Assembly: GCA_016278515.1 (NCBI GenBank)
Contig: JADQBR010000053.1
Span: 1 to 64,000 of the forward strand
DNA from: Bacillota bacterium
Lineage (GTDB): Bacteria > Bacillota > JADQBR01
Reading direction: 5' to 3'
DNA: 64,000 bases
The notes under the pieces are model-generated. The model was not told the origin of the DNA and made no database searches. It worked only from the letters and a program-made list of their open reading frames with translations. Position 1 is the stretch's first letter. Each line of letters begins with the position of its first letter. This document shows, piece after piece, positions 1 to 64,000 of the stretch. The position numbers and the translations under genes are program-made.

Positions 1-103
1 AGATTTTTGCTGACAGGGTACCGACCTAGGGAACCAGGGGTTCCCTGGGTAAGAACAAAAGCATTACCGCTTCAAGCCGAAAGGCATGAAATGCTTTTGT
101 TCT
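1..103 (+). other. Structured intergenic RNA or DNA: two strong hairpins
   Basis: No gene is visible before gap. Two strong inverted repeats occupy this stretch. The first pairs 25-35 with 39-49 (11 bp, one G-T pair, 3-nt loop). The second pairs AGAACAAAAGCATT (52-65) with AATGCTTTTGTTCT (90-103), and its apex can form a GCC-GAAA-GGC tetraloop hairpin. No U-run follows either, so a simple terminator is not evident. It may be the 3' part of a structured RNA or leader whose 5' part lies outside the window. I recognise no family. Confidence 0.4.
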
Positions 104-257
104 ATCTATTCATAAACAACAGGCACTTCATATAATGTGTTATAAATGATATAATTTACTAAATGGTATGGACTAATTAATAATATGTGCCATGTTTTTT
201 AAGTTTTTTTACATTCAGCGGAGGAATATATTGGTTAGGTGTGGAATATTTATTTGT

Positions 258-286
258 TTGTCACAAAAATTAGTATTAGGATAAGT
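258..286 (+). promoter_or_regulatory. Candidate promoter for the glycolytic operon
   Basis: TTGTCA (258-263), a 17-bp spacer and ATAAGT (281-286) form a moderate sigma-A-like match about 80 bp upstream of gap. A TATAAT at 150-155 is an alternative with a poor -35. No CggR or CcpA operator could be assigned by eye. Confidence 0.3.
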
Positions 287-327
287 TCATGGCAAAATTG
301 GAATACTAATGCAGGTCATGAGGTTAA

Positions 328-1374
<1,047 letters not shown>

Positions 1375-1405
1375 GATTTAAGAGGTTGCTGAAAAAAATA
1401 TGAAC

Positions 1406-1433
1406 AAAGGGGGAGGATAATATCCTTCCCTTT
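1406..1433 (+). other. Intercistronic hairpin between gap and pgk
   Basis: AAAGGG-GG-AGGAT can pair with ATCCT-T-CCCTTT around a short AAT loop. It is followed only by the remainder of a four-T stretch. It could be an RNA-processing or partial-termination element that sets gap expression apart from the downstream genes. This is inference from structure only. Confidence 0.4.
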
Positions 1434-1479
1434 TCACAAATAAGGACAAAAAGGGATATAGTGCTTTGGAGGTATTTAG

Positions 1480-2661
1480 GTGGATAAATTAACGGTAAAG
1501 GATTTGGATGTTGCAGGTAAAAAGGTTTTAGTAAGAGTAGACTTTAATGTCCCGTTAGATGGAGGTAAAGTAACTGACGACACTAGAATCAGGGCTGCTT
1601 TGCCTACAATCGAGTTTTTGCTGGCTAATCAGGCCAAGGTTATCTTGGTAACCCATTTGGGACGGCCAAAGGGCAAGGTTGTTGAGGAACTGAGGTTGGA
1701 TCCTGTCGCTCAAAGACTTTCCGACCTGTTAAAGCTAGAGGTAATTAAGACAGATGAAACGGTCGGTGAGGAAGTAGACAGAGCCATTAATCAATTGGCC
1801 CCGGATCAGGTACTGCTGTTGGAAAATGTCAGATTTAATCCTGGTGAAAAAGCTAACGAGGCAGCGTTTGCAAAACAGTTGGCGGCCTTAGCAGATTTTT
1901 ACGTTAATGATGCCTTTGGCACTGCTCACCGTGCTCATGCCTCTACTGTAGGGGTAGCTGATTTTCTGCCGGCAGCCGCAGGTATGCTGGTAGAAAAAGA
2001 GCTCCGCCTTATGGGCGAAGCGCTTAGAAATCCGAAGCGGCCTTTCACAGCAATTTTAGGTGGTGCTAAAGTTTCTGATAAGATTGGCGTGATAGATAAT
2101 CTGTTAGAAAAGGTTGATGCCCTAATTATTGGCGGCGGTATGGCAAATACTTTCCTAGAGGCCCAAGGTTATGACCTGAAGGCATCATTAGTTGAAAAAG
2201 AAAAATTGGCTCTGGCTAAAGAAGCGCTGGCACTGGCAGAAGAGAAAGGGGTCAAGCTGCTGCTGCCCCAGGATTTGCTAGTTGCGTCAGAGGTTCAAGC
2301 AGACAGTGAGTACAGGACTGTTTCTTTAGACCTAGTTCCCGACAATTGGAAAGCCGTTGATATAGGCGAAAAAACAGCGAAGATGTTTGTCGATCAGATT
2401 GTTGCTTCAAAGACAATTATTTGGAATGGCCCCATGGGGGTTTTTGAACTGGCGCCTTTTGCCAAGGGCACGGAAGCTTTGGCCCAAGCTATGGTGGAAG
2501 TGAACGGAGTCACCATTGTTGGCGGGGGAGATTCCGTGGCTGCAGTGGAAAAGATGGGGGTTGCAGACAAGTTGACCCATATCTCTACAGGGGGCGGGGC
2601 GTCTTTACAATTCCTTGAAGGGAAGCCGCTGCCTGGCATTGAGGCATTAAATAATAAATGA
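1480..2661 (+). CDS. pgk: Phosphoglycerate kinase
   Basis: Transfers the acyl phosphate of 1,3-bisphosphoglycerate to ADP, giving ATP and 3-phosphoglycerate. The 393 residues are typical of a bacterial monomeric enzyme. The N-terminal VRVDFNVPL substrate-binding motif, the Rossmann-type second lobe with [12 protein letters not shown], and the C-terminal nucleotide-binding GGGDS and TGGGA glycine loops are all present. The start is GTG with a GGAGG ribosome binding site 8 nt upstream. It lies between gap and tpiA and is likely co-transcribed, with a hairpin in the gap-pgk spacer. Confidence 0.97.
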
Positions 2662-2714
2662 TTGAGAATTGACAAACTATTATTTGTAAATATTAAAAAA
2701 TTGGGGGGAACTAA

Positions 2715-3467
2715 ATGCGGAAACCGATTATTGCCGGAAATTGGAAAATGCATAAGAGTGCTGCTGAGGGAGCGCGGTTAGCAGCTGACATAAAAAATGA
2801 GGCAGCTGTTACAAATGATGTAGAAGTGGTTATTTGTCCGCCATTTACTACACTGGGGGCTGTTATTGAAGCGGTAAAAGGCAGTAACGTCAAAGTTGGT
2901 GCTCAAAATATGCACTGGGAGGAAGCCGGTGCTTTTACCGGTGAAATTTCGCCTGTAATGCTCCAGGAATTATCTGTTGATTACGTAATAATTGGTCATT
3001 CAGAACGGCGGCAATATTTTAACGAGACGGATGAGACGGTCAATAAAAAAGTAAAAGTAGCATTTGCTTATGGCTTTACGCCCATAGTTTGTGTTGGAGA
3101 AACCTTGGAGCAAAAAGAACAGGGGGTTACAGAAAACTGGATCAAGCAGCAACTAGTAACTGGTTTAGCTGATTTGCCTGCCGCGGATATCCCGAGACTT
3201 GTTTTGGCATATGAACCTATTTGGGCAATCGGTACGGGAAAGACAGCCTCCAGTGAAGATGCGGAAAAGGTGATCAGTTTTATTCGCTCGGTAGTTTCTG
3301 ATATGTATGGTAGTGAGCAGGCTGAGCAAATGCGGATCCAGTACGGGGGTAGTGTGAAACCTGGAAACATAAAAGAACTTATGGAGCAGCCAAATATTGA
3401 TGGTGCATTAGTCGGAGGGGCCGCTCTTAAAGCTGATTCTTTTGTTGATATAGTAAAGTTCAACTAA
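2715..3467 (+). CDS. tpiA: Triosephosphate isomerase
   Basis: Interconverts dihydroxyacetone phosphate and glyceraldehyde 3-phosphate. The 250-residue TIM barrel has the N-terminal GNWKMHK motif (catalytic Lys), the electrophilic His95 in IIGHSERR, and catalytic Glu167 in the AYEPIWAIGTG loop-6 motif. The phosphate-binding GGSVKPGN and GALVGGA segments are near the C-terminus. A GGGGGG ribosome binding site precedes the ATG. It is the third gene of the glycolytic operon. Confidence 0.97.
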   Translation: MRKPIIAGNWKMHKSAAEGARLAADIKNEAAVTNDVEVVICPPFTTLGAVIEAVKGSNVKVGAQNMHWEEAGAFTGEISPVMLQELSVDYVIIGHSERRQYFNETDETVNKKVKVAFAYGFTPIVCVGETLEQKEQGVTENWIKQQLVTGLADLPAADIPRLVLAYEPIWAIGTGKTASSEDAEKVISFIRSVVSDMYGSEQAEQMRIQYGGSVKPGNIKELMEQPNIDGALVGGAALKADSFVDIVKFN

Positions 3468-3526
3468 CTCATGCAGTTGCAAGCTCAAAGACTAATCACT
3501 TTTGCTTCAGGATGGAGGATATAGTA

Positions 3527-5065
3527 GTGTCAAGACCTTTAATGCTTATGATACTGGATGGTTGGGGTATCAGCCAAGAAGAAAAAGGCAATGCATTGGC
3601 AAAAGCATCCTTACCCAACTTTAAAAAATTATGGGACAAATACCCTCACGCTGCGTTAGAAGCCTCAGGAGAGGCTGTGGGTTTGCCTGAAGGGCAGATG
3701 GGTAATTCTGAAGTAGGTCACCTTAATTTAGGTGCAGGGCGTGTGGTCTATCAAGAGATTACCAGGATTAACAAAACAATAAGAGAAGGCAGCTTTTTTG
3801 AAAATGAAGTTTTAATTAACCAGATGAAATATGTCAAAGAAAAGGCATCTTCTTTACACTTGATGGGTCTTTTATCCGATGGCGGTGTGCACAGCCATAT
3901 TGAACACCTATTTGCCATCCTGGAGATGGCCCGGCGCTACGATGTTACTGAAGTATATATTCATGCATTTTTGGATGGACGCGACGTTCCGCCGGCTAAT
4001 GCTCGGGAATATTTTGATGCCCTTCAGAAAAAATGCAGTGAACTGCAGGTTGGCCAAGTGGCTACAGTGATGGGGCGTTATTATGCAATGGATAGAGATC
4101 AACGCTGGGAGCGAGTGGCAAAGGCCTTCAAAGCTATGGTAGTTGGTGAAGGGGTGAAGGCAACGTTTCCCAAGGCCGCTTTGGAACGCTCTTATGATGA
4201 AAGGGTTACGGACGAGTTTGTAGAACCAACTGTCATAGTAAATAAAGAAGGACAACCTATAGCAACGGTTAAGAACGATGATGCTATAATCTTCTTTAAT
4301 TTTAGAGCTGATAGGGCCAGGGAAATTACCAGGGCTTTTATAGATGAAGAATTCAATGGCTTTAAGAGGCCACCGGACTTTCAGCCAATTAAGTTTGCCT
4401 GCCTGACTCAGTATGATGTAGATATTGAAGCACCGGCAGCATTCCTGCCACAAAACCTGCACAATACACTGGGGGAATATCTGGCCCATCATAACTGCAG
4501 ACAGTTACGCATTGCTGAAACGGAAAAATATGCCCATGTAACATTCTTCTTTAATGGCGGGGTGGAAGAACCTAATCCAGGGGAGGACAGGGTGCTGATC
4601 CCTTCCCCGAAAGTTGCAACCTACAATCTCAAACCGGAAATGAGTGCAGATGAAGTAACGAAACAAGTGCTGCAGAAAATTGATGAAGATAAATATGATA
4701 TTATTATTCTCAACTTTGCTAACCCGGATATGGTAGGACACACTGGTTTTGAGGATGAGACTGTTCAAGCGGTGGAAACGGTGGATCAGTGTCTTGGTAG
4801 GATCTATAATAAGCTGCATGAAAAGGGAGCGCCTTTATTGATCACGGCAGATCATGGGAATGCGGAAAAAATGATGGATTTGGAGACGGGGGAGCCCCAT
4901 ACGGCTCATACTTCTGGTCAGGTTCCATTTATCCTGGTTGATACCAAACACCAGCGATGTAATCTCATGACTGGAGGCTCCCTCAGGGACGTTGCTCCGA
5001 CTATTCTTTCTTTACTAAAGTTAGATAAGCCTGCAGAAATGACAGGACAAAGTTTATTAAGATGA
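3527..5065 (+). CDS. gpmI: 2,3-bisphosphoglycerate-independent phosphoglycerate mutase
   Basis: Interconverts 3- and 2-phosphoglycerate through a phosphoserine enzyme and two Mn2+ ions. It belongs to the alkaline-phosphatase superfamily. I prefer the GTG at 3527: the upstream ATG at 3512 overlaps the GGAGG ribosome binding site, and the GTG gives the usual start M-S-R-P-L-M-L-M-I-L-D-G-W-G (512 residues). Ser61 in GNSEVGH is the phosphorylated residue. Other motifs are GRYYAMDRDQRWER and the C-terminal metal site ITADHGNAE. It is the fourth gene of the operon. Confidence 0.95.
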   Translation: MSRPLMLMILDGWGISQEEKGNALAKASLPNFKKLWDKYPHAALEASGEAVGLPEGQMGNSEVGHLNLGAGRVVYQEITRINKTIREGSFFENEVLINQMKYVKEKASSLHLMGLLSDGGVHSHIEHLFAILEMARRYDVTEVYIHAFLDGRDVPPANAREYFDALQKKCSELQVGQVATVMGRYYAMDRDQRWERVAKAFKAMVVGEGVKATFPKAALERSYDERVTDEFVEPTVIVNKEGQPIATVKNDDAIIFFNFRADRAREITRAFIDEEFNGFKRPPDFQPIKFACLTQYDVDIEAPAAFLPQNLHNTLGEYLAHHNCRQLRIAETEKYAHVTFFFNGGVEEPNPGEDRVLIPSPKVATYNLKPEMSADEVTKQVLQKIDEDKYDIIILNFANPDMVGHTGFEDETVQAVETVDQCLGRIYNKLHEKGAPLLITADHGNAEKMMDLETGEPHTAHTSGQVPFILVDTKHQRCNLMTGGSLRDVAPTILSLLKLDKPAEMTGQSLLR

Positions 5066-5078
5066 TTATCAAATATGA

Positions 5079-6383
<1,305 letters not shown>

Positions 6384-6540
6384 TATTTGCAACCTGAAAT
6401 AAACTTAGCGGTTTTACTTTCTCTTCTTGAAAAATTTCTTCTTTTAGCAGGGGATTCTATGCATAGGTAGAATTACTGAATAGTTTAACTTTAAAACAAC
6501 GATGGGGGGAAGTATAAACCGCATCAACTCTAGTTATTTG

Positions 6541-6569
6541 TTGCCATGTACAAGCGATTATGCTAAAAT
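6541..6569 (+). promoter_or_regulatory. Sigma-A-type promoter for secG
   Basis: TTGCCA (6541-6546), an exact 17-bp spacer and TAAAAT (6564-6569) lie about 35 bp upstream of secG. The match to the housekeeping consensus is good, so secG (and perhaps hppA) can be transcribed independently of the glycolytic operon. Confidence 0.65.
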
Positions 6570-6604
6570 GTTAATGTTATTCGGTTTGAGGAGGTGGCAG
6601 TGGG

Positions 6605-6826
6605 ATGAAGATGGTGATACTAATAATACAGGTACTAGTATCTATAGGATTAATCGCAACAGTATTGTTGCAGTCTGGGAAAAGTGCCGGTATTTCGGGC
6701 GCTATTGGCGGTGCAGCACAAAGTTTTTTTGGTAAGAAAAAAGGTATGGATGAATTATTAAGTAAGATTACTATGGGATTAGCAGGAGCATTTATTATTT
6801 TTACACTTTTATTATCGGTCATATAA
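6605..6826 (+). CDS. secG: Preprotein translocase subunit SecG
   Basis: Small membrane subunit of the SecYEG channel. The 73-residue protein has two hydrophobic helices (about residues 2-20 and 53-72). They flank the conserved cytoplasmic loop LLQSGKSAGISGAIGG and a basic FFGKKKG segment, the typical SecG pattern. A GAGGAGG ribosome binding site lies upstream; a second ATG two codons later is possible. secG next to eno on one side and rnr/smpB/ssrA further down is a common Firmicute arrangement. Confidence 0.93.
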   Translation: MKMVILIIQVLVSIGLIATVLLQSGKSAGISGAIGGAAQSFFGKKKGMDELLSKITMGLAGAFIIFTLLLSVI

Positions 6827-6851
6827 ATTATTAAAGGGGGTACGAAGCTGA

Positions 6852-8849
6852 ATGTTAACTTCACCGTACTTTGCTCCTATAACTGGAGCAATTGCGCTTA
6901 TTTTTGCCTTTTACTTAACGTCCAAAGTTAATAAGGTTTCACCAGGTAATGCCAAAATGAAAGAAATTGCCGATGCTATTCATGAAGGTGCAATAGCATT
7001 TCTAAGAAGGGAATATGTTACACTTGCAGTTTTCGTTGCTGCTCTGGCAGCAGTTATCGTGGTGGCAGGAATTGTCACACCTGGCAGTGATAGCATGCAA
7101 CCTACTACTGCAGTAGCATTTATTTTAGGTGCCATCTGTTCCGTATTAGCCGGTTGGATTGGGATGAACGTTGCTACTAAAGCTAATGTTCGTACCGCGA
7201 ACGCTGCCCAAGAAAGTTCCAATAAGGCATTAGGAGTTGCTTTCTCTGGTGGAGCAGTCATGGGTATGTCAGTTGTAGGACTTGGTTTACTAGGTTTAGG
7301 CATAGTGAACATATTTTTTGAAAATCCTCAAGTTATTAACGGTTTTGCTTTAGGTGCCAGCTCAATCGCATTATTTGCTCGTGTGGGCGGCGGTATATTC
7401 ACTAAAGCAGCCGACGTGGGAGCCGACCTTGTAGGTAAGGTTGAGGCCGGTATTCCTGAAGACGATCCAAGAAACCCAGCGACCATTGCTGATAACGTTG
7501 GTGACAACGTCGGTGACGTTGCAGGCATGGGTGCTGATTTATTTGAATCCTATGTAGGGTCAATTATCGCAGCAGTCGCATTAGGGTCTGCAATGACAAA
7601 CCCTAATGCAGTCACTTTACCTTTTATGATAGCTGGTGCCGGTATTATAGCTTCCATCATCGGAACTTTCTTTGTGCGTACTAATGAAGGTGCAAATGCA
7701 CAAAATGCATTGAATATGGGTACAATTGTTGCTAGTGTATTGTCTATTGTTGCTATTTACTTCCTCAGTACGAGCTTGCTTCCTGAAATCGGCATGGGTG
7801 TATTTATTGCCGCTGTAGCCGGTTTAATTGCAGGATTTCTAATTGGTAAAATTACTGAGTATTATACCTCTGAACGATTTAAACCTGTTAAAGATATTGC
7901 TAAAGCATCTTTGACCGGAACTGCTACAAACATAATTTCCGGCATAAGTATTGGGATGATGAGTACTGCATTGCCGGTGCTTGTTATAGTTGTTGCCATT
8001 ATGGTGGCATTTAAGTTTGCCGGCCTATATGGAATTGCGTTAGCTGCAGTTGGTATGTTGTCCACTACCGGTATGACAGTCGCGGTAGATGCGTACGGGC
8101 CCATTGCTGATAACGCCGGTGGTATTGCCGAAATGGCCGGATTGGATCCTAAGGTTAGAAAAATTACAGATGCACTTGATGCAGTTGGTAACACCACTGC
8201 GGCTATTGGTAAAGGTTTTGCTATTGGATCAGCGGCCTTAACTGCATTAGCCTTGTTCGCAGCTTATACTAAAGCTGCAAACATAACATCTATTGATATT
8301 ACTTCACCTAATGTTGTTGCAGGATTGTTCATTGGTGGTATGTTGCCATTCTTATTCTCAGCGATAACGATGCAGGCAGTCGGCCGTGCTGCCTTTGATA
8401 TGATTGAAGAAGTGCGTCGTCAGTTTAAATCTATTCCTGGTATTATGGAAGGCACGGCTAAACCAGATTACGCAAACTGTGTTAAGATCAGTACCAGCGC
8501 GGCATTACGTGAAATGATTATTCCTGGTTTATTGGCAGTTGTAGTGCCAATTGCCGTAGGTCTATTCCCTGGTCTCGGAAAAGAAGCACTAGGAGGCATG
8601 TTGGCGGGGGCTTTAGTATCTGGCTTCTTATTAGCAGTTATGATGGCAAACGCCGGTGGTGCTTGGGATAACGCTAAGAAGTATATTGAGTCCGGCGTGC
8701 ATGGCGGAAAAGGCTCGGACGCCCACGCTGCCGCTGTTAATGGCGATACAGTTGGTGACCCTTTTAAAGATACTTCCGGACCTTCAATTAATATTTTAAT
8801 CAAGCTAATGACTATTGTTTCGCTAGTATTTGCTCCATTATTTATGTAA
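6852..8849 (+). CDS. hppA: Membrane-bound K+-dependent-type ion-translocating pyrophosphatase
   Basis: Hydrolyses pyrophosphate and pumps H+ or Na+ across the cytoplasmic membrane. The 665-residue protein has about 16 membrane helices. The catalytic segment runs [32 protein letters not shown] and the C-terminal [12 protein letters not shown] motif bind Mg-PPi. The sequence GNTTAA rather than GNTTKA near the middle is the pattern of the K+-dependent subfamily. H+ versus Na+ specificity cannot be decided by eye. It is inserted between secG and the esterase-rnr group and followed by a strong terminator. Confidence 0.96.
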
Positions 8850-8855
8850 ATAGAA

Positions 8856-8890
8856 AAAAAGGGTGCCGGGTCTTACCTGGCACCCTTTTA
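8856..8890 (+). terminator. Rho-independent terminator after hppA
   Basis: AAAGGGTGCC-G-GG pairs with CC-T-GGCACCCTTTT, followed by a T-rich tail. It closes the hppA transcription unit directly before the esterase gene. Confidence 0.85.
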
Positions 8891-8913
8891 CATTTTTAGC
8901 GGTGGTGAAAGAT

Positions 8914-9684
8914 ATGGATTTAGGTGCTCCTTTTTATTTTCAAGGCGATCAGGATGCGGCATACCTGTTGATACATGGCTTTGCCAGTACTCCTTCTGAG
9001 GTGAGATGGTTAGGTGACCAGCTTTCTAAAAGAGGTTATTCAACTATGGGAGTACTGCTCTCAGGGCATGGTACTACACCTGAAGAACTAGCCGGGACCA
9101 CTTGGAAAGATTGGTATTCTTCGGTAGAAGGTGCTTTTAACAGGCTGAGGAAGGATCATAAGCATCTGTTCGTGGTGGGAGTATCTATGGGCGGGCTGCT
9201 GGCTATGATGTTGGCAAAAAACTATCCTGCTGAAGTAGCCGGGATTGTCACAGCAGGTACACCAGGTAGTAGATGGGCATTTATGGATAAGCGTATCCAT
9301 GCCACGCCTATTGCTAAATACTTCATGCCCTTTCAAAAAAGGCGAATTGCCCCGGAGGCGAAAAAGCTTCATGAAAAGACTGGGAGAGTATACTATTTAA
9401 AAAGGCCTCTGGCTGCTGTTCACAGTATGATGCAGTTGACCCTAATGATGAGAAAACTGCTGCCGGAAATACTTGTTCCGGCCTTAATAATGCATTCACG
9501 TAAAGATAAGGTAATTAATCCTGCTAGTGCTGAGCTTATTTATAAACACTTGGGCGCTAATCACAAGACCTTGTTTTATGTTGATGAGTCTGACCATATT
9601 ATCACCCTGGACAAAGAAAGGGATTTAGTGTTAAACTGTATTGATGGATTTTGTCGGGAATTATTGGAAGAAAGGAAGAGTTAA
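8914..9684 (+). CDS. Alpha/beta-hydrolase, carboxylesterase / monoacylglycerol-lipase family
   Basis: Likely cytosolic serine esterase of the Est30 family. I chose the ATG at 8914 (256 residues) because upstream in-frame codons fall in the terminator and because the family starts shortly before the LLIHGF oxyanion motif. The catalytic triad is visible: Ser91 in GVSMGG, Asp in HSRKDKVI, and His in DESDHIITLD near the C-terminus. A GTG at 8905 is an alternative start. Est30-type esterases are commonly found upstream of rnr in Firmicutes, which fits the context. The physiological substrate is unknown. Confidence 0.85.
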   Translation: MDLGAPFYFQGDQDAAYLLIHGFASTPSEVRWLGDQLSKRGYSTMGVLLSGHGTTPEELAGTTWKDWYSSVEGAFNRLRKDHKHLFVVGVSMGGLLAMMLAKNYPAEVAGIVTAGTPGSRWAFMDKRIHATPIAKYFMPFQKRRIAPEAKKLHEKTGRVYYLKRPLAAVHSMMQLTLMMRKLLPEILVPALIMHSRKDKVINPASAELIYKHLGANHKTLFYVDESDHIITLDKERDLVLNCIDGFCRELLEERKS

Positions 9685-9686
9685 TT

Positions 9687-10091
9687 TTGCGCAAATCGGT
9701 TGATAGTTTTTGCTTTGTTTGCGGTCCGGACAACCCTAAAGGTCTTCAGATAGCATGTTATTGGGACGAGGATCAATATGTTGCAGAGTTTACGCCGGAA
9801 CGCTATCATCAGGGTCATCCAGGAATAACCCATGGGGGTATTATAGCGTCGCTCTTTGATGAGGTGATGGGAAAAAGCCTTATTCATCAAGGGTGGATGG
9901 TAGTTACCGCCGAACTAAATATAAAATACATAAAACCCTTACCGATAGGACAGCAGGTCGTTTTTAGAAGTGATATGAGGGAAAAGAAAAACAGAGTTAT
10001 AAAGATGGCAGCTTCTGCAACCTTTGAGGATGGCACGGTTGCCGCTGAGGCAGAGGCTGTCATGATTATTGTAGAAGAGGAGGACATTTAG
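9687..10091 (+). CDS. Hotdog-fold thioesterase (PaaI-like)
   Basis: Probable acyl-CoA thioesterase of 134 residues. I chose TTG at 9687: an AGGAAG ribosome binding site lies in the end of the esterase gene, and the start gives the family-typical N-terminus with SFCFVCGPDNPKGL. The segment HPGITHGGIIASLFDE is the hotdog active-site helix, with the conserved HGG and Asp/Glu. It nearly abuts its neighbours, so co-translation with the esterase and HD protein is likely. Substrate unknown. Confidence 0.8.
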   Translation: MRKSVDSFCFVCGPDNPKGLQIACYWDEDQYVAEFTPERYHQGHPGITHGGIIASLFDEVMGKSLIHQGWMVVTAELNIKYIKPLPIGQQVVFRSDMREKKNRVIKMAASATFEDGTVAAEAEAVMIIVEEEDI

Positions 10092-10093
10092 TT

Positions 10094-10648
10094 ATGATGC
10101 AAAGAGAAGAAGCATACAAACTGTTAAAGAAACATCTAAAGAATAAAAATCTGTTAAAGCATTGTTTGGCTGTAGAAGCAGTCATGGGAAGGTTGGCAGA
10201 CCATTTTGGGGAAGACAAGAATGCATGGGCCGTTGCAGGTTTGCTCCATGATATTGATTATGAAAAGACGAAGGACAACCCAGAGCAGCACAGCATTGTA
10301 GGAGCAGAGATGCTCGAGCAGGAGGGGCTGCCGGAAGAGTTGCTATATGCTATAAAAGCACATAATGATTATCATGGCCTAGCAAGAAACTCGAAATTGG
10401 ACAAAGCATTGTTTGCGACAGATCCTCTTACAGGCTTGATAGTAGCAGCTGCACTGATTAGGCCGGAGAAGAAGTTGAGTATTGTGGATGTCGATTTCCT
10501 AATAAACCGGTTTGATGAAAACTCCTTTGCCAGAGGCGCGCGCCGGGATGTGATAGCTTCGTGTGAGGAGCTTGATTTAAGCCTGGAAGAATTTATGGCG
10601 CTGGGACTGGAAGCCATGAAAAGTATTTCAGACGAATTAGGCTTATAG
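10094..10648 (+). CDS. HD (HDIG-type) domain hydrolase
   Basis: Predicted metal-dependent phosphohydrolase of 184 residues. The HD motif is visible as GLLHDIDYEKTKDNPEQH, with an earlier histidine in KHCLAVEAV and the later KAHNDYHG, giving the metal ligand pattern H...HD...H. An ATG follows 2 nt after the thioesterase stop, and a second ATG directly follows. Family members of this size hydrolyse nucleotides or phosphorylated metabolites, but nothing in the sequence identifies the substrate. Confidence 0.82.
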   Translation: MMQREEAYKLLKKHLKNKNLLKHCLAVEAVMGRLADHFGEDKNAWAVAGLLHDIDYEKTKDNPEQHSIVGAEMLEQEGLPEELLYAIKAHNDYHGLARNSKLDKALFATDPLTGLIVAAALIRPEKKLSIVDVDFLINRFDENSFARGARRDVIASCEELDLSLEEFMALGLEAMKSISDELGL

Positions 10649-10681
10649 CCGTGGGTTTATAAATAGGGTGCTTTTGGGAAT

Positions 10682-10723
10682 AATCTAAGTAAAGATTAAA
10701 ATAAACTTTACTTAGATTGCTTT
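10682..10723 (+). terminator. Perfect 13-bp hairpin plus T-run upstream of rnr
   Basis: AATCTAAGTAAAG (10682-10694) is perfectly complementary to CTTTACTTAGATT (10706-10718). GC and five Ts follow. It is AT-rich but perfect, so it probably terminates the esterase operon. It lies only about 20 bp before the rnr start and could also act as an rnr leader element. Confidence 0.6.
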
Positions 10724-10741
10724 TTAGATAGGAGGTTATTT

Positions 10742-12850
10742 ATGAATAAGCAACAACTGATAGAATTTATGCGAGTAAATACATATAAGCCCTTAACTGC
10801 GGAAGAACTTATATCGGCGTTTGAAGTTGAGGACATGGGTAGTTTTTTGAATTTACTGAGGGAGATGGAAAGGTCGGGTGAAGTAATTTTAACCCGCAAG
10901 AATAAGTATGGTTTGCCGGAAAAAATGGGCCTAGTCGTTGGACGTATCCAAGGCCATGCCAGGGGATTCGCTTTTTTGATTCCTGATACAATTGGTGAGC
11001 CAGATGTTTTTATTAGCGCCGAAGACATGAATGGTGCGATGCATAACGATAAAGTAATGGTTAGGCAGCGCAAACCTAAGGATGGGAAAAAACCCGAAGG
11101 GGAAATTATTCGGATTCTGCGCAGGGCAAATGATACTATTGTAGGGACCTTTGATCGAAACAAAAATTTCGGTTTTGTGGTGCCTGACGATCAGAGAATT
11201 AAACAGGATATATATGTAGCAAAAGGTGAGACTATGGATGCCCGTTCCGGGGACAAGGTGGTTGTGACCATTGTCAATTGGCCAAAACCTGGGCGTAACC
11301 CCGAGGGGACTGTTTTTGAGGTTCTTGGCAGGGCAGACGATCCTGGGGTAGACGTCCTATCAATCGTGCGCAAATTTCAATTACCTGAAGAATTCCCCCA
11401 GAATGTGGCTCAAGAGGCCAGACAGGTTGCTCGGATAAGTGGAGAGGACTATGATAAACGGCAGGATTTACGTAACATGAAGACCGTTACTATTGACGGG
11501 GAAGATGCAAAAGATCTAGATGATGCAGTTACAATTAGCAAAAAAGGCAAGAATTATTTATTAGGAGTACATATAGCTGATGTAGGCTATTATGTGAAGG
11601 AAAATAGTGAATTGGACATTGAAGCTTATAATCGGGCAACTAGTGTTTATTTAGTAGACAGGGTAATTCCCATGCTGCCTCCGGAACTTTCCAATGGCAT
11701 CTGTAGTTTGAATGCTGGAGAAGACCGGCTCAGTATGTCAGTTATGATGGAAATAAGTCCTGAAGGGGAAGTGATAGACCATAAAATAGCGTCTTCGATT
11801 ATTAACGTGGACCATCGTATGACTTACACTGCAGTTCGTAAGATTTTGGTGGATCAGGATGCCGAGTTGCGTAAGAAATATGAAGATTTTGTGCCGGAAT
11901 TTCTCTTGATGGAGGAACTTTGTGGTATTCTACGCGGTAGACGTTTAAAAAGAGGTGCCATTGATTTTGAATTTCCTGAGAGTAAAGTAATATTAGATGA
12001 CCAAGGGAAGCCTAAAGAAATTAAAAAAATAGAGAGATCTGTAGCCGAAAAACTAATTGAAGAGTTCATGCTGCTGACCAATGAAACAGTTGCGGAATAT
12101 ATGTACTGGCTGGAGGCCCCTTTTATCTATCGGGTGCACGAGCCGCCCGCCCCTGATAATTTTCTGACTTTGAATGAATTCCTGCATCGCTTTGGCTACC
12201 ATATTGCTGGTAGTGAAGATAAGATTCATCCCAGAACGTTTCAAGCGGTGGTAGAAAAGGTGCACGGAAAGCCAGAAGAAAAAGTGGTGAGTACTGTGAT
12301 GCTTAGGTCTATGAAACATGCACGTTATACCTCATCATCATTGGGTCACTTTGGTTTAGCGGCAACATACTATACCCATTTTACTTCACCTATCAGACGC
12401 TATCCCGATTTATCTATTCACCGCATTATTAGAGAGTATATTGAAAAAGGGAATAAACTCAACAAAGAACGGCTAGATAATCTACAGCAGTTCACTGCCA
12501 AGGCGGCTGAACAATCATCGCTGCGGGAAAGAATAGCTGAGGAAGCAGAACGTGAGTCTGTAGATATGAAAAAAGTGGAATTTATGCAGAGGCATCTGGG
12601 GCAGACTTTTAGTGGAATTATCAGCAGTGTAACTCCTTTTGGGATGTTTGTAGAGCTGGATAACACGGTGGAAGGATTGGTCCATGTATCTGCTCTGACT
12701 GATGATTATTACCAGTATGTAGAAGAACAGCTGGCATTAATCGGGCAGCATACTAATCGGGTCTTTAAAATTGGAGATCAGGTAAAAATTCAGGTGGTAA
12801 AGGTTAACATAGCTGCCAGAGAAATAGACTTTGAACTGGTGGCGAATTAA
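10742..12850 (+). CDS. rnr: Ribonuclease R
   Basis: Processive 3'-5' exoribonuclease that degrades structured and tmRNA-tagged mRNAs. The 702 residues show an N-terminal winged-helix segment, two OB/cold-shock domains (including RNFGFVVPDD), the RNB catalytic core with the Asp cluster DGEDAKDLDDAV, and a C-terminal S1 domain (FSGIISSVTPFGMFVEL). An AGGAGG ribosome binding site precedes the ATG. The position just upstream of smpB and ssrA is the usual Firmicute arrangement and fits a role in trans-translation. Confidence 0.96.
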   Translation: MNKQQLIEFMRVNTYKPLTAEELISAFEVEDMGSFLNLLREMERSGEVILTRKNKYGLPEKMGLVVGRIQGHARGFAFLIPDTIGEPDVFISAEDMNGAMHNDKVMVRQRKPKDGKKPEGEIIRILRRANDTIVGTFDRNKNFGFVVPDDQRIKQDIYVAKGETMDARSGDKVVVTIVNWPKPGRNPEGTVFEVLGRADDPGVDVLSIVRKFQLPEEFPQNVAQEARQVARISGEDYDKRQDLRNMKTVTIDGEDAKDLDDAVTISKKGKNYLLGVHIADVGYYVKENSELDIEAYNRATSVYLVDRVIPMLPPELSNGICSLNAGEDRLSMSVMMEISPEGEVIDHKIASSIINVDHRMTYTAVRKILVDQDAELRKKYEDFVPEFLLMEELCGILRGRRLKRGAIDFEFPESKVILDDQGKPKEIKKIERSVAEKLIEEFMLLTNETVAEYMYWLEAPFIYRVHEPPAPDNFLTLNEFLHRFGYHIAGSEDKIHPRTFQAVVEKVHGKPEEKVVSTVMLRSMKHARYTSSSLGHFGLAATYYTHFTSPIRRYPDLSIHRIIREYIEKGNKLNKERLDNLQQFTAKAAEQSSLRERIAEEAERESVDMKKVEFMQRHLGQTFSGIISSVTPFGMFVELDNTVEGLVHVSALTDDYYQYVEEQLALIGQHTNRVFKIGDQVKIQVVKVNIAAREIDFELVAN

Positions 12851-12859
12851 CGCTCAAAC

Positions 12860-12887
12860 TTGACTAAGTCACCTAATATGTTATAAT
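12860..12887 (+). promoter_or_regulatory. Strong promoter upstream of smpB
   Basis: TTGACT (12860-12865), a 16-bp spacer and a perfect TATAAT (12882-12887). It starts a leader of about 80 nt before smpB that contains a terminator-like hairpin. Confidence 0.75.
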
Positions 12888-12906
12888 GATTGAGCAGGCA
12901 GATACG

Positions 12907-12945
12907 CCCTTGTCTCGGCAATTAGTTGCGGTCAAGGGTATTTTT
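12907..12945 (+). terminator. Terminator-like hairpin in the smpB leader
   Basis: CCCTTG (12907-12912) pairs with CAAGGG (12933-12938), and an inner GCAA/TTGC helix can extend it. TATTTTT follows. It lies downstream of the strong promoter and upstream of smpB, so it would act as an attenuator or yield a short leader RNA. No anti-terminator could be drawn with confidence. Confidence 0.5.
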
Positions 12946-12971
12946 GCACCTAAATTTTTGGGGTGGTCTAT

Positions 12972-13436
12972 ATGGCGAAAGCTATTACAGAAAACCGAAA
13001 AGCATGGCATGACTATCATATTGAGGAGACCTATGAGGTTGGTATTGCCCTGAAAGGGACAGAAGTAAAATCACTGCGTACGGGTAAAGCTAACTTAAAA
13101 GATAGCTTTGCCAGAGTCGATAACGGTGAGTTAATCCTTTGCAACATGCATATTAGTCCCTATGAGAAGGGTAATCGTTTTAATCACGAACCTGAAAGGG
13201 AAAGAAAACTCTTGATGCATAAGTCGGAGATACGTCGGCTAATCGGCAAAACAGCGGAAAAAGGTTACGCGTTGATACCGCTTAGAGCGTATTTTAATGA
13301 GCGTGGTCGTGCGAAAATTGAGTTGGCGTTAGCGAAAGGTAAAAGACAATATGACAAGCGGCAGGATATTGCCGAAAGGGATGCTAATAGAGAAATACGC
13401 CGAGCGTTAAAGGAAAATCAAAAGGTATTGGACTAA
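12972..13436 (+). CDS. smpB: SsrA-binding protein SmpB
   Basis: Binds tmRNA and delivers it to stalled ribosomes. I chose the ATG at 12972 (154 residues, GGGGTGG ribosome binding site) over the GTG three codons earlier because it gives the canonical start [11 protein letters not shown]. The conserved segments are [26 protein letters not shown] and the basic tail GKRQYDKRQ with an ISDR-like end. It sits directly upstream of ssrA, its RNA partner. Confidence 0.96.
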
Positions 13437-13477
13437 TTTTCTAAGTGCGTGTTCGAACATCCATATAGGTATTGTGT

Positions 13478-13483
13478 TATAAT
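13478..13483 (+). promoter_or_regulatory. -10 element of the ssrA promoter
   Basis: A perfect TATAAT lies 20 bp before the mature tmRNA 5' end. The -35 is weak by eye (CGAACA-like at 13454). A GTTCGAAC palindrome overlaps that region. Confidence 0.5.
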
Positions 13484-13503
13484 AATGTTAGATAACTAAA
13501 TAT

Positions 13504-13860
13504 GGGGGCGAATTGGTTTCGACGGTGGAAGTATAAGCATGAGTAGCCAGGCGAGATTCCACGGGCTCGTTAAACGGTGGACCTTTTAATTAACTGGCGA
13601 AGATAATTTCGCACTAGCTGCGTAGTAACGCAGCTCATCCGCCTGGTCCTTAGCCCATGGGATCAGTTCCGGGTGTCATAGCAATGGGCTTACTCTAAAG
13701 AAGCTACCTGCAGTCTCTAGAGGACACCTCAAGCAGGTTAGTCTGATGGAAATCCTGTCTCTGGGAGTTCTTTCAGGCGAATGCCAAAGCAGAGACTATC
13801 CTGGTAGAAGCTGATGTGGCACTCTTCCGGACGTGGGTTCAAGTCCCACCGCCTCCACCA
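13504..13860 (+). ncRNA. ssrA: Transfer-messenger RNA (tmRNA)
   Basis: Rescues stalled ribosomes. The 5' end GGGGGCG pairs with the 3' CGCCTCC to form the tRNA-like acceptor stem, and CCA is encoded at 13858-13860. The tRNA-like GGTTTCGACGG and GTTCAAGTCC T-arm are present. The tag reading frame runs from GGC at 13596 to the TAG at 13623 and encodes G-E-D-N-F-A-L-A-A, with the stop followed by the helix GCTGCG/CGCAGC. The start by Gly follows the resume codon as I place it. The 3' end is also the prophage attachment site: the phage recombinase gene overlaps the last 22 bases. Confidence 0.95.
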
Positions 13861-13862
13861 TT
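13839..13862. other. Prophage left junction (attL) at the 3' end of ssrA
   Basis: Host-type sequence stops at the CCA end of ssrA (13860) and phage sequence begins. The recombinase coding frame crosses this boundary and ends in the T-arm of ssrA, so the phage attP should carry an identity block covering at least part of the last 22 bases. The matching attR lies beyond the window, so the core cannot be delimited. Confidence 0.6.
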
Positions 13863-15338
13863 CAAATCCACAATAAAGTGTGTTTCAATATTATCTTCAT
13901 GCACAACGACCTTCTTAACATAAGTCTGGATGACCTGTTTTTGGGTTCCCAGGCTTTTGTGTTTTATATTCCGGTTTTGTGCAAGGTATTTCTTTATGTT
14001 CTCAAGCGAAGGTGAGTTTATTTCGGCTTGCAGCTTGGCTTCATAAAGCCGTCTCTCAACAGTTGCCTTTTGTACTTCCAGATCATCCATCTTGGATTTG
14101 AAAGAAATATGTGCTAGGCCACTAGCGACTGCATTTACAATATTATCAATCTGCTTTTGAATTCCCCGTAACTCTTTCTCAAAAATAGGAATGTCCTTAT
14201 TTATTTCATTAGCTTTAAATTTAGCTTGATCATAAATTTTCTGAGCAATTTTCTCTATGGCCTTAGGGGCAAAGAAAGTATTTTCAAGTTCATTAATAAC
14301 CGTTTCCTCAACAAACTTCTTACTTATAGACTTCATATCACATGACTTATTTCTTTTTCTCTTGCTGCACTCATATGAAAGATACAGGGTTCTATTTCTT
14401 CCGGCATACTTGCGGTTACCAACCATTGAGCCACCGCATTTACCGCAGTAGATTATTCCGCTGAGTAGATATGTTTCTTTTGCCTTATTAGCAGCTGGGC
14501 CTTTCTTGCTTTTGCTCATCTTGTCCTGCACCTCATTAAATAGTTTCTTATCAATAATAGCCGGCATGCCACCTTCAATACGAATGATGTCTTCATCTTT
14601 TTTTATCTTGTGGTTATTCCTTTTCCCATCTACTTTAGCTGCGCTGCGATTGAAAATATAAACACCCGCGTATTTTTCATTCTTTAAGATCTCATGGATG
14701 CTATTCTTACCAAACCTGTTTCCTCTTTTGCTGCGGTACCCAAGCCTGTTTAACTCCTCAATGATTAGGTTATAACCGGCGCTCTTGGCACGCATACTAA
14801 AAATAAGCCGCACTGCAGCTGCTTCCTTTTGGTTAATAACATATGATTTATCGTCTGAAACGTCGTAACCAAGTGGAGGAATACCACCGGTATGCTTACA
14901 TTTATAAGCCGTTTCTTTCATCCCTTTCATTACTTCGCGGGCAAGATTCTTGGAGTAGTATTCGGCTATGCCTTCGAGAACGGACTCGAGGATCACCGAC
15001 TCCGGACTGTCGTCCAGGTTTTCAAGAACTGACACGAGCCTAACGTTATTCTTCTTGAGTTCGCGCCTGTAAAAAGCACTATCATATCTATTGCGGGCAA
15101 AACGGTCTAGCTTATGTACTAAAACCAAATCGAAGCCGCCCAGGGCGCTGTCTTTTATCATTTGGAGAAACTGTGGCCGATTATCTATAGTCGCGCTGCG
15201 AGCTTCGTCTACATATATTTTTACTATCTGAATGTTGTTCTTTTCAGTATAGTCTTTAATTGCGCGAACTTGGGCGTCTATGGATTCTTCTCTTTGGTTG
15301 TCGCTAGAGTAACGAGCGTATATTGCGGCTTTTTTCAT
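13839..15338 (-). CDS. Large serine recombinase (phage integrase)
   Basis: Catalyses site-specific integration via a serine-DNA intermediate. I chose the ATG at 15338 because the upstream in-frame ATG at 15350 lies within the GGAGG ribosome binding site. The 499 residues contain the resolvase catalytic domain (YARYSSDNQ, nucleophile Ser about 11; the DRFARN motif around residue 80), a recombinase domain, a zinc ribbon with Cys pairs (IIYCGKCGG ... YECSKRKRNKSC) and a C-terminal coiled coil. The final residues N-G-G-G-G-G-T and the TGA stop are encoded by ssrA. The gene lies at the left prophage end and reads toward the host. Confidence 0.95.
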   Translation of the reverse strand: MKKAAIYARYSSDNQREESIDAQVRAIKDYTEKNNIQIVKIYVDEARSATIDNRPQFLQMIKDSALGGFDLVLVHKLDRFARNRYDSAFYRRELKKNNVRLVSVLENLDDSPESVILESVLEGIAEYYSKNLAREVMKGMKETAYKCKHTGGIPPLGYDVSDDKSYVINQKEAAAVRLIFSMRAKSAGYNLIIEELNRLGYRSKRGNRFGKNSIHEILKNEKYAGVYIFNRSAAKVDGKRNNHKIKKDEDIIRIEGGMPAIIDKKLFNEVQDKMSKSKKGPAANKAKETYLLSGIIYCGKCGGSMVGNRKYAGRNRTLYLSYECSKRKRNKSCDMKSISKKFVEETVINELENTFFAPKAIEKIAQKIYDQAKFKANEINKDIPIFEKELRGIQKQIDNIVNAVASGLAHISFKSKMDDLEVQKATVERRLYEAKLQAEINSPSLENIKKYLAQNRNIKHKSLGTQKQVIQTYVKKVVVHEDNIETHFIVDLNGGGGGT

Positions 15339-15352
15339 GATTTCCTCCATGG

Positions 15353-16114
15353 TTATTCTGGAATGGTCAATATTGATAATGTTGTATGTAAATTTGGGAA
15401 TGAAACAGTTTCTTCAATCAATTTATGGCCATGGTCACAAGGATGCCAAGCCGTAGAATTGACTAATTGTGGTGTTCCATTTAATTCCTGATTATGAAAG
15501 AAATAATTATGGGCAACAGTACTGTAATGAACCAAGCCTCTTTCAACATATTTAAAATTATTTACGGAGTAGGCCCAATCAATTGATCCACCTACCTTGG
15601 TTTGTACGATGGCCATAGGGAAGTTTACACTTTTTGCATATTTAATTGCTGAAGCAGTTAGGGATGTACCGTATCTGTTACTGATATGTTGTATGCATTG
15701 AAGGCCGGGCTGTACCATTATCATATCGTTTTTTATTAATTCCTCTGGCATTAATAATTCAGCTGCAAAATCATTGGCTTCATTCTCAATTACATTATTA
15801 GGCCTGTAACTAGAAATGTCTTCAGAGGTGCATTGGTACATATATTTCGTGTGGTGAGGTAAAATTAAATGTCCTAACTCGTGTGCTAAAGTTAATTTAG
15901 TACGGGCGGGATAAGTATGGTTTGGTCTAATTCCAATTTTTGTTTGGCAATCGCGATTTACTAATACGCCTTCGATTGACTCAAATGGTTTGTATTGAAC
16001 TTCTAGATGTAATTTTTCACAAATATGCATAGGCTCTATGGGAATGTCGTTGAGGATATTACAATAAACCAAAAGCTCCTGAGCGTAATCCTCAGGAGTA
16101 AGTAAAGTCATCAT
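15353..16114 (-). CDS. ImmA/IrrE family metallopeptidase
   Basis: Zinc peptidase of the family that cleaves phage or ICE repressors (ImmA of ICEBs1, IrrE of Deinococcus). The HELGH motif at about 78-82 supplies two His ligands and the catalytic Glu. The downstream segment NEANDFAAELLMP is the family-typical helix with the third ligand. The 253 residues start at an ATG after a GGGGG ribosome binding site; the next codon is also ATG. It lies between the recombinase and the zinc-finger antitoxin-like gene, so it likely serves prophage induction. Its target, perhaps the CI at 17077-18030, is inferred. Confidence 0.85.
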   Translation of the reverse strand: MMTLLTPEDYAQELLVYCNILNDIPIEPMHICEKLHLEVQYKPFESIEGVLVNRDCQTKIGIRPNHTYPARTKLTLAHELGHLILPHHTKYMYQCTSEDISSYRPNNVIENEANDFAAELLMPEELIKNDMIMVQPGLQCIQHISNRYGTSLTASAIKYAKSVNFPMAIVQTKVGGSIDWAYSVNNFKYVERGLVHYSTVAHNYFFHNQELNGTPQLVNSTAWHPCDHGHKLIEETVSFPNLHTTLSILTIPE

Positions 16115-16128
16115 ATGCGTCCCCCTTT

Positions 16129-16569
16129 TTATTTCTTAAACATTTCCTCGATTAGCTCTTGGTCTTTATTGGAAATATTAGGTCCCCTTGCTGCTAAACG
16201 GTGTGTACCACTTTCAGCCCCCAGACATTCTAACACTTTTTCTTTTGAAAAGCGCCATTCTTTACCAACTTTAAAAGCAGGAAGTCTTCCATCTTTGATC
16301 ATATTGTAAATAGTCTGATTGGTAACTTTTAAGAGATCTGATACCTCATTTACATCTAGAATATCCGGTTTAGGGTCCATTTTCGATTCTGCGAAACCTG
16401 CGGAAATGTTTTGTATCATTCTGGTCTCTTCTGGGTCATAAACTTCGTGGGCACAGTTAGTACATCTTAATGCCTTAACACCTTTAATTTCTATTTCATA
16501 GTCTCCCCATCCAGTTTTTAATGATGTCGTAATAGGACGCATTTCGCTCTCACAGAAGAAACATTTCAT
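16129..16569 (-). CDS. YgiT-type zinc finger fused to an excisionase-like helix-turn-helix
   Basis: The 146-residue protein starts with a zinc-binding domain like the MqsA/YgiT N-terminus (CFFCESEM ... RCTNCAHE). It continues with a MerR/excisionase-type DNA-binding domain (D-V-N-E-V-S-D-L-L-K-V-T-N-Q-T-I-Y). The next gene on the same strand upstream (16573) encodes a DUF4258 protein, an arrangement typical of a toxin-antitoxin pair with the zinc-finger protein as antitoxin and autorepressor. MqsA itself has an XRE-type rather than excisionase-type HTH, so a role as recombination directionality factor is also possible. Confidence 0.7.
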   Translation of the reverse strand: MKCFFCESEMRPITTSLKTGWGDYEIEIKGVKALRCTNCAHEVYDPEETRMIQNISAGFAESKMDPKPDILDVNEVSDLLKVTNQTIYNMIKDGRLPAFKVGKEWRFSKEKVLECLGAESGTHRLAARGPNISNKDQELIEEMFKK

Positions 16570-16572
16570 TAA

Positions 16573-16893
16573 TTATCTCCTCCTTTTCATTAACCCCTCT
16601 AAATCTTCCCAAATTTCATCTTCGGGTAAGCAAACAGTCACTACTTCTGGGTTAGGTAAGCAAGCAGCAACAACTACATAATAACTAGTTTTACCAGATG
16701 TGGCTTCTTGAAAAATAACTTTAACATCCTTGCCATGGTATTGAGTTTCAACGTATTCCCCTTTCTCAATACACTTATAAACTTGATTTTGCCAAATCTT
16801 TCTTTGGCTCATTCTTTGAAGAGCATGCCCACTAAAATTTATTGCTCCGTTTTTTGCGTGATTACGAATAAATTGCTCCGGTAGTGAATTCAA
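16573..16893 (-). CDS. DUF4258 protein, probable toxin of a TA pair
   Basis: Small basic protein with the DUF4258 pattern (F-S-G-H-A-L-Q-R-M-S-Q-R-K-I near the start, then a K-V-I-F strand and V-V-A-A-C). This family is related to RelE-like toxins. I favour the TTG at 16893 (106 residues) because GGGAG lies 7 nt upstream. An ATG at 16923 would add ten residues but places the Shine-Dalgarno sequence inside the gene. The gene overlaps nothing and ends 3 bp before the zinc-finger gene. Toxicity is inferred from family and context only. Confidence 0.6.
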   Translation of the reverse strand: MNSLPEQFIRNHAKNGAINFSGHALQRMSQRKIWQNQVYKCIEKGEYVETQYHGKDVKVIFQEATSGKTSYYVVVAACLPNPEVVTVCLPEDEIWEDLEGLMKRRR

Positions 16894-16920
16894 TAAGAAC
16901 TCTCCCTTCTTATATGATAT

Positions 16921-16980
16921 CATAAAATGTCATAAAATAAACTAAAATAACATAAAATTAATTGAAAATATTCTAAAATT
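16921..16980. repeat. Six phased 10-bp A-tract repeats upstream of the TA-like pair
   Basis: Units of the form NNNTAAAATN repeat: CATAAAATGT, CATAAAATAA, ACTAAAATAA, CATAAAATTA, ATTGAAAATA, TTCTAAAATT. The A4 tracts begin at 16924, 16934, 16944, 16954, 16965 and 16975, so they recur once per helical turn. This predicts intrinsically curved DNA or a multi-site operator directly upstream of the DUF4258 gene. Confidence 0.7.
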
Positions 16981-17030
16981 TTCCTTTAAAATTCAGTAAA
17001 CATGTATATATTAGAATTTTTCTTGCCCTA

Positions 17031-17055
17031 AAACAAAAGGCCGTCTCCGGCCCTT
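17031..17055 (-). terminator. Terminator of the CI repressor gene
   Basis: On the minus strand GGCCG-GAGA-CGGCC is followed by TTTTGTTTT, about 25 bp after the cI stop. It separates cI from the DUF4258 promoter region. Confidence 0.75.
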
Positions 17056-17076
17056 ATACGATATTATAAAATTGTA

Positions 17077-18030
17077 CTAAAGCTTCCTAGACATAGAAGC
17101 CATGATCTCAATCATATTCGCTACCTTATCCCCATCAAGCCCCTTTTCCGCAGCCTTTTCAATTGCTCTTTCCCACTGCTCGTCCACTATAGCCTTGTTA
17201 ATTGAGAACCTCTTATAGTCCTGAAGCGACGGCGGCTCCTTCTGGATACTAACTACTTGTCCGATGATACGATGTTCACCGTTTATTTTTATATCCTCAT
17301 AATCAGGATTAGCAGCTCTGAGACACTTTTCTCCGTTTTGTTCAACATAAAACTTTAGAGTTGCTTCCCATTCGGAGTTTTCAATACCGGCTGCCACGAT
17401 CATGCCGTGACTGGGTGCGTTGTTTTGCTTTAGAATTGCTAGATCTCCTTCATTAATCCCTACCCAGCTCATTGAATCACCTGTGACTTTTAATGCGAAT
17501 TCGGCCTGAAGATTACTAGGGACTTCAACTTCGTACTCATAGTTGTCTTCGGCTAGTAGAGGCACACCGGCGCGGATGGTGCCAAGGAGGGGGATGGTGT
17601 TAGGAGCTAGTTTTTCAAGTTCAATTTTGGTCTTTTCTATTGCTTGTTTTGTTTCGGTGTCTATTTCATTGTAATTAGGAAACGCTGGCGGGTTAGCTGT
17701 GGCAACTGAAAAGATATTAACCCATCTCTTTAACATTTCTATGGGGGAAATATCTTCTACGAAACTTTCTTCGCTTTTAACGAAGTGCTGGATCTTCCCG
17801 AGTTTATTGTATATTGGTTTTGTTGAATCTGGGTTATCTGTTCGGCCAAGTAGGTAATCGATGCTGCAGTCAAAAAAGTCTGCTAACTTTTCAAGGGACG
17901 CATAGTCTGGCTGACGCTTGCCAGTTTCATAATACCCAATTGCTTGTTGTGTTATTTGTAGTTTCTTTGCTAGTTCATTCTGTGTGATGTCCATATTTTT
18001 TCTTAATGTTCTCAAGCGCTTTGCCAACAT
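17077..18030 (-). CDS. CI-like repressor with LexA-type S24 peptidase domain
   Basis: Master lysogeny repressor. The 317 residues comprise an N-terminal XRE helix-turn-helix (LAKKLQITQQAIGYYETGKR), a linker, and a C-terminal LexA/UmuD-type self-cleavage domain. The Ala154-Gly155 scissile bond lies in TIRAGVPLL, nucleophile Ser186 in TGDSMSWV, and the general base Lys about 226 in EATLKFYV. An extra C-terminal segment of about 60 residues follows the peptidase domain. It diverges from the cro-like gene across the operator region. Induction by RecA-stimulated cleavage is expected from the family, and the nearby ImmA-like peptidase is a possible second route. Confidence 0.93.
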   Translation of the reverse strand: MLAKRLRTLRKNMDITQNELAKKLQITQQAIGYYETGKRQPDYASLEKLADFFDCSIDYLLGRTDNPDSTKPIYNKLGKIQHFVKSEESFVEDISPIEMLKRWVNIFSVATANPPAFPNYNEIDTETKQAIEKTKIELEKLAPNTIPLLGTIRAGVPLLAEDNYEYEVEVPSNLQAEFALKVTGDSMSWVGINEGDLAILKQNNAPSHGMIVAAGIENSEWEATLKFYVEQNGEKCLRAANPDYEDIKINGEHRIIGQVVSIQKEPPSLQDYKRFSINKAIVDEQWERAIEKAAEKGLDGDKVANMIEIMASMSRKL

Positions 18031-18056
18031 TTAACAGGCCCCCTTCGCTTAATTAT

Positions 18057-18165
18057 ACAACGGATTGTTGGAAAAATAAACAAATACAACAAATTGTGAT
18101 AAAAACCCTTGACACACAACGTGTTGTTGTAATACAATGCAATTAACAAAACAACAAAACGTTGT
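18057..18165. promoter_or_regulatory. CI/Cro operator region with four ACAAC...GTTGT sites
   Basis: Four related dyads lie between cI and cro: ACAACGGATTGTTG (18057), ACAACAAATTGTG (18086), ACAACGTGTTGTTGT (18116) and ACAACAAAACGTTGT (18151). The first overlaps the leftward cI -10 (TATAAT on the minus strand, 18052-18057). The third fills the spacer of the rightward promoter. This is the geometry of a genetic switch with competing CI and Cro binding. Confidence 0.8.
18109..18138 (+). promoter_or_regulatory. Rightward early promoter (PR-like)
   Basis: A perfect TTGACA (18109-18114), an 18-bp spacer and TACAAT (18133-18138). The operator ACAACGTGTTGTTGT lies inside the spacer, so repressor binding would block RNA polymerase directly. 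It drives cro and the early genes. Confidence 0.8.
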
Positions 18166-18179
18166 AAGGAGGGGTGGCA

Positions 18180-18431
18180 ATGGCCCACAAACGATTGAAA
18201 TTAATAGGACTGCGTGGCACCAGGACTCAAAGGGAAATAGCTGGGGCTTTAGGAATTACTACTAGTTATTACGGCATGATTGAACTTGGAGCAAGAACGC
18301 CTAACTTAGCTTTGGCCAAGAAGATAGAAGATTTCTTTGGAGTTCCTATGAGAGAAATTTTTTTTGAAGGAGACAACAACAAAACGTTGTCTTATGACAA
18401 AAAACAAAACCCTAACCGGGCGGTTAGTTAG
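18180..18431 (+). CDS. Cro-like XRE-family regulator
   Basis: The 83-residue DNA-binding protein has an XRE helix-turn-helix (TQREIAGALGITTSYYGMIE). I chose the ATG at 18180 because the AAGGAGGGG ribosome binding site is correctly spaced from it; the GTG two codons earlier is too close. It is the first gene rightward of the switch, hence the Cro role. Its 3' end carries a further operator copy at 18376-18390. Confidence 0.85.
   Translation: MAHKRLKLIGLRGTRTQREIAGALGITTSYYGMIELGARTPNLALAKKIEDFFGVPMREIFFEGDNNKTLSYDKKQNPNRAVS
18376..18390. promoter_or_regulatory. Intragenic copy of the switch operator
   Basis: ACAACAAAACGTTGT is identical over 15 bp to the operator at 18151-18165, but lies in the 3' end of the cro-like gene. 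Flanking bases GAC...GTC extend the dyad. It may be a distal site for repressor looping or a roadblock. Confidence 0.6.
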
Positions 18432-18442
18432 GAGGTGATACC

Positions 18443-18652
18443 ATGGCCTATCTCATCAAAAGTATAATACCCCGGGAAGAAGCAGAAAAAGCATATAAAG
18501 AGGGGCGCGAGTTTCCAAAATCATCTTGGGAGATAATCGGCGAAGCAGAAGTTAACGAGGCTGATGAGCAATTGATGGTAGAGATGTTGTGGGATGAGAT
18601 GGAGCTTGAAGTTAAGGCCATGGATAAAGAGGAAGGAGAGGAGGCTAGTTAA
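18443..18652 (+). CDS. Small acidic phage protein, unknown function
   Basis: Encodes 69 residues after a TAGGAGGTG ribosome binding site. The N-terminus I-K-S-I-I-P-R-E-E-A-E-K is followed by a strongly acidic C-terminal half (E-V-N-E-A-D-E-Q, D-K-E-E-G-E-E). No Cys, no membrane segment and no recognised family. It follows cro in the early operon and directly precedes the next small gene. Confidence 0.65.
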   Translation: MAYLIKSIIPREEAEKAYKEGREFPKSSWEIIGEAEVNEADEQLMVEMLWDEMELEVKAMDKEEGEEAS

Positions 18653-18679
18653 TTGTTTATCGTTGTTCAGGAGGTGCCG

Positions 18680-18862
18680 GTGGAGCAAAAAACAACCCGG
18701 CGAAAGAAACTTGAAACATACGCTGATGAGAAGCAAATGAAGGCACTTTACAGTTATCTTTACCACCGGTTGTTTTTGATTTACGACCATTTGTTGCAGG
18801 AAGGCAGTGTTGAAGCAACTGCGGAGGATCTAAAAGGACTGATGAAAGAGATTGAGCCGTGA
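18680..18862 (+). CDS. Small phage protein, unknown function
   Basis: Sixty residues starting from a GTG at 18680, 4-5 nt after an AGGAGG ribosome binding site. A TTG at 18653 would place the ribosome binding site inside the gene. The protein is basic at the start (K-T-T-R-R-K-K) and predicted helical after it. No motif that I recognise. Early-operon position. Confidence 0.55.
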   Translation: MEQKTTRRKKLETYADEKQMKALYSYLYHRLFLIYDHLLQEGSVEATAEDLKGLMKEIEP

Positions 18863-18880
18863 AAAAGGGGGGTGTATATT

Positions 18881-19210
18881 TTGCAGATTGAAGGAGCAGT
18901 TGGTATTTGCCGCACTTGTTTTAATCCTATTTGGGATGAGCAGGATTGGAGGGAAGTTTCCGGGGTAAAGCATCACAAGGGTTGCGTTGAGTTGAAGGGA
19001 GTGGACGGCGACCCGGGGAAGGCCGCCGGAGAGAGTTGTGTAAACCGCACTATGCTTGTTGTTGATCAGGATAACTTTTTATTTGAGATAGGCAGAGGAT
19101 TTACAGAATTTTACCTCAAGATTGGCGCTGAGTTGGTCTGGGAAGGCAAGACGCTGGATAGTGTATGTGCTCAGTTTTTAAAGTGGTTTGATGAGGGAAA
19201 AGAGGAATAG
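18881..19210 (+). CDS. Phage protein with a Cys/His zinc-finger-like N-terminus
   Basis: I favour the TTG at 18881 (109 residues), spaced about 8 nt from the GGGGGG ribosome binding site; the GTG at 18872 touches it. Residues C-R-T-C ... H-H-K-G-C near the start resemble a treble-clef or zinc-ribbon knuckle. The remainder (F-L-F-E-I-G-R-G-F-T-E-F) is unassigned. Function unknown. Confidence 0.6.
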   Translation: MQIEGAVGICRTCFNPIWDEQDWREVSGVKHHKGCVELKGVDGDPGKAAGESCVNRTMLVVDQDNFLFEIGRGFTEFYLKIGAELVWEGKTLDSVCAQFLKWFDEGKEE

Positions 19211-19294
19211 TTGGGCCAGCCGGGAGTGACCGGCCCGGGAGAGGGACAAGCTTTTAGCTTAACTTTATTATCCCATGGGAGGAGGTGAAAGACC

Positions 19295-19762
19295 ATGAAG
19301 AGATACTGCGGAGACATTTATAAAAAAGCCAGAGTTGCTGCGGGTTTAACTCAGGAGCAAGCAGAAGAGATGTTACCGATTTCTCTAAGAACATTACAAG
19401 CATATGAAGGTGGAGAGCTTAAACCTTCGGAGGACATAGTATTGGTAATGTGTGAAGCATACAACGCAGACTGGTTAGCTTACGCATACTTACAAAGCAC
19501 CAATGAGCTGGGTCGAAAGTATTTACCAAAAATTGATTTTAGTAGTTTACCTTCAACGGTTCTCAGGTTTCAGAAAGAAATGGCAGATACAAGCAATATA
19601 ACCGGTGACATGATTGATGTTACTTGCGATGGAATAGTGGACAGAAGTGAAAAAGAAGTATGGAACGGAGTTACTAAAGAAATAAAGGAACTCGTTGGAG
19701 CGGGGTTGTCAGTCTTATTTGTTCAGAAGGAAAAAACGACCGTTGGAGCGGCCGCTAGGTAA
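19295..19762 (+). CDS. XRE-family transcriptional regulator
   Basis: The 155-residue protein has an N-terminal helix-turn-helix (A-A-G-L-T-Q-E-Q-A-E-E-M-L ... SLRTLQAYEGG) followed by a C-terminal half of unknown fold. GGGAGGAGG precedes the ATG. Proteins of this layout are common in the early region of Firmicute phages and probably tune early expression. A GC-rich inverted repeat (GGGCC ... GGCCC, 19212-19241) lies in the short spacer upstream. Confidence 0.75.
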   Translation: MKRYCGDIYKKARVAAGLTQEQAEEMLPISLRTLQAYEGGELKPSEDIVLVMCEAYNADWLAYAYLQSTNELGRKYLPKIDFSSLPSTVLRFQKEMADTSNITGDMIDVTCDGIVDRSEKEVWNGVTKEIKELVGAGLSVLFVQKEKTTVGAAAR

Positions 19763-19811
19763 TTATTTGATTACTTGTATTTTAGCATAATTCGAAGAGG
19801 AGGACAAGGAA

Positions 19812-19937
19812 GTGGCAACATGTTCAGAATGTGGCTGCACAAAACCTTGCGGGTGCGATAACTATACACCGAATGAGCAAGATACTTGCATTAGGTGTGG
19901 GTGCACTAAACCGTGTGCTTGTGACAACTACAGTTGA
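19812..19937 (+). CDS. Cys-rich mini-protein with two tandem CGCTKPC motifs
   Basis: A 41-residue protein starts at GTG 19812 behind GAGGAGGACAAGGAA. It contains two copies of the unit C-x-x-C-G-C-T-K-P-C-x-C-D-N-Y joined by a ten-residue linker, with ten Cys in all. The internal duplication, good ribosome binding site and codon-level conservation of the repeat argue that it is real. It probably binds zinc or another metal. I recognise no family. Confidence 0.6.
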   Translation: MATCSECGCTKPCGCDNYTPNEQDTCIRCGCTKPCACDNYS

Positions 19938-20065
19938 TTGGGGGACAAACAATGCCAGTTATAAAGGGATTTGATTTATTGGCTCCTTAAAAACGACAGG
20001 GTATATAAGGTTGAGAAAATCGAAGAGGCCCTTGGAAGGGTTTAAACAATTGGAGGTTGATATAA

Positions 20066-21049
20066 ATGGCAACGGCAGAAAAGAACTTAAGCTTAAGTGT
20101 ACCGGATCTTCAAAAGCAGCTAGAAGCATATAAAAGTCAGAATGTTGCTGTGCTTGGTGACGGTGAAGTATTTGTTCGCCGCGCAGCTGAGGGTCAGATT
20201 AGAGCAATCAAAGGTGCCGTGACATTAAGCGAATCAAATGGCGAAATTGCCGTAATTAAAGACAAGGCAATGACCACAGGAAAAGGTTTTAACGCCGCAA
20301 ATCAAATCACAAGCTTATCAATAATCACGCCAGAAAAGCTAACTCTGCCCGACGGCAGCGTTGTAGTAAACCCATATCCGATAATGGACCAGGAGAGCGG
20401 AACAATCCGTAAATTCTGGGTTAAGAAAATGGCAGTCGGATACGGACCCACCGGAAACCTGGTACTAACAAGTGCCACACTCCTATATGACATCAACATG
20501 TATTTCATCCAAGATCTATTGAAAAAAGTCACATATAATAAAGAAGCCGGTCGTGTTTGTTTTGAGCAAATGCTTACTGACGAAGAGAAGCAAAAAGGTA
20601 TCTTCTATAAAATTGACGGAGGCATGGGTGTTTGGGCAGATGTAAATCACAAGGACATTCTCAAAGCCATCGATACCTTTGTCAACAAAAAACAGTTTGC
20701 AGAACGAAATGCCCAGACTATTGCTGAGCGTCTGGTTATGGCTAAGCACCCTGCATTATCTCATATTGCATATGTCAATGCTCAGGGGCCAGATAAGCAG
20801 AGAACAGCCAAAGTCAAGCTTGTTGGATATATGACAGATATGGATCAAGGGCAGCTTTTAGAGCTAGCGCAAAAGGCAGAAAAAGGCGAGGACGTTAAAG
20901 TGGACGGCAAGCCCGTGGAAGTTATTGAAACCACTGCTGAAGCTTCATATGAAGAAATGGCTGCTCAAGCAGATGATGAAGAACAACTGCAGCAGGCAGC
21001 TCCCGAAGAAACGCCCTCACAGACCGATACAGGAGGTGGATTGTTTTGA
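20066..21049 (+). CDS. Phage protein of unknown function, partner of the SMC-like ATPase
   Basis: The 327 residues include a mixed alpha/beta core, an acidic low-complexity C-terminal tail and a final T-G-G-G-L-F. The tail resembles the acidic tip of single-stranded DNA-binding proteins, but no OB-fold motif is evident. The stop overlaps the start of the SMC-like ATPase gene (TTGA), so the two are translationally coupled and probably act together in recombination or replication. The short stretch 19953-20045 before it holds a tiny ORF (ATG 19953, 12 codons) and no clear gene. Confidence 0.6.
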   Translation: MATAEKNLSLSVPDLQKQLEAYKSQNVAVLGDGEVFVRRAAEGQIRAIKGAVTLSESNGEIAVIKDKAMTTGKGFNAANQITSLSIITPEKLTLPDGSVVVNPYPIMDQESGTIRKFWVKKMAVGYGPTGNLVLTSATLLYDINMYFIQDLLKKVTYNKEAGRVCFEQMLTDEEKQKGIFYKIDGGMGVWADVNHKDILKAIDTFVNKKQFAERNAQTIAERLVMAKHPALSHIAYVNAQGPDKQRTAKVKLVGYMTDMDQGQLLELAQKAEKGEDVKVDGKPVEVIETTAEASYEEMAAQADDEEQLQQAAPEETPSQTDTGGGLF

Positions 21050-23289
21050 TTAAACAAATCAGTTATTCGAATATAAAAGGGCAAACCGCGACGCAGGATC
21101 TGACTGGACTAGATCTGTTTATTGGCCCTAATGGGAGCGGAAAAACGACACGTTTGCAATCTCTTGGTTTATCACAATTGGGATATATCCCAGGCCAAGG
21201 GAAAAAAGCCAGCGACACATTCAAGGTGGCTACTGGAGAAGAGATGTCATCCGGATGCAAACTAGGAAACGGTTTTGAATTCACCAGAACATTCGCCCGA
21301 AAAGTCAGTAGAGAACGGAAAACAGGGAAAGAAAGCGTGAAGATTTCCGAATCTCTAACTGTTTCCCCTGGACAAGGTGAGAAAAATGATACCCAGAAAA
21401 AAGCCAGAGTAATGGCCGAAATGGGAAACTTCGCAGTTGCTTTGGACTTCAATGAATTTCTAGATCTCTCGGACGCTAAAAGAAGAGATTTTATCTACAG
21501 CTTATCACCTTTTGATTCTGCTTCATGGACTAAGGAAATGGTTCGGATACACTTGGAAAATGAACTTCTTATTCCGGAACTGGAAGAAAATAATCCTGAA
21601 CAATACCAAATTTACCAGGAACTAATCCAAGATGTTATGAGTAAATACCCTGGGAATTATGACATTCATCAAGGCCTGCAGGCTATGATTGACTATACTT
21701 CAGATCGGAAATCTCACTGGGAGAGTAAGAAAAAGGATTCTCAGGGAGCGGTCAGATCTATTGCTGATGCTAAAAACCAGATGAAAGAGACTGATCGAGG
21801 TATAGCCGAAAATAAAAAAGAGTTGGATGAACTTCAGAACCAGCTGATAAAAGTCGAAAAACAAATCTCCAGGGATACCGAATTAAGAAAAATCAATGAG
21901 AACAGGGCGCAGCGGATTATAGAGCTGGGGCAGCAGATAGATCAAATATGGAGTACTCCTAATGCATCAGTTGAGCCTATCAATAAAAAAGTTACTGAAA
22001 TCGACCAAGAGATTGCTTCTTTAAAGTCCCAGGAAATAAAAAAAATAGATGTTACCTCTGAATTGGCTGCAGTAAAAGAAAAGAAAGCATCTTTAAAACA
22101 AAAAGCAGACATAATAAGTACTTCCATTAATGAATCGCAGGAAAAGGTAGCGGATATCATAAGCCAAGAAAGAAACATCCATTTTACCTCAAAGAGCCTG
22201 GACGAAGCACTTGCAAAGACAGGCGGTGTTGACGGTAAATGTGTAATTCATGGCCTTATCGCCTGCCCAAAGGACTTTACTGGGTTCGATAGCTACGTTG
22301 AGGATAAAAAAACTGAGTTAAATGATGAATTGGAAGCACTATCCGCAAGTAAGAAAGGCATACTTGGACAGTTAAAAATTTTAGAAGAAAAACACGATAC
22401 ATTTACTGTTGAGATTGAACAATTGGAAGCTGAGATGGAGACAATTTACAACAAAGCTGAAGATACTAACAGAGCAATAGAAGAAAGAGACACCAAAATC
22501 AACACCCTTGAAAAAGCAAAGGATGATCTGATTAGGCAGCATGAAAAAAAGCTAGAGGAAGTAAAAACTGCCCAGGAAAGGCGTCAAAATCAAATACAGT
22601 TGCTTAAAGAAGAGCAGGACAAGCTAAAAAACCAACCCCCAGAAGCAATTGGTGACACCAGCATAATGGAGAAGCAGGCTACCGGGATCAGGGAGCAGAT
22701 AAAGACATTAAAAGAAGCTGTTCAGGAAAAGGAGAAAGCAAAGCAGACCATTTTACTTCTACAGCAGTCGATGCTGGATAATAGGACATCTGAATATAAA
22801 GCAGACGGGTTTAAAGCTATTTCTAAGGCTCTGGGACCGTCCGGAGTACAAGGTGAACTAGTCAAAGAAATCCTGGAACCTTTACGGCAGGATATTCAAT
22901 CTAACTTAGAACTCATGGGCTTTGACAACCCGCCATATTTCGATTTGCAGAGTGATACCGGGCAAGAAATATTTCAATTCGGTTGGGTAAATCAAAAAAG
23001 ACACAAGGTAAATTTCGATGTTCTTTCAGCCGGAGAGAAAGTTGTTTTTCTGGCTGCTATCATGGCGACGATTATAGAACGTGCTAATCCCAAGATTAAG
23101 ATCCTGGCTATAGATGATATCAATCACTTGGACAAAAAGAACTTGCAACTAGCTTTAGACGGAATAAGCAAAATCCGAGACAAGATGGACAATATTATCC
23201 TTGGTGGTGCCGTCCAGAGCGAGTTTGATGCTGGGGAATGGAAAGTTTGGGATCTTGGAGCAGCCGAGGGGGTGGCTAAGAGTGCCTAG
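21046..23289 (+). CDS. SMC/SbcC/Rad50-like ATPase
   Basis: The 747-residue protein starts with TTG behind GGAGGTGG. The N-terminal Walker A is GPNGSGKTT. Long heptad-rich coiled coils (about 230-390 and 420-590) flank a central C-V-I-H-G-L-I-A-C segment (Cys399 and Cys407) at the presumed coil apex, like a zinc hook. The C-terminal lobe has the ABC signature LSAGEK and the Walker B ILAIDDI. It is shorter than SbcC. With the coupled upstream protein and the downstream UvrD-type helicase it suggests a phage recombination or end-processing module. Confidence 0.85.
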   Translation: MIKQISYSNIKGQTATQDLTGLDLFIGPNGSGKTTRLQSLGLSQLGYIPGQGKKASDTFKVATGEEMSSGCKLGNGFEFTRTFARKVSRERKTGKESVKISESLTVSPGQGEKNDTQKKARVMAEMGNFAVALDFNEFLDLSDAKRRDFIYSLSPFDSASWTKEMVRIHLENELLIPELEENNPEQYQIYQELIQDVMSKYPGNYDIHQGLQAMIDYTSDRKSHWESKKKDSQGAVRSIADAKNQMKETDRGIAENKKELDELQNQLIKVEKQISRDTELRKINENRAQRIIELGQQIDQIWSTPNASVEPINKKVTEIDQEIASLKSQEIKKIDVTSELAAVKEKKASLKQKADIISTSINESQEKVADIISQERNIHFTSKSLDEALAKTGGVDGKCVIHGLIACPKDFTGFDSYVEDKKTELNDELEALSASKKGILGQLKILEEKHDTFTVEIEQLEAEMETIYNKAEDTNRAIEERDTKINTLEKAKDDLIRQHEKKLEEVKTAQERRQNQIQLLKEEQDKLKNQPPEAIGDTSIMEKQATGIREQIKTLKEAVQEKEKAKQTILLLQQSMLDNRTSEYKADGFKAISKALGPSGVQGELVKEILEPLRQDIQSNLELMGFDNPPYFDLQSDTGQEIFQFGWVNQKRHKVNFDVLSAGEKVVFLAAIMATIIERANPKIKILAIDDINHLDKKNLQLALDGISKIRDKMDNIILGGAVQSEFDAGEWKVWDLGAAEGVAKSA

Positions 23290-23428
23290 TTGCGCTAAAT
23301 GCGGTACTGAACAGAAGATTTTAACAAGCTACGTGACAGAAGTCTTAAATGCCAAAGGGAAGTCCCAAAAGGGCAGCTACGCCCTATGTGATAAGTGCTT
23401 GAATGAGGCTGAGAATGGTGGGTCTTAA
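23282..23428 (+). CDS. Small zinc-ribbon protein
   Basis: Forty-eight residues from a GTG at 23282, overlapping the end of the ATPase gene. Paired Cys in C-A-K-C-G and L-C-D-K-C form a C-x2-C ... C-x2-C ribbon. A GAGGGGG sequence lies 8-10 nt upstream. The gene also overlaps the helicase start by a few codons, so the three are translationally linked. Likely a metal-binding accessory protein. Confidence 0.6.
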   Translation: MPSCAKCGTEQKILTSYVTEVLNAKGKSQKGSYALCDKCLNEAENGGS

Positions 23429-25223
23429 CGAAGCTCAGAGGGAGGCGGTAACGTCTCCGTCTACCCTCATCCTTTGTTTGGCCGGAGCTGGTAGCGGCAA
23501 GACAACCGTTCTAACTAGCCGGGTAGCTTATTTACACCAGGAGAAACGGGTTGGCACTAGCAATATGCTTTGCCTTACCTTTACGCGGCTTGCTGGTAAG
23601 GAGATGAAGGAACGGGTTATGAAACTGGTAGGAACTCAGGAAGGACAGAATTTATTTTGTAACACCTTCCATGCCTTTGCAGTTTCGGTCTTGAGGGAAT
23701 GGGGGCAGAAGATCGGCATTGACAAGAATTTCACCATTTACGACCAAGAGGATCGGCAGGCTATCCTGGAGGTAATTATCCAGGAATTTGGTGGCAAGAC
23801 AACCTTGAAAAAAGTGCTTAAGATCCTGAGCGAAGGCTTGGAGGAACAGTCGGAAGAACGCAGGGTCATAAGCGAATATGAGTACCGATTAAAACAAAAC
23901 AATGCAGTTGACTTAGACAATCTTATCAATATGGTTAACATTCTCTGGCGGGACAATAGGGAAGTCTTGGATTATTACAAGCGAATTTACACTTATGTAT
24001 TTGTAGATGAATTCCAGGACACCAACGAAGAGCAAATGGATATGATCAATCTTCTCAATCCACCCACTTTATTCATAGTTGGAGACGATTTTCAGGCGAT
24101 TTACGGATGGCGCGGGGCAAGAGTAGACTATATAATCGACCTCCCCATTAGACGCCCAAAGTGCCAAGTTGTTAAGTTGGAGGACAACTACCGCAGTACC
24201 CAGCAAATAGTTGAAGCAGCTAATAATTTGATAAAGCATAACACCCAACAGACAGAGAAAAAGCTTATTGCCCAAAAAAGCGGTATAGAGATTGAAAGAC
24301 TTTCTTTTGATAATGAAAGTGTAGAAAGTAAAGGGATATTGGATCTAATTGTGAAGCTCCACAGCGATGGTGTCAACTATAAAGATATCGCAGTTCTTTG
24401 CCGCACCAATTACCAGCTAGATAAGATCGCTGGGACAATGGATTACCTGAATGTTCCGGTTCACCGTGTTTCAGGTTCTGATGATCCATTCAAAAAGCGG
24501 GACGTTAAGCTTCTCTTAGCATGGTTAGATGTTTGGCTTAATAGGAGAGATAGTAACAGCCTGAAGAAAGTTTTTAACTTCCCCAAAACTTATTTTCAGC
24601 CTATGGAAATTCAGAGAATGAACATGGAAGCTACTATGGCCGATTGTACGCTTTATGAAGTTATTGAACGCATGGATTGTGGGTTTATGACTGACATAGG
24701 AAAACTAGATAAATGGTTTAGGGATGCAGGACATGCTGGCAAATATCCTACCACCTGTCTAAAGGGTGTAATTGAAGCTCTTGGACTGAGAGACTATTAC
24801 CAGCAAGCGGGACTTGAAAACCGCAAGAATGATTTGGAACGTGCATGGAAGTACACAAATATATGGGAAATCTCTAAAGATAGGTTAGAAGAAGATTGCA
24901 GTCTATCGGCTTTCTTAAAGTGGCTCAGGTACCGGGATATCCAAGAAAAGTTATTCGAGGAGCAGGATGCAGTAAAGTTAATGACGGTACATGCTTCTAA
25001 GGGATTAGAGTTTGACACTGTGATTGTATCTGGGTTGAACCAGGGAGTATTCCCATCGAAGAAGTCAGCGGATCCGGAAGAAGAGCGAAGACTGTTTTAT
25101 GTAGCAATTACCCGGGCCAAAAACCGGTTATACCTAACTTGGCCTAAGCAGAAAGAAGATTGGAGCGGGAAGTTGGTAGAGCAGCAGAAAAGCCGGTTTA
25201 TTGGAGAGATTTTAGGGATGTAG
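23415..25223 (+). CDS. UvrD/Rep-type superfamily 1 DNA helicase
   Basis: A 602-residue 3'-5' helicase of the UvrD/PcrA class. The motifs are in order: Q-motif LNEAQREAV, Walker A AGAGSGKTTV, the DEFQDTN motif II, GDDFQAIYGWRGA motif III, DNYRS motif IV, MTVHASKGLEFDTV motif V and FYVAITRAK motif VI. It is shorter than PcrA because the 1B/2B insertions are reduced. The ATG at 23415 has GAGG 6 nt upstream; ATG 23403 is an alternative. It lies next to the SMC-like ATPase and probably acts in phage replication or recombination. Confidence 0.92.
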   Translation: MVGLNEAQREAVTSPSTLILCLAGAGSGKTTVLTSRVAYLHQEKRVGTSNMLCLTFTRLAGKEMKERVMKLVGTQEGQNLFCNTFHAFAVSVLREWGQKIGIDKNFTIYDQEDRQAILEVIIQEFGGKTTLKKVLKILSEGLEEQSEERRVISEYEYRLKQNNAVDLDNLINMVNILWRDNREVLDYYKRIYTYVFVDEFQDTNEEQMDMINLLNPPTLFIVGDDFQAIYGWRGARVDYIIDLPIRRPKCQVVKLEDNYRSTQQIVEAANNLIKHNTQQTEKKLIAQKSGIEIERLSFDNESVESKGILDLIVKLHSDGVNYKDIAVLCRTNYQLDKIAGTMDYLNVPVHRVSGSDDPFKKRDVKLLLAWLDVWLNRRDSNSLKKVFNFPKTYFQPMEIQRMNMEATMADCTLYEVIERMDCGFMTDIGKLDKWFRDAGHAGKYPTTCLKGVIEALGLRDYYQQAGLENRKNDLERAWKYTNIWEISKDRLEEDCSLSAFLKWLRYRDIQEKLFEEQDAVKLMTVHASKGLEFDTVIVSGLNQGVFPSKKSADPEEERRLFYVAITRAKNRLYLTWPKQKEDWSGKLVEQQKSRFIGEILGM

Positions 25224-25232
25224 GGGGTGTAC

Positions 25233-25871
25233 ATGGTGGGCGTAGCGGCTAGGCCATTAAAAGAAAGGTATGGTAGGTTGGTAGTAATAAAGGAAGTCGC
25301 TTCTTGTATAAAAAGTGGAAGAATTAGGCGAATGTATTTGTGTCAATGCGATTGCGGTAAGCAAGCTATTGTTCAAAGAGATCATTTTATTACGGGATGC
25401 ACGAGAAGCTGCGGATGCTTAGCAACTGAATTAAAAAGAGAACGCAAGCTAACTCACGGAAAAAGAAATACCCGCATTTATGAGATTTACTACAACATGA
25501 GGGACAGATGTTTAAATTCTAATAATCATGCATATCAAAATTATGGGGGAAGAGGAATAAACATTTGTAAAAAATGGGAAACTTTCGAAGGTTTTTATGA
25601 GGACATGAAAGATGGTTATAAGGATAACTTGACCTTGGAAAGAGTTGATAACGACGGAAATTACAGCAAGGAAAACTGTATTTGGGCCAGTTATAAACAA
25701 CAAGCGAGAAATCGAAGGTCTACTTTGTTTATAAAATGCAAAGGCGAGAAAAGACCATTAATTGAGGTTTGCGAGGAACTTAATTTAAAATACAAAACAA
25801 TTCACAGAAGAATCAGGGTAGTCGGCATGCCTATTTATCAAGCATTAATGAGTGGTGATTTACGCAAATGA
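25233..25871 (+). CDS. HNH/AP2-type phage endonuclease, homing-like
   Basis: About 212 residues. The N-terminal part has a C-x-C-D-C-G ... C-x-R-S-C-G-C zinc motif. The centre Y-Y-N-M-R-D-R-C-L-N ... YGGRGI ... WETFEGFYEDM, followed by LERVDNDGNYSKENC, is the signature seen in free-standing phage endonucleases of the AP2/HNH type. The C-terminal part carries a DNA-binding segment. It is inserted between the helicase and a second nuclease gene, as expected for a selfish homing endonuclease. Base composition is more A-rich than in the helicase. Confidence 0.75.
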   Translation: MVGVAARPLKERYGRLVVIKEVASCIKSGRIRRMYLCQCDCGKQAIVQRDHFITGCTRSCGCLATELKRERKLTHGKRNTRIYEIYYNMRDRCLNSNNHAYQNYGGRGINICKKWETFEGFYEDMKDGYKDNLTLERVDNDGNYSKENCIWASYKQQARNRRSTLFIKCKGEKRPLIEVCEELNLKYKTIHRRIRVVGMPIYQALMSGDLRK

Positions 25872-26527
25872 AATTCCCAGCTCAACTAAGTCAAATTACT
25901 ACTCTTAAGAAGGGCATGAAAATAACTATTGCGGTATCTGATAAAAACGTCCGGCAAGTTATGAAGGATATTTATAACTTTATGGATATGCCGTTGAACG
26001 TAAACCTTGATATTGATGCACAAATACAGCAGGAACGCCTATCACGAATATCACCTGACCAGCGGAATAAGATATATGCAATTTTTCGAGATATAGCGTC
26101 TTATACCGGAGAAACACCGGATAATACAAAAGAACAAATGAAGCTATTTTTTACGCAGCAGACCCAGCACGAAGACTTTTCCCTTTCAAATTGCAAGAAA
26201 GAACTGGCAAATGAATTTATCGAGTGGCTCATAAAGTTCTGTTTTGAGCATGGAGTAGAGCTTTCTGAACATCCAAAGGAATACATTGATGATATTGAAC
26301 GATACCTGGTTTTTTGCCTACAAAATAAGATTTGCGCAGTTTGTGGTAAGCCATCCGAAACCCATCATTGGGACGCAATTGGCATGGGCCGTGATAGAAA
26401 AAAATATGACGACAGTGATCATAGAAAAATAGCTTTATGCCGAAAGCATCATAGCGAGGCAGAGACTATCGGAAGAGATACTTTTGCTGAGAAGCATATA
26501 GTAACTGGCGTTATCTATAACGATTGA
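25868..26527 (+). CDS. Putative HNHc nuclease (YqaL-like phage family)
   Basis: The 219 residues match the phage family with a C-terminal HNH-like domain: C-A-V-C-G-K-P-S-E-T-H-H-W-D, then L-C-R-K-H-H-S-E-A-E at the end. The N-terminal half resembles the start of phage recombination-associated proteins. Its stop-start overlaps the preceding gene (ATGA). Such genes sit in the early region of skin/PBSX-like elements and probably help recombination. The next 147 bp (26528-26674) hold no gene that I can support. Confidence 0.72.
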   Translation: MKFPAQLSQITTLKKGMKITIAVSDKNVRQVMKDIYNFMDMPLNVNLDIDAQIQQERLSRISPDQRNKIYAIFRDIASYTGETPDNTKEQMKLFFTQQTQHEDFSLSNCKKELANEFIEWLIKFCFEHGVELSEHPKEYIDDIERYLVFCLQNKICAVCGKPSETHHWDAIGMGRDRKKYDDSDHRKIALCRKHHSEAETIGRDTFAEKHIVTGVIYND

Positions 26528-26674
26528 GGGGGAATACAAGCAGATGGCATAAATCAGCCGTTCTTTCTCGCTCTTTATATAAGTCACACTGGTACTGCTA
26601 ACACCGATTTAATAACCTAAATTTTTTTATCTATCTGTACTGGAAAATGTTTCATATAGAGGGAGGAATTTTAC

Positions 26675-27034
26675 ATGGCTAAAACGTGTCAAAAATGCCA
26701 TATGACACTAGAAAAAGATATTGAAGATTGTATGTGCTTGCCCGAAGGCCATACATGTGCTGATTGCGCATATTTTCGAAATTGCACGGCGATGGGAACA
26801 GTTAGGGTAGAAGGTCAAAAGGTTTGCGACTGGTACCCAATACGATTTAGAAAAGATAGAGCACGCTGTTTTTTAAGGTATCTAGAGCAGGAACAAAAGG
26901 CTATTGAACAAGCTATTAAGGAAGCTGGCGACAAGTCTGATAAAAGGTACCTGGCCAACTTACTTGATGGACATAAGAAAAGGAATGAAATCATCCTTAA
27001 GGAGTTTGCAAAAGTTTTTGGCTTAGAGGGCTAA
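26675..27034 (+). CDS. Cys-rich phage protein, unknown function
   Basis: The 119-residue protein has eight Cys in its first half (C-Q-K-C, C-M-C, C-A-D-C, then C-T and V-C-D-W-Y-P), consistent with one or two zinc sites. A helical, charged C-terminal half follows. GAGGGAGGA precedes the ATG. The V-C-D-W-Y motif is shared by many small phage proteins of unknown role. Confidence 0.65.
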   Translation: MAKTCQKCHMTLEKDIEDCMCLPEGHTCADCAYFRNCTAMGTVRVEGQKVCDWYPIRFRKDRARCFLRYLEQEQKAIEQAIKEAGDKSDKRYLANLLDGHKKRNEIILKEFAKVFGLEG

Positions 27035-27086
27035 ATTTTTACCTTTGGTTTATGGTAAATATTTCATGCGAAGGAGAGGGTTACAA

Positions 27087-27287
27087 ATGAATGATTGTGT
27101 GTGGTCTCGGGTGGAAGTTTGTGAGGGTAATTGTAAGTGCGATAAATACATCCCAATCAATAGCAAAGAGGGAAGGGAAATAGATTATTCATACGACCAA
27201 GAGATTAAAGCAGCCATAGCGCCAATACAAAACCAATGGAAAAGATATTTTGAAGAGGATAGCTGGAAAGAAAATATAGATGAATAA
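27087..27287 (+). CDS. Small Cys-containing phage protein
   Basis: Sixty-six residues from the ATG at 27087 after a GAAGGAGAGGG ribosome binding site. Upstream in-frame codons are ignored because they precede this site. Cys residues in D-C-V-W ... V-C-E-G-N-C-K-C-D-K suggest a metal knuckle. No known family. Confidence 0.5.
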   Translation: MNDCVWSRVEVCEGNCKCDKYIPINSKEGREIDYSYDQEIKAAIAPIQNQWKRYFEEDSWKENIDE

Positions 27288-27339
27288 TGTCGCATATCAC
27301 CGCAAAGTGACCAACGAAAGGCGAAGGAGTGGATAAACG

Positions 27340-27465
27340 ATGAAAGACGTTGAGCATATCTGCTTTTATTGCGGCAGCTCAAGAGTGACAAAAGATGCAG
27401 AACTGTTTTGCGTGTTAAAACAGCAAATAGTTGAGGAAGAAGAAACCTGTGAGCAATACGGCTAA
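27340..27465 (+). CDS. 41-residue Cys-rich phage protein
   Basis: An ATG at 27340 follows GAAGGAG. The product starts M-K-D-V-E-H-I-C-F-Y-C-G and has two later Cys (F-C-V-L, T-C-E-Q-Y-G), a compact four-Cys pattern. It lies in an otherwise empty stretch between two genes with the same strand, which supports it. Confidence 0.5.
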   Translation: MKDVEHICFYCGSSRVTKDAELFCVLKQQIVEEEETCEQYG

Positions 27466-27489
27466 TTCATATAGAGGGAGGAACGCCAA

Positions 27490-27690
27490 ATGTACTTCGA
27501 CGGTGACTATAAAAGCTCAGTTTTGAACCAGCTGGCCGTTATCAGAATGAATATTCAACTTGGTAATAAGACAGACGCTGCAGCTGCAGTAGATGAGTTG
27601 GCAGCATTCGTGAGGGAGGGGAGCTATGAAAACCAGGAAAGTATTTCTGTTCGTGATGATAGTCGTTTTGCTGACTGTGTTGGTGTTTAA
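27490..27690 (+). CDS. Small phage protein, unknown function
   Basis: Sixty-six residues behind a GAGGGAGGA ribosome binding site. A helical Ala-rich centre (D-A-A-A-A-V-D-E-L-A-A-F) with no motif. Its 3' third overlaps the start of the LysM-3D gene in another frame by 65 bp; both starts have good ribosome binding sites, so both are kept. Confidence 0.45.
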   Translation: MYFDGDYKSSVLNQLAVIRMNIQLGNKTDAAAAVDELAAFVREGSYENQESISVRDDSRFADCVGV

Positions 27691-28192
27691 TTATTTGCCT
27701 AGCAAGATACTCACGGAAGATAAAAAGCCGGTGGAGCACATTGTTGAGCCAGGGGAGACACTTTGGCAGATAGCAAGGGAGTATCAACCTGAGGTTGATC
27801 CGCGCAAGGCTATTTACGAGATTAAGGAAGAGAATGAGCTTGAGACGGCTGAAATTTATCCGGGCCAAGTGTTGGTCGTTGAAGCCACGGCCTATACCCA
27901 CGTAGCGGAAGATGGGAAGGCAGATATTAATGGCACTGGTGATGGACTTACTACTCCGCAAACTAACTATTTAAAGGTGGATAGAGGGATAATTTCCGTT
28001 GATCCAGATAAGATCCCTTTTTATACAGTTCTTTATGTGCATGGGTATGGATATGGCGTAGCAGCAGATGTTGGCCCATCTATAAAGAAAAACAGAATCG
28101 ACGTGTTTTTCAACGATAGACAGGATGCTCTAAATTTCGGTAGGCGAGAAGTGGAGGTCAAAGTCGTGAGTGTACCGGAGGTGAGAGAATGA
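27626..28192 (+). CDS. Membrane-anchored LysM and 3D-domain protein
   Basis: The 188 residues begin with a signal-anchor helix (K-V-F-L-F-V-M-I-V-V-L-L, residues 5-23). A LysM-like peptidoglycan-binding domain follows (HIVEPGETLWQIA ... YPGQVLVV), then a 3D domain (named for three Asp) with E-A-T-A-Y-T-H ... I-S-V-D-P-D-K-I-P ... V-A-A-D-V-G-P ... I-D-V-F. Such proteins cut or remodel cell wall. Its place in the early region rather than the lysis cassette is unusual. GAGGGAGGG precedes the ATG. Confidence 0.8.
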   Translation: MKTRKVFLFVMIVVLLTVLVFNYLPSKILTEDKKPVEHIVEPGETLWQIAREYQPEVDPRKAIYEIKEENELETAEIYPGQVLVVEATAYTHVAEDGKADINGTGDGLTTPQTNYLKVDRGIISVDPDKIPFYTVLYVHGYGYGVAADVGPSIKKNRIDVFFNDRQDALNFGRREVEVKVVSVPEVRE

Positions 28193-28407
28193 CCGTTAAA
28201 TGCCAGGACTGCGCTGGGTTCGATAAATGCCCGGCCAGGTCCTGGGGCCATAAGATAGATGCGGATACGGATACTGAGTTACCTTTCTGTTGTGGGTACC
28301 GGGAGAGGGTGCTAACCAACAAAAAAGGTGAGGTAGTAATCCAAGAGCAAGAACGTCACGAATGGCTGGCTGATTACCGGAGGACGAAATTAAAGTTCGC
28401 TGAATGA
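28189..28407 (+). CDS. Small Cys-containing phage protein
   Basis: Seventy-two residues, with the start overlapping the preceding stop (ATGA). Cys occur in C-Q-D-C-A-G-F-D-K-C-P and F-C-C-G-Y, a likely zinc site. A charged C-terminal half. Unknown function; possibly an accessory replication gene given its place before the initiator. Confidence 0.55.
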   Translation: MTVKCQDCAGFDKCPARSWGHKIDADTDTELPFCCGYRERVLTNKKGEVVIQEQERHEWLADYRRTKLKFAE

Positions 28408-28420
28408 TGGGGGACAAACT

Positions 28421-29134
28421 ATGAACTATATTCGCGAAATAAGAGCGTTTTATGATTGGCTACTTACAAACCCAATACCAGCGCACGCTCAATCCTTATG
28501 GCATGCACTTATGCATGTTGCAAATAAGACTGGTTGGAAAAAAGAGTTTACGGTGGCCAACTCAACACTCTTATCCATGTTGGGTATATCCCAAGCCCAT
28601 CTCACACGCATGAGAAACGTGTTGATTGGGAAGGGACTCATATCCTACGCCAAACAACCTGGCAGAAAAGCACCAAAATACTCCATAATATCAGTTGTTG
28701 CTCATTATGAGCAACAACCAGAGCAACAACCAGAGCAACAACCAGAGCAACAACCAGAGCAACAACCAGAGCACATTACTAAACTAAACAATAAACAAAA
28801 CAAAACTAATAATAATCCATCAAAAGCTGACTTTAAAAAAGAGTTCGAAGAAGTCTGGCTTCTATACCCTAACAAAAGGGGTAAAAAGATTGCCGGCAAA
28901 AAGTTTGTAAAACTTCGGGAAAAGTATGGATCTGATGAACTTATCAGAACTGTAGAAAGGTATGCAGCTGAAGTAAAGGGCAGAGAAGAGCAGTATATAC
29001 TACATGGTTCTACGTTCTTTAACAGCCGCTATGAGGATTACCTTGATAAAAACTATAGACCCCATAATGAGCAGACTACCAAACATCCCAACGATGATGT
29101 AATTTTTCTCGATGGGAGGGCTTACAGAATATGA
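28421..29134 (+). CDS. Phage replication initiator / replisome organiser
   Basis: The 237-residue protein has an N-terminal winged-helix domain (L-S-M-L-G-I-S-Q-A-H-L-T-R-M-R). A P-E-Q-Q repeat linker and an Asn/Lys-rich bridge follow, then a C-terminal domain with F-E-E-V-W-L-L-Y-P-N-K-R-G-K-K typical of phage DnaD-like replication proteins. It precedes and overlaps the DnaB-type helicase gene (ATGATTGA). It probably binds the origin and loads the helicase. The linker DNA is itself a tandem repeat, which suggests the origin is inside the gene. Confidence 0.85.
   Translation: MNYIREIRAFYDWLLTNPIPAHAQSLWHALMHVANKTGWKKEFTVANSTLLSMLGISQAHLTRMRNVLIGKGLISYAKQPGRKAPKYSIISVVAHYEQQPEQQPEQQPEQQPEQQPEHITKLNNKQNKTNNNPSKADFKKEFEEVWLLYPNKRGKKIAGKKFVKLREKYGSDELIRTVERYAAEVKGREEQYILHGSTFFNSRYEDYLDKNYRPHNEQTTKHPNDDVIFLDGRAYRI
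28709..28768 (+). repeat. Five perfect 12-bp repeats in the initiator gene (candidate origin)
   Basis: The unit GAGCAACAACCA is repeated five times without change, followed by a partial sixth GAGCAC. An AT-rich stretch (about 28773-28825) comes directly after. Iterons plus an AT-rich unwinding region inside the initiator gene is the layout of lambda-type and many Firmicute phage origins. The encoded peptide is repeated E-Q-Q-P. Confidence 0.65.
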
Positions 29135-30417
29135 TTGAGACGGAAAAGAGAATTTTATCAGCCGTATTGGACAATGAGAATTCTCTAGTCGAGGCAGTTG
29201 ATCAAATAAAACAAGATGATTTCAGCAATCCTTTCCACCAGCATATATACAAATCTTTAGTAAATGGGTACGAAAACGGGAGACATTTATCATATTTTGA
29301 GCTTGTTCGGGAAATGCGGTCAGACTTAAAAAAGGCTGAAGAGCTTAAAAATATCGCTATGATGGGTGGCACTGATAATTTAGGTTATTGGATCGAGAAG
29401 CTAAAAGACTTTTCAAAGAAACGAAAACTGAAGCAAATACTGCAAAAGAGTATGAATGATCTTGCTAACATATCATCTTCGGAGCTTGCCATGCGTCTTG
29501 AGAATGAATTATATCACTTGACGGCCCATGACGAAGTCGAAGAACTGCTAACGCCAGAAGAAATGTCAAATTACGCGGTAGAGTTTATTACCCGAAAAGG
29601 TGAAAAAGAACAGGAGCAATTGGATGGCATACACCTCGGTATTAACGGGCTTGCCTGGGCCACAGGCGGGGCTAAGCCGGGAGATTTACTATTACTTGCA
29701 GCTAAGACAGGCCACGGCAAGACAGCCATGGCATTGAATATGGTACGCCGGGCCGCAATACTGGACAAGGTTCCAACGTTATATCTAAATACCGAGATGA
29801 GTAAAGAACAGATCATATTGCGTCTTTCAGGTATGCTTGGGGCGGCTGATATTAACGATATCCGCTACGGTCGTCTGGATAAGCAAACTCGGAGCAAGGT
29901 GGTTAACGACGTTGGCGAGCAATTACTAAAAAGTAAGCTATTTCCCTATTACTGCCCGAATTTAACCAAGGCAAAACTAGTCTCAACTGTAAAGAAGTTT
30001 CAGCGGCAGCAGGGAGTTAAGCTGGTGGTTGTGGATTATATAGGGCGAATGGAAAAAATCCATCCTGATTTGAAGGAATGGCAGGTGCTTGAGGATACGA
30101 TTAAGACATGTAAAATTCTAGCACAAAATGAAGATTTGGCTTTTTTGGTGCTTGTACAGTTAAACGACGATGGTACGCTTCAAGCTGCTAAGAGGATGAA
30201 AAACGAGTGTGATGTGTTCATTAAATTTTATGAGCTAGATAGCACCAAAAAAGAAGGAAGATTAGTAATTGATGCTTTAGGAAGAAAGTGGGACGGAATT
30301 ATTTCTCATGCCATCACCATTGATAAAAACAGAGATGGCGAAGCTGGAATAACTATTCCGGTTAATTTCGTTAAAAATAAGCAGATTATTTCTGAATGCT
30401 GGAAAAAGGGAAAGTGA
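29131..30417 (+). CDS. DnaB-type replicative helicase
   Basis: The 428-residue protein has an N-terminal DnaB domain (EKRILSAVLDN ... DFSNPFHQHIYKSL) and a RecA-like motor: Walker A AAKTGHGKTAMA, LNTEMS motif H1a, Walker B LVVVDYIG, and QLN in motif H3. It is expected to be the hexameric fork helicase of the phage. It is translationally coupled to the initiator gene upstream. Confidence 0.9.
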   Translation: MIETEKRILSAVLDNENSLVEAVDQIKQDDFSNPFHQHIYKSLVNGYENGRHLSYFELVREMRSDLKKAEELKNIAMMGGTDNLGYWIEKLKDFSKKRKLKQILQKSMNDLANISSSELAMRLENELYHLTAHDEVEELLTPEEMSNYAVEFITRKGEKEQEQLDGIHLGINGLAWATGGAKPGDLLLLAAKTGHGKTAMALNMVRRAAILDKVPTLYLNTEMSKEQIILRLSGMLGAADINDIRYGRLDKQTRSKVVNDVGEQLLKSKLFPYYCPNLTKAKLVSTVKKFQRQQGVKLVVVDYIGRMEKIHPDLKEWQVLEDTIKTCKILAQNEDLAFLVLVQLNDDGTLQAAKRMKNECDVFIKFYELDSTKKEGRLVIDALGRKWDGIISHAITIDKNRDGEAGITIPVNFVKNKQIISECWKKGK

Positions 30418-30436
30418 GAATGGGAGAGTGATATAA

Positions 30437-31354
30437 GTGGGCAGGTCTAAAGGGAGTTTATCAAGCCGCCAGGCTAGCCCAATGCGAACAGTGCATAACC
30501 CGGAAGATTCAGAGCCTGGCGAGGTTAAAATAACTTACATGACCTCTGAAGAGATAGCTGCTAAATATGGACCGCCATCAAGGAAGCCAAAGGGTATAGT
30601 TATTTGCCTTAATGATGAACAGGTGGAAGGGGGAGAAGTTGACGTGTCAGGAAAAACGAAGCTTGAAATAGCCGAGGCTAAATGGCCTAAAGATAAATTT
30701 GTGAAAGCAACGGAAGGTATGACTTTAAACCAAATTACGAAGGCGACTGAATTGAGTCAGTACCAGGTTGTGCATCTGAGAAGAAAATATGGCCTCACGG
30801 ATCCCAGAGGGCAGAAACGGAAAGAGGCTAAAGCAGCTAAAACAGCTAAGAGAGAAGTGGCAGCTGCTAAGGAACCGGAACATCCGGTGACAGCTATGGC
30901 TGAAGCTTTTAAGGAGGCCGGGGTTAAGGATGAGCCAAAGGAGACTAACGCTGAAATCGGACGCGTTTTAAACCAGATGAAAGAGTTGTCCGATAAAGTG
31001 GCTGCTTTGGAGGCTGAAAACAAAAACATGAGGCAGTGGATAAATGAAATGCTTAAGCCGGTTGAGGTAGGGGCTCTAGAGGAAAGGGAGGGGCCTGCAA
31101 TACCTGATATCCATAAGATGGTGCAAAAACTAGACATTAAAGGTCTTGGGTTTTTAGATCCTGATGAGGCGACATTATATCAATCACTTGCGGTATTGAC
31201 GGAATTGGTGATGGAGCAAACAGTTGAGAGGCTTCATTATCGGATAGAAAAGCATTTTCACACCACGTTAAGCATTGATGATGGTATCAAACACCAGCAT
31301 GAAAAGAGAGAAATGCGCCATGCGCGAGAAAGGATTGTTGGCAATGGCAGTTGA
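30437..31354 (+). CDS. Phage protein with predicted HTH and coiled coil
   Basis: GTG start at 30437; 305 residues. A region around residues 90-115 (M-T-L-N-Q-I-T-K-A-T-E-L-S-Q-Y-Q-V-V) resembles a helix-turn-helix. An Ala/Lys-rich segment and a short coiled coil (I-G-R-V-L-N-Q-M-K-E-L-S-D-K-V-A-A-L) follow, then a helical C-terminus. No family recognised. A role as a DNA-bound regulator is possible but unproven. Confidence 0.6.
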   Translation: MGRSKGSLSSRQASPMRTVHNPEDSEPGEVKITYMTSEEIAAKYGPPSRKPKGIVICLNDEQVEGGEVDVSGKTKLEIAEAKWPKDKFVKATEGMTLNQITKATELSQYQVVHLRRKYGLTDPRGQKRKEAKAAKTAKREVAAAKEPEHPVTAMAEAFKEAGVKDEPKETNAEIGRVLNQMKELSDKVAALEAENKNMRQWINEMLKPVEVGALEEREGPAIPDIHKMVQKLDIKGLGFLDPDEATLYQSLAVLTELVMEQTVERLHYRIEKHFHTTLSIDDGIKHQHEKREMRHARERIVGNGS

Positions 31355-31490
31355 GTTTAAGTGCTGCAGCTGCGGACGATCATCCTATAGTGGAAGTCCT
31401 GACAGTGATAAAGGGCTAGTTCAGTGCATCTACTGCGGAGTATGGTTTAAAAATCCACACTATGAAGCGGGGTTGAGGTTGGTGGATTAG
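31344..31490 (+). CDS. Small zinc-ribbon protein
   Basis: Forty-eight residues from the ATG at 31344, with GAAAGGA upstream in the end of the preceding gene. The motif C-C-S-C-G ... C-I-Y-C-G is a C-x2-C ... C-x2-C ribbon. Function unknown. Confidence 0.55.
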   Translation: MAVEFKCCSCGRSSYSGSPDSDKGLVQCIYCGVWFKNPHYEAGLRLVD

Positions 31491-31587
31491 CCTTACTTGT
31501 GACCTGGTTGGTTATTTGGTTTTTATTTGACTGGTTGGAGTAGGTCCACAGTTTTGATGATTATCTGAAGCAAAGGAGTGATGTGAG

Positions 31588-31845
31588 GTGAAAAACACAC
31601 TTGGTGATCTAAATAACCATTTATTTGCACAACTTGAGAGATTGGGCGATGAAGAAATAAAAGGCGATAGTCTGGCGGAAGAGATAGAGAGGGCAAAAGC
31701 AATAACCCAAGTTTCCACACAAATAATTTCTAATGGGAAATTAGTGCTTGATGCGATAAAAACAAAAGATGACTACCTGGGCGGTGATAAGAAGAAAATG
31801 CCTACTATGTTGCGAGAGTCATTTCTAGCGCCTGGAGATAAATGA
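31588..31845 (+). CDS. Conserved-type small phage protein
   Basis: GTG start with AAGGAG upstream; 85 residues. The pattern L-N-N-H-L-F-A-Q-L-E-R-L-G-D ... A-I-T-Q-V-S-T-Q-I-I-S-N-G-K-L resembles a family of small phage proteins of unknown role that lie near HNH genes. The stop overlaps the next start (ATGATG). Confidence 0.6.
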   Translation: MKNTLGDLNNHLFAQLERLGDEEIKGDSLAEEIERAKAITQVSTQIISNGKLVLDAIKTKDDYLGGDKKKMPTMLRESFLAPGDK

Positions 31846-32618
31846 TGAAAAGATATCCAAAGGAAGTTCATGAATTCATAGCACAAAAAGTTAAAGGTAG
31901 AACGACCAAAGAGATGGTGAAACTTGTGAATAATAAATTTGGCCCAATCTTCACCGAAAGCAAAATGAGGGCATATAAGAAAAACCATAATTTGAAAAGT
32001 GGGATTGGTAGTGGAGTGCTGGCTGGACGTCCTACAAAAATGTATCCGGAAGAGATCAAAAAATTTATTACTGCGAACTGCAAAGGAGCAGGCCCCAAGG
32101 CTATGGCTGAATTGCTTAATAAGACATTTGGTACAAGCTATACAAAAACTCAGATGAAGTCATATTATGGAAACCACAACATTAACAGCGGATTAGATGG
32201 CAGATTTAACCCAGGGCATGTGCCGGCAAATAAGGGTAAGAAAGGACAATGCGCTCCTGGATGCGAAAAAGGATGGTTTTCTAAAGGAAACATCCCGGTT
32301 AATTATATGCCTGTTGACAGTGAGAGGGTAAATGGAGACGATTATGTGGATGTAAAAATTGCCGATCCCAACAAATGGAAAGGTAAACACATCTTGATTT
32401 GGGAAGAGCATAACGGTCCCGTGCCAAAAGGATATGCAATTATTTTTGGAGACGGCAACCGGCGTAATTTTGAACCGAACAATCTTATTCTTGTTTCACG
32501 AAAACAGCTGTTGGCGTTGAATAGAAATGGCCTAATTCAAAATGATGTTGAATTAACAAAGACCGGAATTATCATAGCAGATATTTACAGTAAGATAAGC
32601 GAACGGAAAAGAGACTGA
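31845..32618 (+). CDS. HNH endonuclease with two N-terminal repeat DNA-binding segments
   Basis: About 257 residues. Two similar N-terminal units (K-E-V-H-E-F-I-A-Q-K-V-K-G and E-E-I-K-K-F-I-T-A-N-C-K-G, each followed by an A-Y/S-Y-x-x-N-H-N sequence) look like duplicated DNA-reading modules. The C-terminal part with F-N-P-G-H-V-P-A-N-K-G and H-I-L-I-W-E-E-H-N-G-P-V-P-K-G is the HNH signature of free-standing phage homing nucleases. ATG 31842 is an alternative start. Confidence 0.78.
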   Translation: MKRYPKEVHEFIAQKVKGRTTKEMVKLVNNKFGPIFTESKMRAYKKNHNLKSGIGSGVLAGRPTKMYPEEIKKFITANCKGAGPKAMAELLNKTFGTSYTKTQMKSYYGNHNINSGLDGRFNPGHVPANKGKKGQCAPGCEKGWFSKGNIPVNYMPVDSERVNGDDYVDVKIADPNKWKGKHILIWEEHNGPVPKGYAIIFGDGNRRNFEPNNLILVSRKQLLALNRNGLIQNDVELTKTGIIIADIYSKISERKRD

Positions 32619-32652
32619 GATGGAAGGTCAGGCAGAAGGGGAGAGATGACTG

Positions 32653-32856
32653 GTGAAAGGTATAAAGCATACCGGACAATTTTGCAATAGCTGCAACCAT
32701 GAACTTACTTCATGGGATATTCGGTGTAGTAAAGCACTCGCCTATAAAAGTCCCGTCTGCGAATCTTGCATTGCCAAAGAGTATGACAAGGACTTAGAAG
32801 AATTACGAGACACGTTTGAGCATTTCTTCGGCATGAGGCCGTGCATGGGACTATGA
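32653..32856 (+). CDS. Small zinc-finger phage protein
   Basis: GTG start at 32653; 67 residues. Cys pairs C-N-S-C and C-E-S-C, with a further Cys between (I-R-C-S), suggest a zinc ribbon. A helical acidic tail follows. The 3' end overlaps the next gene by 4 bp (ATGA). Confidence 0.55.
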   Translation: MKGIKHTGQFCNSCNHELTSWDIRCSKALAYKSPVCESCIAKEYDKDLEELRDTFEHFFGMRPCMGL

Positions 32857-33992
32857 ATAAGTTAACAGAACGACTTTTGGCCGAGGGATATACAAAAGAA
32901 AACCACCCGGATCATGTTGAGTGGTCAAACTGGCAGGACTTTGAATATACTCGTGAATATCTTGCGAAAACAGTCTGGGAAACACCCTGCGGGTTGCTTA
33001 AAAAAGGTATAGGTTCCTACAACCATGGCAGTCATATGGGAGTAGATTACTGCCCTGAAAACGACAATCCGCGTTATGGATGCCCGTATTATGACGAACA
33101 GCCCTGCCCACACAGGTTTAATAAATTTTGGGGCTGGAATTGCACATATCACCAAACGGACAGACTCTACGATTATGAACAGAGCGTCGAAAAGCTCTGG
33201 GATGAATGGGATAAAATACGACATCAGGCATGGCAAGAGATTGGCGGATATTGCGATTGCATGGAATGGAACAGACCGAAACGGAAATACGTCCCAAGGT
33301 TTAATATAGACAAATGTATTAAACTTTGCAATAACCAGGTATGTCTTATTACCAAAAAGACCCGCAATTTGGAAAAGGTCAACATTTTCTACGACGTCCT
33401 GCGGGAAAAACATTACCGGATAGGGTTAGTTGAGAATACGGAGAGAACGATTGAAAAAGGGGTTAGGGTATTTGATAGGGCTGTAGCTCGAACTGATGCG
33501 GAAACGTGGCTAAAGATAAACATGGACAAAATATTTAGGCCGAAAAAAAATGATCGGTGCGATCTGCATTTCAGCGAATATCACGGTAAAACAGGATTTG
33601 GGGAGTATGATTTTTTTGAGTTTAAAGCAACTGTCCAAAACATAAGAATTGAAAAGAGAGAATCCCGCGACCTATTGCAAGATCTCCAAGATGCAAGAGA
33701 AGGAATAGAGGTTATCCATACCAGCGACATAATTAAATCGGCAGCAAAGGCTAAAAAGCAACGGCGCAAAGAATATCAAGAGAATAAGGCTAAACGGCAA
33801 GAAAAGAGAAAAATTGCAAATTGGCAGCGCTGTCTTACAGATAAGGAAGCAGCCAAGGCATATGCCGAGGAAAACGGTGTTAATGTTGATTTAATACGTG
33901 AACATGCTGCAAAGGAATTGGAAAGGCGCAGGATTGTCATCGAAAAAAAGTTAGAACAAATCAGTTTATTTGATTATACGCTTAACACTTAG
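32853..33992 (+). CDS. Phage protein with Cys-rich centre and a sliding-clamp-like C-terminal motif
   Basis: The ATG at 32853 overlaps the previous stop (ATGA); 379 residues. The N-terminal half has scattered Cys (C-P-E-N-D-N-P-R-Y-G-C-P, P-C-P-H-R, G-Y-C-D-C). The middle is unassigned, and a basic Ala/Lys/Arg helix follows. The end E-Q-I-S-L-F-D-Y matches the bacterial beta-clamp-binding consensus Q-x-x-L-F. The TAG stop is followed in the same frame by 86 further open codons with a zinc-finger pattern. Confidence 0.6.
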   Translation: MNKLTERLLAEGYTKENHPDHVEWSNWQDFEYTREYLAKTVWETPCGLLKKGIGSYNHGSHMGVDYCPENDNPRYGCPYYDEQPCPHRFNKFWGWNCTYHQTDRLYDYEQSVEKLWDEWDKIRHQAWQEIGGYCDCMEWNRPKRKYVPRFNIDKCIKLCNNQVCLITKKTRNLEKVNIFYDVLREKHYRIGLVENTERTIEKGVRVFDRAVARTDAETWLKINMDKIFRPKKNDRCDLHFSEYHGKTGFGEYDFFEFKATVQNIRIEKRESRDLLQDLQDAREGIEVIHTSDIIKSAAKAKKQRRKEYQENKAKRQEKRKIANWQRCLTDKEAAKAYAEENGVNVDLIREHAAKELERRRIVIEKKLEQISLFDYTLNT

Positions 33993-34253
33993 TTATCGAA
34001 ACAACCTCCCAAAAAAGAGCATTTCATTTTTGATGGGCTTGAGAAAAACCTTATACGTGGACAAAAGAAATGTAAGGAGAGGTGGAATTCTTGCGTTAGA
34101 TGTAAAAATCCTAATGGAGAACCCTTTTATGGGCGAAAAACTCCTGCCAGACTTACCGGGAAACGGTTTGGGTACCATGGTAAATTATGTTGGCGATGTT
34201 ATCATGCCCTTGCTGAAAGAGAAAGGCGCAGAAAGGTGGCTAATACAACTTGA
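33993..34253 (+). pseudogene. Start-less zinc-finger gene fragment, in frame after a TAG
   Basis: The frame of the preceding gene continues past its TAG for 86 codons with no ATG, GTG or TTG before the motif. It encodes W-N-S-C-V-R-C-K-N-P-N-G-E-P-F-Y-G-R and later K-L-C-W-R-C-Y-H-A-L-A-E-R-E, a clear C-x2-C ... C-x2-C protein. It is either a gene that lost its start, a C-terminal domain reached by amber readthrough, or uses a rare start. A competing frame (33970-34314) is open but low in motif content. Confidence 0.4.
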
Positions 34254-34301
34254 AAGCAACTTTATACCAGCAGCTTCTGCCACAAGGGTTGTGGAATTGG
34301 G

Positions 34302-34742
34302 ATGGTTAGCTTAAGGCTTAAGGATCTGCCGCCGGCACTTCGCCGGCAGGCAGAAGCTAAACTTAAAGACCTGCCGAAAGAAACGAAGCGCAACAAATAT
34401 AACGCCCGAAAAACCATCGTTGATGGGATTACCTTTGCTAGTAGGCTGGAAGCAGATTATTACTGCGACCTCAAACTGCTGAAGATGGCGGGAGAAGTTG
34501 AGACTATTGAGCTTCAGCCGGAGTTTTTGCTTAAAGAATCGTTTACGAAAAAAGGGAAGAAGCATAGGGCAATAAGGTACATTGCTGATTTTAAGGTAAT
34601 GTACGCTGATGGCCGGGTGGAAATTGTGGACGTCAAGCCTTCAAAAACCTATAAGACGCAGGTATATAGATTAAAAAAGAAACTCTTTGAAGCTCGGTAC
34701 CCGGAGTTGACCATAAAAGAGGTGTACAAAGATGATAACTAG
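34302..34742 (+). CDS. DUF1064 phage protein, nuclease-like
   Basis: The 146-residue protein has the DUF1064 core K-R-N-K-Y-N-A-R-K-T-I-V-D-G-I-T-F-A-S, then L-E-A-D-Y-Y, L-Q-P-E-F, Y-I-A-D-F and E-I-V-D-V-K-P. The spacing of Glu, Asp and D-V-K fits a PD-(D/E)XK nuclease fold. Such genes are widespread in Gram-positive phages near replication genes; a Holliday-junction or repair role is suspected but unproven. Confidence 0.8.
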   Translation: MVSLRLKDLPPALRRQAEAKLKDLPKETKRNKYNARKTIVDGITFASRLEADYYCDLKLLKMAGEVETIELQPEFLLKESFTKKGKKHRAIRYIADFKVMYADGRVEIVDVKPSKTYKTQVYRLKKKLFEARYPELTIKEVYKDDN

Positions 34743-34791
34743 CAAATGTGAATACTGCGGGAAGGAAAGGCAGTACAAGTATCGGAGTTGA
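34732..34791 (+). pseudogene. 19-codon Cys-pair mini-ORF with duplicated DUF1064 tail sequence
   Basis: ATG at 34732 overlaps the DUF1064 stop region and encodes M-I-T-S-K-C-E-Y-C-G-K-E-R before a TGA. The DNA GGAGTTGACC in the DUF1064 end (34703) recurs at 34784, so the segment looks like a recombination scar. It may be a truncated zinc-ribbon gene. Confidence 0.25.
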
Positions 34792-34830
34792 CCTTGAAGA
34801 TAATTAAGTGAACCCAAGGAGGAGTAGGAA

Positions 34831-35355
34831 ATGAGTACTTTTGAAAAGGCGCCGGAAGTTAAGCGAATTGCCGAGGAATTGATTGACCAACACCATCCAC
34901 ACCTACAGGATCACGCTAGAAAATTAGTTGATTATTACTATAGGTATGGTGGTGGAGTTGATTGGGGCGGCAAATGCAAAAAATGTACGGCTTTTGAACG
35001 GCATGTAACTAGCATGATGTTCTTTCTCTTTATCAGCATGGATGCATGGAAAGCAATGAGTGCCCAGCAGAGGGTTGCCCTAGTTGACCACGAGCTTTGT
35101 CATATTCAAAGGGATCATACGGAGCAGATAAACTCGGAAACTCAGCAATGGGAAAGAAAATGGTGCAACGCAGATGATCCGGACAGTTGGTCCATTCGGA
35201 AACATGATGTAGAAGAGTTTTCCGATGTAATTTATAGACATGGCCTTTGGGAAACAGGTATTGAGAAGATTGCTGCAGCTGTAAGGAAGGCTGACCAGCA
35301 ATTGACGATTGAAGATATGGGAATGCCGGGGCTTAGGAAGGTTAGTGGGGAGTAA
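34831..35355 (+). CDS. Putative phage metallopeptidase
   Basis: The 174 residues match the putative phage metallopeptidase family. The metal motif H-E-L-C-H lies in V-A-L-V-D-H-E-L-C-H-I, and an earlier Cys pair (G-K-C-K-K-C-T) may bind zinc. A later helix with K-H-D-V-E-E-F provides a candidate third ligand. AAGGAGGAG precedes the ATG. The stop abuts the dam-like gene. The target is unknown. Confidence 0.78.
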   Translation: MSTFEKAPEVKRIAEELIDQHHPHLQDHARKLVDYYYRYGGGVDWGGKCKKCTAFERHVTSMMFFLFISMDAWKAMSAQQRVALVDHELCHIQRDHTEQINSETQQWERKWCNADDPDSWSIRKHDVEEFSDVIYRHGLWETGIEKIAAAVRKADQQLTIEDMGMPGLRKVSGE

Positions 35356-36206
35356 TGGCAGTAAACAAACTAGCACCGGTGTTAAAGTACCCGGGGAGCA
35401 AGTGGAATATAGCACAGTGGATTGTAAGCCACATGCCGGCGCATGGCACTTATCTCGAACCATTCTTTGGGTCCGGAGCAGCCTTTTTTCTAAAGAAACC
35501 TGCCAAAGTTGAGACTATAAATGATATTGATAGGCATGTAGTAAACTTTTTCAGAGTGCTTAGGGACTATCCCGATGAACTGGCCAGAGTTGTTGAATTA
35601 ACCCCATGGTCAAGGTACGAATATGAAGCATATCTCACATCGGCAAAAGAAAAAAACTATTTTGAGGTTACTGATGACCCAATCGAGAATGCAAGAAGGC
35701 TGATGATAAGGATGACAATGGGACACGGGTCCAGGTCCAGCGACCGGGGGGGGTGGAGACATAATATTCAAGCGAAATGTTGCGGTAATTCAAGTTCTAG
35801 TGTTTGGAAGAAGATGCCTAGACGTATTTACTTGGCAGCACAAAGGCTAAAAGATGCACAAATAGAGTGTTCACCTGCCGTAGAGTTAATTGAAAGATAC
35901 CGGTACCCGGAGGTGCTGATTTACGCAGACCCACCGTATTTACTAGAGACAAGGTACCAACGGCAGTACAAACATGAGATGACCAATAGAGATCATGCCG
36001 TTCTCATCGATGTATTGAACGACCATCTGGGACCGGTATTACTAAGTGGTTATTCACATGAACTTTATGATAACAAACTAAGTAATTGGAATAGAAAAAC
36101 AATCAAGGCATTTGCTGAAGGTGGCCGGGAACGGGAAGAAGTCCTCTGGATCAACCCGGTTGCAGCGGAACAGTTGAATTACTCACTTTTTAGGGAGGGA
36201 CTATAA
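35355..36206 (+). CDS. DNA adenine methylase (Dam, D12 class)
   Basis: Transfers a methyl group from AdoMet to N6 of adenine. The 283 residues include the N-terminal L-K-Y-P-G-S-K-W motif X, the AdoMet-binding E-P-F-F-G-S-G-A motif I, N-D-I-D (motif II), and catalytic motif IV A-D-P-P-Y. The order X-I-...-IV is the alpha/D12 class. It has no restriction partner nearby, so it probably protects phage DNA or marks replication. The recognition site cannot be deduced here. Confidence 0.93.
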   Translation: MAVNKLAPVLKYPGSKWNIAQWIVSHMPAHGTYLEPFFGSGAAFFLKKPAKVETINDIDRHVVNFFRVLRDYPDELARVVELTPWSRYEYEAYLTSAKEKNYFEVTDDPIENARRLMIRMTMGHGSRSSDRGGWRHNIQAKCCGNSSSSVWKKMPRRIYLAAQRLKDAQIECSPAVELIERYRYPEVLIYADPPYLLETRYQRQYKHEMTNRDHAVLIDVLNDHLGPVLLSGYSHELYDNKLSNWNRKTIKAFAEGGREREEVLWINPVAAEQLNYSLFREGL

Positions 36207-36353
36207 GTGGTTAAGATTTTTATAATATTATCTTTGTTGTTAATAGTATTTATAGCAGGATTTTTAGGGCATTTAGTATGGATGAAATGGTCAAATGACG
36301 ACGACTATTTAATAAATAGCGTGTATGAGTCAGGAAGGGAGGGGACGGATTAA
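36207..36353 (+). CDS. Single-pass membrane mini-protein
   Basis: GTG at 36207 directly follows the methylase stop, with GGGAGGG upstream. The 48 residues contain one hydrophobic helix (residues 4-21, F-I-I-L-S-L-L-L-I-V-F-I-A-G-F-L-G) and an acidic tail (N-D-D-D-Y). The stop overlaps the next ATG (TAATG). Function unknown. Confidence 0.6.
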   Translation: MVKIFIILSLLLIVFIAGFLGHLVWMKWSNDDDYLINSVYESGREGTD

Positions 36354-36655
36354 TGAACCCATATACAGGGCACTTGGTTGATTTGATAGGTGATAACGCA
36401 CGGGAATTATTTGAGGGTCCGACACCAATGGCAGAGGCTATGAAAGATAGACAAAAAGCATTAAATGAACTGGCACGCGAACAAGGCTATGAACCGGTAC
36501 CGCCTGAACTTGAAACTGCCGCTAAGAAAAAGCTAGCCGGCAAAGATGAGGCACATGTAAGTCTAACGTCTGGTGGAAAACTTTCAAAGTGGGCTGCACA
36601 GAAACGGAAGAACAAACGCAAGATGGCAAAAGCATCAAGGAGGCGGAACCGGTGA
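36353..36655 (+). CDS. Small basic phage protein, unknown function
   Basis: One hundred residues. The N-terminus N-P-Y-T-G-H-L-V-D-L-I is followed by a helical region and a very basic tail (K-R-K-N-K-R-K-M-A-K-A-S-R-R-R), suggesting nucleic-acid binding. Coupled to the neighbours by overlaps at both ends. Similar short genes lie near dam-like genes in Firmicute phages. Confidence 0.6.
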   Translation: MNPYTGHLVDLIGDNARELFEGPTPMAEAMKDRQKALNELAREQGYEPVPPELETAAKKKLAGKDEAHVSLTSGGKLSKWAAQKRKNKRKMAKASRRRNR

Positions 36656-36849
36656 GCAAAGTAGTAACCGTCCAGATGAAAATGAGTAAGCGGCAGCTGC
36701 AGAACAAATCCAACGGGATATGTAATTGCAAGTATAGGATGCACTGCCATCCTCAGCGCCAGAAAGCCCAGTACAATAAAATAGGTAAGTGCAGTATCTA
36801 TAAACAAGTAGAACAGGCAGGCGGCTGGCCGTGGGAGGGGGTTGGGTAG
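36652..36849 (+). CDS. Small Cys/His phage protein
   Basis: Start at GTG 36652 with AAGGAGG 8 nt upstream; 65 residues. The centre N-G-I-C-N-C-K-Y-R-M-H-C-H-P ... C-S-I-Y may hold a metal site. It overlaps the stop of the previous gene (GTGA). Unknown function. Confidence 0.5.
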   Translation: MSKVVTVQMKMSKRQLQNKSNGICNCKYRMHCHPQRQKAQYNKIGKCSIYKQVEQAGGWPWEGVG

Positions 36850-36989
36850 TGGGTATGAAGCCAATATTTCAGAAACTGAAACATGCAGAAAACGGAAGAA
36901 AAGGTGCAGCAAGGGAGGAAATAGCTTGCCTAATTTATGTACAAAGTCCGAACGAGTTGCATTTGTCCAAAGATACAAAAGACGAATGA
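36849..36989 (+). CDS. Short phage ORF overlapping the HNH gene
   Basis: GTG at 36849 (or ATG 36855) opens 46 codons: G-M-K-P-I-F-Q-K-L-K-H-A-E-N-G-R-K-G-A-A. The product is basic and helical. Its TGA overlaps an in-frame ATG of the HNH gene as ATGA at 36986. That overlap is the classic coupling signal and is the main reason to list it. No family. Confidence 0.35.
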   Translation: MGMKPIFQKLKHAENGRKGAAREEIACLIYVQSPNELHLSKDTKDE

Positions 36990-37309
36990 AAAATAAGAGT
37001 GGTATGTTAAAGTGCGAAATATGCGGATGGGGTTTTTGTGGTAATTACTCATCAGTTAATGCTCATCATATCAAACCGGTATCTGCAGGAGGTGAAAATA
37101 AGGATGATAATTTGATATTGCTATGCCCCAATCATCATGCGATAGCACATTTTATTTCACATACTCATAAGGGCAAATATAGTGGTCCATCTTCGAAACA
37201 AGAGTTGATAGATGAAACAATCCTATATGAAAAAAGCCCCGAACTGTTAAAGAGTAAGCATCAACGTAATATGACAAGCCTATTAGGTAAAATGTTTTTT
37301 TCACTATAA
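36926..37309 (+). CDS. HNH endonuclease (terminase-region type)
   Basis: The 127-residue reading assumes the TTG at 36926, which has AGGGAGG 7 nt upstream; the ATG at 36986 is the alternative. The HNH core is C-E-I-C-G-W-G ... N-A-H-H-I-K-P-V-S-A-G-G ... N-L-I-L-L-C-P-N-H-H. Small HNH proteins of this type assist terminase in cutting at packaging sites in many phages. Here terminase is 3.5 kb away, so the link is only suggestive. Confidence 0.75.
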   Translation: MPNLCTKSERVAFVQRYKRRMKNKSGMLKCEICGWGFCGNYSSVNAHHIKPVSAGGENKDDNLILLCPNHHAIAHFISHTHKGKYSGPSSKQELIDETILYEKSPELLKSKHQRNMTSLLGKMFFSL

Positions 37310-37382
37310 AAAACAAGCCCCTCTCGGGACTCAGTAAATACTTGTCAACTAAATTATAGCAAATTTGTAAAGGGGTGACAAT

Positions 37383-37580
37383 ATGTTTAGCCAGGGGGAG
37401 AAAGTCACAATTTATCAGCGTAAGATCGATGGCCGGCGCGGTTGCAAAGAAGCTAAGATCAAAGGAACTGTTGTCCAGGATTGCAATAAATTCATTGTCG
37501 TCAACCGGGGCAAGTATAAAGAAACGTTCATGAAACAAGATATTTTGACAGGATTTGTGAGGATGGAGTCGGCTTCTTAA
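37383..37580 (+). CDS. Small basic phage protein, unknown function
   Basis: Sixty-five residues with an AAAGGGG ribosome binding site. The sequence E-K-V-T-I-Y-Q-R-K-I-D ... K-I-K-G-T-V-V-Q-D ... V-V-N-R-G-K-Y-K-E resembles an SH3-like small barrel. It sits between the HNH gene and the late regulator. No certain family. Confidence 0.55.
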   Translation: MFSQGEKVTIYQRKIDGRRGCKEAKIKGTVVQDCNKFIVVNRGKYKETFMKQDILTGFVRMESAS

Positions 37581-37590
37581 GGGAGAGGGG

Positions 37591-38130
37591 ATGACTTTCG
37601 TGGATAAACTTCTGGCTGGGTACCGGGAAACATACAAGATGGTTAAAGCTGCTAGATTAGAGGAAAAGGGAAAAGATCGTAAAGAAGACTACGAACTGCT
37701 AGGTAACATATTAGTCAGCCTAAATTACATAATCAAGTACTTAGACCAGGGCTTCCCGCCGGAAGATAAAAGGGGTATCTATCGCTCAAAGTGGAGTCAA
37801 GAGCAGAGGGAGATACCCTTTGATCCTGCTAATGCGTTTTTTATCAGAGAGGCGGCACTGCAGCGGAAGATGAAGAGTGAGTTGACGGAGGAACAGAGAG
37901 AGTTGCTTGAGGATTTACTTGCTACACTTACCGAAAAGGAGAGAGAAGCTTTTATTATGATCCGGGGCAATGGGTATTCTTTCACGGAAGCTGCTTATTC
38001 TATGGGAGTCAATAAAGGAACAATTCAAAATATGATATACCGTGCAGAGAAAAAACTGCATTTTGTCGTACGGAAGCCAACTAAGGGTGAAGGGAAAGTT
38101 TGTTCGGATGTTCAGAGGGTTTTGTTTTAG
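37591..38130 (+). CDS. Sigma-factor-like late gene regulator
   Basis: The 179 residues end in a sigma-70 region-4-like helix-turn-helix: L-T-E-K-E-R-E-A-F-I-M-I ... S-F-T-E-A-A-Y-S-M-G-V-N-K-G-T-I-Q. It resembles Xpf/ArpU-type positive regulators that switch on late phage operons. Its location just before the terminase-structural block fits. The start is ATG 37591 or GTG 37600; the latter has better spacing from GGAGAGGGG. Confidence 0.75.
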   Translation: MTFVDKLLAGYRETYKMVKAARLEEKGKDRKEDYELLGNILVSLNYIIKYLDQGFPPEDKRGIYRSKWSQEQREIPFDPANAFFIREAALQRKMKSELTEEQRELLEDLLATLTEKEREAFIMIRGNGYSFTEAAYSMGVNKGTIQNMIYRAEKKLHFVVRKPTKGEGKVCSDVQRVLF

Positions 38131-38192
38131 AGACCATATGTTTAATTTCAGGCTTTTCGAATAATAATATTATAAAAAAGAAGGAGATTATT

Positions 38193-38465
38193 ATGCAGGA
38201 AGTCATAATAACTCAAAAAATTAAAGTCGATGATTGTATAGCTCAAGAAATTGTTTGGTTGAACTCATGTGGTGTTAGGACAGAAGGTTGCTGTTGCGGC
38301 CACGGGAAATTCAATCCTGAAGCCATGATAAAACCGAGCAGTAAGAAAAGGGCAATTGAATTAGGATACGAACCTATCTACAACCCTGAAAGAGGTATAA
38401 GCGAAACCGGGGGGCGCGGTATTTTTTTAGTATCTTTAAAAAGTCAATGTAAATGCAAAAAGTAA
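38193..38465 (+). CDS. Small Cys-rich phage protein, unknown function
   Basis: Start at ATG 38193 with AAGGAG 7 nt upstream; 90 residues. The middle R-T-E-G-C-C-C-G-H-G and the end S-Q-C-K-C-K-K give a likely metal site. The pattern N-S-C-G-V-R-T-E-G-C-C-C-G-H is seen in small phage proteins of unknown role. A bidirectional terminator follows. Confidence 0.6.
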   Translation: MQEVIITQKIKVDDCIAQEIVWLNSCGVRTEGCCCGHGKFNPEAMIKPSSKKRAIELGYEPIYNPERGISETGGRGIFLVSLKSQCKCKK

Positions 38466-38495
38466 AAGGGTGGACAAAAAATCATCCACTCTTTT
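38464..38495. terminator. Bidirectional terminator between convergent genes
   Basis: AAAAGGGTGGA pairs with TCCACTCTTTT (one G-T) around a short A-rich loop, with T tracts on both strands. It lies between the rightward gene ending at 38465 and the leftward gene ending at 38511. Confidence 0.75.
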
Positions 38496-38510
38496 GTCAA
38501 ATACTGTGTG

Positions 38511-38726
38511 CTATCTTCTCGAATTACCAATGCAATAAGCTCCATTGTCGAATCCCTGCTTATGGGCTTCTTCTAATGTGTCCGGAATAAAAGTAACAAC
38601 ATGTTCGTCTTTAATTTCATCGATTTGACAGTTTTTAGTTTCATTATCTAAATCGTGTACTTCCATGGAGTTTTTGTTTCCAATGAAGCGTTTTCCGTTA
38701 AAAGGGTATCTATAACGCCTAGCCAT
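38511..38726 (-). CDS. Leftward small phage protein (moron-like)
   Basis: Start at ATG 38726 on the minus strand behind GGAGGTG; 71 residues beginning M-A-R-R-Y-R-Y-P-F-N-G-K-R-F. It includes a stretch rich in Asp, Glu and Asn. It is the only leftward gene in this stretch, with its own ribosome binding site and terminator, which is typical of an independently expressed prophage accessory gene. Function unknown. Confidence 0.6.
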   Translation of the reverse strand: MARRYRYPFNGKRFIGNKNSMEVHDLDNETKNCQIDEIKDEHVVTFIPDTLEEAHKQGFDNGAYCIGNSRR

Positions 38727-38822
38727 ATTTTCACCTCCTATTGTCAACGTTATTACTAATTTCTGCCATATTCGATATACTCCTTTATCTAACATTGTCG
38801 AATAATGAGATATATTAGGAAA

Positions 38823-38870
38823 TGTGAAGGGAGTTGTCTCTTCTTGCCGAATGTGAAGGTGGGAGGCGAT
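38823..38870 (+). repeat. Leader module A (diverged copy)
   Basis: Contains CTCTTCTTGCCGAATGTGAAGG followed by GGGAGG before the TTG start at 38875; the shared core is CTTC-TTGCCGAA-GAAGG. It matches modules B and C in the TTGCCGAA element and in the CTTC/GAAG pairing near the ribosome binding site. A TGTCGAA sequence (38796) lies just upstream. Confidence 0.45.
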
Positions 38871-38874
38871 TGGA

Positions 38875-39066
38875 TTGAATGAGAATCAAACAAACAATGT
38901 TATTAGAACAATGGCGCAGGTGCAAGTTTTGAGAGATATTTTAATAAAAAATGGCTTTACAACAAGTAGGGAATTTACGGAATTGGTAAATAGTCAAATA
39001 GAAAGTTATAGTACAATAAGTCATGAGCAAAAACAGAAAATTAAATACAAATTAACATCAGATTAA
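38875..39066 (+). CDS. Small phage protein, unknown function
   Basis: TTG start after GGGAGG; 63 residues, mostly helical and polar (N-V-I-R-T-M-A-Q-V-Q-V-L-R-D-I-L). It is preceded by leader module A and followed by a strong terminator, so it looks like an independently regulated cassette. Confidence 0.5.
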   Translation: MNENQTNNVIRTMAQVQVLRDILIKNGFTTSREFTELVNSQIESYSTISHEQKQKIKYKLTSD

Positions 39067-39071
39067 TATTT

Positions 39072-39094
39072 AAGAGCCCCCGGGCTCTTTTTTT
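39072..39094 (+). terminator. Rho-independent terminator
   Basis: AGAGCCC-CC-GGGCTCT followed by seven Ts. A second inverted repeat (GTGGTTTTG / CAAAAGCCAC, about 39101-39125) follows. Confidence 0.9.
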
Positions 39095-39170
39095 CATGAC
39101 TGTGGTTTTGTCATACAAAAGCCACCTAATAGTGAAGGGAAAGTTTTAATGTATAGTGGTTTTGGTTAAT

Positions 39171-39250
39171 TAGCGTCCCGAGGGATGCTTTTACTTTGCA
39201 GGAGGAGTCTTCCTTTTTGCCGAACTATGTAAAAAATAGCAGGAAGGAGA
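39171..39250 (+). repeat. Leader module B
   Basis: Order of elements: GCGTCCC/GGGATGC hairpin, T-run, TTTGCAGGA, CTTCCTTTTTGCCGAA, then AGGAAGGAG, the ribosome binding site of the next gene. It aligns closely to module C at 39711. CTTCCT can pair either with the upstream AGGA or with the downstream AGGAAG. Confidence 0.6.
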
Positions 39251-39258
39251 ATATCTGT

Positions 39259-39702
39259 ATGGCAGAATGGAACATTGCGATTAATAGTTTCATTGCTTTA
39301 GCTGCTTTTATTTCAGCTATTGCAGCCACTGTTTCCGCAAGTAGTTCAACAAAGTCTTCTAATATTGCGAAAAAAATGGCTGAAGATCAAAGACGAAAAG
39401 ACATGAAAAAAGCGTTTAGTGATCCAGAAGAAAAAGGTTCTGGCTTGGCATTGGTAAGATTAAAAAATGGAGACACGTATGAGGGACGTGTTACAATTGA
39501 TAGAGATGGGCATATTACTTGTTCGGACATGAAAGAACATCTAGATAGAGCTGTCGGTGGGGTTCCGCCTGATAAAAGCTCCTTGTTTTTTGTTCCAGAA
39601 GAATATTTAGACGAAGGTATTTCACAACGCCTGGGCTATACTTGGTTGAATAGAAGTGAAGTAAGTGTAATAATTTTTAAGGATTCAGACATTAATAATT
39701 AA
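39259..39702 (+). CDS. Phage protein with N-terminal membrane helix
   Basis: Start at ATG 39259 with AGGAAGGAG upstream (an earlier in-frame ATG lies in leader module B). The 147 residues have one hydrophobic helix (F-I-A-L-A-A-F-I-S-A-I-A-A-T-V, residues 10-27), a charged coil and a C-terminal beta-rich part (V-R-L-K-N-G-D-T-Y-E-G-R-V-T-I-D-R-D-G-H-I). That part resembles an Sm-like or small-barrel strand pattern. It carries leader module B. Function unknown. Confidence 0.6.
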   Translation: MAEWNIAINSFIALAAFISAIAATVSASSSTKSSNIAKKMAEDQRRKDMKKAFSDPEEKGSGLALVRLKNGDTYEGRVTIDRDGHITCSDMKEHLDRAVGGVPPDKSSLFFVPEEYLDEGISQRLGYTWLNRSEVSVIIFKDSDINN

Positions 39703-39710
39703 ATTATTCT

Positions 39711-39789
39711 TCGTCCCAAGCGGGGCGTTTCTGTTTTGCAGGAAAATGCTTCCTTTTGCCGAAGATTGTGGTAAATGGTGGAAGGAGGT
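39711..39789 (+). repeat. Leader module C
   Basis: CGTCCC/GGGGCG hairpin, T-rich stretch, TTTTGCAGGA, CTTCCTTTTGCCGAA, then GGAAGGAGG before the TTG start at 39797. It is the closest relative of module B; the two differ mainly in loops. Confidence 0.6.
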
Positions 39790-39796
39790 GGTCTCA

Positions 39797-40114
39797 TTGG
39801 AATGGGGCAAAACTATGGCCCGTCAATTGGATAGAAAGTATAAATTAAAACAAATGATGCTAAAGGCCTGCCGTGAAGTAATCAGCGAAATAGAAGAAGG
39901 ATTAAAGGAAACTGATCTTAATGCTGACCTTAAATGTGATAATGCCGGTGGGGAAATAGATCTTAAACTTTATGACCAGGATATAGAGATTAATTTAGAA
40001 AAAATAAGCAACTATTTTGCAACTAAAGGTAACTGTTCTTTAGAACATGCTGGTCAAGAAGATATGACAGATGCTGTTAAAGGAATAGTGGCTAGAAATT
40101 TAGAACTTAAGTAG
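39797..40114 (+). CDS. Small phage protein, unknown function
   Basis: TTG at 39797 lies 8 nt after AAGGAGG; 105 residues (ATG 39815 is an alternative). Helical N-terminus (K-L-K-Q-M-M-L-K-A-C-R-E-V), then G-G-E-I-D-L-K-L-Y-D-Q-D-I-E-I-N-L. It carries leader module C. No family recognised. Confidence 0.5.
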   Translation: MEWGKTMARQLDRKYKLKQMMLKACREVISEIEEGLKETDLNADLKCDNAGGEIDLKLYDQDIEINLEKISNYFATKGNCSLEHAGQEDMTDAVKGIVARNLELK

Positions 40115-40502
40115 ACTTATGGGCCTCCATGCTCTTTTTTCATGCATTAAAAAAAGACTGCCTCTGCAATCTTAAATCTTTGGTTTACTATTATATTTGC
40201 ATTTTGGTGGAGGAGAAATTGGGGTATTATTTAGCCCCAAAAAAGGTCATTCTTACAGAATTTTATTTAGTATCTCGAGGAGTTCAAAAATGACTAGAGT
40301 TACTAAGATCAACAAAATGACCAGAAGGGATTTCAAGCGTGCACCTCCTTCCAAAATATTTAATTGTATAAGAACTAATTCTATTTTATAGGTTTTAGTA
40401 TTTATCAAGACCATAGATTTATACCAATAATTTAGACACATCGGCACCCAAATGATGGGTGCTTTTTGTATACCCAAAAATCTAAAACAGGAAGTGAGGT
40501 AA
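40115..40502 (+). other. 388-bp stretch with one weak mini-ORF
   Basis: No convincing gene. A 33-codon ORF (ATG 40290 to TAG 40391) has a GAGGAG ribosome binding site and encodes a basic peptide (M-T-R-V-T-K-I-N-K-M-T-R-R-D-F-K-R). I see no support beyond that. A terminator lies at 40444-40467. Confidence 0.4.
40444..40467 (+). terminator. Rho-independent terminator before the late operon
   Basis: GCACCCA-AATGA-TGGGTGC followed by TTTTT. It isolates the early cassettes from the gene at 40503 and the terminase genes. Confidence 0.85.
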
Positions 40503-40718
40503 ATGAAGCTATATGAAGTTCTCGTACTTAAAGCACACAATCCTAAAAGGGGGATAAAGAAAGCCCCGGACGAAAAGCATTATGTAATGGCTAAAAATGC
40601 GCTCCATGCCAAGGATTTGGTAGAGCGCATTAATCGTTTGCCAGGGATTAAATATTGCATTGGAGTAAAGCCGGTACCAATTGAGGAATATTGGGTCAAG
40701 TACCGTTTTGTTGGTTAA
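40503..40718 (+). CDS. Small phage protein, unknown function
   Basis: Seventy-one residues with GAAGTGAGG upstream. Basic, with the order Y-E-V-L-V-L-K-A-H-N ... H-A-K-D-L-V-E-R-I-N-R-L-P, which suggests a small alpha/beta fold. First gene after the terminator and just before the terminase genes. No family. Confidence 0.55.
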   Translation: MKLYEVLVLKAHNPKRGIKKAPDEKHYVMAKNALHAKDLVERINRLPGIKYCIGVKPVPIEEYWVKYRFVG

Positions 40719-40774
40719 TGCTTCTTTTTATCTGTAAAACATATCTCAACTCCGGAGGTGGGCGGTGATGTAAC

Positions 40775-41701
40775 ATGGGACGAGCTAGGAGCCCTGATAG
40801 GGATAAGGCGTTTCGGATATGGGAAGAGAGCAATGGGGCTAAAAAACTAAAAGAGATTGCAGCTGAACTCAACATCTCTGAAGGTACTGTTCGCGGATGG
40901 AAAAATAAAGATAAGTGGACTGAACAATTCAAACAATTCAATGGAACGTTCCAAAAAAAGAAACGGAACGCTCCAAAAAATAGAGGAACGCATGATGGCA
41001 AAAAACATTCACCAGGAGTTGTTGGGTTCGAGGAAATAGAAAGCGCCGAACTCACTGAAAAACAAAGGCTTTTCTGCCTATATTATGTTAAAATCTTTAA
41101 TGCGACTATGGCAGCCATTAAGGCTGGGTACGCAAAAGATAGTGCTCATGTTCAAGGTCCTAGGTTGTTAGGAAATGTTAGAGTTAAAAAAGAAATCAAG
41201 CGTCTCAAAGGCTCCTTAACTGAGGAGCTTTTTATCGATGCTCTAGACGTGTTGAAAAAATGGATACAGATAGCATTTGCAGACATTACCGACTACGTAA
41301 AGTTTGGCCAGCGTGAAGTTCAAGCCATGGGTGCATTTGGCCCTATCTATGAAGGGGAAGGCGAAAATAAAAAGCCTGTTATGAAGACCATCAACTACGT
41401 TGACTTTAACGATAGCACCATGGTTGACGGTACAATTATCAAGGAAGTAAAGCAGGGTAAAGACGGCGTCTCGATTAAGTTTGAGGATAAACTAAAAGCA
41501 TTAGATAAGCTTTCTGAGTACTTCGATCTGTTCCCGGATAAGTTCAAGCAGAAGATTGAAGAAGAAAAAGTTAAACTCAGCCGTGAAAAACTTGAACTCG
41601 AAAAACGTAAACAGGACGATCCGGACGAAGGCCATGAAGATGATGGTTTCATGGAGGCACTCGAAGGTGCTGTCGGTGAGGTGTGGGCTAATGAAGAATA
41701 A
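40775..41701 (+). CDS. Terminase small subunit
   Basis: DNA-recognition subunit of the packaging motor. The 308 residues have an N-terminal helix-turn-helix (L-K-E-I-A-A-E-L-N-I-S-E-G-T-V-R-G-W), a terminase-small core (L-T-E-K-Q-R-L-F-C-L-Y-Y ... N-A-T-M-A-A-I-K-A-G-Y) and a long acidic/basic coiled C-terminus. YqaS-like layout. The end overlaps the large-subunit start by 11 bp. Confidence 0.92.
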   Translation: MGRARSPDRDKAFRIWEESNGAKKLKEIAAELNISEGTVRGWKNKDKWTEQFKQFNGTFQKKKRNAPKNRGTHDGKKHSPGVVGFEEIESAELTEKQRLFCLYYVKIFNATMAAIKAGYAKDSAHVQGPRLLGNVRVKKEIKRLKGSLTEELFIDALDVLKKWIQIAFADITDYVKFGQREVQAMGAFGPIYEGEGENKKPVMKTINYVDFNDSTMVDGTIIKEVKQGKDGVSIKFEDKLKALDKLSEYFDLFPDKFKQKIEEEKVKLSREKLELEKRKQDDPDEGHEDDGFMEALEGAVGEVWANEE

Positions 41702-42971
41702 ACGCACGCCTTTTAAATGGGTTCCGTTCAGCTTAAAGCAAAAAAAGGTTCTTACCTGGTGGATGAATGGTTCTCCAGTCAAAGATAAAGATGGAATTAT
41801 TTGCGACGGGTCAGTCAGGGCTGGCAAGACACTTGTTATGTCGTTTTCATATGTCGTTTGGGCTATGGAAACATTTAACTTCCAAAACTTCATACTAGCA
41901 GGTAAAACAATAGGGGCATTCAGGAGAAATGTTCTTTTTTTATTGAAAATAATTCTGAGGCTTAGAGGCTATAAGGTTAAGGATAAAAGAGCAGATAACC
42001 TATTGGTCATCAGAAGACGAAAAACCGGGGTAATCAACTACTTTTATATCTTTGGTGGTAGAGATGAAAGAAGCCAGGATCTTGTCCAGGGGATTACTGC
42101 AGCTGGAGCATTTTTTGATGAAGTCGCGCTCATGCCTGAGAGTTTTGTCAACCAGGCGATAGCTAGGTGCTCAGTCGATGAGGCAAGGCTTTGGTTCAAC
42201 TGCAACCCGGAAGGACCGTATCATTGGTTTAACGAAAACTTTCTCAAAAAACTCATTGAGAAGAATTTAATCCATTTGCATTTCACAATGGATGATAACC
42301 CTAGTCTAACGAAGAAGACTAAAGATCGTTATAAAAGAATGTTTTCCGGTGTTTTCTTTAAACGTTTCATCCTCGGTCTATGGGTCGTAGCTGAGGGAAT
42401 TATATTTGATATGTTCGATGAAGGTAGACATGTTATTGAATGCTCTAGGGAACATAAGGAGTATTACTCAGCTGTTGACTATGCTACTGCAACTGTAATG
42501 ACTTTCGGACTTTATGGAGTCACGAGAGAAAAGGTATACCTTCTTAAGGAATACTATTACGATGCTAAAAAGAAAGGAAGACAGAAAACAGACGGGGAAT
42601 TTGCTGATGATTTCAAAAGTTTTCTTGGTGGGATTGTCCCCAAAAAGGTTTATGTTGACCCATCAGCCCAGAGCTTTATTGTCCAACTTAGGAGAAGAAA
42701 ATATCGGGTCAAGGAAGCAGACAATGACGTGATAAATGGTATCCGGTTAGTTGCTAACTTCATTAGTAATGACCGATTTTTTGTTGATAATAGTTGTATA
42801 GATACCAGGAAAGAATTTTCTTCTTATGTTTGGGATTCTAAGGCTCAAGAAAATGGCGAGGATAAACCGGTTAAACAGAATGACCATGCAATGGATAGAA
42901 ACAGGTATTTTATCTATACCAAGTTTAAGCGTCAATATAGCGGTGTAACGAATAAACCAGCAGGGTGGTGA
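41691..42971 (+). CDS. Terminase large subunit
   Basis: ATPase-nuclease that packages DNA. The ATG at 41691 gives 426 residues. The ATPase domain has Walker A-like D-G-S-V-R-A-G-K-T-L and Walker B G-A-F-F-D-E-V-A-L. The C-terminal RNase H-like nuclease has acidic residues in S-A-V-D-Y, Y-V-D-P-S-A and N-D-H-A-M-D. It belongs to the SPP1/PBSX-like terminase group by motif. Confidence 0.94.
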   Translation: MKNKRTPFKWVPFSLKQKKVLTWWMNGSPVKDKDGIICDGSVRAGKTLVMSFSYVVWAMETFNFQNFILAGKTIGAFRRNVLFLLKIILRLRGYKVKDKRADNLLVIRRRKTGVINYFYIFGGRDERSQDLVQGITAAGAFFDEVALMPESFVNQAIARCSVDEARLWFNCNPEGPYHWFNENFLKKLIEKNLIHLHFTMDDNPSLTKKTKDRYKRMFSGVFFKRFILGLWVVAEGIIFDMFDEGRHVIECSREHKEYYSAVDYATATVMTFGLYGVTREKVYLLKEYYYDAKKKGRQKTDGEFADDFKSFLGGIVPKKVYVDPSAQSFIVQLRRRKYRVKEADNDVINGIRLVANFISNDRFFVDNSCIDTRKEFSSYVWDSKAQENGEDKPVKQNDHAMDRNRYFIYTKFKRQYSGVTNKPAGW

Positions 42972-42976
42972 TAAGG

Positions 42977-44386
42977 ATGCTGTACGATTTAAGTTTTTTA
43001 GAGCCAAGCCAAACATGGCCGCCTAAAAGCGAGGGAGAAAGGCTCAAAAAATATGAAGAGAACCGAAAACTGTTCAAGGGTAAGCATAACGAAGTGTTTG
43101 ACGATTGGATCCGGCTATTAAGGGAGGACCAGAAGTCCACATTAGAACTGATCTTAAACTGGCAGAAGAGACTGTCCACCCTTTGGGCCGATTTGCTTGT
43201 TGGAGAACCTCCAGGGGTTACAACTGGGGAAGAAGAAAGTCGAGAACAACAAGCAGTTGACCGGCTGGTTGAAGATACCCAACTGGTTATTGAGAGCTAT
43301 GACGCAGCTATTGATCTTAGTAGATATGGCGACGGAATATTAAAGGTTCGTTATAACAACCGGGCGATTATTGAAGCAATTTCCCCTTCAATCTGGTTCC
43401 CAGTGTTCAGTAGGGATAGCATTAAGCAGTATCGATTCCATGTGCTTGCATGGTCTTTTAAAGTGGGGAAAGAAAAATACCTGAGGGCAGAAATACATGA
43501 GCCTGGGTTGATAACTAATAGGCTCTTTTTAATGGATGGGGATAGCATAAAAAAAGAAGTAGAACTTAAAACAGTCGAAGAATACCGAGAGATGCCCCAG
43601 GTTATTGAAACTGGCACAGAGGAATTTCTAGTGTTTCCTGTGCACAACCTTAAGACTACCGAAGATGGTTTTGGCATGGATGACTATAGCGATATGGACA
43701 GTATTATTCAGGAGCTAGAGGTGAGGATTGCTCAAATCAGCCGCATTCTTGACAAGCATGCTGACCCTAACATGTATGGACCGGCGGATGCACTAGAAGA
43801 GGATCCTGCTAATCCCGGGAAATATACATTCAGGGGCGGAGGCAAGTATTTCCCGGTTGAGCAAGAGGAAGCCACTCCTGGATATGTAGTATGGGAAGGC
43901 CAACTAGAAGCGGCATTTAAGGAGATAGATGTGTTAATGGAGCAACTATATATTCTATCTGAAACATCGGCTGCAGCTTTTGGCCAACTAAAAAGTGGCC
44001 TAGCTGAAAGCGGAACGGCTCTAAGAAGGTTGATGATGACACCACTTGCCAAAGTCAATAGGATACGTTTGCAGTTTGACCCGGCGCTAAAAAAGGTTCT
44101 TAAAACTGCGATGGAACTGGAACGAGAACAAGGGAAGGCTGATGCTGTAGAACTCACAGGTAACATCAATATTGAATGGCATGATGGTTTACCCGACGAT
44201 CCAAAAGAAAACATGGAGATTGACTCCGGGGAATACGAAGCTGGTATCATAAGCTTGGAGACTATTCTACGGCGTCGCGGACTAAGAGGAAAGGCGCTGC
44301 AAGAAGAAATAGCAAGAATACAAGAAGATAGACAAATGAACAATCCCTTATCTCAAGCCCCATTTAGTGGCGATAATACGCCCTGA
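42977..44386 (+). CDS. Portal protein (SPP1 gp6-like)
   Basis: Dodecameric channel at the capsid vertex. The ATG at 42977 gives 469 residues (GTG 42965 is possible). The central region with P-S-I-W-F-P-V-F and K-T-T-E-D-G-F-G-M-D-D-Y-S-D-M, and the helix L-Y-I-L-S-E-T-S-A-A-A-F-G, are typical of this portal group. It follows terminase and precedes the minor head gene, the standard order. Confidence 0.88.
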   Translation: MLYDLSFLEPSQTWPPKSEGERLKKYEENRKLFKGKHNEVFDDWIRLLREDQKSTLELILNWQKRLSTLWADLLVGEPPGVTTGEEESREQQAVDRLVEDTQLVIESYDAAIDLSRYGDGILKVRYNNRAIIEAISPSIWFPVFSRDSIKQYRFHVLAWSFKVGKEKYLRAEIHEPGLITNRLFLMDGDSIKKEVELKTVEEYREMPQVIETGTEEFLVFPVHNLKTTEDGFGMDDYSDMDSIIQELEVRIAQISRILDKHADPNMYGPADALEEDPANPGKYTFRGGGKYFPVEQEEATPGYVVWEGQLEAAFKEIDVLMEQLYILSETSAAAFGQLKSGLAESGTALRRLMMTPLAKVNRIRLQFDPALKKVLKTAMELEREQGKADAVELTGNINIEWHDGLPDDPKENMEIDSGEYEAGIISLETILRRRGLRGKALQEEIARIQEDRQMNNPLSQAPFSGDNTP

Positions 44387-44410
44387 TAATAAGAAATGCG
44401 AGGCGATTGA

Positions 44411-45490
44411 ATGACTGATATTAAAACACCGAGCATACCGGAAGACATTCGTGCTCTTATAAGTGTTTACCGTAAAGCACAAGTGAAGTTAGTAGAAATC
44501 ATTGCTACACAACAAGCTAAAGGTAATGTAACTCAATATAGAATGGCTATTCTTCGCCGGGTTAGTGCAGAGATTGAACTGCTGAATGAAGAAGCAGAAA
44601 AATGGGCTAATGAAGTAATCCCCAAATATTATAATAAAGGAGTTGAGACTGTTAATAACTTAATGGGGGAAGAAGGCATTACCTTATCTGGAGAGTTTGC
44701 TGGACTGCACAAAGATGCCATTAATTTATTGGTGCTAAATACATTGGATGATCTCCGAGGATCACATGAGTTTATTGGTAGAATTGTTCAGGATCAGGTA
44801 AGGGAAGCTGGAATACAGGCAGTTACACAAAAGATATCCACTGGATCTACAGTCAAAGAAATGCAAAAGCAGCTGAGACAAAACTTGATTGACTTGGGAT
44901 TTAAAGGTATCAAGGATAAAAGAGGACGTTATATTGACTTAGATGCATATGCAGGAACAGTTGCCCGCAGCACAACTAGGGAGGCAACAAACAAAGCTAC
45001 AATCAACCAGCTGCAGGGAAATGGATATGACTTGGTGAAAATGAGTGAGCATTTAACTACCTGTCCCATTTGTGCACCTTTGCAAGGGAGAGTATATAGC
45101 ATCAGCGGCAACAGCAATGAGTACCCTCCTCTTTATAAAGCGCACACTGGGATTCATGCAAACATTCACCCGAACTGTAAACATGTGCTAACGCCATATA
45201 TCCCGGAGTTGGCCGATAGTTCGGAAGCGGACAAAGAATTTAGCAACCGGCCGTTTGATATTGACCCTAGAAGTAGGCGACAGAAAGAAGCTTACGAAAA
45301 AGCACAACAGCGGAATAGGGAATTGCGGCGGGATAGAAACCAGTGGCAGAGGTATAGGATGGCAATGCCCGAGGATACTCCTAAGACCTTTGCAGGTTTT
45401 AGAAGGTCTAAGTTGGCTAATAGTGAGAACTTCAAACAATTGGAGAGCAATTATCGCAGCATAATGATTAAGGAAGGAAGGAAAGGCTAG
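44411..45490 (+). CDS. Phage head morphogenesis / minor capsid protein (SPP1 gp7-like)
   Basis: The 359 residues end in the gp7/Mu gpF signature: T-T-R-E-A-T-N-K-A, C-P-I-C-A-P-L-Q-G-R-V-Y ... N-I-H-P-N-C-K-H. The N-terminal half is helical. Such proteins bind portal and are ejected with DNA. Its end overlaps the leftward gene at 45487 by 4 bp. Confidence 0.9.
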   Translation: MTDIKTPSIPEDIRALISVYRKAQVKLVEIIATQQAKGNVTQYRMAILRRVSAEIELLNEEAEKWANEVIPKYYNKGVETVNNLMGEEGITLSGEFAGLHKDAINLLVLNTLDDLRGSHEFIGRIVQDQVREAGIQAVTQKISTGSTVKEMQKQLRQNLIDLGFKGIKDKRGRYIDLDAYAGTVARSTTREATNKATINQLQGNGYDLVKMSEHLTTCPICAPLQGRVYSISGNSNEYPPLYKAHTGIHANIHPNCKHVLTPYIPELADSSEADKEFSNRPFDIDPRSRRQKEAYEKAQQRNRELRRDRNQWQRYRMAMPEDTPKTFAGFRRSKLANSENFKQLESNYRSIMIKEGRKG

Positions 45491-45735
45491 GAACTTTTGC
45501 AACCGACAACATAAACACCGGATAGTTTGGGATAGCAGTATGTGATGGGCATCCCTAAATATTCTTCAGGATATTCATACCAACATTCTCTGTGAAAACG
45601 ATGGCTGGCCTTTCTGCCAAGATAGATGTGACAAGGTTTAAGCCCTTGTTTTTTTAATATCCCTATTTGGTTGTGAATTTCGTTATGAATTGATGCGTAG
45701 ATACCCTTGTTAAAACCTTTGGAATACTTATCCAT
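45487..45735 (-). CDS. Leftward hypothetical protein inserted in the head operon
   Basis: Start at ATG 45735 on the minus strand; 82 residues beginning M-D-K-Y-S-K-G-F-N-K-G-I-Y. Later C-H-I-Y-L-G-R-K-A-S-H-R-F and E-Y-L-G-M-P. No family. A leftward gene within the rightward head operon, next to a headless + strand frame, suggests an inserted moron. Its ribosome binding site (TGGTGA) is weak. Confidence 0.55.
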   Translation of the reverse strand: MDKYSKGFNKGIYASIHNEIHNQIGILKKQGLKPCHIYLGRKASHRFHRECWYEYPEEYLGMPITYCYPKLSGVYVVGCKSS

Positions 45736-45878
45736 ATTATCACCAATGGAACTATTCGCCAAAAACTGAGCATGTTCCTGTTAAAAGCGAGGAAGATATA
45801 GTTGATAGTTTAGCAACTGGTTTTTTGCAGGTTGTTAGAGACAACCCTGAATTAATAAAACTGGCCCAGGAGGCCTAA
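45714..45878 (+). pseudogene. 5'-truncated remnant of a small head-region gene
   Basis: A frame of 54 codons without an ATG, GTG or TTG before its last third encodes W-N-Y-S-P-K-T-E-H-V-P-V-K-S-E-E-D-I-V and D-N-P-E-L-I-K-L-A-Q-E-A before TAA, just upstream of the scaffold ribosome binding site. It reads like a real C-terminus. The start may have been lost when the leftward gene inserted. Confidence 0.4.
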
Positions 45879-45892
45879 GAAGGAGGAGCTAG

Positions 45893-46630
45893 ATGCTCTA
45901 TTATGATTTTTTAAAGAAAAAAAGAACTATGGACCTGCAGATGTTTGCTGAAGACCCACCGCCAGGTGGTGGAGACAGTGGAGGTTATTCTGCGCAATAC
46001 GTCAGTGATCTTCGCGATGAGAATGCCAATTGGCGGAAGAAACTTCGTGCCAAGGAAGAAGAGGCAGAGGGTTTACAGAAAAAGATTGATGACGTCAACA
46101 AGACCAACAAAGAACTGCAGGATCAAAACGATGCTTTCCTGGTGGAAGCTCGTCAGGTTCTTGGGCTTGATGCCAACACGGAATCACAAAAAGTACTTGA
46201 GAAAGTAAAAGAAATTAGCAGTGGTTCAACCGAGACCACCAAAAAGGCCCAGGAGGCCCTTAGAAAGTCAGCGTTTATGACTTCTGCTACTAAGCAGGGA
46301 ATTGATCCTAAAGTGACTGAAGATGCTTACAAGCTAGCTGACTTTAATCATGTAAAAGTGGATCTGGAATCCATGTCAGTGTTCCCGGTGGACAAGGACG
46401 GAAAGCAAGTAACTAAAGAAGATAAGCCGGTTACTGGCCTCGACTCCCTGGTGGAAGAGATGGTCAAAGAAAAGCCTTATTTAGCGGGCAAGAAACAAAC
46501 CCAAATAGGTGGCGGTAGTAATCCGCCAGGTGGGGGAGAAACACCTCCTGAGGATGGCTATGGCAAGCAGTTGGCAGCTAGAAAAGCTGAGCAAGTTAAG
46601 AGTCAAGGTGAAAGTTCATACTTTAAGTAA
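45893..46630 (+). CDS. Phage scaffolding protein
   Basis: The 245 residues begin with a short hydrophilic end. A long coiled coil follows (N-W-R-K-K-L-R-A-K-E-E-E-A-E-G-L-Q-K-K), then Gly/Pro-rich and Lys-rich tails (G-G-G-S-N-P-P-G-G-G-E). This is the DUF4355-type scaffold that sits before decoration and capsid genes. AAGGAGGAG precedes the ATG. It guides capsid assembly and is later lost or cleaved. Confidence 0.85.
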   Translation: MLYYDFLKKKRTMDLQMFAEDPPPGGGDSGGYSAQYVSDLRDENANWRKKLRAKEEEAEGLQKKIDDVNKTNKELQDQNDAFLVEARQVLGLDANTESQKVLEKVKEISSGSTETTKKAQEALRKSAFMTSATKQGIDPKVTEDAYKLADFNHVKVDLESMSVFPVDKDGKQVTKEDKPVTGLDSLVEEMVKEKPYLAGKKQTQIGGGSNPPGGGETPPEDGYGKQLAARKAEQVKSQGESSYFK

Positions 46631-46660
46631 GAAAAAGATTTTCTATAGGGGGAATAAATA

Positions 46661-47380
46661 GTGAAATTCAAATCTACAAGCTATTCCGGAACTGCTGAAA
46701 TTTTAAAGTTTCCCGATCATTATGTAGGAATTGCTGTAACGGTCAGCGATGCCGGTATTGTTGCTAATGCTGATGGAAAGAAAATAGTTTCTAAAGGGAC
46801 CATTGTTGGTGGTGCAAATGCTTCTGTACTGGCTGATGACACTCAGAAAGTCACCGAAAAAAATACTCAGGCTGTAGCGTCAAGTCTAACTATTGATTGT
46901 GCTAATGCTAACGCTGATATTTTAGTAACTGCTAAAGTGACTGGAGCAGACGGTGATGACATCAAAGTTGAATTAAAAGATCCCGCGGGAAATGACCAGG
47001 CGTTGGCAATCAGCATTGTGGGCGACACTATTGTGGCTTCTTTAGCAACTGGTCCAGCTGGAGCTATCACTAGTACGGGCCAAGAGGTAATTAACGCCAT
47101 CAATGCCCACCTGGTAGCGAAGGATTTGGTGGTTGCATCGTTACCGGACGGCCATGATGGAACTGGTGTGGTAGAAGCCAAAGCCGCAGCTAACTTAGCA
47201 AACGGTAGTGACGGTACTGCTAGTGACGCTGAAGGTGTACTGCTAAATGATGTTGATGTTACTGAGGGAGATGCGTCAGGTGCAATGATAATCCAAGGCT
47301 ATATTGCCACAAACAAAATCCCCTCGGCACCTGCTGCGGATGCCGTCGAAGCACTGAAAATGATAGAGTTTATTAAGTAA
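46661..47380 (+). CDS. Head decoration-like protein
   Basis: GTG start; 239 residues. The first 60 and last 40 residues (I-V-S-K-G-T-I-V-G-G ... G-A-M-I-I-Q-G-Y-I) resemble the small head-decoration family. A middle insertion of about 110 residues rich in Ala, Gly, Asp and Thr looks like a beta-rich display domain. It directly precedes the capsid gene. Confidence 0.7.
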   Translation: MKFKSTSYSGTAEILKFPDHYVGIAVTVSDAGIVANADGKKIVSKGTIVGGANASVLADDTQKVTEKNTQAVASSLTIDCANANADILVTAKVTGADGDDIKVELKDPAGNDQALAISIVGDTIVASLATGPAGAITSTGQEVINAINAHLVAKDLVVASLPDGHDGTGVVEAKAAANLANGSDGTASDAEGVLLNDVDVTEGDASGAMIIQGYIATNKIPSAPAADAVEALKMIEFIK

Positions 47381-47406
47381 ATATTTTTTTAGAGGAGGAA
47401 TAAATA

Positions 47407-48462
47407 ATGCCGACTATTTTTGATTTGGTAAATGCACGAGAAATAGCAACTTACTATACAGAGGCACCGACACTTAATGTGCCGTATCTTGGTGCAGAAC
47501 TTTTCCCGCCTGAAAGGCAAATGGGGCTTGACCTTAGCTGGATAAAGGGAAGTCGCGGTGTTCCTGTCGCATTGAAACCGTCTGAATTTGATGCCAAGGC
47601 AACTCTTCGCGATCGGATCGGCGTTGACAAGATCGAAACTGAAATGCCGTTTTTCCGTGAAGCAATGAGAATTGGTGAAAAAGATCGCCAGGAGATTCTA
47701 AAGGTAATGGCTGCATCTAACAGTTCTCTGTTAATGCCATTAATCAATCGTATCTATGATGATGCCGGAAATCTTGTAGCTGGTGCTCAGGTTAATGCTG
47801 AAAGGATGCGCATGCAGTTGTTGTCCACTGGTTTGATTAACATTTCTGCAAACCGTGTCGCTTACACTTACGATTATTTGATGCCTGCTGACCATAAGGA
47901 AACTATTGCGCAGGCTGCTGATAAGTGGTCAGATACTGCAAACTCTACTCCTATTCAGGACATTCAGGGCTGGCAGGATAAAATTGAGGGAGATACTGGT
48001 ACCCGTCCAATTAGAGCAGTTTGTACACGCAAGACATGGAACTATCTACTTGAGAACAAGTCTATTAAGCTTGATTTGAACCCGGCTGGTGGTCAGAATA
48101 TCATTCTGACTGATTCTATGCTGAAACAGTATTTGGTAAGTAAGCTCGGATTGACCGTTGCAGTGTATAACAAGAAATTTGCTGTAGAGGTTGGAGGCGC
48201 ATCTACGCTTTTCTTCCCGGATGACGTATTTAGCCTCATTCCAGACGGTAACCTAGGAAACACCTACTTCGGGACCACTCCGGAAGAAGCAGACCTATTG
48301 AGCGGCGGAACTGACGCCCAGGTAGAGATTGTTAATAACGGAATTGCTGTGACTACCATCAAGGAACCGCATCCTGTGAATATTCAAACCATAGTATCCG
48401 CCATTGCTCTACCAAGTTTCGAGCGTATTGATGAAATCTTTATTGCTACAGTACACAGCTAA
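47407..48462 (+). CDS. Major capsid protein
   Basis: The 351 residues show the HK97-fold order of the major capsid E group: N-arm with I-F-D-L-V-N-A-R-E-I-A, then L-F-P-P-E-R-Q-M-G-L-D-L-S-W-I, the spine helix and the C-terminal axial region (E-P-H-P-V-N-I-Q-T-I-V). GAGGAGG precedes the ATG. A terminator-like hairpin follows, as often after capsid genes, to give high capsid mRNA levels. Confidence 0.92.
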   Translation: MPTIFDLVNAREIATYYTEAPTLNVPYLGAELFPPERQMGLDLSWIKGSRGVPVALKPSEFDAKATLRDRIGVDKIETEMPFFREAMRIGEKDRQEILKVMAASNSSLLMPLINRIYDDAGNLVAGAQVNAERMRMQLLSTGLINISANRVAYTYDYLMPADHKETIAQAADKWSDTANSTPIQDIQGWQDKIEGDTGTRPIRAVCTRKTWNYLLENKSIKLDLNPAGGQNIILTDSMLKQYLVSKLGLTVAVYNKKFAVEVGGASTLFFPDDVFSLIPDGNLGNTYFGTTPEEADLLSGGTDAQVEIVNNGIAVTTIKEPHPVNIQTIVSAIALPSFERIDEIFIATVHS

Positions 48463-48470
48463 AGTCAGTG

Positions 48471-48503
48471 GAGTAGGGGCATCGCCCCCTACTCTATTGT
48501 TTT
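48471..48503 (+). terminator. Terminator after the capsid gene
   Basis: GAGTAGGGGC pairs with GCCCCCTACTC around an ATC loop, followed by TATTGTTTTT. Likely partial, with readthrough into connectors. Confidence 0.75.
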
Positions 48504-48521
48504 TAAAGGAGGGCTAATGTC

Positions 48522-49004
48522 GTGGATACAGATGCTAATGTAAAAGTTAAGCCATTGACACCGGTAAAATATAAAGGGGAACACTATAAAATCGGCCAGG
48601 AGCTGATGATAGACATTGTTGATTATGAATATCACAAGGACCTGTACGAACTAGTTGGATATAACACCTCTGTTTTCAACCAGGAGGGCATGGATGATCT
48701 GAGCGTGTTTAGGAAGCCTTATCTGTTGGAAATTGCTAAAATGCTTCATGTTTTTGGTTACAGCAACATGACCAAAAAGGAATTGACGACTGCTATCGAA
48801 AATAAGTTAGATCAGCCAGAAGTTGCTAGGCAAAGTAAAGGTGGCAATGAAGGAAGCCAGGCTCAAGGCCAGAATCCAACATCAGAAGAACTCGAAAGCC
48901 TAACAGATGAGGAGCTCATGCAGTTGGCCCGTGAAAAAGAAATAGAAGACTACGAAGAAATGAACAGGGAAGAACTGCTTATTCTTTTATCTGAGGAAGA
49001 GTAG
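48522..49004 (+). CDS. Structural-region protein with two SAP/HeH-like motifs
   Basis: GTG start; 160 residues. Two short helix-extended-loop-helix units are visible (K-P-Y-L-L-E-I-A-K-M-L-H ... K-K-E-L-T-T-A-I and E-E-L-M-Q-L-A-R-E ... R-E-E-L-L-I-L-L), with a Gly/Gln linker between them. These resemble SAP or Rho-N units seen in head-tail linker proteins. Role unproven. Confidence 0.65.
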   Translation: MDTDANVKVKPLTPVKYKGEHYKIGQELMIDIVDYEYHKDLYELVGYNTSVFNQEGMDDLSVFRKPYLLEIAKMLHVFGYSNMTKKELTTAIENKLDQPEVARQSKGGNEGSQAQGQNPTSEELESLTDEELMQLAREKEIEDYEEMNREELLILLSEEE

Positions 49005-49013
49005 GTGTAGATT

Positions 49014-49367
49014 ATGCCAACTGTAAACGAAGCAGATGCTTATTTCGCCACTAGATTAAATAGTGATGTATGGGATATTGCAACTGATTCTAATAAGACG
49101 AAGGCTCTTGCGACAGCCGAAAGACAAATAAAGAGCCTAAGGCTGAAATTAAGCTATGACGGAACAAAGATTACTCATGCCATCTATGAGCAGGCCATCT
49201 GGCTGCTTGAAGGCAGCAAGCGCGCAAAACTTCAGCAGGAAGGAGTAAAATCAGCAAGTATGGGCGGTATGAGCGAGACGTTTAAAGGCGGCAAAGATGC
49301 CTTTATCTCTCCCCAAGCTAGGCTCCTTCTTGAAACTGAAATGGTAAAAGCGGTGAATATTACATGA
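49014..49367 (+). CDS. Head-tail connector (DnaT-like / gp15-type adaptor)
   Basis: The 117 residues match the phage adaptor family often labelled DnaT-like: E-A-D-A-Y-F-A-T-R ... A-L-A-T-A-E-R-Q-I ... A-I-Y-E-Q-A-I-W-L-L ... I-S-P-Q-A-R-L-L-L-E. It extends the portal channel. Its stop overlaps the next start (ATGATAG). Confidence 0.8.
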   Translation: MPTVNEADAYFATRLNSDVWDIATDSNKTKALATAERQIKSLRLKLSYDGTKITHAIYEQAIWLLEGSKRAKLQQEGVKSASMGGMSETFKGGKDAFISPQARLLLETEMVKAVNIT

Positions 49368-49660
49368 TAGAAGTATATCTAAATCAAACAGCAGGGTGGA
49401 AACAGAAGACAGGCAGCAATAAATACAATGAACCCCAGCACGCTGATCAAGTTGGTATTCCTGTTAGATGGCAAGGGAAACGTAGGATGGTCAAAAACGA
49501 GCAAGGTGAGGAAGTAGTTAGTGAAGTAAAGGTGTTCACCAAAGACCCAGTATCACTTGGTGACCGTTTGATTTATAACGGCCGAGAATGGCCTGTTGTA
49601 TCAGTGCTAGAAGTAAGAGGGCTAGATGGGGAAATAGAGTACTACGAGGTGGCGTTATAA
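49364..49660 (+). CDS. Head closure / head-tail stopper protein
   Basis: The 98-residue protein is beta-rich: V-R-W-Q-G-K-R-R-M-V ... G-D-R-L-I-Y-N-G-R-E-W-P-V-V-S-V. This matches the SPP1 gp16-like stopper family that plugs the portal after packaging. Its stop overlaps the next start (TAATG). Confidence 0.8.
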   Translation: MIEVYLNQTAGWKQKTGSNKYNEPQHADQVGIPVRWQGKRRMVKNEQGEEVVSEVKVFTKDPVSLGDRLIYNGREWPVVSVLEVRGLDGEIEYYEVAL

Positions 49661-50088
49661 TGGACGTTTCTGTTGAAGTTGAAGGATTGAAGCAATTAGA
49701 GCGTCAGTTTAACAAAAAAGCGGAGAAGTTAGAAAGGGGAAATTCAAAGGCTTTGACTGATGTGGTGCTTGACTTAGCAGGGGAATCAATCAGGAAAGCC
49801 CCGGTAGACCTAGGCGATTTAAGGGGTTCTGGCCAAGCTGCAATTGAAGGTCAAGTGATAGCTAAAGGAAACAAAGATGGAAACTTGACTATGTCTGGGA
49901 TAGCCCCTAAAAATGCTCAATCAGGCAGTGTAGAGTTTACTGCGCCATATGCACGAATTCAGCATGAAAGGCTAGACTTTAAACACCCCCAAGGCGGCGA
50001 GGCGAAATATCTTGAAAATCCATTTCGAAAAAACAGCAAAAAGTATATTGATCATATTGCTGATGCTGCAAAAAAATCAATTGAGTAG
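49660..50088 (+). CDS. Neck protein, HK97 gp10-like
   Basis: Start at ATG 49660; 142 residues. The pattern L-K-Q-L-E-R-Q-F ... A-P-V-D-L-G-D-L-R-G-S ... A-P-Y-A-R-I-Q-H-E-R ... A-K-Y-L-E-N-P-F is that of HK97-gp10-type tail-joining proteins. It sits in the usual place between stopper and tail terminator. Confidence 0.88.
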   Translation: MDVSVEVEGLKQLERQFNKKAEKLERGNSKALTDVVLDLAGESIRKAPVDLGDLRGSGQAAIEGQVIAKGNKDGNLTMSGIAPKNAQSGSVEFTAPYARIQHERLDFKHPQGGEAKYLENPFRKNSKKYIDHIADAAKKSIE

Positions 50089-50097
50089 GTGTTTATT

Positions 50098-50481
50098 ATG
50101 CTGCTAGACGATTTAGGTGATTATCTTGAGACTCAAAGCTTAGGGGTTGTAAATACAGATATTTTCTTGGGAAATCAGCCAGATAAGCCTGACAATTGCG
50201 TTACTTTATTTGAATATTCGGGTGATCCGCCTGATCACTCGCGGGACTCACGCATTGACAGACCTGGGCTTCAGGTTATTGCTAGAAATACAAGTTATGT
50301 AGATGGAAGGCAAAAACTACAGCAAATTCAAAACCTAATAGATGGGCTAAACGGAGTGACTATCAATGGAACACGTTATATATCAATATTTGCGAATCAA
50401 AGCCCAATGCCTTTGGGTAAAGACGAATCTGGACGCATGGAATGGAGTCAAAACTATTCTGTTAGGGTAGATGCGTTATAG
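50098..50481 (+). CDS. Tail terminator (minor capsid / gp17-like)
   Basis: Start at ATG 50098; 127 residues. The pattern G-D-Y-L-E-T-Q-S-L-G ... L-F-E-Y-S-G-D-P-P ... R-P-G-L-Q-V-I-A-R ... I-S-I-F-A-N-Q-S-P-M-P matches the phage minor capsid or tail terminator group (gp17-like). It probably caps the tail tube and joins it to the neck. Confidence 0.8.
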   Translation: MLLDDLGDYLETQSLGVVNTDIFLGNQPDKPDNCVTLFEYSGDPPDHSRDSRIDRPGLQVIARNTSYVDGRQKLQQIQNLIDGLNGVTINGTRYISIFANQSPMPLGKDESGRMEWSQNYSVRVDAL

Positions 50482-50494
50482 GAGGCTTCGGATC

Positions 50495-50722
50495 ATGGTC
50501 AAAAAAACCGATAGGAAAACCGATGGGGATAAGTATTATGCGGTCGGGAAATGGCGGGGACTAAAAAAATATAGCTGCAATCTATGTCCTTTCGATACAC
50601 TTAGTGAAACAGAGATAGAGCTGCATATCAAAAATGTTCACACGCCAAAGCCCGAACGAAAACCCATTACGGTACCAATATTAGATAGGTATGGAAACTT
50701 GGTCAACGAACGGGAGGTGTAA
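50495..50722 (+). CDS. C2H2-type zinc-finger phage protein
   Basis: Start at ATG 50495 with GGAGG 9 nt upstream; 75 residues. A classical C2H2 arrangement is visible: C-N-L-C, twelve residues, then H, four residues and H (E-L-H-I-K-N-V-H). A proline-rich tail follows. Unusual within a neck-tail gene cluster; it may bind DNA or another structural protein. Confidence 0.65.
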   Translation: MVKKTDRKTDGDKYYAVGKWRGLKKYSCNLCPFDTLSETEIELHIKNVHTPKPERKPITVPILDRYGNLVNEREV

Positions 50723-50725
50723 TAA

Positions 50726-51076
50726 TTGGCGAGGACAAACCTTACCAAGACAAACGCGCCTGGTAGATACGCAACAACAGGTGCTAACCTAACTCTTGCA
50801 AATGGCGACGTAGTTAACGGAAACCAGTTTAAATCTACCGGGAAAGAACTGTTAGTAGCAAGAAATACTGATGGCGTAACGCCATACTATCTGAGTGTTA
50901 CGAGTGCTGCAGATCCTTACGGACGGACCGGAGACATCAGCCAGCATGACTTAGCACCTGGGGAAACCCATGTATTCGGGCCCTTTCCTGTTCAAGGATG
51001 GCAGCAGTCGGACGGCAATATCTATGTAAACGCAGAGAATGCGGCTATTGAGTTGGCAGTAGTAGTGCTGCCTTAA
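50726..51076 (+). CDS. Small structural protein, unknown
   Basis: TTG start with GGGAGGTG; 116 residues, beta-rich, Thr/Asn/Gly-rich (T-T-G-A-N-L-T-L-A-N-G-D-V-V-N-G). It has the segment L-A-P-G-E-T-H-V-F-G-P-F-P, which is found in phage and bacterial beta-sandwich proteins. Placed between tail terminator and tail tube genes, so probably a virion protein. Confidence 0.6.
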   Translation: MARTNLTKTNAPGRYATTGANLTLANGDVVNGNQFKSTGKELLVARNTDGVTPYYLSVTSAADPYGRTGDISQHDLAPGETHVFGPFPVQGWQQSDGNIYVNAENAAIELAVVVLP

Positions 51077-51105
51077 TTTTTGATCCTAAATAAGGAGGAA
51101 TGACA

Positions 51106-51537
51106 ATGTCTGAAGCTATAAGTGCATTTGGAACCTTGCTAAAAATTGGTGATGGTGGGGGCCCAGAAAGCTTTACTGCAATAGCAGAGGTAAAAGATAT
51201 AAGCGGCCCGAGGCTTAGCCTTGATACTGAAGATGTAACCAGCCATAGTTCACCAGGTAGCTGGGAAGAGCACATTGGAACTGTTCTTAGATCCGGAGAG
51301 GTTACTTTTGAGGTTAACTATTTACCTACGCACGCAACACATAACGCCAGCACGGGATTGATAGCTGATATGGTTAATAAGACTAAGAGAAACTTCCAAT
51401 TGGTATTTCCTGACGCTGGTAACACAACATGGGGTTTAGCTGCCTTAGTTACAGGGTTTGAACCGTCAGAGCCGGTTCAGGGTGTGCTGGGCGCATCTAT
51501 TACCTTAAAAATAACTGGGCAGCCGTCACTAGTATAA
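51106..51537 (+). CDS. Major tail tube protein
   Basis: I chose the ATG at 51106 because the one at 51100 touches the AGGAGG ribosome binding site; 143 residues. The tail tube pattern is clear: A-E-V-K-D-I-S-G-P, D-T-E-D-V-T-S-H, G-E-V-T-F-E-V-N-Y and a C-terminal L-K-I-T-G-Q-P. It polymerises around the tape measure. Confidence 0.9.
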   Translation: MSEAISAFGTLLKIGDGGGPESFTAIAEVKDISGPRLSLDTEDVTSHSSPGSWEEHIGTVLRSGEVTFEVNYLPTHATHNASTGLIADMVNKTKRNFQLVFPDAGNTTWGLAALVTGFEPSEPVQGVLGASITLKITGQPSLV

Positions 51538-51567
51538 GAAAGCAATTAACTGGAGGGGCTAAAAGAG

Positions 51568-51966
51568 ATGGGTAAATTATTGAGTAAAGACGACATACTA
51601 AGTGCTAAGGATATAAAAACAGAAAGAGTTGCCGTCCCTGAGTGGGGCGGTTCTGTGTTAGTAAAGGGTTTAACTGGCGAGGAAAGGGATGCCTTTGAAG
51701 AGACTATTATTCAGACAAGAGGTAAAAGCCAAAAGGTTAATATGAAAAATGCCAGGGCAAAGCTTGTTGTTAGATCAGTAGTAAATGAGAAAGGCAATCA
51801 TATTTTTGCTGACGAGGACGTCAATGCATTAGGCAAAAAATCTGCTGCTGCACTCGAAAAGGTTTTTGAGGTTGCACAGCGCTTATCTGGGTTAACTAAG
51901 GAAGATGTTGAGGAGCTGGCAAAAAACTCCGAAACAGACCAGAGCGAAAGTTCTGGTTTAAACTAG
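51568..51966 (+). CDS. Tail assembly chaperone G-type (upstream frame)
   Basis: The 132 residues begin M-G-K-L-L-S-K-D-D-I-L and include V-L-V-K-G-L-T-G-E-E-R-D-A-F-E, as in siphovirus chaperones. It ends at G-L-N-TAG. The last codons are GGT TTA AAC TAG, which contain the -1 slippery heptamer T-TTA-AAC, so a fraction of ribosomes should make the G-T fusion. Confidence 0.88.
   Translation: MGKLLSKDDILSAKDIKTERVAVPEWGGSVLVKGLTGEERDAFEETIIQTRGKSQKVNMKNARAKLVVRSVVNEKGNHIFADEDVNALGKKSAAALEKVFEVAQRLSGLTKEDVEELAKNSETDQSESSGLN
51957..51963 (+). promoter_or_regulatory. Programmed -1 ribosomal frameshift site TTTAAAC
   Basis: T-TTA-AAC in the zero frame, directly before the stop. After slipping, reading continues as CTA GCA CTA GCT TTT in the -1 frame. 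The heptamer is the best-known strong -1 slip sequence, and tail chaperone genes of tailed phages commonly use this mechanism. Confidence 0.88.
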
Positions 51967-52271
51967 CACTAGCTTTTGGTAAACCGGTTGAACAGCTTCA
52001 AAGGGAAATAAGCAGTAGGGAATTTGCAGAATGGATGGCTTACGCCCATGTAGAACCTTTTGGTGAGGATAGGGATGACTGGCGAGCTGCAATGATGACA
52101 GCAATGGTAGCTGAAGTTAATCGCAATCCTAAATCACGAAATAAGCCTTTTAAGCCTGAAGAATTTTTATTGAAGTTTAAGGATCCGGAAGAGGAGCAAT
52201 CATGGGAAACGCAGTTGGAGTTTGTGAAGATGTTTAATGCTGCATTTGGAGGTACAGTTGGGAAGAAGTAA
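51963..52271 (+). CDS. Tail assembly chaperone T-type extension (made by -1 frameshift)
   Basis: From the slip site the frame is open to 52271 and encodes L-A-L-A-F-G-K-P-V-E-Q-L-Q-R, then F-A-E-W-M-A-Y-A-H-V-E-P-F-G. This matches the second chaperone domain of Gram-positive siphophages. An ATG at 52035 could start only the last 78 residues. The protein is expected as a fusion to the G product, helping tape-measure folding. Confidence 0.88.
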   Translation, partial: LALAFGKPVEQLQREISSREFAEWMAYAHVEPFGEDRDDWRAAMMTAMVAEVNRNPKSRNKPFKPEEFLLKFKDPEEEQSWETQLEFVKMFNAAFGGTVGKK

Positions 52272-52293
52272 GCCCCCGATTTGGGGGCTTTTG
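52270..52293 (+). terminator. Rho-independent terminator after the chaperone genes
   Basis: AGCCCCC-GATTT-GGGGGCT followed by TTTGG. It separates the chaperone genes from a leftward gene and from the tape measure. Confidence 0.8.
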
Positions 52294-52294
52294 G

Positions 52295-52612
52295 TTATGG
52301 GAAAGCTTTCTCTTGTGCTGATTGGTGGGGTTCTCTGATATACTTCCATACTTTCCCACACTTTTCACACTTCCTAAGTTTTTTCGGTTGAGTAAAGGCG
52401 CTTAAAATAGTGAGCGCACCAAGAATCCAAAAAAACTTTGATAAGAAACCGAATCCTAAGCAAATAACTCCAATTACAACACTGAAAATTTTCATACCTT
52501 TTGATTGAGCAAATTTTACTTTCTTTTTCCAATGTGAAGAACCACATTTAGGGCAAGTTGTCCTATCACTACGTTTCCATTGGGCCTTACTTAGAGGAAC
52601 GTTGTTTTCCAT
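52295..52612 (-). CDS. Leftward zinc-ribbon membrane protein (moron)
   Basis: The 105 residues have a C-P-K-C-G and a C-E-K-C-G pair flanking two hydrophobic helices (F-S-V-V-I-G-V-I-C-L-G-F-G and I-L-G-A-L-T-I-L). GGAGGTG lies upstream on the minus strand, with a TATAAT in a plausible place (near 52633-52638). It is between chaperone and tape-measure genes and reads against them, as expected for a lysogenic-conversion gene. Function unknown. Confidence 0.7.
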   Translation of the reverse strand: MENNVPLSKAQWKRSDRTTCPKCGSSHWKKKVKFAQSKGMKIFSVVIGVICLGFGFLSKFFWILGALTILSAFTQPKKLRKCEKCGKVWKYIREPHQSAQEKAFP

Positions 52613-52671
52613 ACTTACACCTCCAATGTAATTATATGTTAAATTATTCTATTTGAAAAGGGGGGTCAATT

Positions 52672-54618
52672 ATGGCTACTCTCGCATCACTTATGGTAAC
52701 AATAGGGGCAAATACCAGTGGCTTCCGAAAAGGTGTTCAGAACTCAAATAAATCGTTACAACAACTCGAACAAAGAATGGATAATACTAAGCGCCTAGCA
52801 AAAACTCTAGCGGTTGGGGTAGTGGCTGTTGGAGCGGCAGCTAGTGGCGTGGGTTTTAAAGCGGTACAACTGGCAGCAAAGATGGAGCAAACGGAAGTTG
52901 CGTTTACAACATTATTAGGTAGTGGTCAAAAGGCAGAAAAAATGTTAAAAGAATTGCAGGACTTTTCTGCCACGACTCCTTTTCAGTTTCCCGGGCTAGC
53001 AGACTCTGCAAGACTTCTGATTACTATGGGATTTAACGCTGAACAAGCTGTTCCTGCAATGAGGACCGTTGCTGATGCAGTAGCAGCTGCCGGCGGTGGG
53101 CAAGCAGAGTTGCTCGGCGTATCCCGTGCCCTTGGTCAGATCCAAGCGAAGGGCAAAGTCAGTGCTGAGGAATTAATGCAACTTGCAGAACGTGGTATTC
53201 CAGCGCAAAAAATACTTCAAGCAGAATTAGGGCTGACAGGGGAGCAGGTAGCTGATATTGGTAATCAAGGGATAACCGCAACTGAGGGCATTGAAGCACT
53301 ATTGAGAGGCTTGTCAGAAAAATTTGACGGTGCAGCCGATGATCAGGCTCGAACTGTATCCGGTATGTGGTCAACCGTAAAAGACAATGTAACCCTAACA
53401 TTAATTCCTCTTGGGAAAATTATAATTGATACCTTTAATTTAAAACCAGCCATGCAAAATGCTATTGGTTGGCTTACGGAACTAAGAGTTGAATTGGTTA
53501 GTATTAAAAATACCATAGAGCGCGGTGGCGTTAAGGCCGCAATTGACCAGTTTATCCCAAATAACATGCAAGCAACAATTGTGGGGGTGACGGGTGCAGT
53601 AGCAGGGTTAGCAACGGCTATACTTATCACTCTCCTTCCAGCGCTTATGGCTACGGCTGCGGCTTGGTGGGCTACTCTGGCGCCCATGTTACCATATATA
53701 GCTGTCGGTACTGCAATCGCCTTGGTGGTATTTACTATATACAAAAACTGGAAAAACTTTGGTGACTTCATGTCAGGAATTTGGGGTGTCGCTGCATCTG
53801 CAGCCGAAAGTGCCAACATAAAAATCCAAACCGGCTGGAACAAAACGAAACAGGTAGTTTATTCTGTCATAAAGTCTATTCTTGATGCGGTAGCGCCGCT
53901 ATTAGATTGGCTTCCCGGGAGACTTGGTGATAGTTTTGAAACAATGAGAAATGCAGTTAATTCAAAGCTTCAAGATGTAGGGAATAATCTTGATGATTTG
54001 TCCGAAAGAGGAAAGCAAAACCAAGAAAGAATGGCTCAGTCTCTAAATAGCTTAGGCGATAGCTGGGATAGCCTCAAAAAAGGCATAGTGAACAGTGTAT
54101 CAGGAGTAACAAAGACTTTCTCTGATGCAGCTGGCGGGGCTAATGCTTTTGCCGATGCTATGAATAATGTCGGGCAAACAGCTCAAGATATTACGCCTGA
54201 TCTAGAGGGTGTGGGTAGTGCTGCGGCTGCAGCTGCAAAAGCCCAGCAAAGCCAAGTTCCTATTTTAGATATGCTTGATTTTAAACTCAACAGACTTGAT
54301 ACTAGGTGGCAAAAATATAAATTAACCACGGATACTGTTAAAGATAGCGTCGAATGGTTAGCACAGAAAAACGAGTACCTTCAGCAAAAAATGAATTTGG
54401 TCTCGGAGCGAACTACTATCTTGCGGCAAAAGCTCAAAGATGCAGATGTTGCAACAAACGGTTGGACGGACCAATCAATGCAATTGGCTGAACAGCTTGA
54501 TAGAGTATCCCTAAAAGAACTAGAGTTAAAGAATTCTATAAGAAGATACAACCAAAGCCTTAACGGAACAAGGCAGTGGTTTAAGCAGCTTGCAGAAGTT
54601 AGTAATGGAAACCGGTAA
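52672..54618 (+). CDS. Tape measure protein, N-terminal part (frame broken near its end)
   Basis: The 648 residues have the tape-measure N-terminus (G-A-N-T-S-G-F-R-K-G-V ... A-K-M-E-Q-T-E-V-A-F-T-T-L-L-G-S-G), repeats of helical segments and two hydrophobic stretches (about 305-360). From codon 623 the sequence turns into R-R-Y-N-Q-S-L-N-G-T and stops. The neighbouring frame from 54542 continues the coiled coil smoothly, so a one-base insertion or a +1 frameshift lies near 54540. Confidence 0.9.
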   Translation: MATLASLMVTIGANTSGFRKGVQNSNKSLQQLEQRMDNTKRLAKTLAVGVVAVGAAASGVGFKAVQLAAKMEQTEVAFTTLLGSGQKAEKMLKELQDFSATTPFQFPGLADSARLLITMGFNAEQAVPAMRTVADAVAAAGGGQAELLGVSRALGQIQAKGKVSAEELMQLAERGIPAQKILQAELGLTGEQVADIGNQGITATEGIEALLRGLSEKFDGAADDQARTVSGMWSTVKDNVTLTLIPLGKIIIDTFNLKPAMQNAIGWLTELRVELVSIKNTIERGGVKAAIDQFIPNNMQATIVGVTGAVAGLATAILITLLPALMATAAAWWATLAPMLPYIAVGTAIALVVFTIYKNWKNFGDFMSGIWGVAASAAESANIKIQTGWNKTKQVVYSVIKSILDAVAPLLDWLPGRLGDSFETMRNAVNSKLQDVGNNLDDLSERGKQNQERMAQSLNSLGDSWDSLKKGIVNSVSGVTKTFSDAAGGANAFADAMNNVGQTAQDITPDLEGVGSAAAAAAKAQQSQVPILDMLDFKLNRLDTRWQKYKLTTDTVKDSVEWLAQKNEYLQQKMNLVSERTTILRQKLKDADVATNGWTDQSMQLAEQLDRVSLKELELKNSIRRYNQSLNGTRQWFKQLAEVSNGNR

Positions 54619-55081
54619 CGTCATGGAAGCGGCTAAAATACATTCTTTAAGCAAGACATTTGATAAAACCGGCAACATAACTTCGAAGGATTTAGACGCC
54701 GTCAGAAGTGGTAATTATAAAAGAAGTTTAGACAAAGCTAAAGATAATCCTGCTTGGCAATCAAGCGTAAATAAATATCTTGATAGTGGCGCTGGCTTGA
54801 CAGAAGCAATTGAAAGGGCAAGGCAAAATGTTTCAAAGTTGCCATCATTTGATACAGGTGGCGAAGTACCAGGGGCCAAAGGATCACCGCAGCTTATCAT
54901 GGCCCACGGTGGAGAAACTGTTTTACCTACACATAAAAATAATTATTCTACTGGAATAGATTACGATCGCTTAGGGCAAGCAGTAGCAGCTGCATTACAA
55001 GGCGCTAAAGTTGAGGGTGAAGTAACAGTAAATATTGAGCAAGGAAGCGGGAAAATGCGTCAGTTCAGACTGGCGTTTTAA
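54542..55081 (+). CDS. Tape measure protein, C-terminal part (second frame)
   Basis: Reading from 54542 in the +1 frame gives E-D-T-T-K-A-L-T-E-Q-G-S-G-L-S-S. It ends with the classic tape-measure tail F-D-T-G-G-E-V-P-G-A-K-G and A-H-G-G-E-T-V-L-P-T. The total length would be about 802 residues. It may be translated only by frameshift, or by reinitiation at the ATG 54605, which has no good ribosome binding site. A sequencing error is the simplest explanation. Confidence 0.7.
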   Translation, partial: EDTTKALTEQGSGLSSLQKLVMETGNVMEAAKIHSLSKTFDKTGNITSKDLDAVRSGNYKRSLDKAKDNPAWQSSVNKYLDSGAGLTEAIERARQNVSKLPSFDTGGEVPGAKGSPQLIMAHGGETVLPTHKNNYSTGIDYDRLGQAVAAALQGAKVEGEVTVNIEQGSGKMRQFRLAF

Positions 55082-55099
55082 TTATATGGAGGTGTAAAA

Positions 55100-55558
55100 A
55101 TGGCATTACCAAAAACTACGGATCCGGCATTACCAAGTGTAGGTGGGTTAGGTTACGTTGGCGAAGCGGATGCTAATGCTCAGATTACCACAGCAAGCGG
55201 AAATTACATTCAAAACGCCGCAGGTGTATGGGTACCCGTAAGTGCAACAAACCCCATGCCTGTTGCTGATGCGGAGGCGATTAAGTCTGCTCCGGTAACC
55301 GGTATGGCTACGGTCAATGCAACTGCGGCTGAAGTGTTTGCCGGTGCATTACGGTTATCGGGCCGCAGAAAAATGGTAATTAAAAATGAAAGCGATACTT
55401 TGAGAGTGCGCATTGGCAGCGCATCTGTCACTCAGCAAAACGGTTTTCCGTTGGAGCCGGGTGCGGTTTTTGAGGTTGACTTTGACATTAATACTGACGT
55501 GCCTATATACGCAATAGCAGAAGGCGCATCTGTCGAGGTTGCAGTAATTGAGTACTAA
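55100..55558 (+). CDS. Tail-region structural protein, unknown
   Basis: ATG behind ATGGAGGTG; 152 residues. The N-terminal region is Ala/Thr/Gly-rich with G-G-L-G-Y-V-G-E-A-D-A-N. The C-terminal part is a beta-rich domain (S-G-R-R-K-M-V-I-K-N-E-S-D-T-L-R-V-R-I-G). It lies upstream of the DGR target. Probably a tail component; no family recognised. Confidence 0.55.
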   Translation: MALPKTTDPALPSVGGLGYVGEADANAQITTASGNYIQNAAGVWVPVSATNPMPVADAEAIKSAPVTGMATVNATAAEVFAGALRLSGRRKMVIKNESDTLRVRIGSASVTQQNGFPLEPGAVFEVDFDINTDVPIYAIAEGASVEVAVIEY

Positions 55559-55581
55559 AAAGATAGAGGGAGGGCATTAGC

Positions 55582-55800
55582 ATGGCTAAATATAAAACTG
55601 TAATTGAAACGCAAGAAGAAAGCACGCTCCGCGTTACGTGGGAAGATGATATTGGTAATGTAATTGTGAGCGGCGAAAAGAAAGTTAAGGGTGGAAATAA
55701 TGAGGCCAAGAAGCTAGAGAAAACCTTTGCTAAAGATTTAAAGAATAATTTTAATGAGCGTTTTCCCAAGCCTCCTGCCCCGGAAGGAGGAATGATATAA
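55582..55800 (+). CDS. Small tail-region protein, unknown
   Basis: Seventy-two residues with GAGGGAGGG upstream. K-Y-K-T-V-I-E-T-Q-E-E-S-T-L-R-V-T-W-E-D-D is a beta-rich start; the rest is Lys-rich. It directly abuts the DGR target gene (stop at 55798-55800, ATG at 55801), so it could be a chaperone or partner. Confidence 0.5.
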   Translation: MAKYKTVIETQEESTLRVTWEDDIGNVIVSGEKKVKGGNNEAKKLEKTFAKDLKNNFNERFPKPPAPEGGMI

Positions 55801-56931
55801 ATGAAGTACGTTAGCGGACCCTACACTCAAGGACGAATTGCTCAAAACATAATCGAAGCTGAAACCGCGTTGACAAATCGGTGGAATCGTGGCGGGGCAA
55901 TTACGACTACTGCCGAACAGCAGGATTGGCAGCAACGCATTGAAGATTTGTCGTTTGGCAGAAACACTGTGATGTTTGGAACAAGCACAGAAGCAGCCGG
56001 TTACCCGGCGGTGATGGTAAGATTTCCGTCAGTCGCATTAGACAGCCTAGGCTTTAGCTGGGTAAGCCAGATACATCCCGCATTTATAGTTAACGGTTCA
56101 ATCAAGCCGGAGCTTTGGATTGCCAAGTTTAAGAGCGCATACGTTGGTAGTGTCGGCGTAGACGGCGGTGTAGTCAGCCTTCGAGGGTTCGACCCCGGAA
56201 ACAGCAAAGACTTTGATGACAATTTAAGCTATCACGCTGCAATGGGCACCGGGTTCCATTTGCAGACAATGATTGAACATGCGCTCGTAGCTACGCTTTG
56301 TAAAAAGCAAGGCTTTTGGCCGCGAGGCAACAATAACTATGGGAAAGACGTTAGCGTGGCCTCGGAGCTTGGCAGTCCTACACATCATGCTGATGCTACA
56401 AAGGTGGGCCGCACAGCAACCGGCAGCGGCCCTCTTGCTTGGTCTCATGACGGCACGCCATTTGGCTTGGCTGACGTAAACGGAAACGTCTACGAATGGT
56501 GCGGCGGCATGAGGTTAGTAGACGGTGAAATCCAGATCCTCGAAAATAACAATGCCGCCGATAACACCGCGGACCAAACCGGTACTGGCGCATGGAAAGC
56601 CATTTTGCAGGATGGTAGCCTAGTAGCGACCGGCACGGCGGATACACTTAAATATAACGCAACAAACGCCGATGGCAGCGGGACTATAGAAATTAATACC
56701 GCGGTTATAAATCAATCAGATGGTTCAACATATGCGTACAATGCGTTTGAAACAACTGCTACAGCTGCAGGGGTAACTGTACCTGATATTTTAAAACAGT
56801 ATGCGCTAGCACCTATTGACGCTGAGCACGGTGGCGACAGGCACTATATGAAAAACGCAGGGGAGCGGCTCCCGATCGTCGGCGGCTGCTGGTCCTCACG
56901 TCGTATGCCGGCGTGGTCTTTCTGTACCTGA
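55801..56931 (+). CDS. DGR variable protein (FGE/C-type-lectin fold), truncated by a frameshift in VR
   Basis: Likely tail receptor-binding protein. The 376-residue reading has an N-terminal tail-attachment region, then the formylglycine-generating-enzyme-like fold used by DGR targets (G-L-A-D-V-N-G-N-V-Y-E-W-C-G-G). It ends in the variable repeat with R-L-P-I-V-G-G-C-W-S. The VR has a one-base deletion between 56896 and 56897 relative to the template. The frame therefore runs into TGA at 56929. With the base restored the gene would end at TAA 56990 with Y-A-G-V-V-F-L-Y-L-S-Y-L-R-S-N-V-L-T. There is an internal 80-residue Ala/Asn/Thr-rich insertion. Confidence 0.88.
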   Translation: MKYVSGPYTQGRIAQNIIEAETALTNRWNRGGAITTTAEQQDWQQRIEDLSFGRNTVMFGTSTEAAGYPAVMVRFPSVALDSLGFSWVSQIHPAFIVNGSIKPELWIAKFKSAYVGSVGVDGGVVSLRGFDPGNSKDFDDNLSYHAAMGTGFHLQTMIEHALVATLCKKQGFWPRGNNNYGKDVSVASELGSPTHHADATKVGRTATGSGPLAWSHDGTPFGLADVNGNVYEWCGGMRLVDGEIQILENNNAADNTADQTGTGAWKAILQDGSLVATGTADTLKYNATNADGSGTIEINTAVINQSDGSTYAYNAFETTATAAGVTVPDILKQYALAPIDAEHGGDRHYMKNAGERLPIVGGCWSSRRMPAWSFCT

Positions 56932-56979
56932 GCTACTTGCGCTCCAACGTGCTCACGAGCGTCGGTGCTCGCCTGGCTT
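56864..56979 (+). repeat. DGR variable repeat (VR)
   Basis: 116 bp matching TR at 57425-57541 (117 bp). The template adenine sites carry T, G or C in 14 cases and one is deleted. One change is at a template T (56916, T to G). The last 19 bases (GTCGGTGCTCGCCTGGCTT) are identical to TR apart from its first base, as expected of the initiation-of-mutagenic-homing region. Confidence 0.95.
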
Positions 56980-57020
56980 TTGTTTTGTAATCTGCTATCT
57001 GAAGAACTGTAATCTGAAAG

Positions 57021-57036
57021 GCGGGCGATAGCCCGC
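57021..57036 (+). other. GC-rich hairpin downstream of VR
   Basis: GCGGGC-GATA-GCCCGC, a perfect 6-bp stem with a four-base loop, 41 bp after VR. A 9-bp direct repeat TGTAATCTG flanks the VR end and this hairpin (56986 and 57008). In BPP-1 a hairpin of similar size after VR stimulates retrohoming. Here the distance is larger, and the hairpin is also just before the avd start. Confidence 0.6.
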
Positions 57037-57042
57037 TAAGGA

Positions 57043-57405
57043 GTGACCATCATCGAAGGACTTAAGATCTTAGCAAAGACCAGAGAAATGATCGGCTATG
57101 GTTATGCAGCAATCGAGCAATTTCCGAAGCGTGCCAAGTTTAGCTTCGGCAAAGAAATGGAGCAGATAATGCTTAACACCGTCCGGTTGGTTATCCGGAC
57201 TAACAAGAAATATTACAAGAAGACAACGCTGCAGGAATTAGATATTGAGATTGCAACTCTCAAGCTTTATGTACGCATGGCACATGAAATGAGATTGTCA
57301 AATAGCCACCCGCCATTCTTGCCCATGAAAAAGTATGAAATATGGTCTAAAAAGTTAGACGAGATCGGCAGGATGTTAGGTGGCTGGATAAAAAGCCAGA
57401 AATAA
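57043..57405 (+). CDS. avd: Avd, DGR accessory variability determinant
   Basis: The 120-residue protein has the four-helix-bundle pattern of Avd and 23S rRNA intervening-sequence proteins: L-K-I-L-A-K-T, I-E-Q-F-P-K-R, K-K-Y-Y-K-K-T-T-L-Q-E-L-D-I-E and an end R-M-L-G-G-W-I-K-S. It is basic and forms a pentamer that binds RT and template RNA in known systems. GTG start at 57043; its AAGGA overlaps closely, so initiation may be weak or another start used. It lies between VR and TR. Confidence 0.9.
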   Translation: MTIIEGLKILAKTREMIGYGYAAIEQFPKRAKFSFGKEMEQIMLNTVRLVIRTNKKYYKKTTLQELDIEIATLKLYVRMAHEMRLSNSHPPFLPMKKYEIWSKKLDEIGRMLGGWIKSQK

Positions 57406-57424
57406 ATATAGGGGGTGTGCCGTT

Positions 57425-57541
57425 AGCGGCTCCCGATCGTCGGCGGCAACTGGAACAACACGTCGAATGCCGGCGTGTTCTATCTGAACCTGAACAACTT
57501 GCGCTCCAACGTGAACACGAACATCGGTGCTCGCCTGGCTT
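57425..57541 (+). repeat. DGR template repeat (TR)
   Basis: Non-coding 117-bp template for mutagenic retrohoming. In the VR frame it encodes an Asn-rich peptide (N-W-N-N-T-S-N-A-G-V-F-Y-L-N-L-N-N), since AAC codons give 15 amino acids after adenine mutation without stop codons. The frame is intact here, unlike in VR, so homing could repair the target. It is followed by a TGA. Confidence 0.95.
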
Positions 57542-57726
57542 GAGCCTCACCAGCCAGAAGTTATTAGCTCAAGGGCTAATATCCAGTGCATGAGGTATAA
57601 GGGGCACATCTCCTTGCCGACAGCCGTAAGGCAGGCAAAAAACTATATTGCCGGGAAGGTAGTTAGTAGCTCAAATGAGCGAAGGGTGCCACGCCCGGCT
57701 TACTATTAACAACAGGAGTTTTTGCT
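57542..57726 (+). other. TR-RT spacer, probable structured part of the DGR template RNA
   Basis: No gene. The spacer holds several inverted-repeat segments (for example TTGCC near 57612 and 57644, and TTAGCTC/GAGC pairs). In BPP-1 the region just after TR is part of the RNA that RT and Avd bind to prime cDNA. The same role is inferred here. Confidence 0.5.
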
Positions 57727-58806
57727 TTGAAAAGACATAACGACTTATATCAAAAGATTTACAGCTTTGAAAATCTTTATGAAGCATATAAAAGCGCAAG
57801 AAAAGACAAGAGTTACCGTGATGATGTTTTGAAATTCACCGCTAATTTAGAAGAAAATTTAATCACAATACAAAACGAATTAATTTGGAAGACATATGAA
57901 ATAGGAAAATACCGAGAATTTTACGTGTTTGAACCAAAAAAACGCTTAATTATGGCACTCCCGTTTCGGGACAGAGTAGTACAATGGGCAATCTACAGGT
58001 TATTAAATCCTATATTTGACATGTCTTTCATAGGACATAGTTATGCCTGCAGACAAGGTAAAGGCCCCCATAGCGCGGCAGACAAGCTGCAATACTGGCT
58101 TCGGTATTTGGATCGCAAAGAGGAAGAGTATTATTATTTAAAGTTAGATATCTCAAAATATTTTTACCGGGTGGATCATGAGGTAAATGACAAAATTATT
58201 CAAAGGAAAATAAAAGATCGCGACTTAATGTGGCTGCTTAGAAAATACTTCGAAAATGATGAGGTTCCTTTCGGTTTACCTCTTGGTGTTGAACCTGGAG
58301 AATGCACATGGTTTGAAAGGCTATTTGACAAAGGAATGCCGATTGGAGACTTAATGAGCCAGTTAAGAGCTAATATACAGCTTAATCCACTAGACCAGTT
58401 CTGTAAGCATGATTTGAAGCTTAGGCGCTATATAAGATACATGGACGACTTTATTATCCTTCATCACGACAAGAAGTATTTGCATTACATAAAAAACGAG
58501 ATAGAAAGCTTCTTGAATAATGAACTAGAATTACACCTGAACGATAAAACTTGTATTAGTCCGTGTAGCAAAGGGGTAAAGTTTGTTGGATACACCATTT
58601 TTGCCACGCATCGAAAAATGAAAAAGAAGACAGTTTTAAGGATGAAAAGGAGACTTAAATATTTACAGGAGGCTTACACAAAAGGCGAGGTTAGTTTTGA
58701 GAAAGTGAACGCAAGCGTACAGAGCTACCTTGGACTGTTAGAGCATTGTGACAGTTATAATTTACAAAAAAAGTTACTAGAAGCATTAGTTTTTGTGAGG
58801 AGGTGA
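57727..58806 (+). CDS. DGR reverse transcriptase
   Basis: Copies TR RNA with adenine-specific errors. TTG start at 57727 (CAGGAG upstream); 359 residues. Motif A is K-L-D-I-S-K-Y-F (Asp141), motif C is R-Y-M-D-D-F (Tyr238-Asp241), and motif 4 is G-M-P-I-G-D-L-M-S-Q (203-212). The G-x-x-x-S-Q in place of Q-G-x-x-x-S-P is the DGR hallmark. The following A-N-I-Q-L-N-P-L-D-Q-F is also typical. No maturase or endonuclease domain. The gene ends just before the next start (58811). Confidence 0.97.
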   Translation: MKRHNDLYQKIYSFENLYEAYKSARKDKSYRDDVLKFTANLEENLITIQNELIWKTYEIGKYREFYVFEPKKRLIMALPFRDRVVQWAIYRLLNPIFDMSFIGHSYACRQGKGPHSAADKLQYWLRYLDRKEEEYYYLKLDISKYFYRVDHEVNDKIIQRKIKDRDLMWLLRKYFENDEVPFGLPLGVEPGECTWFERLFDKGMPIGDLMSQLRANIQLNPLDQFCKHDLKLRRYIRYMDDFIILHHDKKYLHYIKNEIESFLNNELELHLNDKTCISPCSKGVKFVGYTIFATHRKMKKKTVLRMKRRLKYLQEAYTKGEVSFEKVNASVQSYLGLLEHCDSYNLQKKLLEALVFVRR

Positions 58807-58810
58807 TCTG

Positions 58811-60778
58811 GTGGCGACAGTAAGATTACTCAACAATCCAATTACAGCAGGGATAGCGTCATGGAATCCAACTGACCCAGGTGATTCTTACGCAAATGCA
58901 TGGGTAGAAAACTGGAACGGTGATGGACATGCTTTGGTTAAGTTTGATGACTTATCGGAAATACCAGCTGCAGCTACAATACAACAAGCACGGTTGCGAT
59001 GGGTGATGTACGATGCAGATGATACCCAATACGAACGATCCGGGACCGGAACCTTGACAATTCGTGCTAATCGTATTACGGCAAATTGGCAGAGGTCATC
59101 TGTAACTTGGAATACCAAACCAACTAATACCAGTGTCGATGCACCTAGTCTCTCTGATACATTTAATGCACCAGGAGCTTGGACAGATTGGTGGGATGTA
59201 ACCACTCATGTAGCCGGTATAGTTGCAGGTACCTATAGTAATTATGGTTGGTTAATGGAAATGACAAATTACGGCGGTGGCGTAGCTTTTGATAATTACG
59301 GCTATGTAGCCGAATTGGAGGTGACCTATGTTGCACCAGCGGTCGCGACTACAGATAGCCCAAGCGGAAACGAAGATAATCCGGAAGAAATCACAGATAA
59401 AGTCAGCGGCTTCGACCTCAAAGCATCGTTCGAAAGCGAAGGGAATGAGCCGATCAGCCAAATCACAGCGCAAATCTACGTGGGAGGCAATCAAGCCTGG
59501 GAATATGCGAAAACTTATAATGAGCTCACCGGAAACCAACAGTCAGTCGAAACGGATATTACCGGATTTACACTGGTCAGCGGGGCGACAATTGCCAGGG
59601 ACATCAGCCGGGCATGGCACGGAAGCGCAAGTCTTAAAGTTACACCAGCCGCCAGCGCGGGATCCGGGGCCAGGATCCCGCTCGCGGCGCCAGAAATAGG
59701 ACAAGAATACTCAGGGCGCACCATGGTTAGCGGTCCGTTCGGTACCACCCTGGAAATGCAATTACAAGCAGTGGATAGTGGCGGGAATGTATTGTCAGCC
59801 GGATCAGTGCAGCGAGAAATACTCGGGAACACATCACTAACCGGATGTAGCCAAACAGAGGCTAATAGTTGGACGGAGTTTGAAGTTGAAGATGTTACGG
59901 CAGTTGCAAGTACTGATGAAATACAAATAGAAGTAACCACAACCGACTCATCGGCTCCTATATTCTATCTTGATGGAAATATAATCAACCCGGACACTGA
60001 AGTAGCCCCATGGATCAGTCAGGGACAGGTTGCTTTTCCCGTACCCTTAAACACCTTAGAATACGGGAAAACGTATTCATGGCGGGTGAGCGCAGAAAAT
60101 AGCGCCGGCAGTTCTGGGTGGTCGCCATTAACATACTTCATGTGTGTATTATCTGCAGTGGCTGGCTTAACTGCAGAAGGAGTAACTACAGAGGCACTCG
60201 TGCGATTACTTTGGGATGCACACCCAGGAGAAAACCTTGCGGGCTACCGGGTTTATCGTGCAAAAACTGGCGAAGCCGTGACACTGCACAGTATAGATCT
60301 GGCTGGTGCAGAAAACTTTGAAGACGATGCGGCTCAGAATGGGGTTAACTATGATTACCAGGTCACCGCTGTCTCGGCAGACGGGTATGAGGGACCAAAA
60401 AGTAGCCTTGCGATCAGCTTTGTAGATATTACGGCTACTTGGCTTGGTAATCTTGCAGTCGCTGTAAAAGAACCACCTCAATTAACAAGACCGAGACTAT
60501 CTAGTAATCGTTTGGCTCTGGATGGAAGTATAGTAACTCAAGACTTTGGTTTTGGAAGCCGAGAAATGGTTTTGCAGCTTCAATATTTAACTAAAGACGA
60601 AAAAGATACTATTTATGCAGCACTCGAACCCGAGGCAGTCCTCTCTTACAGGGACTTTCTAGGGGAAGTTTTTCGGGGGAGAATTAACGGACCAATAAGC
60701 GAACAGCCTTATTTTACTCCTCAGCGTATGGCTGGCCTGCTTGGAGTGCGCTTAATCGAGGTGACGCCAGGTGATTGA
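58811..60778 (+). CDS. Tail-tip protein with DNRLRE-like and fibronectin-type domains
   Basis: GTG start with GAGGAGGTG; 655 residues. The first 175 residues resemble a DNRLRE/CBM-type carbohydrate-binding module (A-R-L-R-W-V-M-Y-D-A ... W-Q-R-S-S-V-T-W-N-T-K-P). Then follow a Ser/Glu-rich linker, fibronectin III-like regions (Y-S-W-R-V-S-A-E-N-S-A-G-S-S-G-W and Y-R-V-Y-R-A-K-T-G) and a C-terminal tail-attachment domain. It probably forms part of the tail tip and binds the cell surface. Confidence 0.75.
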   Translation: MATVRLLNNPITAGIASWNPTDPGDSYANAWVENWNGDGHALVKFDDLSEIPAAATIQQARLRWVMYDADDTQYERSGTGTLTIRANRITANWQRSSVTWNTKPTNTSVDAPSLSDTFNAPGAWTDWWDVTTHVAGIVAGTYSNYGWLMEMTNYGGGVAFDNYGYVAELEVTYVAPAVATTDSPSGNEDNPEEITDKVSGFDLKASFESEGNEPISQITAQIYVGGNQAWEYAKTYNELTGNQQSVETDITGFTLVSGATIARDISRAWHGSASLKVTPAASAGSGARIPLAAPEIGQEYSGRTMVSGPFGTTLEMQLQAVDSGGNVLSAGSVQREILGNTSLTGCSQTEANSWTEFEVEDVTAVASTDEIQIEVTTTDSSAPIFYLDGNIINPDTEVAPWISQGQVAFPVPLNTLEYGKTYSWRVSAENSAGSSGWSPLTYFMCVLSAVAGLTAEGVTTEALVRLLWDAHPGENLAGYRVYRAKTGEAVTLHSIDLAGAENFEDDAAQNGVNYDYQVTAVSADGYEGPKSSLAISFVDITATWLGNLAVAVKEPPQLTRPRLSSNRLALDGSIVTQDFGFGSREMVLQLQYLTKDEKDTIYAALEPEAVLSYRDFLGEVFRGRINGPISEQPYFTPQRMAGLLGVRLIEVTPGD

Positions 60779-62525
60779 TGTTACTTTGTACGAGGCTGAC
60801 GGCACCTTTGTTGATACCCTAACCGCAACCGATGCTTTACCTAACGTAGATGGTACTAGAAGCGTCCGCAGAACAGCAAATTTTACTGTTTCAATTTCAG
60901 AGCTTGCCGACCTTAGGGTTTATGGCCGGTTAATAAAAATGACAGAGCGAAGCACTGGAGGAGTACTATTTACCGGCTACTACGATGATGTGGTTGCTAT
61001 TGCCAACATGGAGGAAGGCACTGTGAGGGTAGCCTGCCGGGACAAATCAAAAAAACTGAAAGAAGCAGGGTTTGATGAAGATACAAGTTTCCTTGGTAAC
61101 GGCGCAACTACTACAAGAGCAATCAGTAGTGCTTCAGCAACTAGCGAACTTTCTGCTGGTTATGAAATACAAGGTTATGCAGATGTTTACGAACAGACAG
61201 TTGTAGTATATGATTTGGGCGTAGCTAAAAGAGTTAATGATGCCACGGTGACCGGTGATATTCGTGATGGGGATATGAGTATAACTGCCAGTGGCAGCAA
61301 TGTGCAAAAGGTTGTACTCGATGTCTATTTAGACTTGAAAGCTACAGAAAATCTTCAGCAAATCAGATTGGACAATACAGGGTATGCAGAAAGCATCGAG
61401 ATAAGCACCGACGCAGTAACTTGGGCTGCCTATACTACCGGAGTTGCGACAGCAAGATACATTCATATACAAATCACAGGGACATTGACTTTTACTGCCG
61501 AAATTAAAGTTTATGCCGGGGCAAGTTATCCTGCAAGTAACGCTTTGGCTGATAACGAGAATTCATGGAGGCCTTCACTTTCTGATTTGCAGAGGGAGAT
61601 TACCTTGGATATTGGAAGCAGTCAGCAGGTTAATGTTTTATATTTGCGCTGGGGTCTAAATGATGCCGAAAGACGCACATTGGTAAACTACGAGGTATTT
61701 GCCCAGGTGAACAACCGTTGGATGTCTCTAGGTGCATGGTACTCCAATTCCGGACTGGCCGAAGCTGTATTTGACACAGTTGCAGCTCGTTATTTTAAGA
61801 TTAGAGTAATAAACACATGGGAAGGACGTCCTGCTCTTAGGTATGTAAAGATTGAATACTGTACATCAACGCAAACCATTGATTATATTATAAAAACAGT
61901 TGCCCAGGGTGAAAGCGAAACAGAATTTAACCTTACGCCTACCAAGCGAAGAACCAAGATGACTTTTGAGGCTGGTCAGAAAAAGTGGGATGGACTTCAG
62001 GAAATGGTTCGGAATGTGTTGGGAAACTGGGAACTGTTTTATTCAGTAGACGGCACGCTGACACTTAAACCTAAAGTACTCAGAACAGACCAGGCAAAAG
62101 AGATAACAGCAATGCTTCCTCCGTTTACGATTACTTTTAGTGATGCAGACGTTAAAAATGAGATCATTGCAATTTACGAAGGGCAGAATAACACTCTTCG
62201 GCATGTAGTAAAAAATGAAAATGCTGCTGGTAGTACAAGCATCCCAAGGATCGGCCGGAGGACGGAAGTAGTTAGATCTTCTCTTGCTGACACTGCTGAC
62301 AAGCTCGCAACGTTTGCTCAAAGGGAACTGTCCACCAGAGGAAGAGTAACTACCCCAGCCGAGGCTACTGTAGCAGCTGCAGCAGGATATGAACCTTACG
62401 ATATATGGAGTGTTACTGAGAGTAAGACCGGCACAAGCGGTCTTTTTATTTTGACCGGATTTAATATCACAGCAAACAAAGAACAGGCGACATATGATCT
62501 CCGAGCTAAACTGGAGGCGGTATGA
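60771..62525 (+). CDS. Tail protein with an inserted beta-sandwich (discoidin-like) domain
   Basis: GTG start overlapping the previous stop (GTGATTGA); 584 residues. The N-terminal and C-terminal parts resemble minor tail or baseplate hub proteins (R-R-T-A-N-F-T-V-S-I-S-E ... Y-E-P-Y-D-I-W-S-V-T). The middle (about 180-360) has F5/8-type strands (I-T-L-D-I-G-S-S-Q-Q-V-N-V-L-Y-L, A-R-Y-F-K-I-R-V-I-N-T-W-E-G-R). It may bind surface glycans. The exact family is uncertain. Confidence 0.7.
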   Translation: MIDVTLYEADGTFVDTLTATDALPNVDGTRSVRRTANFTVSISELADLRVYGRLIKMTERSTGGVLFTGYYDDVVAIANMEEGTVRVACRDKSKKLKEAGFDEDTSFLGNGATTTRAISSASATSELSAGYEIQGYADVYEQTVVVYDLGVAKRVNDATVTGDIRDGDMSITASGSNVQKVVLDVYLDLKATENLQQIRLDNTGYAESIEISTDAVTWAAYTTGVATARYIHIQITGTLTFTAEIKVYAGASYPASNALADNENSWRPSLSDLQREITLDIGSSQQVNVLYLRWGLNDAERRTLVNYEVFAQVNNRWMSLGAWYSNSGLAEAVFDTVAARYFKIRVINTWEGRPALRYVKIEYCTSTQTIDYIIKTVAQGESETEFNLTPTKRRTKMTFEAGQKKWDGLQEMVRNVLGNWELFYSVDGTLTLKPKVLRTDQAKEITAMLPPFTITFSDADVKNEIIAIYEGQNNTLRHVVKNENAAGSTSIPRIGRRTEVVRSSLADTADKLATFAQRELSTRGRVTTPAEATVAAAAGYEPYDIWSVTESKTGTSGLFILTGFNITANKEQATYDLRAKLEAV

Positions 62526-62920
62526 TGGAAGCTCAAGAAGTAACATTGTTAATGCAATCTATGTTGGTAAAATCACAGATTGAAATAGTTGAAATAGCGA
62601 CAGTTAATGGTGATGCTGCTACTGCTTTACGTCAGGGGCAGACAGTAGAGACAAAAGAATTTCCGGCTGCTATTGGTCTTAACTTAGCAACTGGGGAGCG
62701 GGTTATACTTTTAAGGCCAGGAGGTGATCTTAACGCCGCATTGATTATTGCCAAAATAACTGGCCAAGGATTAGCAGCCAAAACGGCAGACAGTGCTACT
62801 AGTGCCACTACTGCTACTAACGCAAATGCATCTGATAAAGTTGATGGCATAGATTTTAGAAACAACAGTGGAACTCTTGAATGGTCTGACGATGATGGCT
62901 CTACTTGGCAACCTACATAA
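62525..62920 (+). CDS. Small tail-fibre-region protein
   Basis: About 131 residues; the first ATG is at 62522 and the next at 62525. An N-terminal beta domain (Q-I-E-I-V-E-I-A-T-V-N-G-D-A ... V-I-L-L-R-P-G-G-D) resembles an OB-like small barrel. A Ala/Thr-rich collar and a short C-terminal repeat (G-T-L-E-W-S-D-D-D-G-S-T-W-Q-P) follow, as in phage fibre tips. Function inferred from context. Confidence 0.6.
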   Translation: MEAQEVTLLMQSMLVKSQIEIVEIATVNGDAATALRQGQTVETKEFPAAIGLNLATGERVILLRPGGDLNAALIIAKITGQGLAAKTADSATSATTATNANASDKVDGIDFRNNSGTLEWSDDDGSTWQPT

Positions 62921-62941
62921 AAAGATGAGGGGGATTTAAGG

Positions 62942-63142
62942 ATGTCAGGAGGAAAAGAGGTCCAATGCGGCACCGATGCACCATGTACTGCTGTGCAGTT
63001 GTTGGTTCAAAGGACAGGAACGCTAGAGGAGTTGGTAGAGAAGATGCAAAACAGATTGCCGCCATGGGTGATGGGAGCTGCTTGGATATCTGGCACAATA
63101 ATCGGTGTACTAGGGACTTTAGTAGCCGTGGCGTCGAAATGA
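62942..63142 (+). CDS. Holin-like / hemolysin XhlA-type small membrane protein
   Basis: Sixty-six residues: a cytosolic helix (T-L-E-E-L-V-E-K-M-Q-N-R-L), then one hydrophobic helix (G-A-A-W-I-S-G-T-I-I-G-V-L-G-T-L-V-A-V-A) and a charged tail. This is the XhlA-like layout. It directly precedes the lysin gene, and the stop overlaps its start (ATGATG). It likely forms or assists the membrane lesion. Confidence 0.75.
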   Translation: MSGGKEVQCGTDAPCTAVQLLVQRTGTLEELVEKMQNRLPPWVMGAAWISGTIIGVLGTLVAVASK

Positions 63143-64000
63143 TGAAAACAGAGGCAAGGCCCAGCGAAGTTCATTTAATACACTTTGATAAACAGACAGA
63201 TTTATCTACTATCAAGTCCGGCGTTGTGATTAACGGCGGTTTTTTATATGGCAATTTGACAGTTAGTCTTGTTATCTTAAATGGTCAAAGGTTTGCGTTT
63301 AACCACTACGATCGGCCGGCTATTTATGTATCCGGGAATAAAGCATGGATCAGCCACTCGGAGCCAAAGGACATAAGCGAAATTGACTGGGCCGTGGGAG
63401 GTGGGCCCCAGGTAGTAAAGAATGGGCAGAAATACGAATTTAAGGACCTACACTATAAAGCCGGTGGGATACAACTAAAGAAGCGGCGGCAGCGGACTGT
63501 TGTTGGGGTAAAACCAGACAGGAAAATATTAGCGTTTATAATGACTAAGGCTCTACCAGAAGAGTGTGCTGAACAAGCTATTAAGTACGGTTTAGCTGAT
63601 GCCATGCTGCTTGATGGTGGCACGTCAACTACCTGGATAGAGGTTGGCCGTAAGGTATTTGGCGGCGGTAGGCCCGTTACTACGGCCCTGGTGTTTCCAA
63701 AAGGAAAAGAAAGGAGGGAGAGTATGCCTAAGGTTGGAATTGATATTGGTCACGGAGGAAAGGATCCTGGCGCACACGGCCCAAATGGACTGAAAGAAAA
63801 AGACGTTAATCTTGGTATTGGGCTAGCTGCAATTAATGATTTAAAAAGAAATGGTGTAGAGGTAGTGGCAACCAGGATGGATGATAGTTACCTTTCACTG
63901 TTTGAACGTAGCAATATGCTTAATGAAGCTGGCGTGGATCTAGCGGTATCAATACATTGTAACGGTGTAGACGATGCTTCAGCTGATTATTTGTCCACGT
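63139..64000 (+). CDS. Lysin: phosphodiester-glycosidase (NAGPA) domain fused to Amidase_3 (partial)
   Basis: One frame stays open from the ATG at 63139 to the window end. The first 190 residues have the NAGPA pattern: V-V-I-N-G-G-F-L, W-A-V-G-G-G-P-Q-V-V, R-T-V-V-G-V-K-P and L-L-D-G-G-T-S-T-T-W. Residue 196 starts M-P-K-V-G-I-D-I-G-H-G-G-K-D-P-G, a zinc amidase (N-acetylmuramoyl-L-alanine amidase) with ligands His in G-H-G-G, Glu in L-K-E-K-D-V-N and His in S-I-H-C-N-G. AAGGAGGGAG before the ATG at 63724 allows separate amidase translation. Confidence 0.85.
   Translation, partial: MMKTEARPSEVHLIHFDKQTDLSTIKSGVVINGGFLYGNLTVSLVILNGQRFAFNHYDRPAIYVSGNKAWISHSEPKDISEIDWAVGGGPQVVKNGQKYEFKDLHYKAGGIQLKKRRQRTVVGVKPDRKILAFIMTKALPEECAEQAIKYGLADAMLLDGGTSTTWIEVGRKVFGGGRPVTTALVFPKGKERRESMPKVGIDIGHGGKDPGAHGPNGLKEKDVNLGIGLAAINDLKRNGVEVVATRMDDSYLSLFERSNMLNEAGVDLAVSIHCNGVDDASADYLST
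63711..63726 (+). promoter_or_regulatory. Internal ribosome binding site and start for the amidase part
   Basis: AAGGAGGGAG (63711-63720) is a near-perfect Shine-Dalgarno 3 nt before ATG 63724, in frame with the fused gene. A second product consisting of the amidase alone is expected. Confidence 0.65.

Follow-up and report, generated by a model that had tools for sequence, protein, structure and literature searches.

A diversity-generating retroelement with an out-of-frame TaqVP-type target gene in a siphophage-type prophage

The window analysed here, a stretch of 64,000 nucleotides from a Bacillota bacterium, contains what is almost certainly a diversity-generating retroelement (DGR) of the kind that combines the accessory protein Avd with a TaqVP-type target, carried by an integrated siphophage-type prophage and with its target gene out of frame. 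The DGR is ordinary and known in kind, and the frameshift, which results from the loss of one base from the variable repeat (VR), is its sole unusual part. Slippage of the reverse transcriptase (RT) in an AACAAC run, decay of the prophage or assembly collapse of a mixed population may each lie behind this deletion.

Components of the retroelement and divergence of its repeats

A sequence-only reading of this region had called the DGR complete and had likened its order to that of the Bordetella phage BPP-1. The order target, avd, template repeat (TR) and RT is indeed that of BPP-1 (mtd, avd, TR, brt; NC_005357), and all of the components are present, but the target ORF is truncated in the assembly. 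The features of the cassette are as follows.

55100-55558, plus strand: companion gene 1 (152 aa, C-terminal 88 aa conserved; phrog_30212)
55582-55800, plus strand: companion gene 2 (72 aa)
55801-56931, plus strand: DGR target gene (376 aa up to the early stop, leaving frame within the VR; phrog_2889, E 3.2e-87)
56864-56979, plus strand: VR (116 nt, from local alignment with the TR)
57021-57036, plus strand: hairpin GCGGGC-GATA-GCCCGC with a GRNA loop, 41 nt 3' of the VR
57043-57405, plus strand: avd, accessory variability determinant (GTG start; bAvd, E 6.2e-30; phrog_3206, 'Avd protein of DGR')
57425-57541, plus strand: TR (117 nt, 26 adenines), encoding LPIVGGNWNNTSNAGVFYLNLNNLRSNVNTNIGARLA in the frame of the target
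57541-57698, plus strand: structured RNA RF02921 (RT-14; Rfam 65.1 bits, gathering threshold 48.1, E 1.2e-6)
57727-58806, plus strand: DGR RT (359 aa, TTG start; RVT_1, E 3.4e-22; phrog_1423, E 2.8e-138)

The Avd-like gene proposed from the sequence, an accessory gene carried by most phage DGRs, is upheld by its matches to bAvd and phrog_3206 and by a score of 111 bits with NF033474 (DivGenRetAVD, cut-off 80), and a comparison of the Avd sequence with solved structures gave no match. The RT motifs that had been read as Y-M-D-D and G-x-x-x-S-Q are confirmed as YMDD and GDLMSQ, whereas those outgroup sequences with a recognised motif have GxxxSP. In a tree of 40 RTs, 32 of them DGR RTs, the window RT groups with the DGR RTs, as the earlier reading had expected, in a clade that includes BPP-1 and leaves out all of the outgroup sequences, group II RTs among them (support 99/97). 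The best match among solved RTs is 8ub7_A, which we take to be the BPP-1 RT (E 2.5e-48, 168 bits); the highest-scoring group II intron RT reaches 77 bits.

A group II intron or retron RT lying beside a chance repeat would be a different reading of the same locus, and the RT does obtain 126 bits with the group II model TIGR04416. This score is nevertheless far under the cut-off of 300, the motif is GxxxSQ rather than GxxxSP, the RT lies in the BPP-1 clade, and avd, TR and VR are all present; the retron model NF038233 gives 35.9 bits against a cut-off of 235. Such a reading is vanishingly improbable and is already refuted by the adenine-limited divergence of the repeats.

The TR is adenine-rich, as had been claimed, and the VR differs from it at 14 of its 26 adenines, which are changed to T in eight cases, to G in four and to C in two. 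The only substitution at any other base of the window pair is one T-to-G change, so that 14 of the 15 substitutions lie on TR adenines; if substitutions were spread evenly, the chance of finding at least 14 of 15 there would be 8.5e-9. The same pattern holds over 56 distinct VR/TR pairs, that of the window being one of them, in which 673 of 1350 adenines but just 32 of 5098 other bases are changed, and the restriction of VR variation to adenines, which the sequence-only reading had offered as a check, is thereby found in the window and in its relatives alike. The earlier statement that a single T-to-G change is all that separates VR from TR at other bases is right about that change and incomplete in having overlooked a one-base deletion in the VR. 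No additional TR or VR copies were found in the genome (4.27 Mb in 167 contigs).

Template RNA, target-site hairpin and activity of the family

The RT-14 match in the window opens at the last base of the TR. RT-based searches recovered 72 loci, most of which have VR/TR pairs. RT-14 is also called in L003-L008, L017 and 11 further loci, and in all 17 of these with a mapped TR its start lies no more than 7 nt upstream and 1 nt downstream of the TR end (L031, where RT-14 is called and the TR is unmapped, stands outside this count). Since RT-14 starts at the TR end wherever both are mapped, we interpret it as the spacer segment of the template RNA of the DGR, and as the counterpart of RF03022 ('Phage_DGR'), the spacer family found in BPP-1 in place of RF02921. 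The RT-14 family reportedly stems from a 2017 paper, and no earlier link between RT-14 and DGRs was found in the literature searched. The region from the TR to the RT folds only moderately better than shuffled sequences (z -1.9), with 11 of 200 shuffles folding equally well. The spacer RNA of BPP-1 is a folded RNA that brings in the RT-Avd complex and contains the adenine used for priming (PMC12875486).

The hairpin 3' of the VR is a second likeness to BPP-1, in which hairpins of this kind are needed for efficient retrohoming; a GRNA loop is the consensus at phage DGR target sites (PMC3240598). The window hairpin has a stem of 6 bp and lies 41 nt from the VR, as against published values of 7-10 bp and 4-34 bp (PMC3240598). 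Hairpins with a GRNA loop follow the VR in 37 of 68 loci and the TR in none of the 68.

Three pairs of near-identical relatives bear on natural activity. L010 and L042 are 99.5% identical over the stretch from TR to RT, L068 and L071 99.8% and L011 and L012 98.7%; in each pair the TRs are identical, and the VRs differ at 15, 14 and 12 positions, respectively. Because these elements differ mostly in the VR, we infer that DGRs of the window family are active in nature. No close strain with a different VR for the window element was found, the nearest RTs being 67% identical.

By analogy with BPP-1, retrohoming in the window element would begin with a transcript of avd, TR and RT-14, which the RT-Avd complex would copy into cDNA with random bases opposite the template adenines. 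In the target gene this cDNA would then take the place of the 3'-terminal VR, guided by the GC-rich end of the VR and the GATA-loop hairpin, so that a tail-tip protein would vary on the face that binds its ligand.

The prophage, the target protein and known relatives

The prophage setting is defined by the following features.

13504-13860: tmRNA (ssrA)
13849-13860, plus strand: attL core CCGCCTCCACCA at the ssrA 3' end, an exact 12-nt repeat that ends at the same base as the tmRNA
13839-15350, minus strand: large serine recombinase (prophage integrase), ending within ssrA (phrog_95 integrase, E 5.7e-123)
52672-55081, plus strand: tape-measure gene, which a frameshift seems to divide into ORFs 52672-54618 and 54590-55081 (phrog_12798)

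The matching attR lies outside the window, at 68137-68148 of contig C45, so that the prophage measures about 54 kb. The integrase also has matches to CcrB/XisF-type recombinases, below cut-off. Terminase, portal, capsid, connectors, major tail protein, tape measure and repressor make up the prophage gene set, and together with the att repeat and the integrase they bear out the proposal of a siphophage-type prophage at ssrA.

The cassette of the window has the tape measure on one side and tail genes on the other. In a prophage of Desulfoscipio geothermicus (L007, NZ_FOYM01000042) the cassette follows the tape measure and Dit and precedes Tal, and in L049 it lies 3' of the baseplate genes. A tail-tip location, which the sequence-only reading had favoured, gains support from these placements and can be regarded as well supported for the target, which is likely to be a virion protein that would bind a receptor.

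DGR targets usually have a C-type lectin fold that binds a ligand, with the VR at the C-terminus. An FGE/C-type-lectin fold had likewise been suggested for the window target, and support for it comes through the L007 homologue, which shares 82-84% identity with the window target. The model of the intact L007 target (pLDDT 92.8) matches TaqVP (5vf4) with a TM score of 0.81-0.85 and 37% identity, and supports a predicted TaqVP-like FGE-type C-type lectin fold for the intact homologue. The window target itself scores 17.8 with Pfam FGE, under the cut-off of 23.3. Its N-terminal stretch of roughly 40 residues, which the model shows as helical, has matches in nine loci, some of which are one contig copied in two collections, and these same nine loci carry homologues of both companion genes upstream of the target. 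Homologues of companion gene 1 occur 5' of the target only in loci in which the target is N-terminally extended, and those of companion gene 2 are likewise 5' of the target. The model of companion gene 1 (pLDDT 52.6) is too poor for a reading of its fold. The N-terminal extension and the companion genes may together form a docking module.

L007 is like the window element in its target, two companion genes, VR position and placement of the cassette in the tail module. It differs in that its target is intact, with 18 adenine substitutions and no indel, and in that its cassette lies between Dit and Tal whereas that of the window directly follows the tape measure. The prophage DGR of Thermus aquaticus (TaqVP; 5vf4, PMC6328139) shares the target fold, a VR at the extreme C-terminus, avd followed by the TR and the location in a prophage. 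Its host and tail module are different, and relative to it the window target has a helical N-terminal extension, two companion genes and a frameshifted VR. BPP-1, although similar in the GxxxSQ and YMDD motifs of its RT, has an RT that is only a distant relative of the window RT in the tree, and the window target resembles TaqVP and, over its full length, does not resemble Mtd. The closest RTs to that of the window (64-67% identity) belong to the Bacillota DGRs L003, L004 (Caloramator australicus) and L023, the targets of which, unlike that of the window, come without the N-terminal extension or the companion genes; the RT of Bacillus phage BalMu-1 is 56% identical.

The one-base deletion and its possible origins

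The VR is one base shorter than the TR at a point where AACAAC in the TR (57454-57459) corresponds to TCCTC in the VR (56893-56897). The lost base may have been either A or C, the adjoining adenines having changed too. The target frame reads LPIVGGCWSS and, after the deletion, RRMPAWSFCT, and ends at a TGA (56929-56931) 48 nt short of the VR end; read directly, the original frame would close just past the VR, at a TAA (56988-56990). By adenine changes alone no stop codon can be reached from the window TR, in agreement with the published observation that AAY codons are unable to become stops (PMC6328139). Relatives with a complete target nearly all remain open to a stop 4-30 nt past the VR. An ORF open through the VR, which a working copy should have but which does not define DGRs, is absent from the window copy. 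The lost C-terminal part would correspond to the strands that complete the lectin fold (375-377, 388-390 and 392-394 in the L007 model) and spans the positions of the conserved R381, G389 and A393 of L007. As the deletion breaks the reading frame, present function of the target in the window copy is unsupported.

It is quite possible, if short of probable, that the DGR produced a genuine deletion, its RT having slipped by one base in AACAAC when retrohoming last wrote the VR. The deletion lies within this run, the other adenines of which have all mutated, and three of the six VR deletion events across the 56 pairs fall in AACAAC (1 nt in the window, 2 nt in L027 and 3 nt in L039). Slippage in AAC repeats has also been discussed for BPP-1 (PMC12875486), although those slips are multiples of three, and a slip of 1 nt would therefore be an extension of what is published. 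Moreover, AACAAC is present in 50 of the 56 TRs, so that a deletion landing there is unsurprising; L027, a short metagenome contig with three VR deletions, is for these reasons probably error-prone; and the T-to-G change means that other mutations have also reached the window VR. A different 1-nt VR deletion, in L029, lies within a CCC run.

An assembly artefact, in which mixed VR variants were collapsed to a chimaeric consensus, is also possible. The assembly is a draft of 167 contigs, diverse VRs are difficult to assemble, and a metagenome contig, L085 from IMG 3300032097, is 100% identical across 8.8 kb of the prophage, and therefore the genome may stem from a mixed sample. L085 stops at window position 52795, short of the VR. 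A mixture of VRs cannot, however, account for the second apparent frameshift, in the tape-measure gene, and neither frameshift site is within a long homopolymer.

That second frameshift speaks for a third origin, which we consider nearly as possible as the other two, namely prophage decay, with an ordinary replication indel in the VR as in the tape-measure gene and a DGR that is out of use. The two tape-measure ORFs resemble one split gene, which is a single ORF in relatives: the first matches TMP_3 (E 4.1e-26), and the second resembles a tape-measure C-terminus that in L103 shares one ORF with the N-terminal match. With the target out of frame and the tape measure seemingly frameshifted, the prophage may thus be decaying and the DGR idle. 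The end branch of the window RT (0.38, as against 0.10-0.16 for its two sister RTs) points the same way, and frameshifted RTs are known next to clean VR/TR pairs (PMC3521204). Against decay, the avd and RT ORFs are intact and the RT deviates at only three conserved columns, the head, packaging and regulatory genes are present, and the VR has just one substitution outside adenines.

As the TR is intact, further retrohoming should overwrite the VR lesion. In an engineered BPP-1 system, 18 nt missing from the target were restored by retrohoming (PMC12875486), and a VR lesion should therefore be erasable in principle whilst TR, avd and RT remain intact. A further proposal, which we hold to be improbable, is that the DGR itself made the deletion and that non-triplet slippage serves as an erasable phase switch for a hypervariable tail protein. 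If this were true, slippage would silence the tail protein, which subsequent retrohoming could restore because the TR is intact, and the switch would get round the no-stop design of the AAY codons. The element is a further phage DGR and a useful member of the TaqVP-type cassette, found in various tail types, with two companion genes; its VR deletion raises the testable question of whether DGRs can create and erase frame-breaking lesions that are beyond the reach of substitution.

RNA and reverse transcriptases

The template repeat (TR) of the diversity-generating retroelement (DGR) in the window prophage is abutted by a known RNA family.

Window 57541-57698: RT-14 (Rfam RF02921), directly at the TR end

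RF02921 occupies the same position in other DGR loci recovered as relatives, namely L003-L008, L017, L023, L025-L027, L036, L039, L041, L049, L051 and L062, and is also found in L031, where the TR is unmapped. From this placement at the TR end, RT-14 seems to represent the spacer RNA of these DGRs, whereas that of Bordetella phage BPP-1 has a separate entry, RF03022. Near the DGR of Eubacterium barkeri (L019), tmRNA and permuted tmRNA models both match 11327-11841 on the minus strand, overlapping each other, some 2 kb beyond the reverse transcriptase (RT).

The window RT (57727-58806) carries the motifs GDLMSQ and LRANIQ, most relatives having GNLTSQ and LFANIY, and its end branch is longer than those of its two sister RTs. 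The same genome encodes a second RT.

G000 contig C16, 4376-5011: L001, group II-like RT (YADD)

One in-frame TAA interrupts this gene, which probably represents a disrupted intron RT.

Genes preceding the target

Two overlapping ORFs (52672-55081) form the tape-measure region, the second having a tape-measure-like C-terminus and no evident start signal; the gene looks frameshifted near 54541-54618. Two small genes (55100-55800) then precede the target, with homologues in L006 (two copies of the first), L007, L027, L049 and L051. The pair is present only where the target carries an N-terminal extension and possibly has a role in tail docking.

Variable repeats beyond the window

Desulfosporosinus acididurans (L006/L081/L083) has a second variable repeat (VR).

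G005 contig C4, near 273516-275319: DGR
G005 contig C4, near 236905-237020: second, remote VR

The remote VR differs from the TR at 10 positions, all 10 at adenines. It looks as though two targets, some 37 kb from each other, share a single TR. Metagenome contig L085 (IMGVR_UViG_3300032097_000007) is 100% identical to window 43995-52795, and the reads of its source metagenome may therefore hold the VR population of the window prophage.
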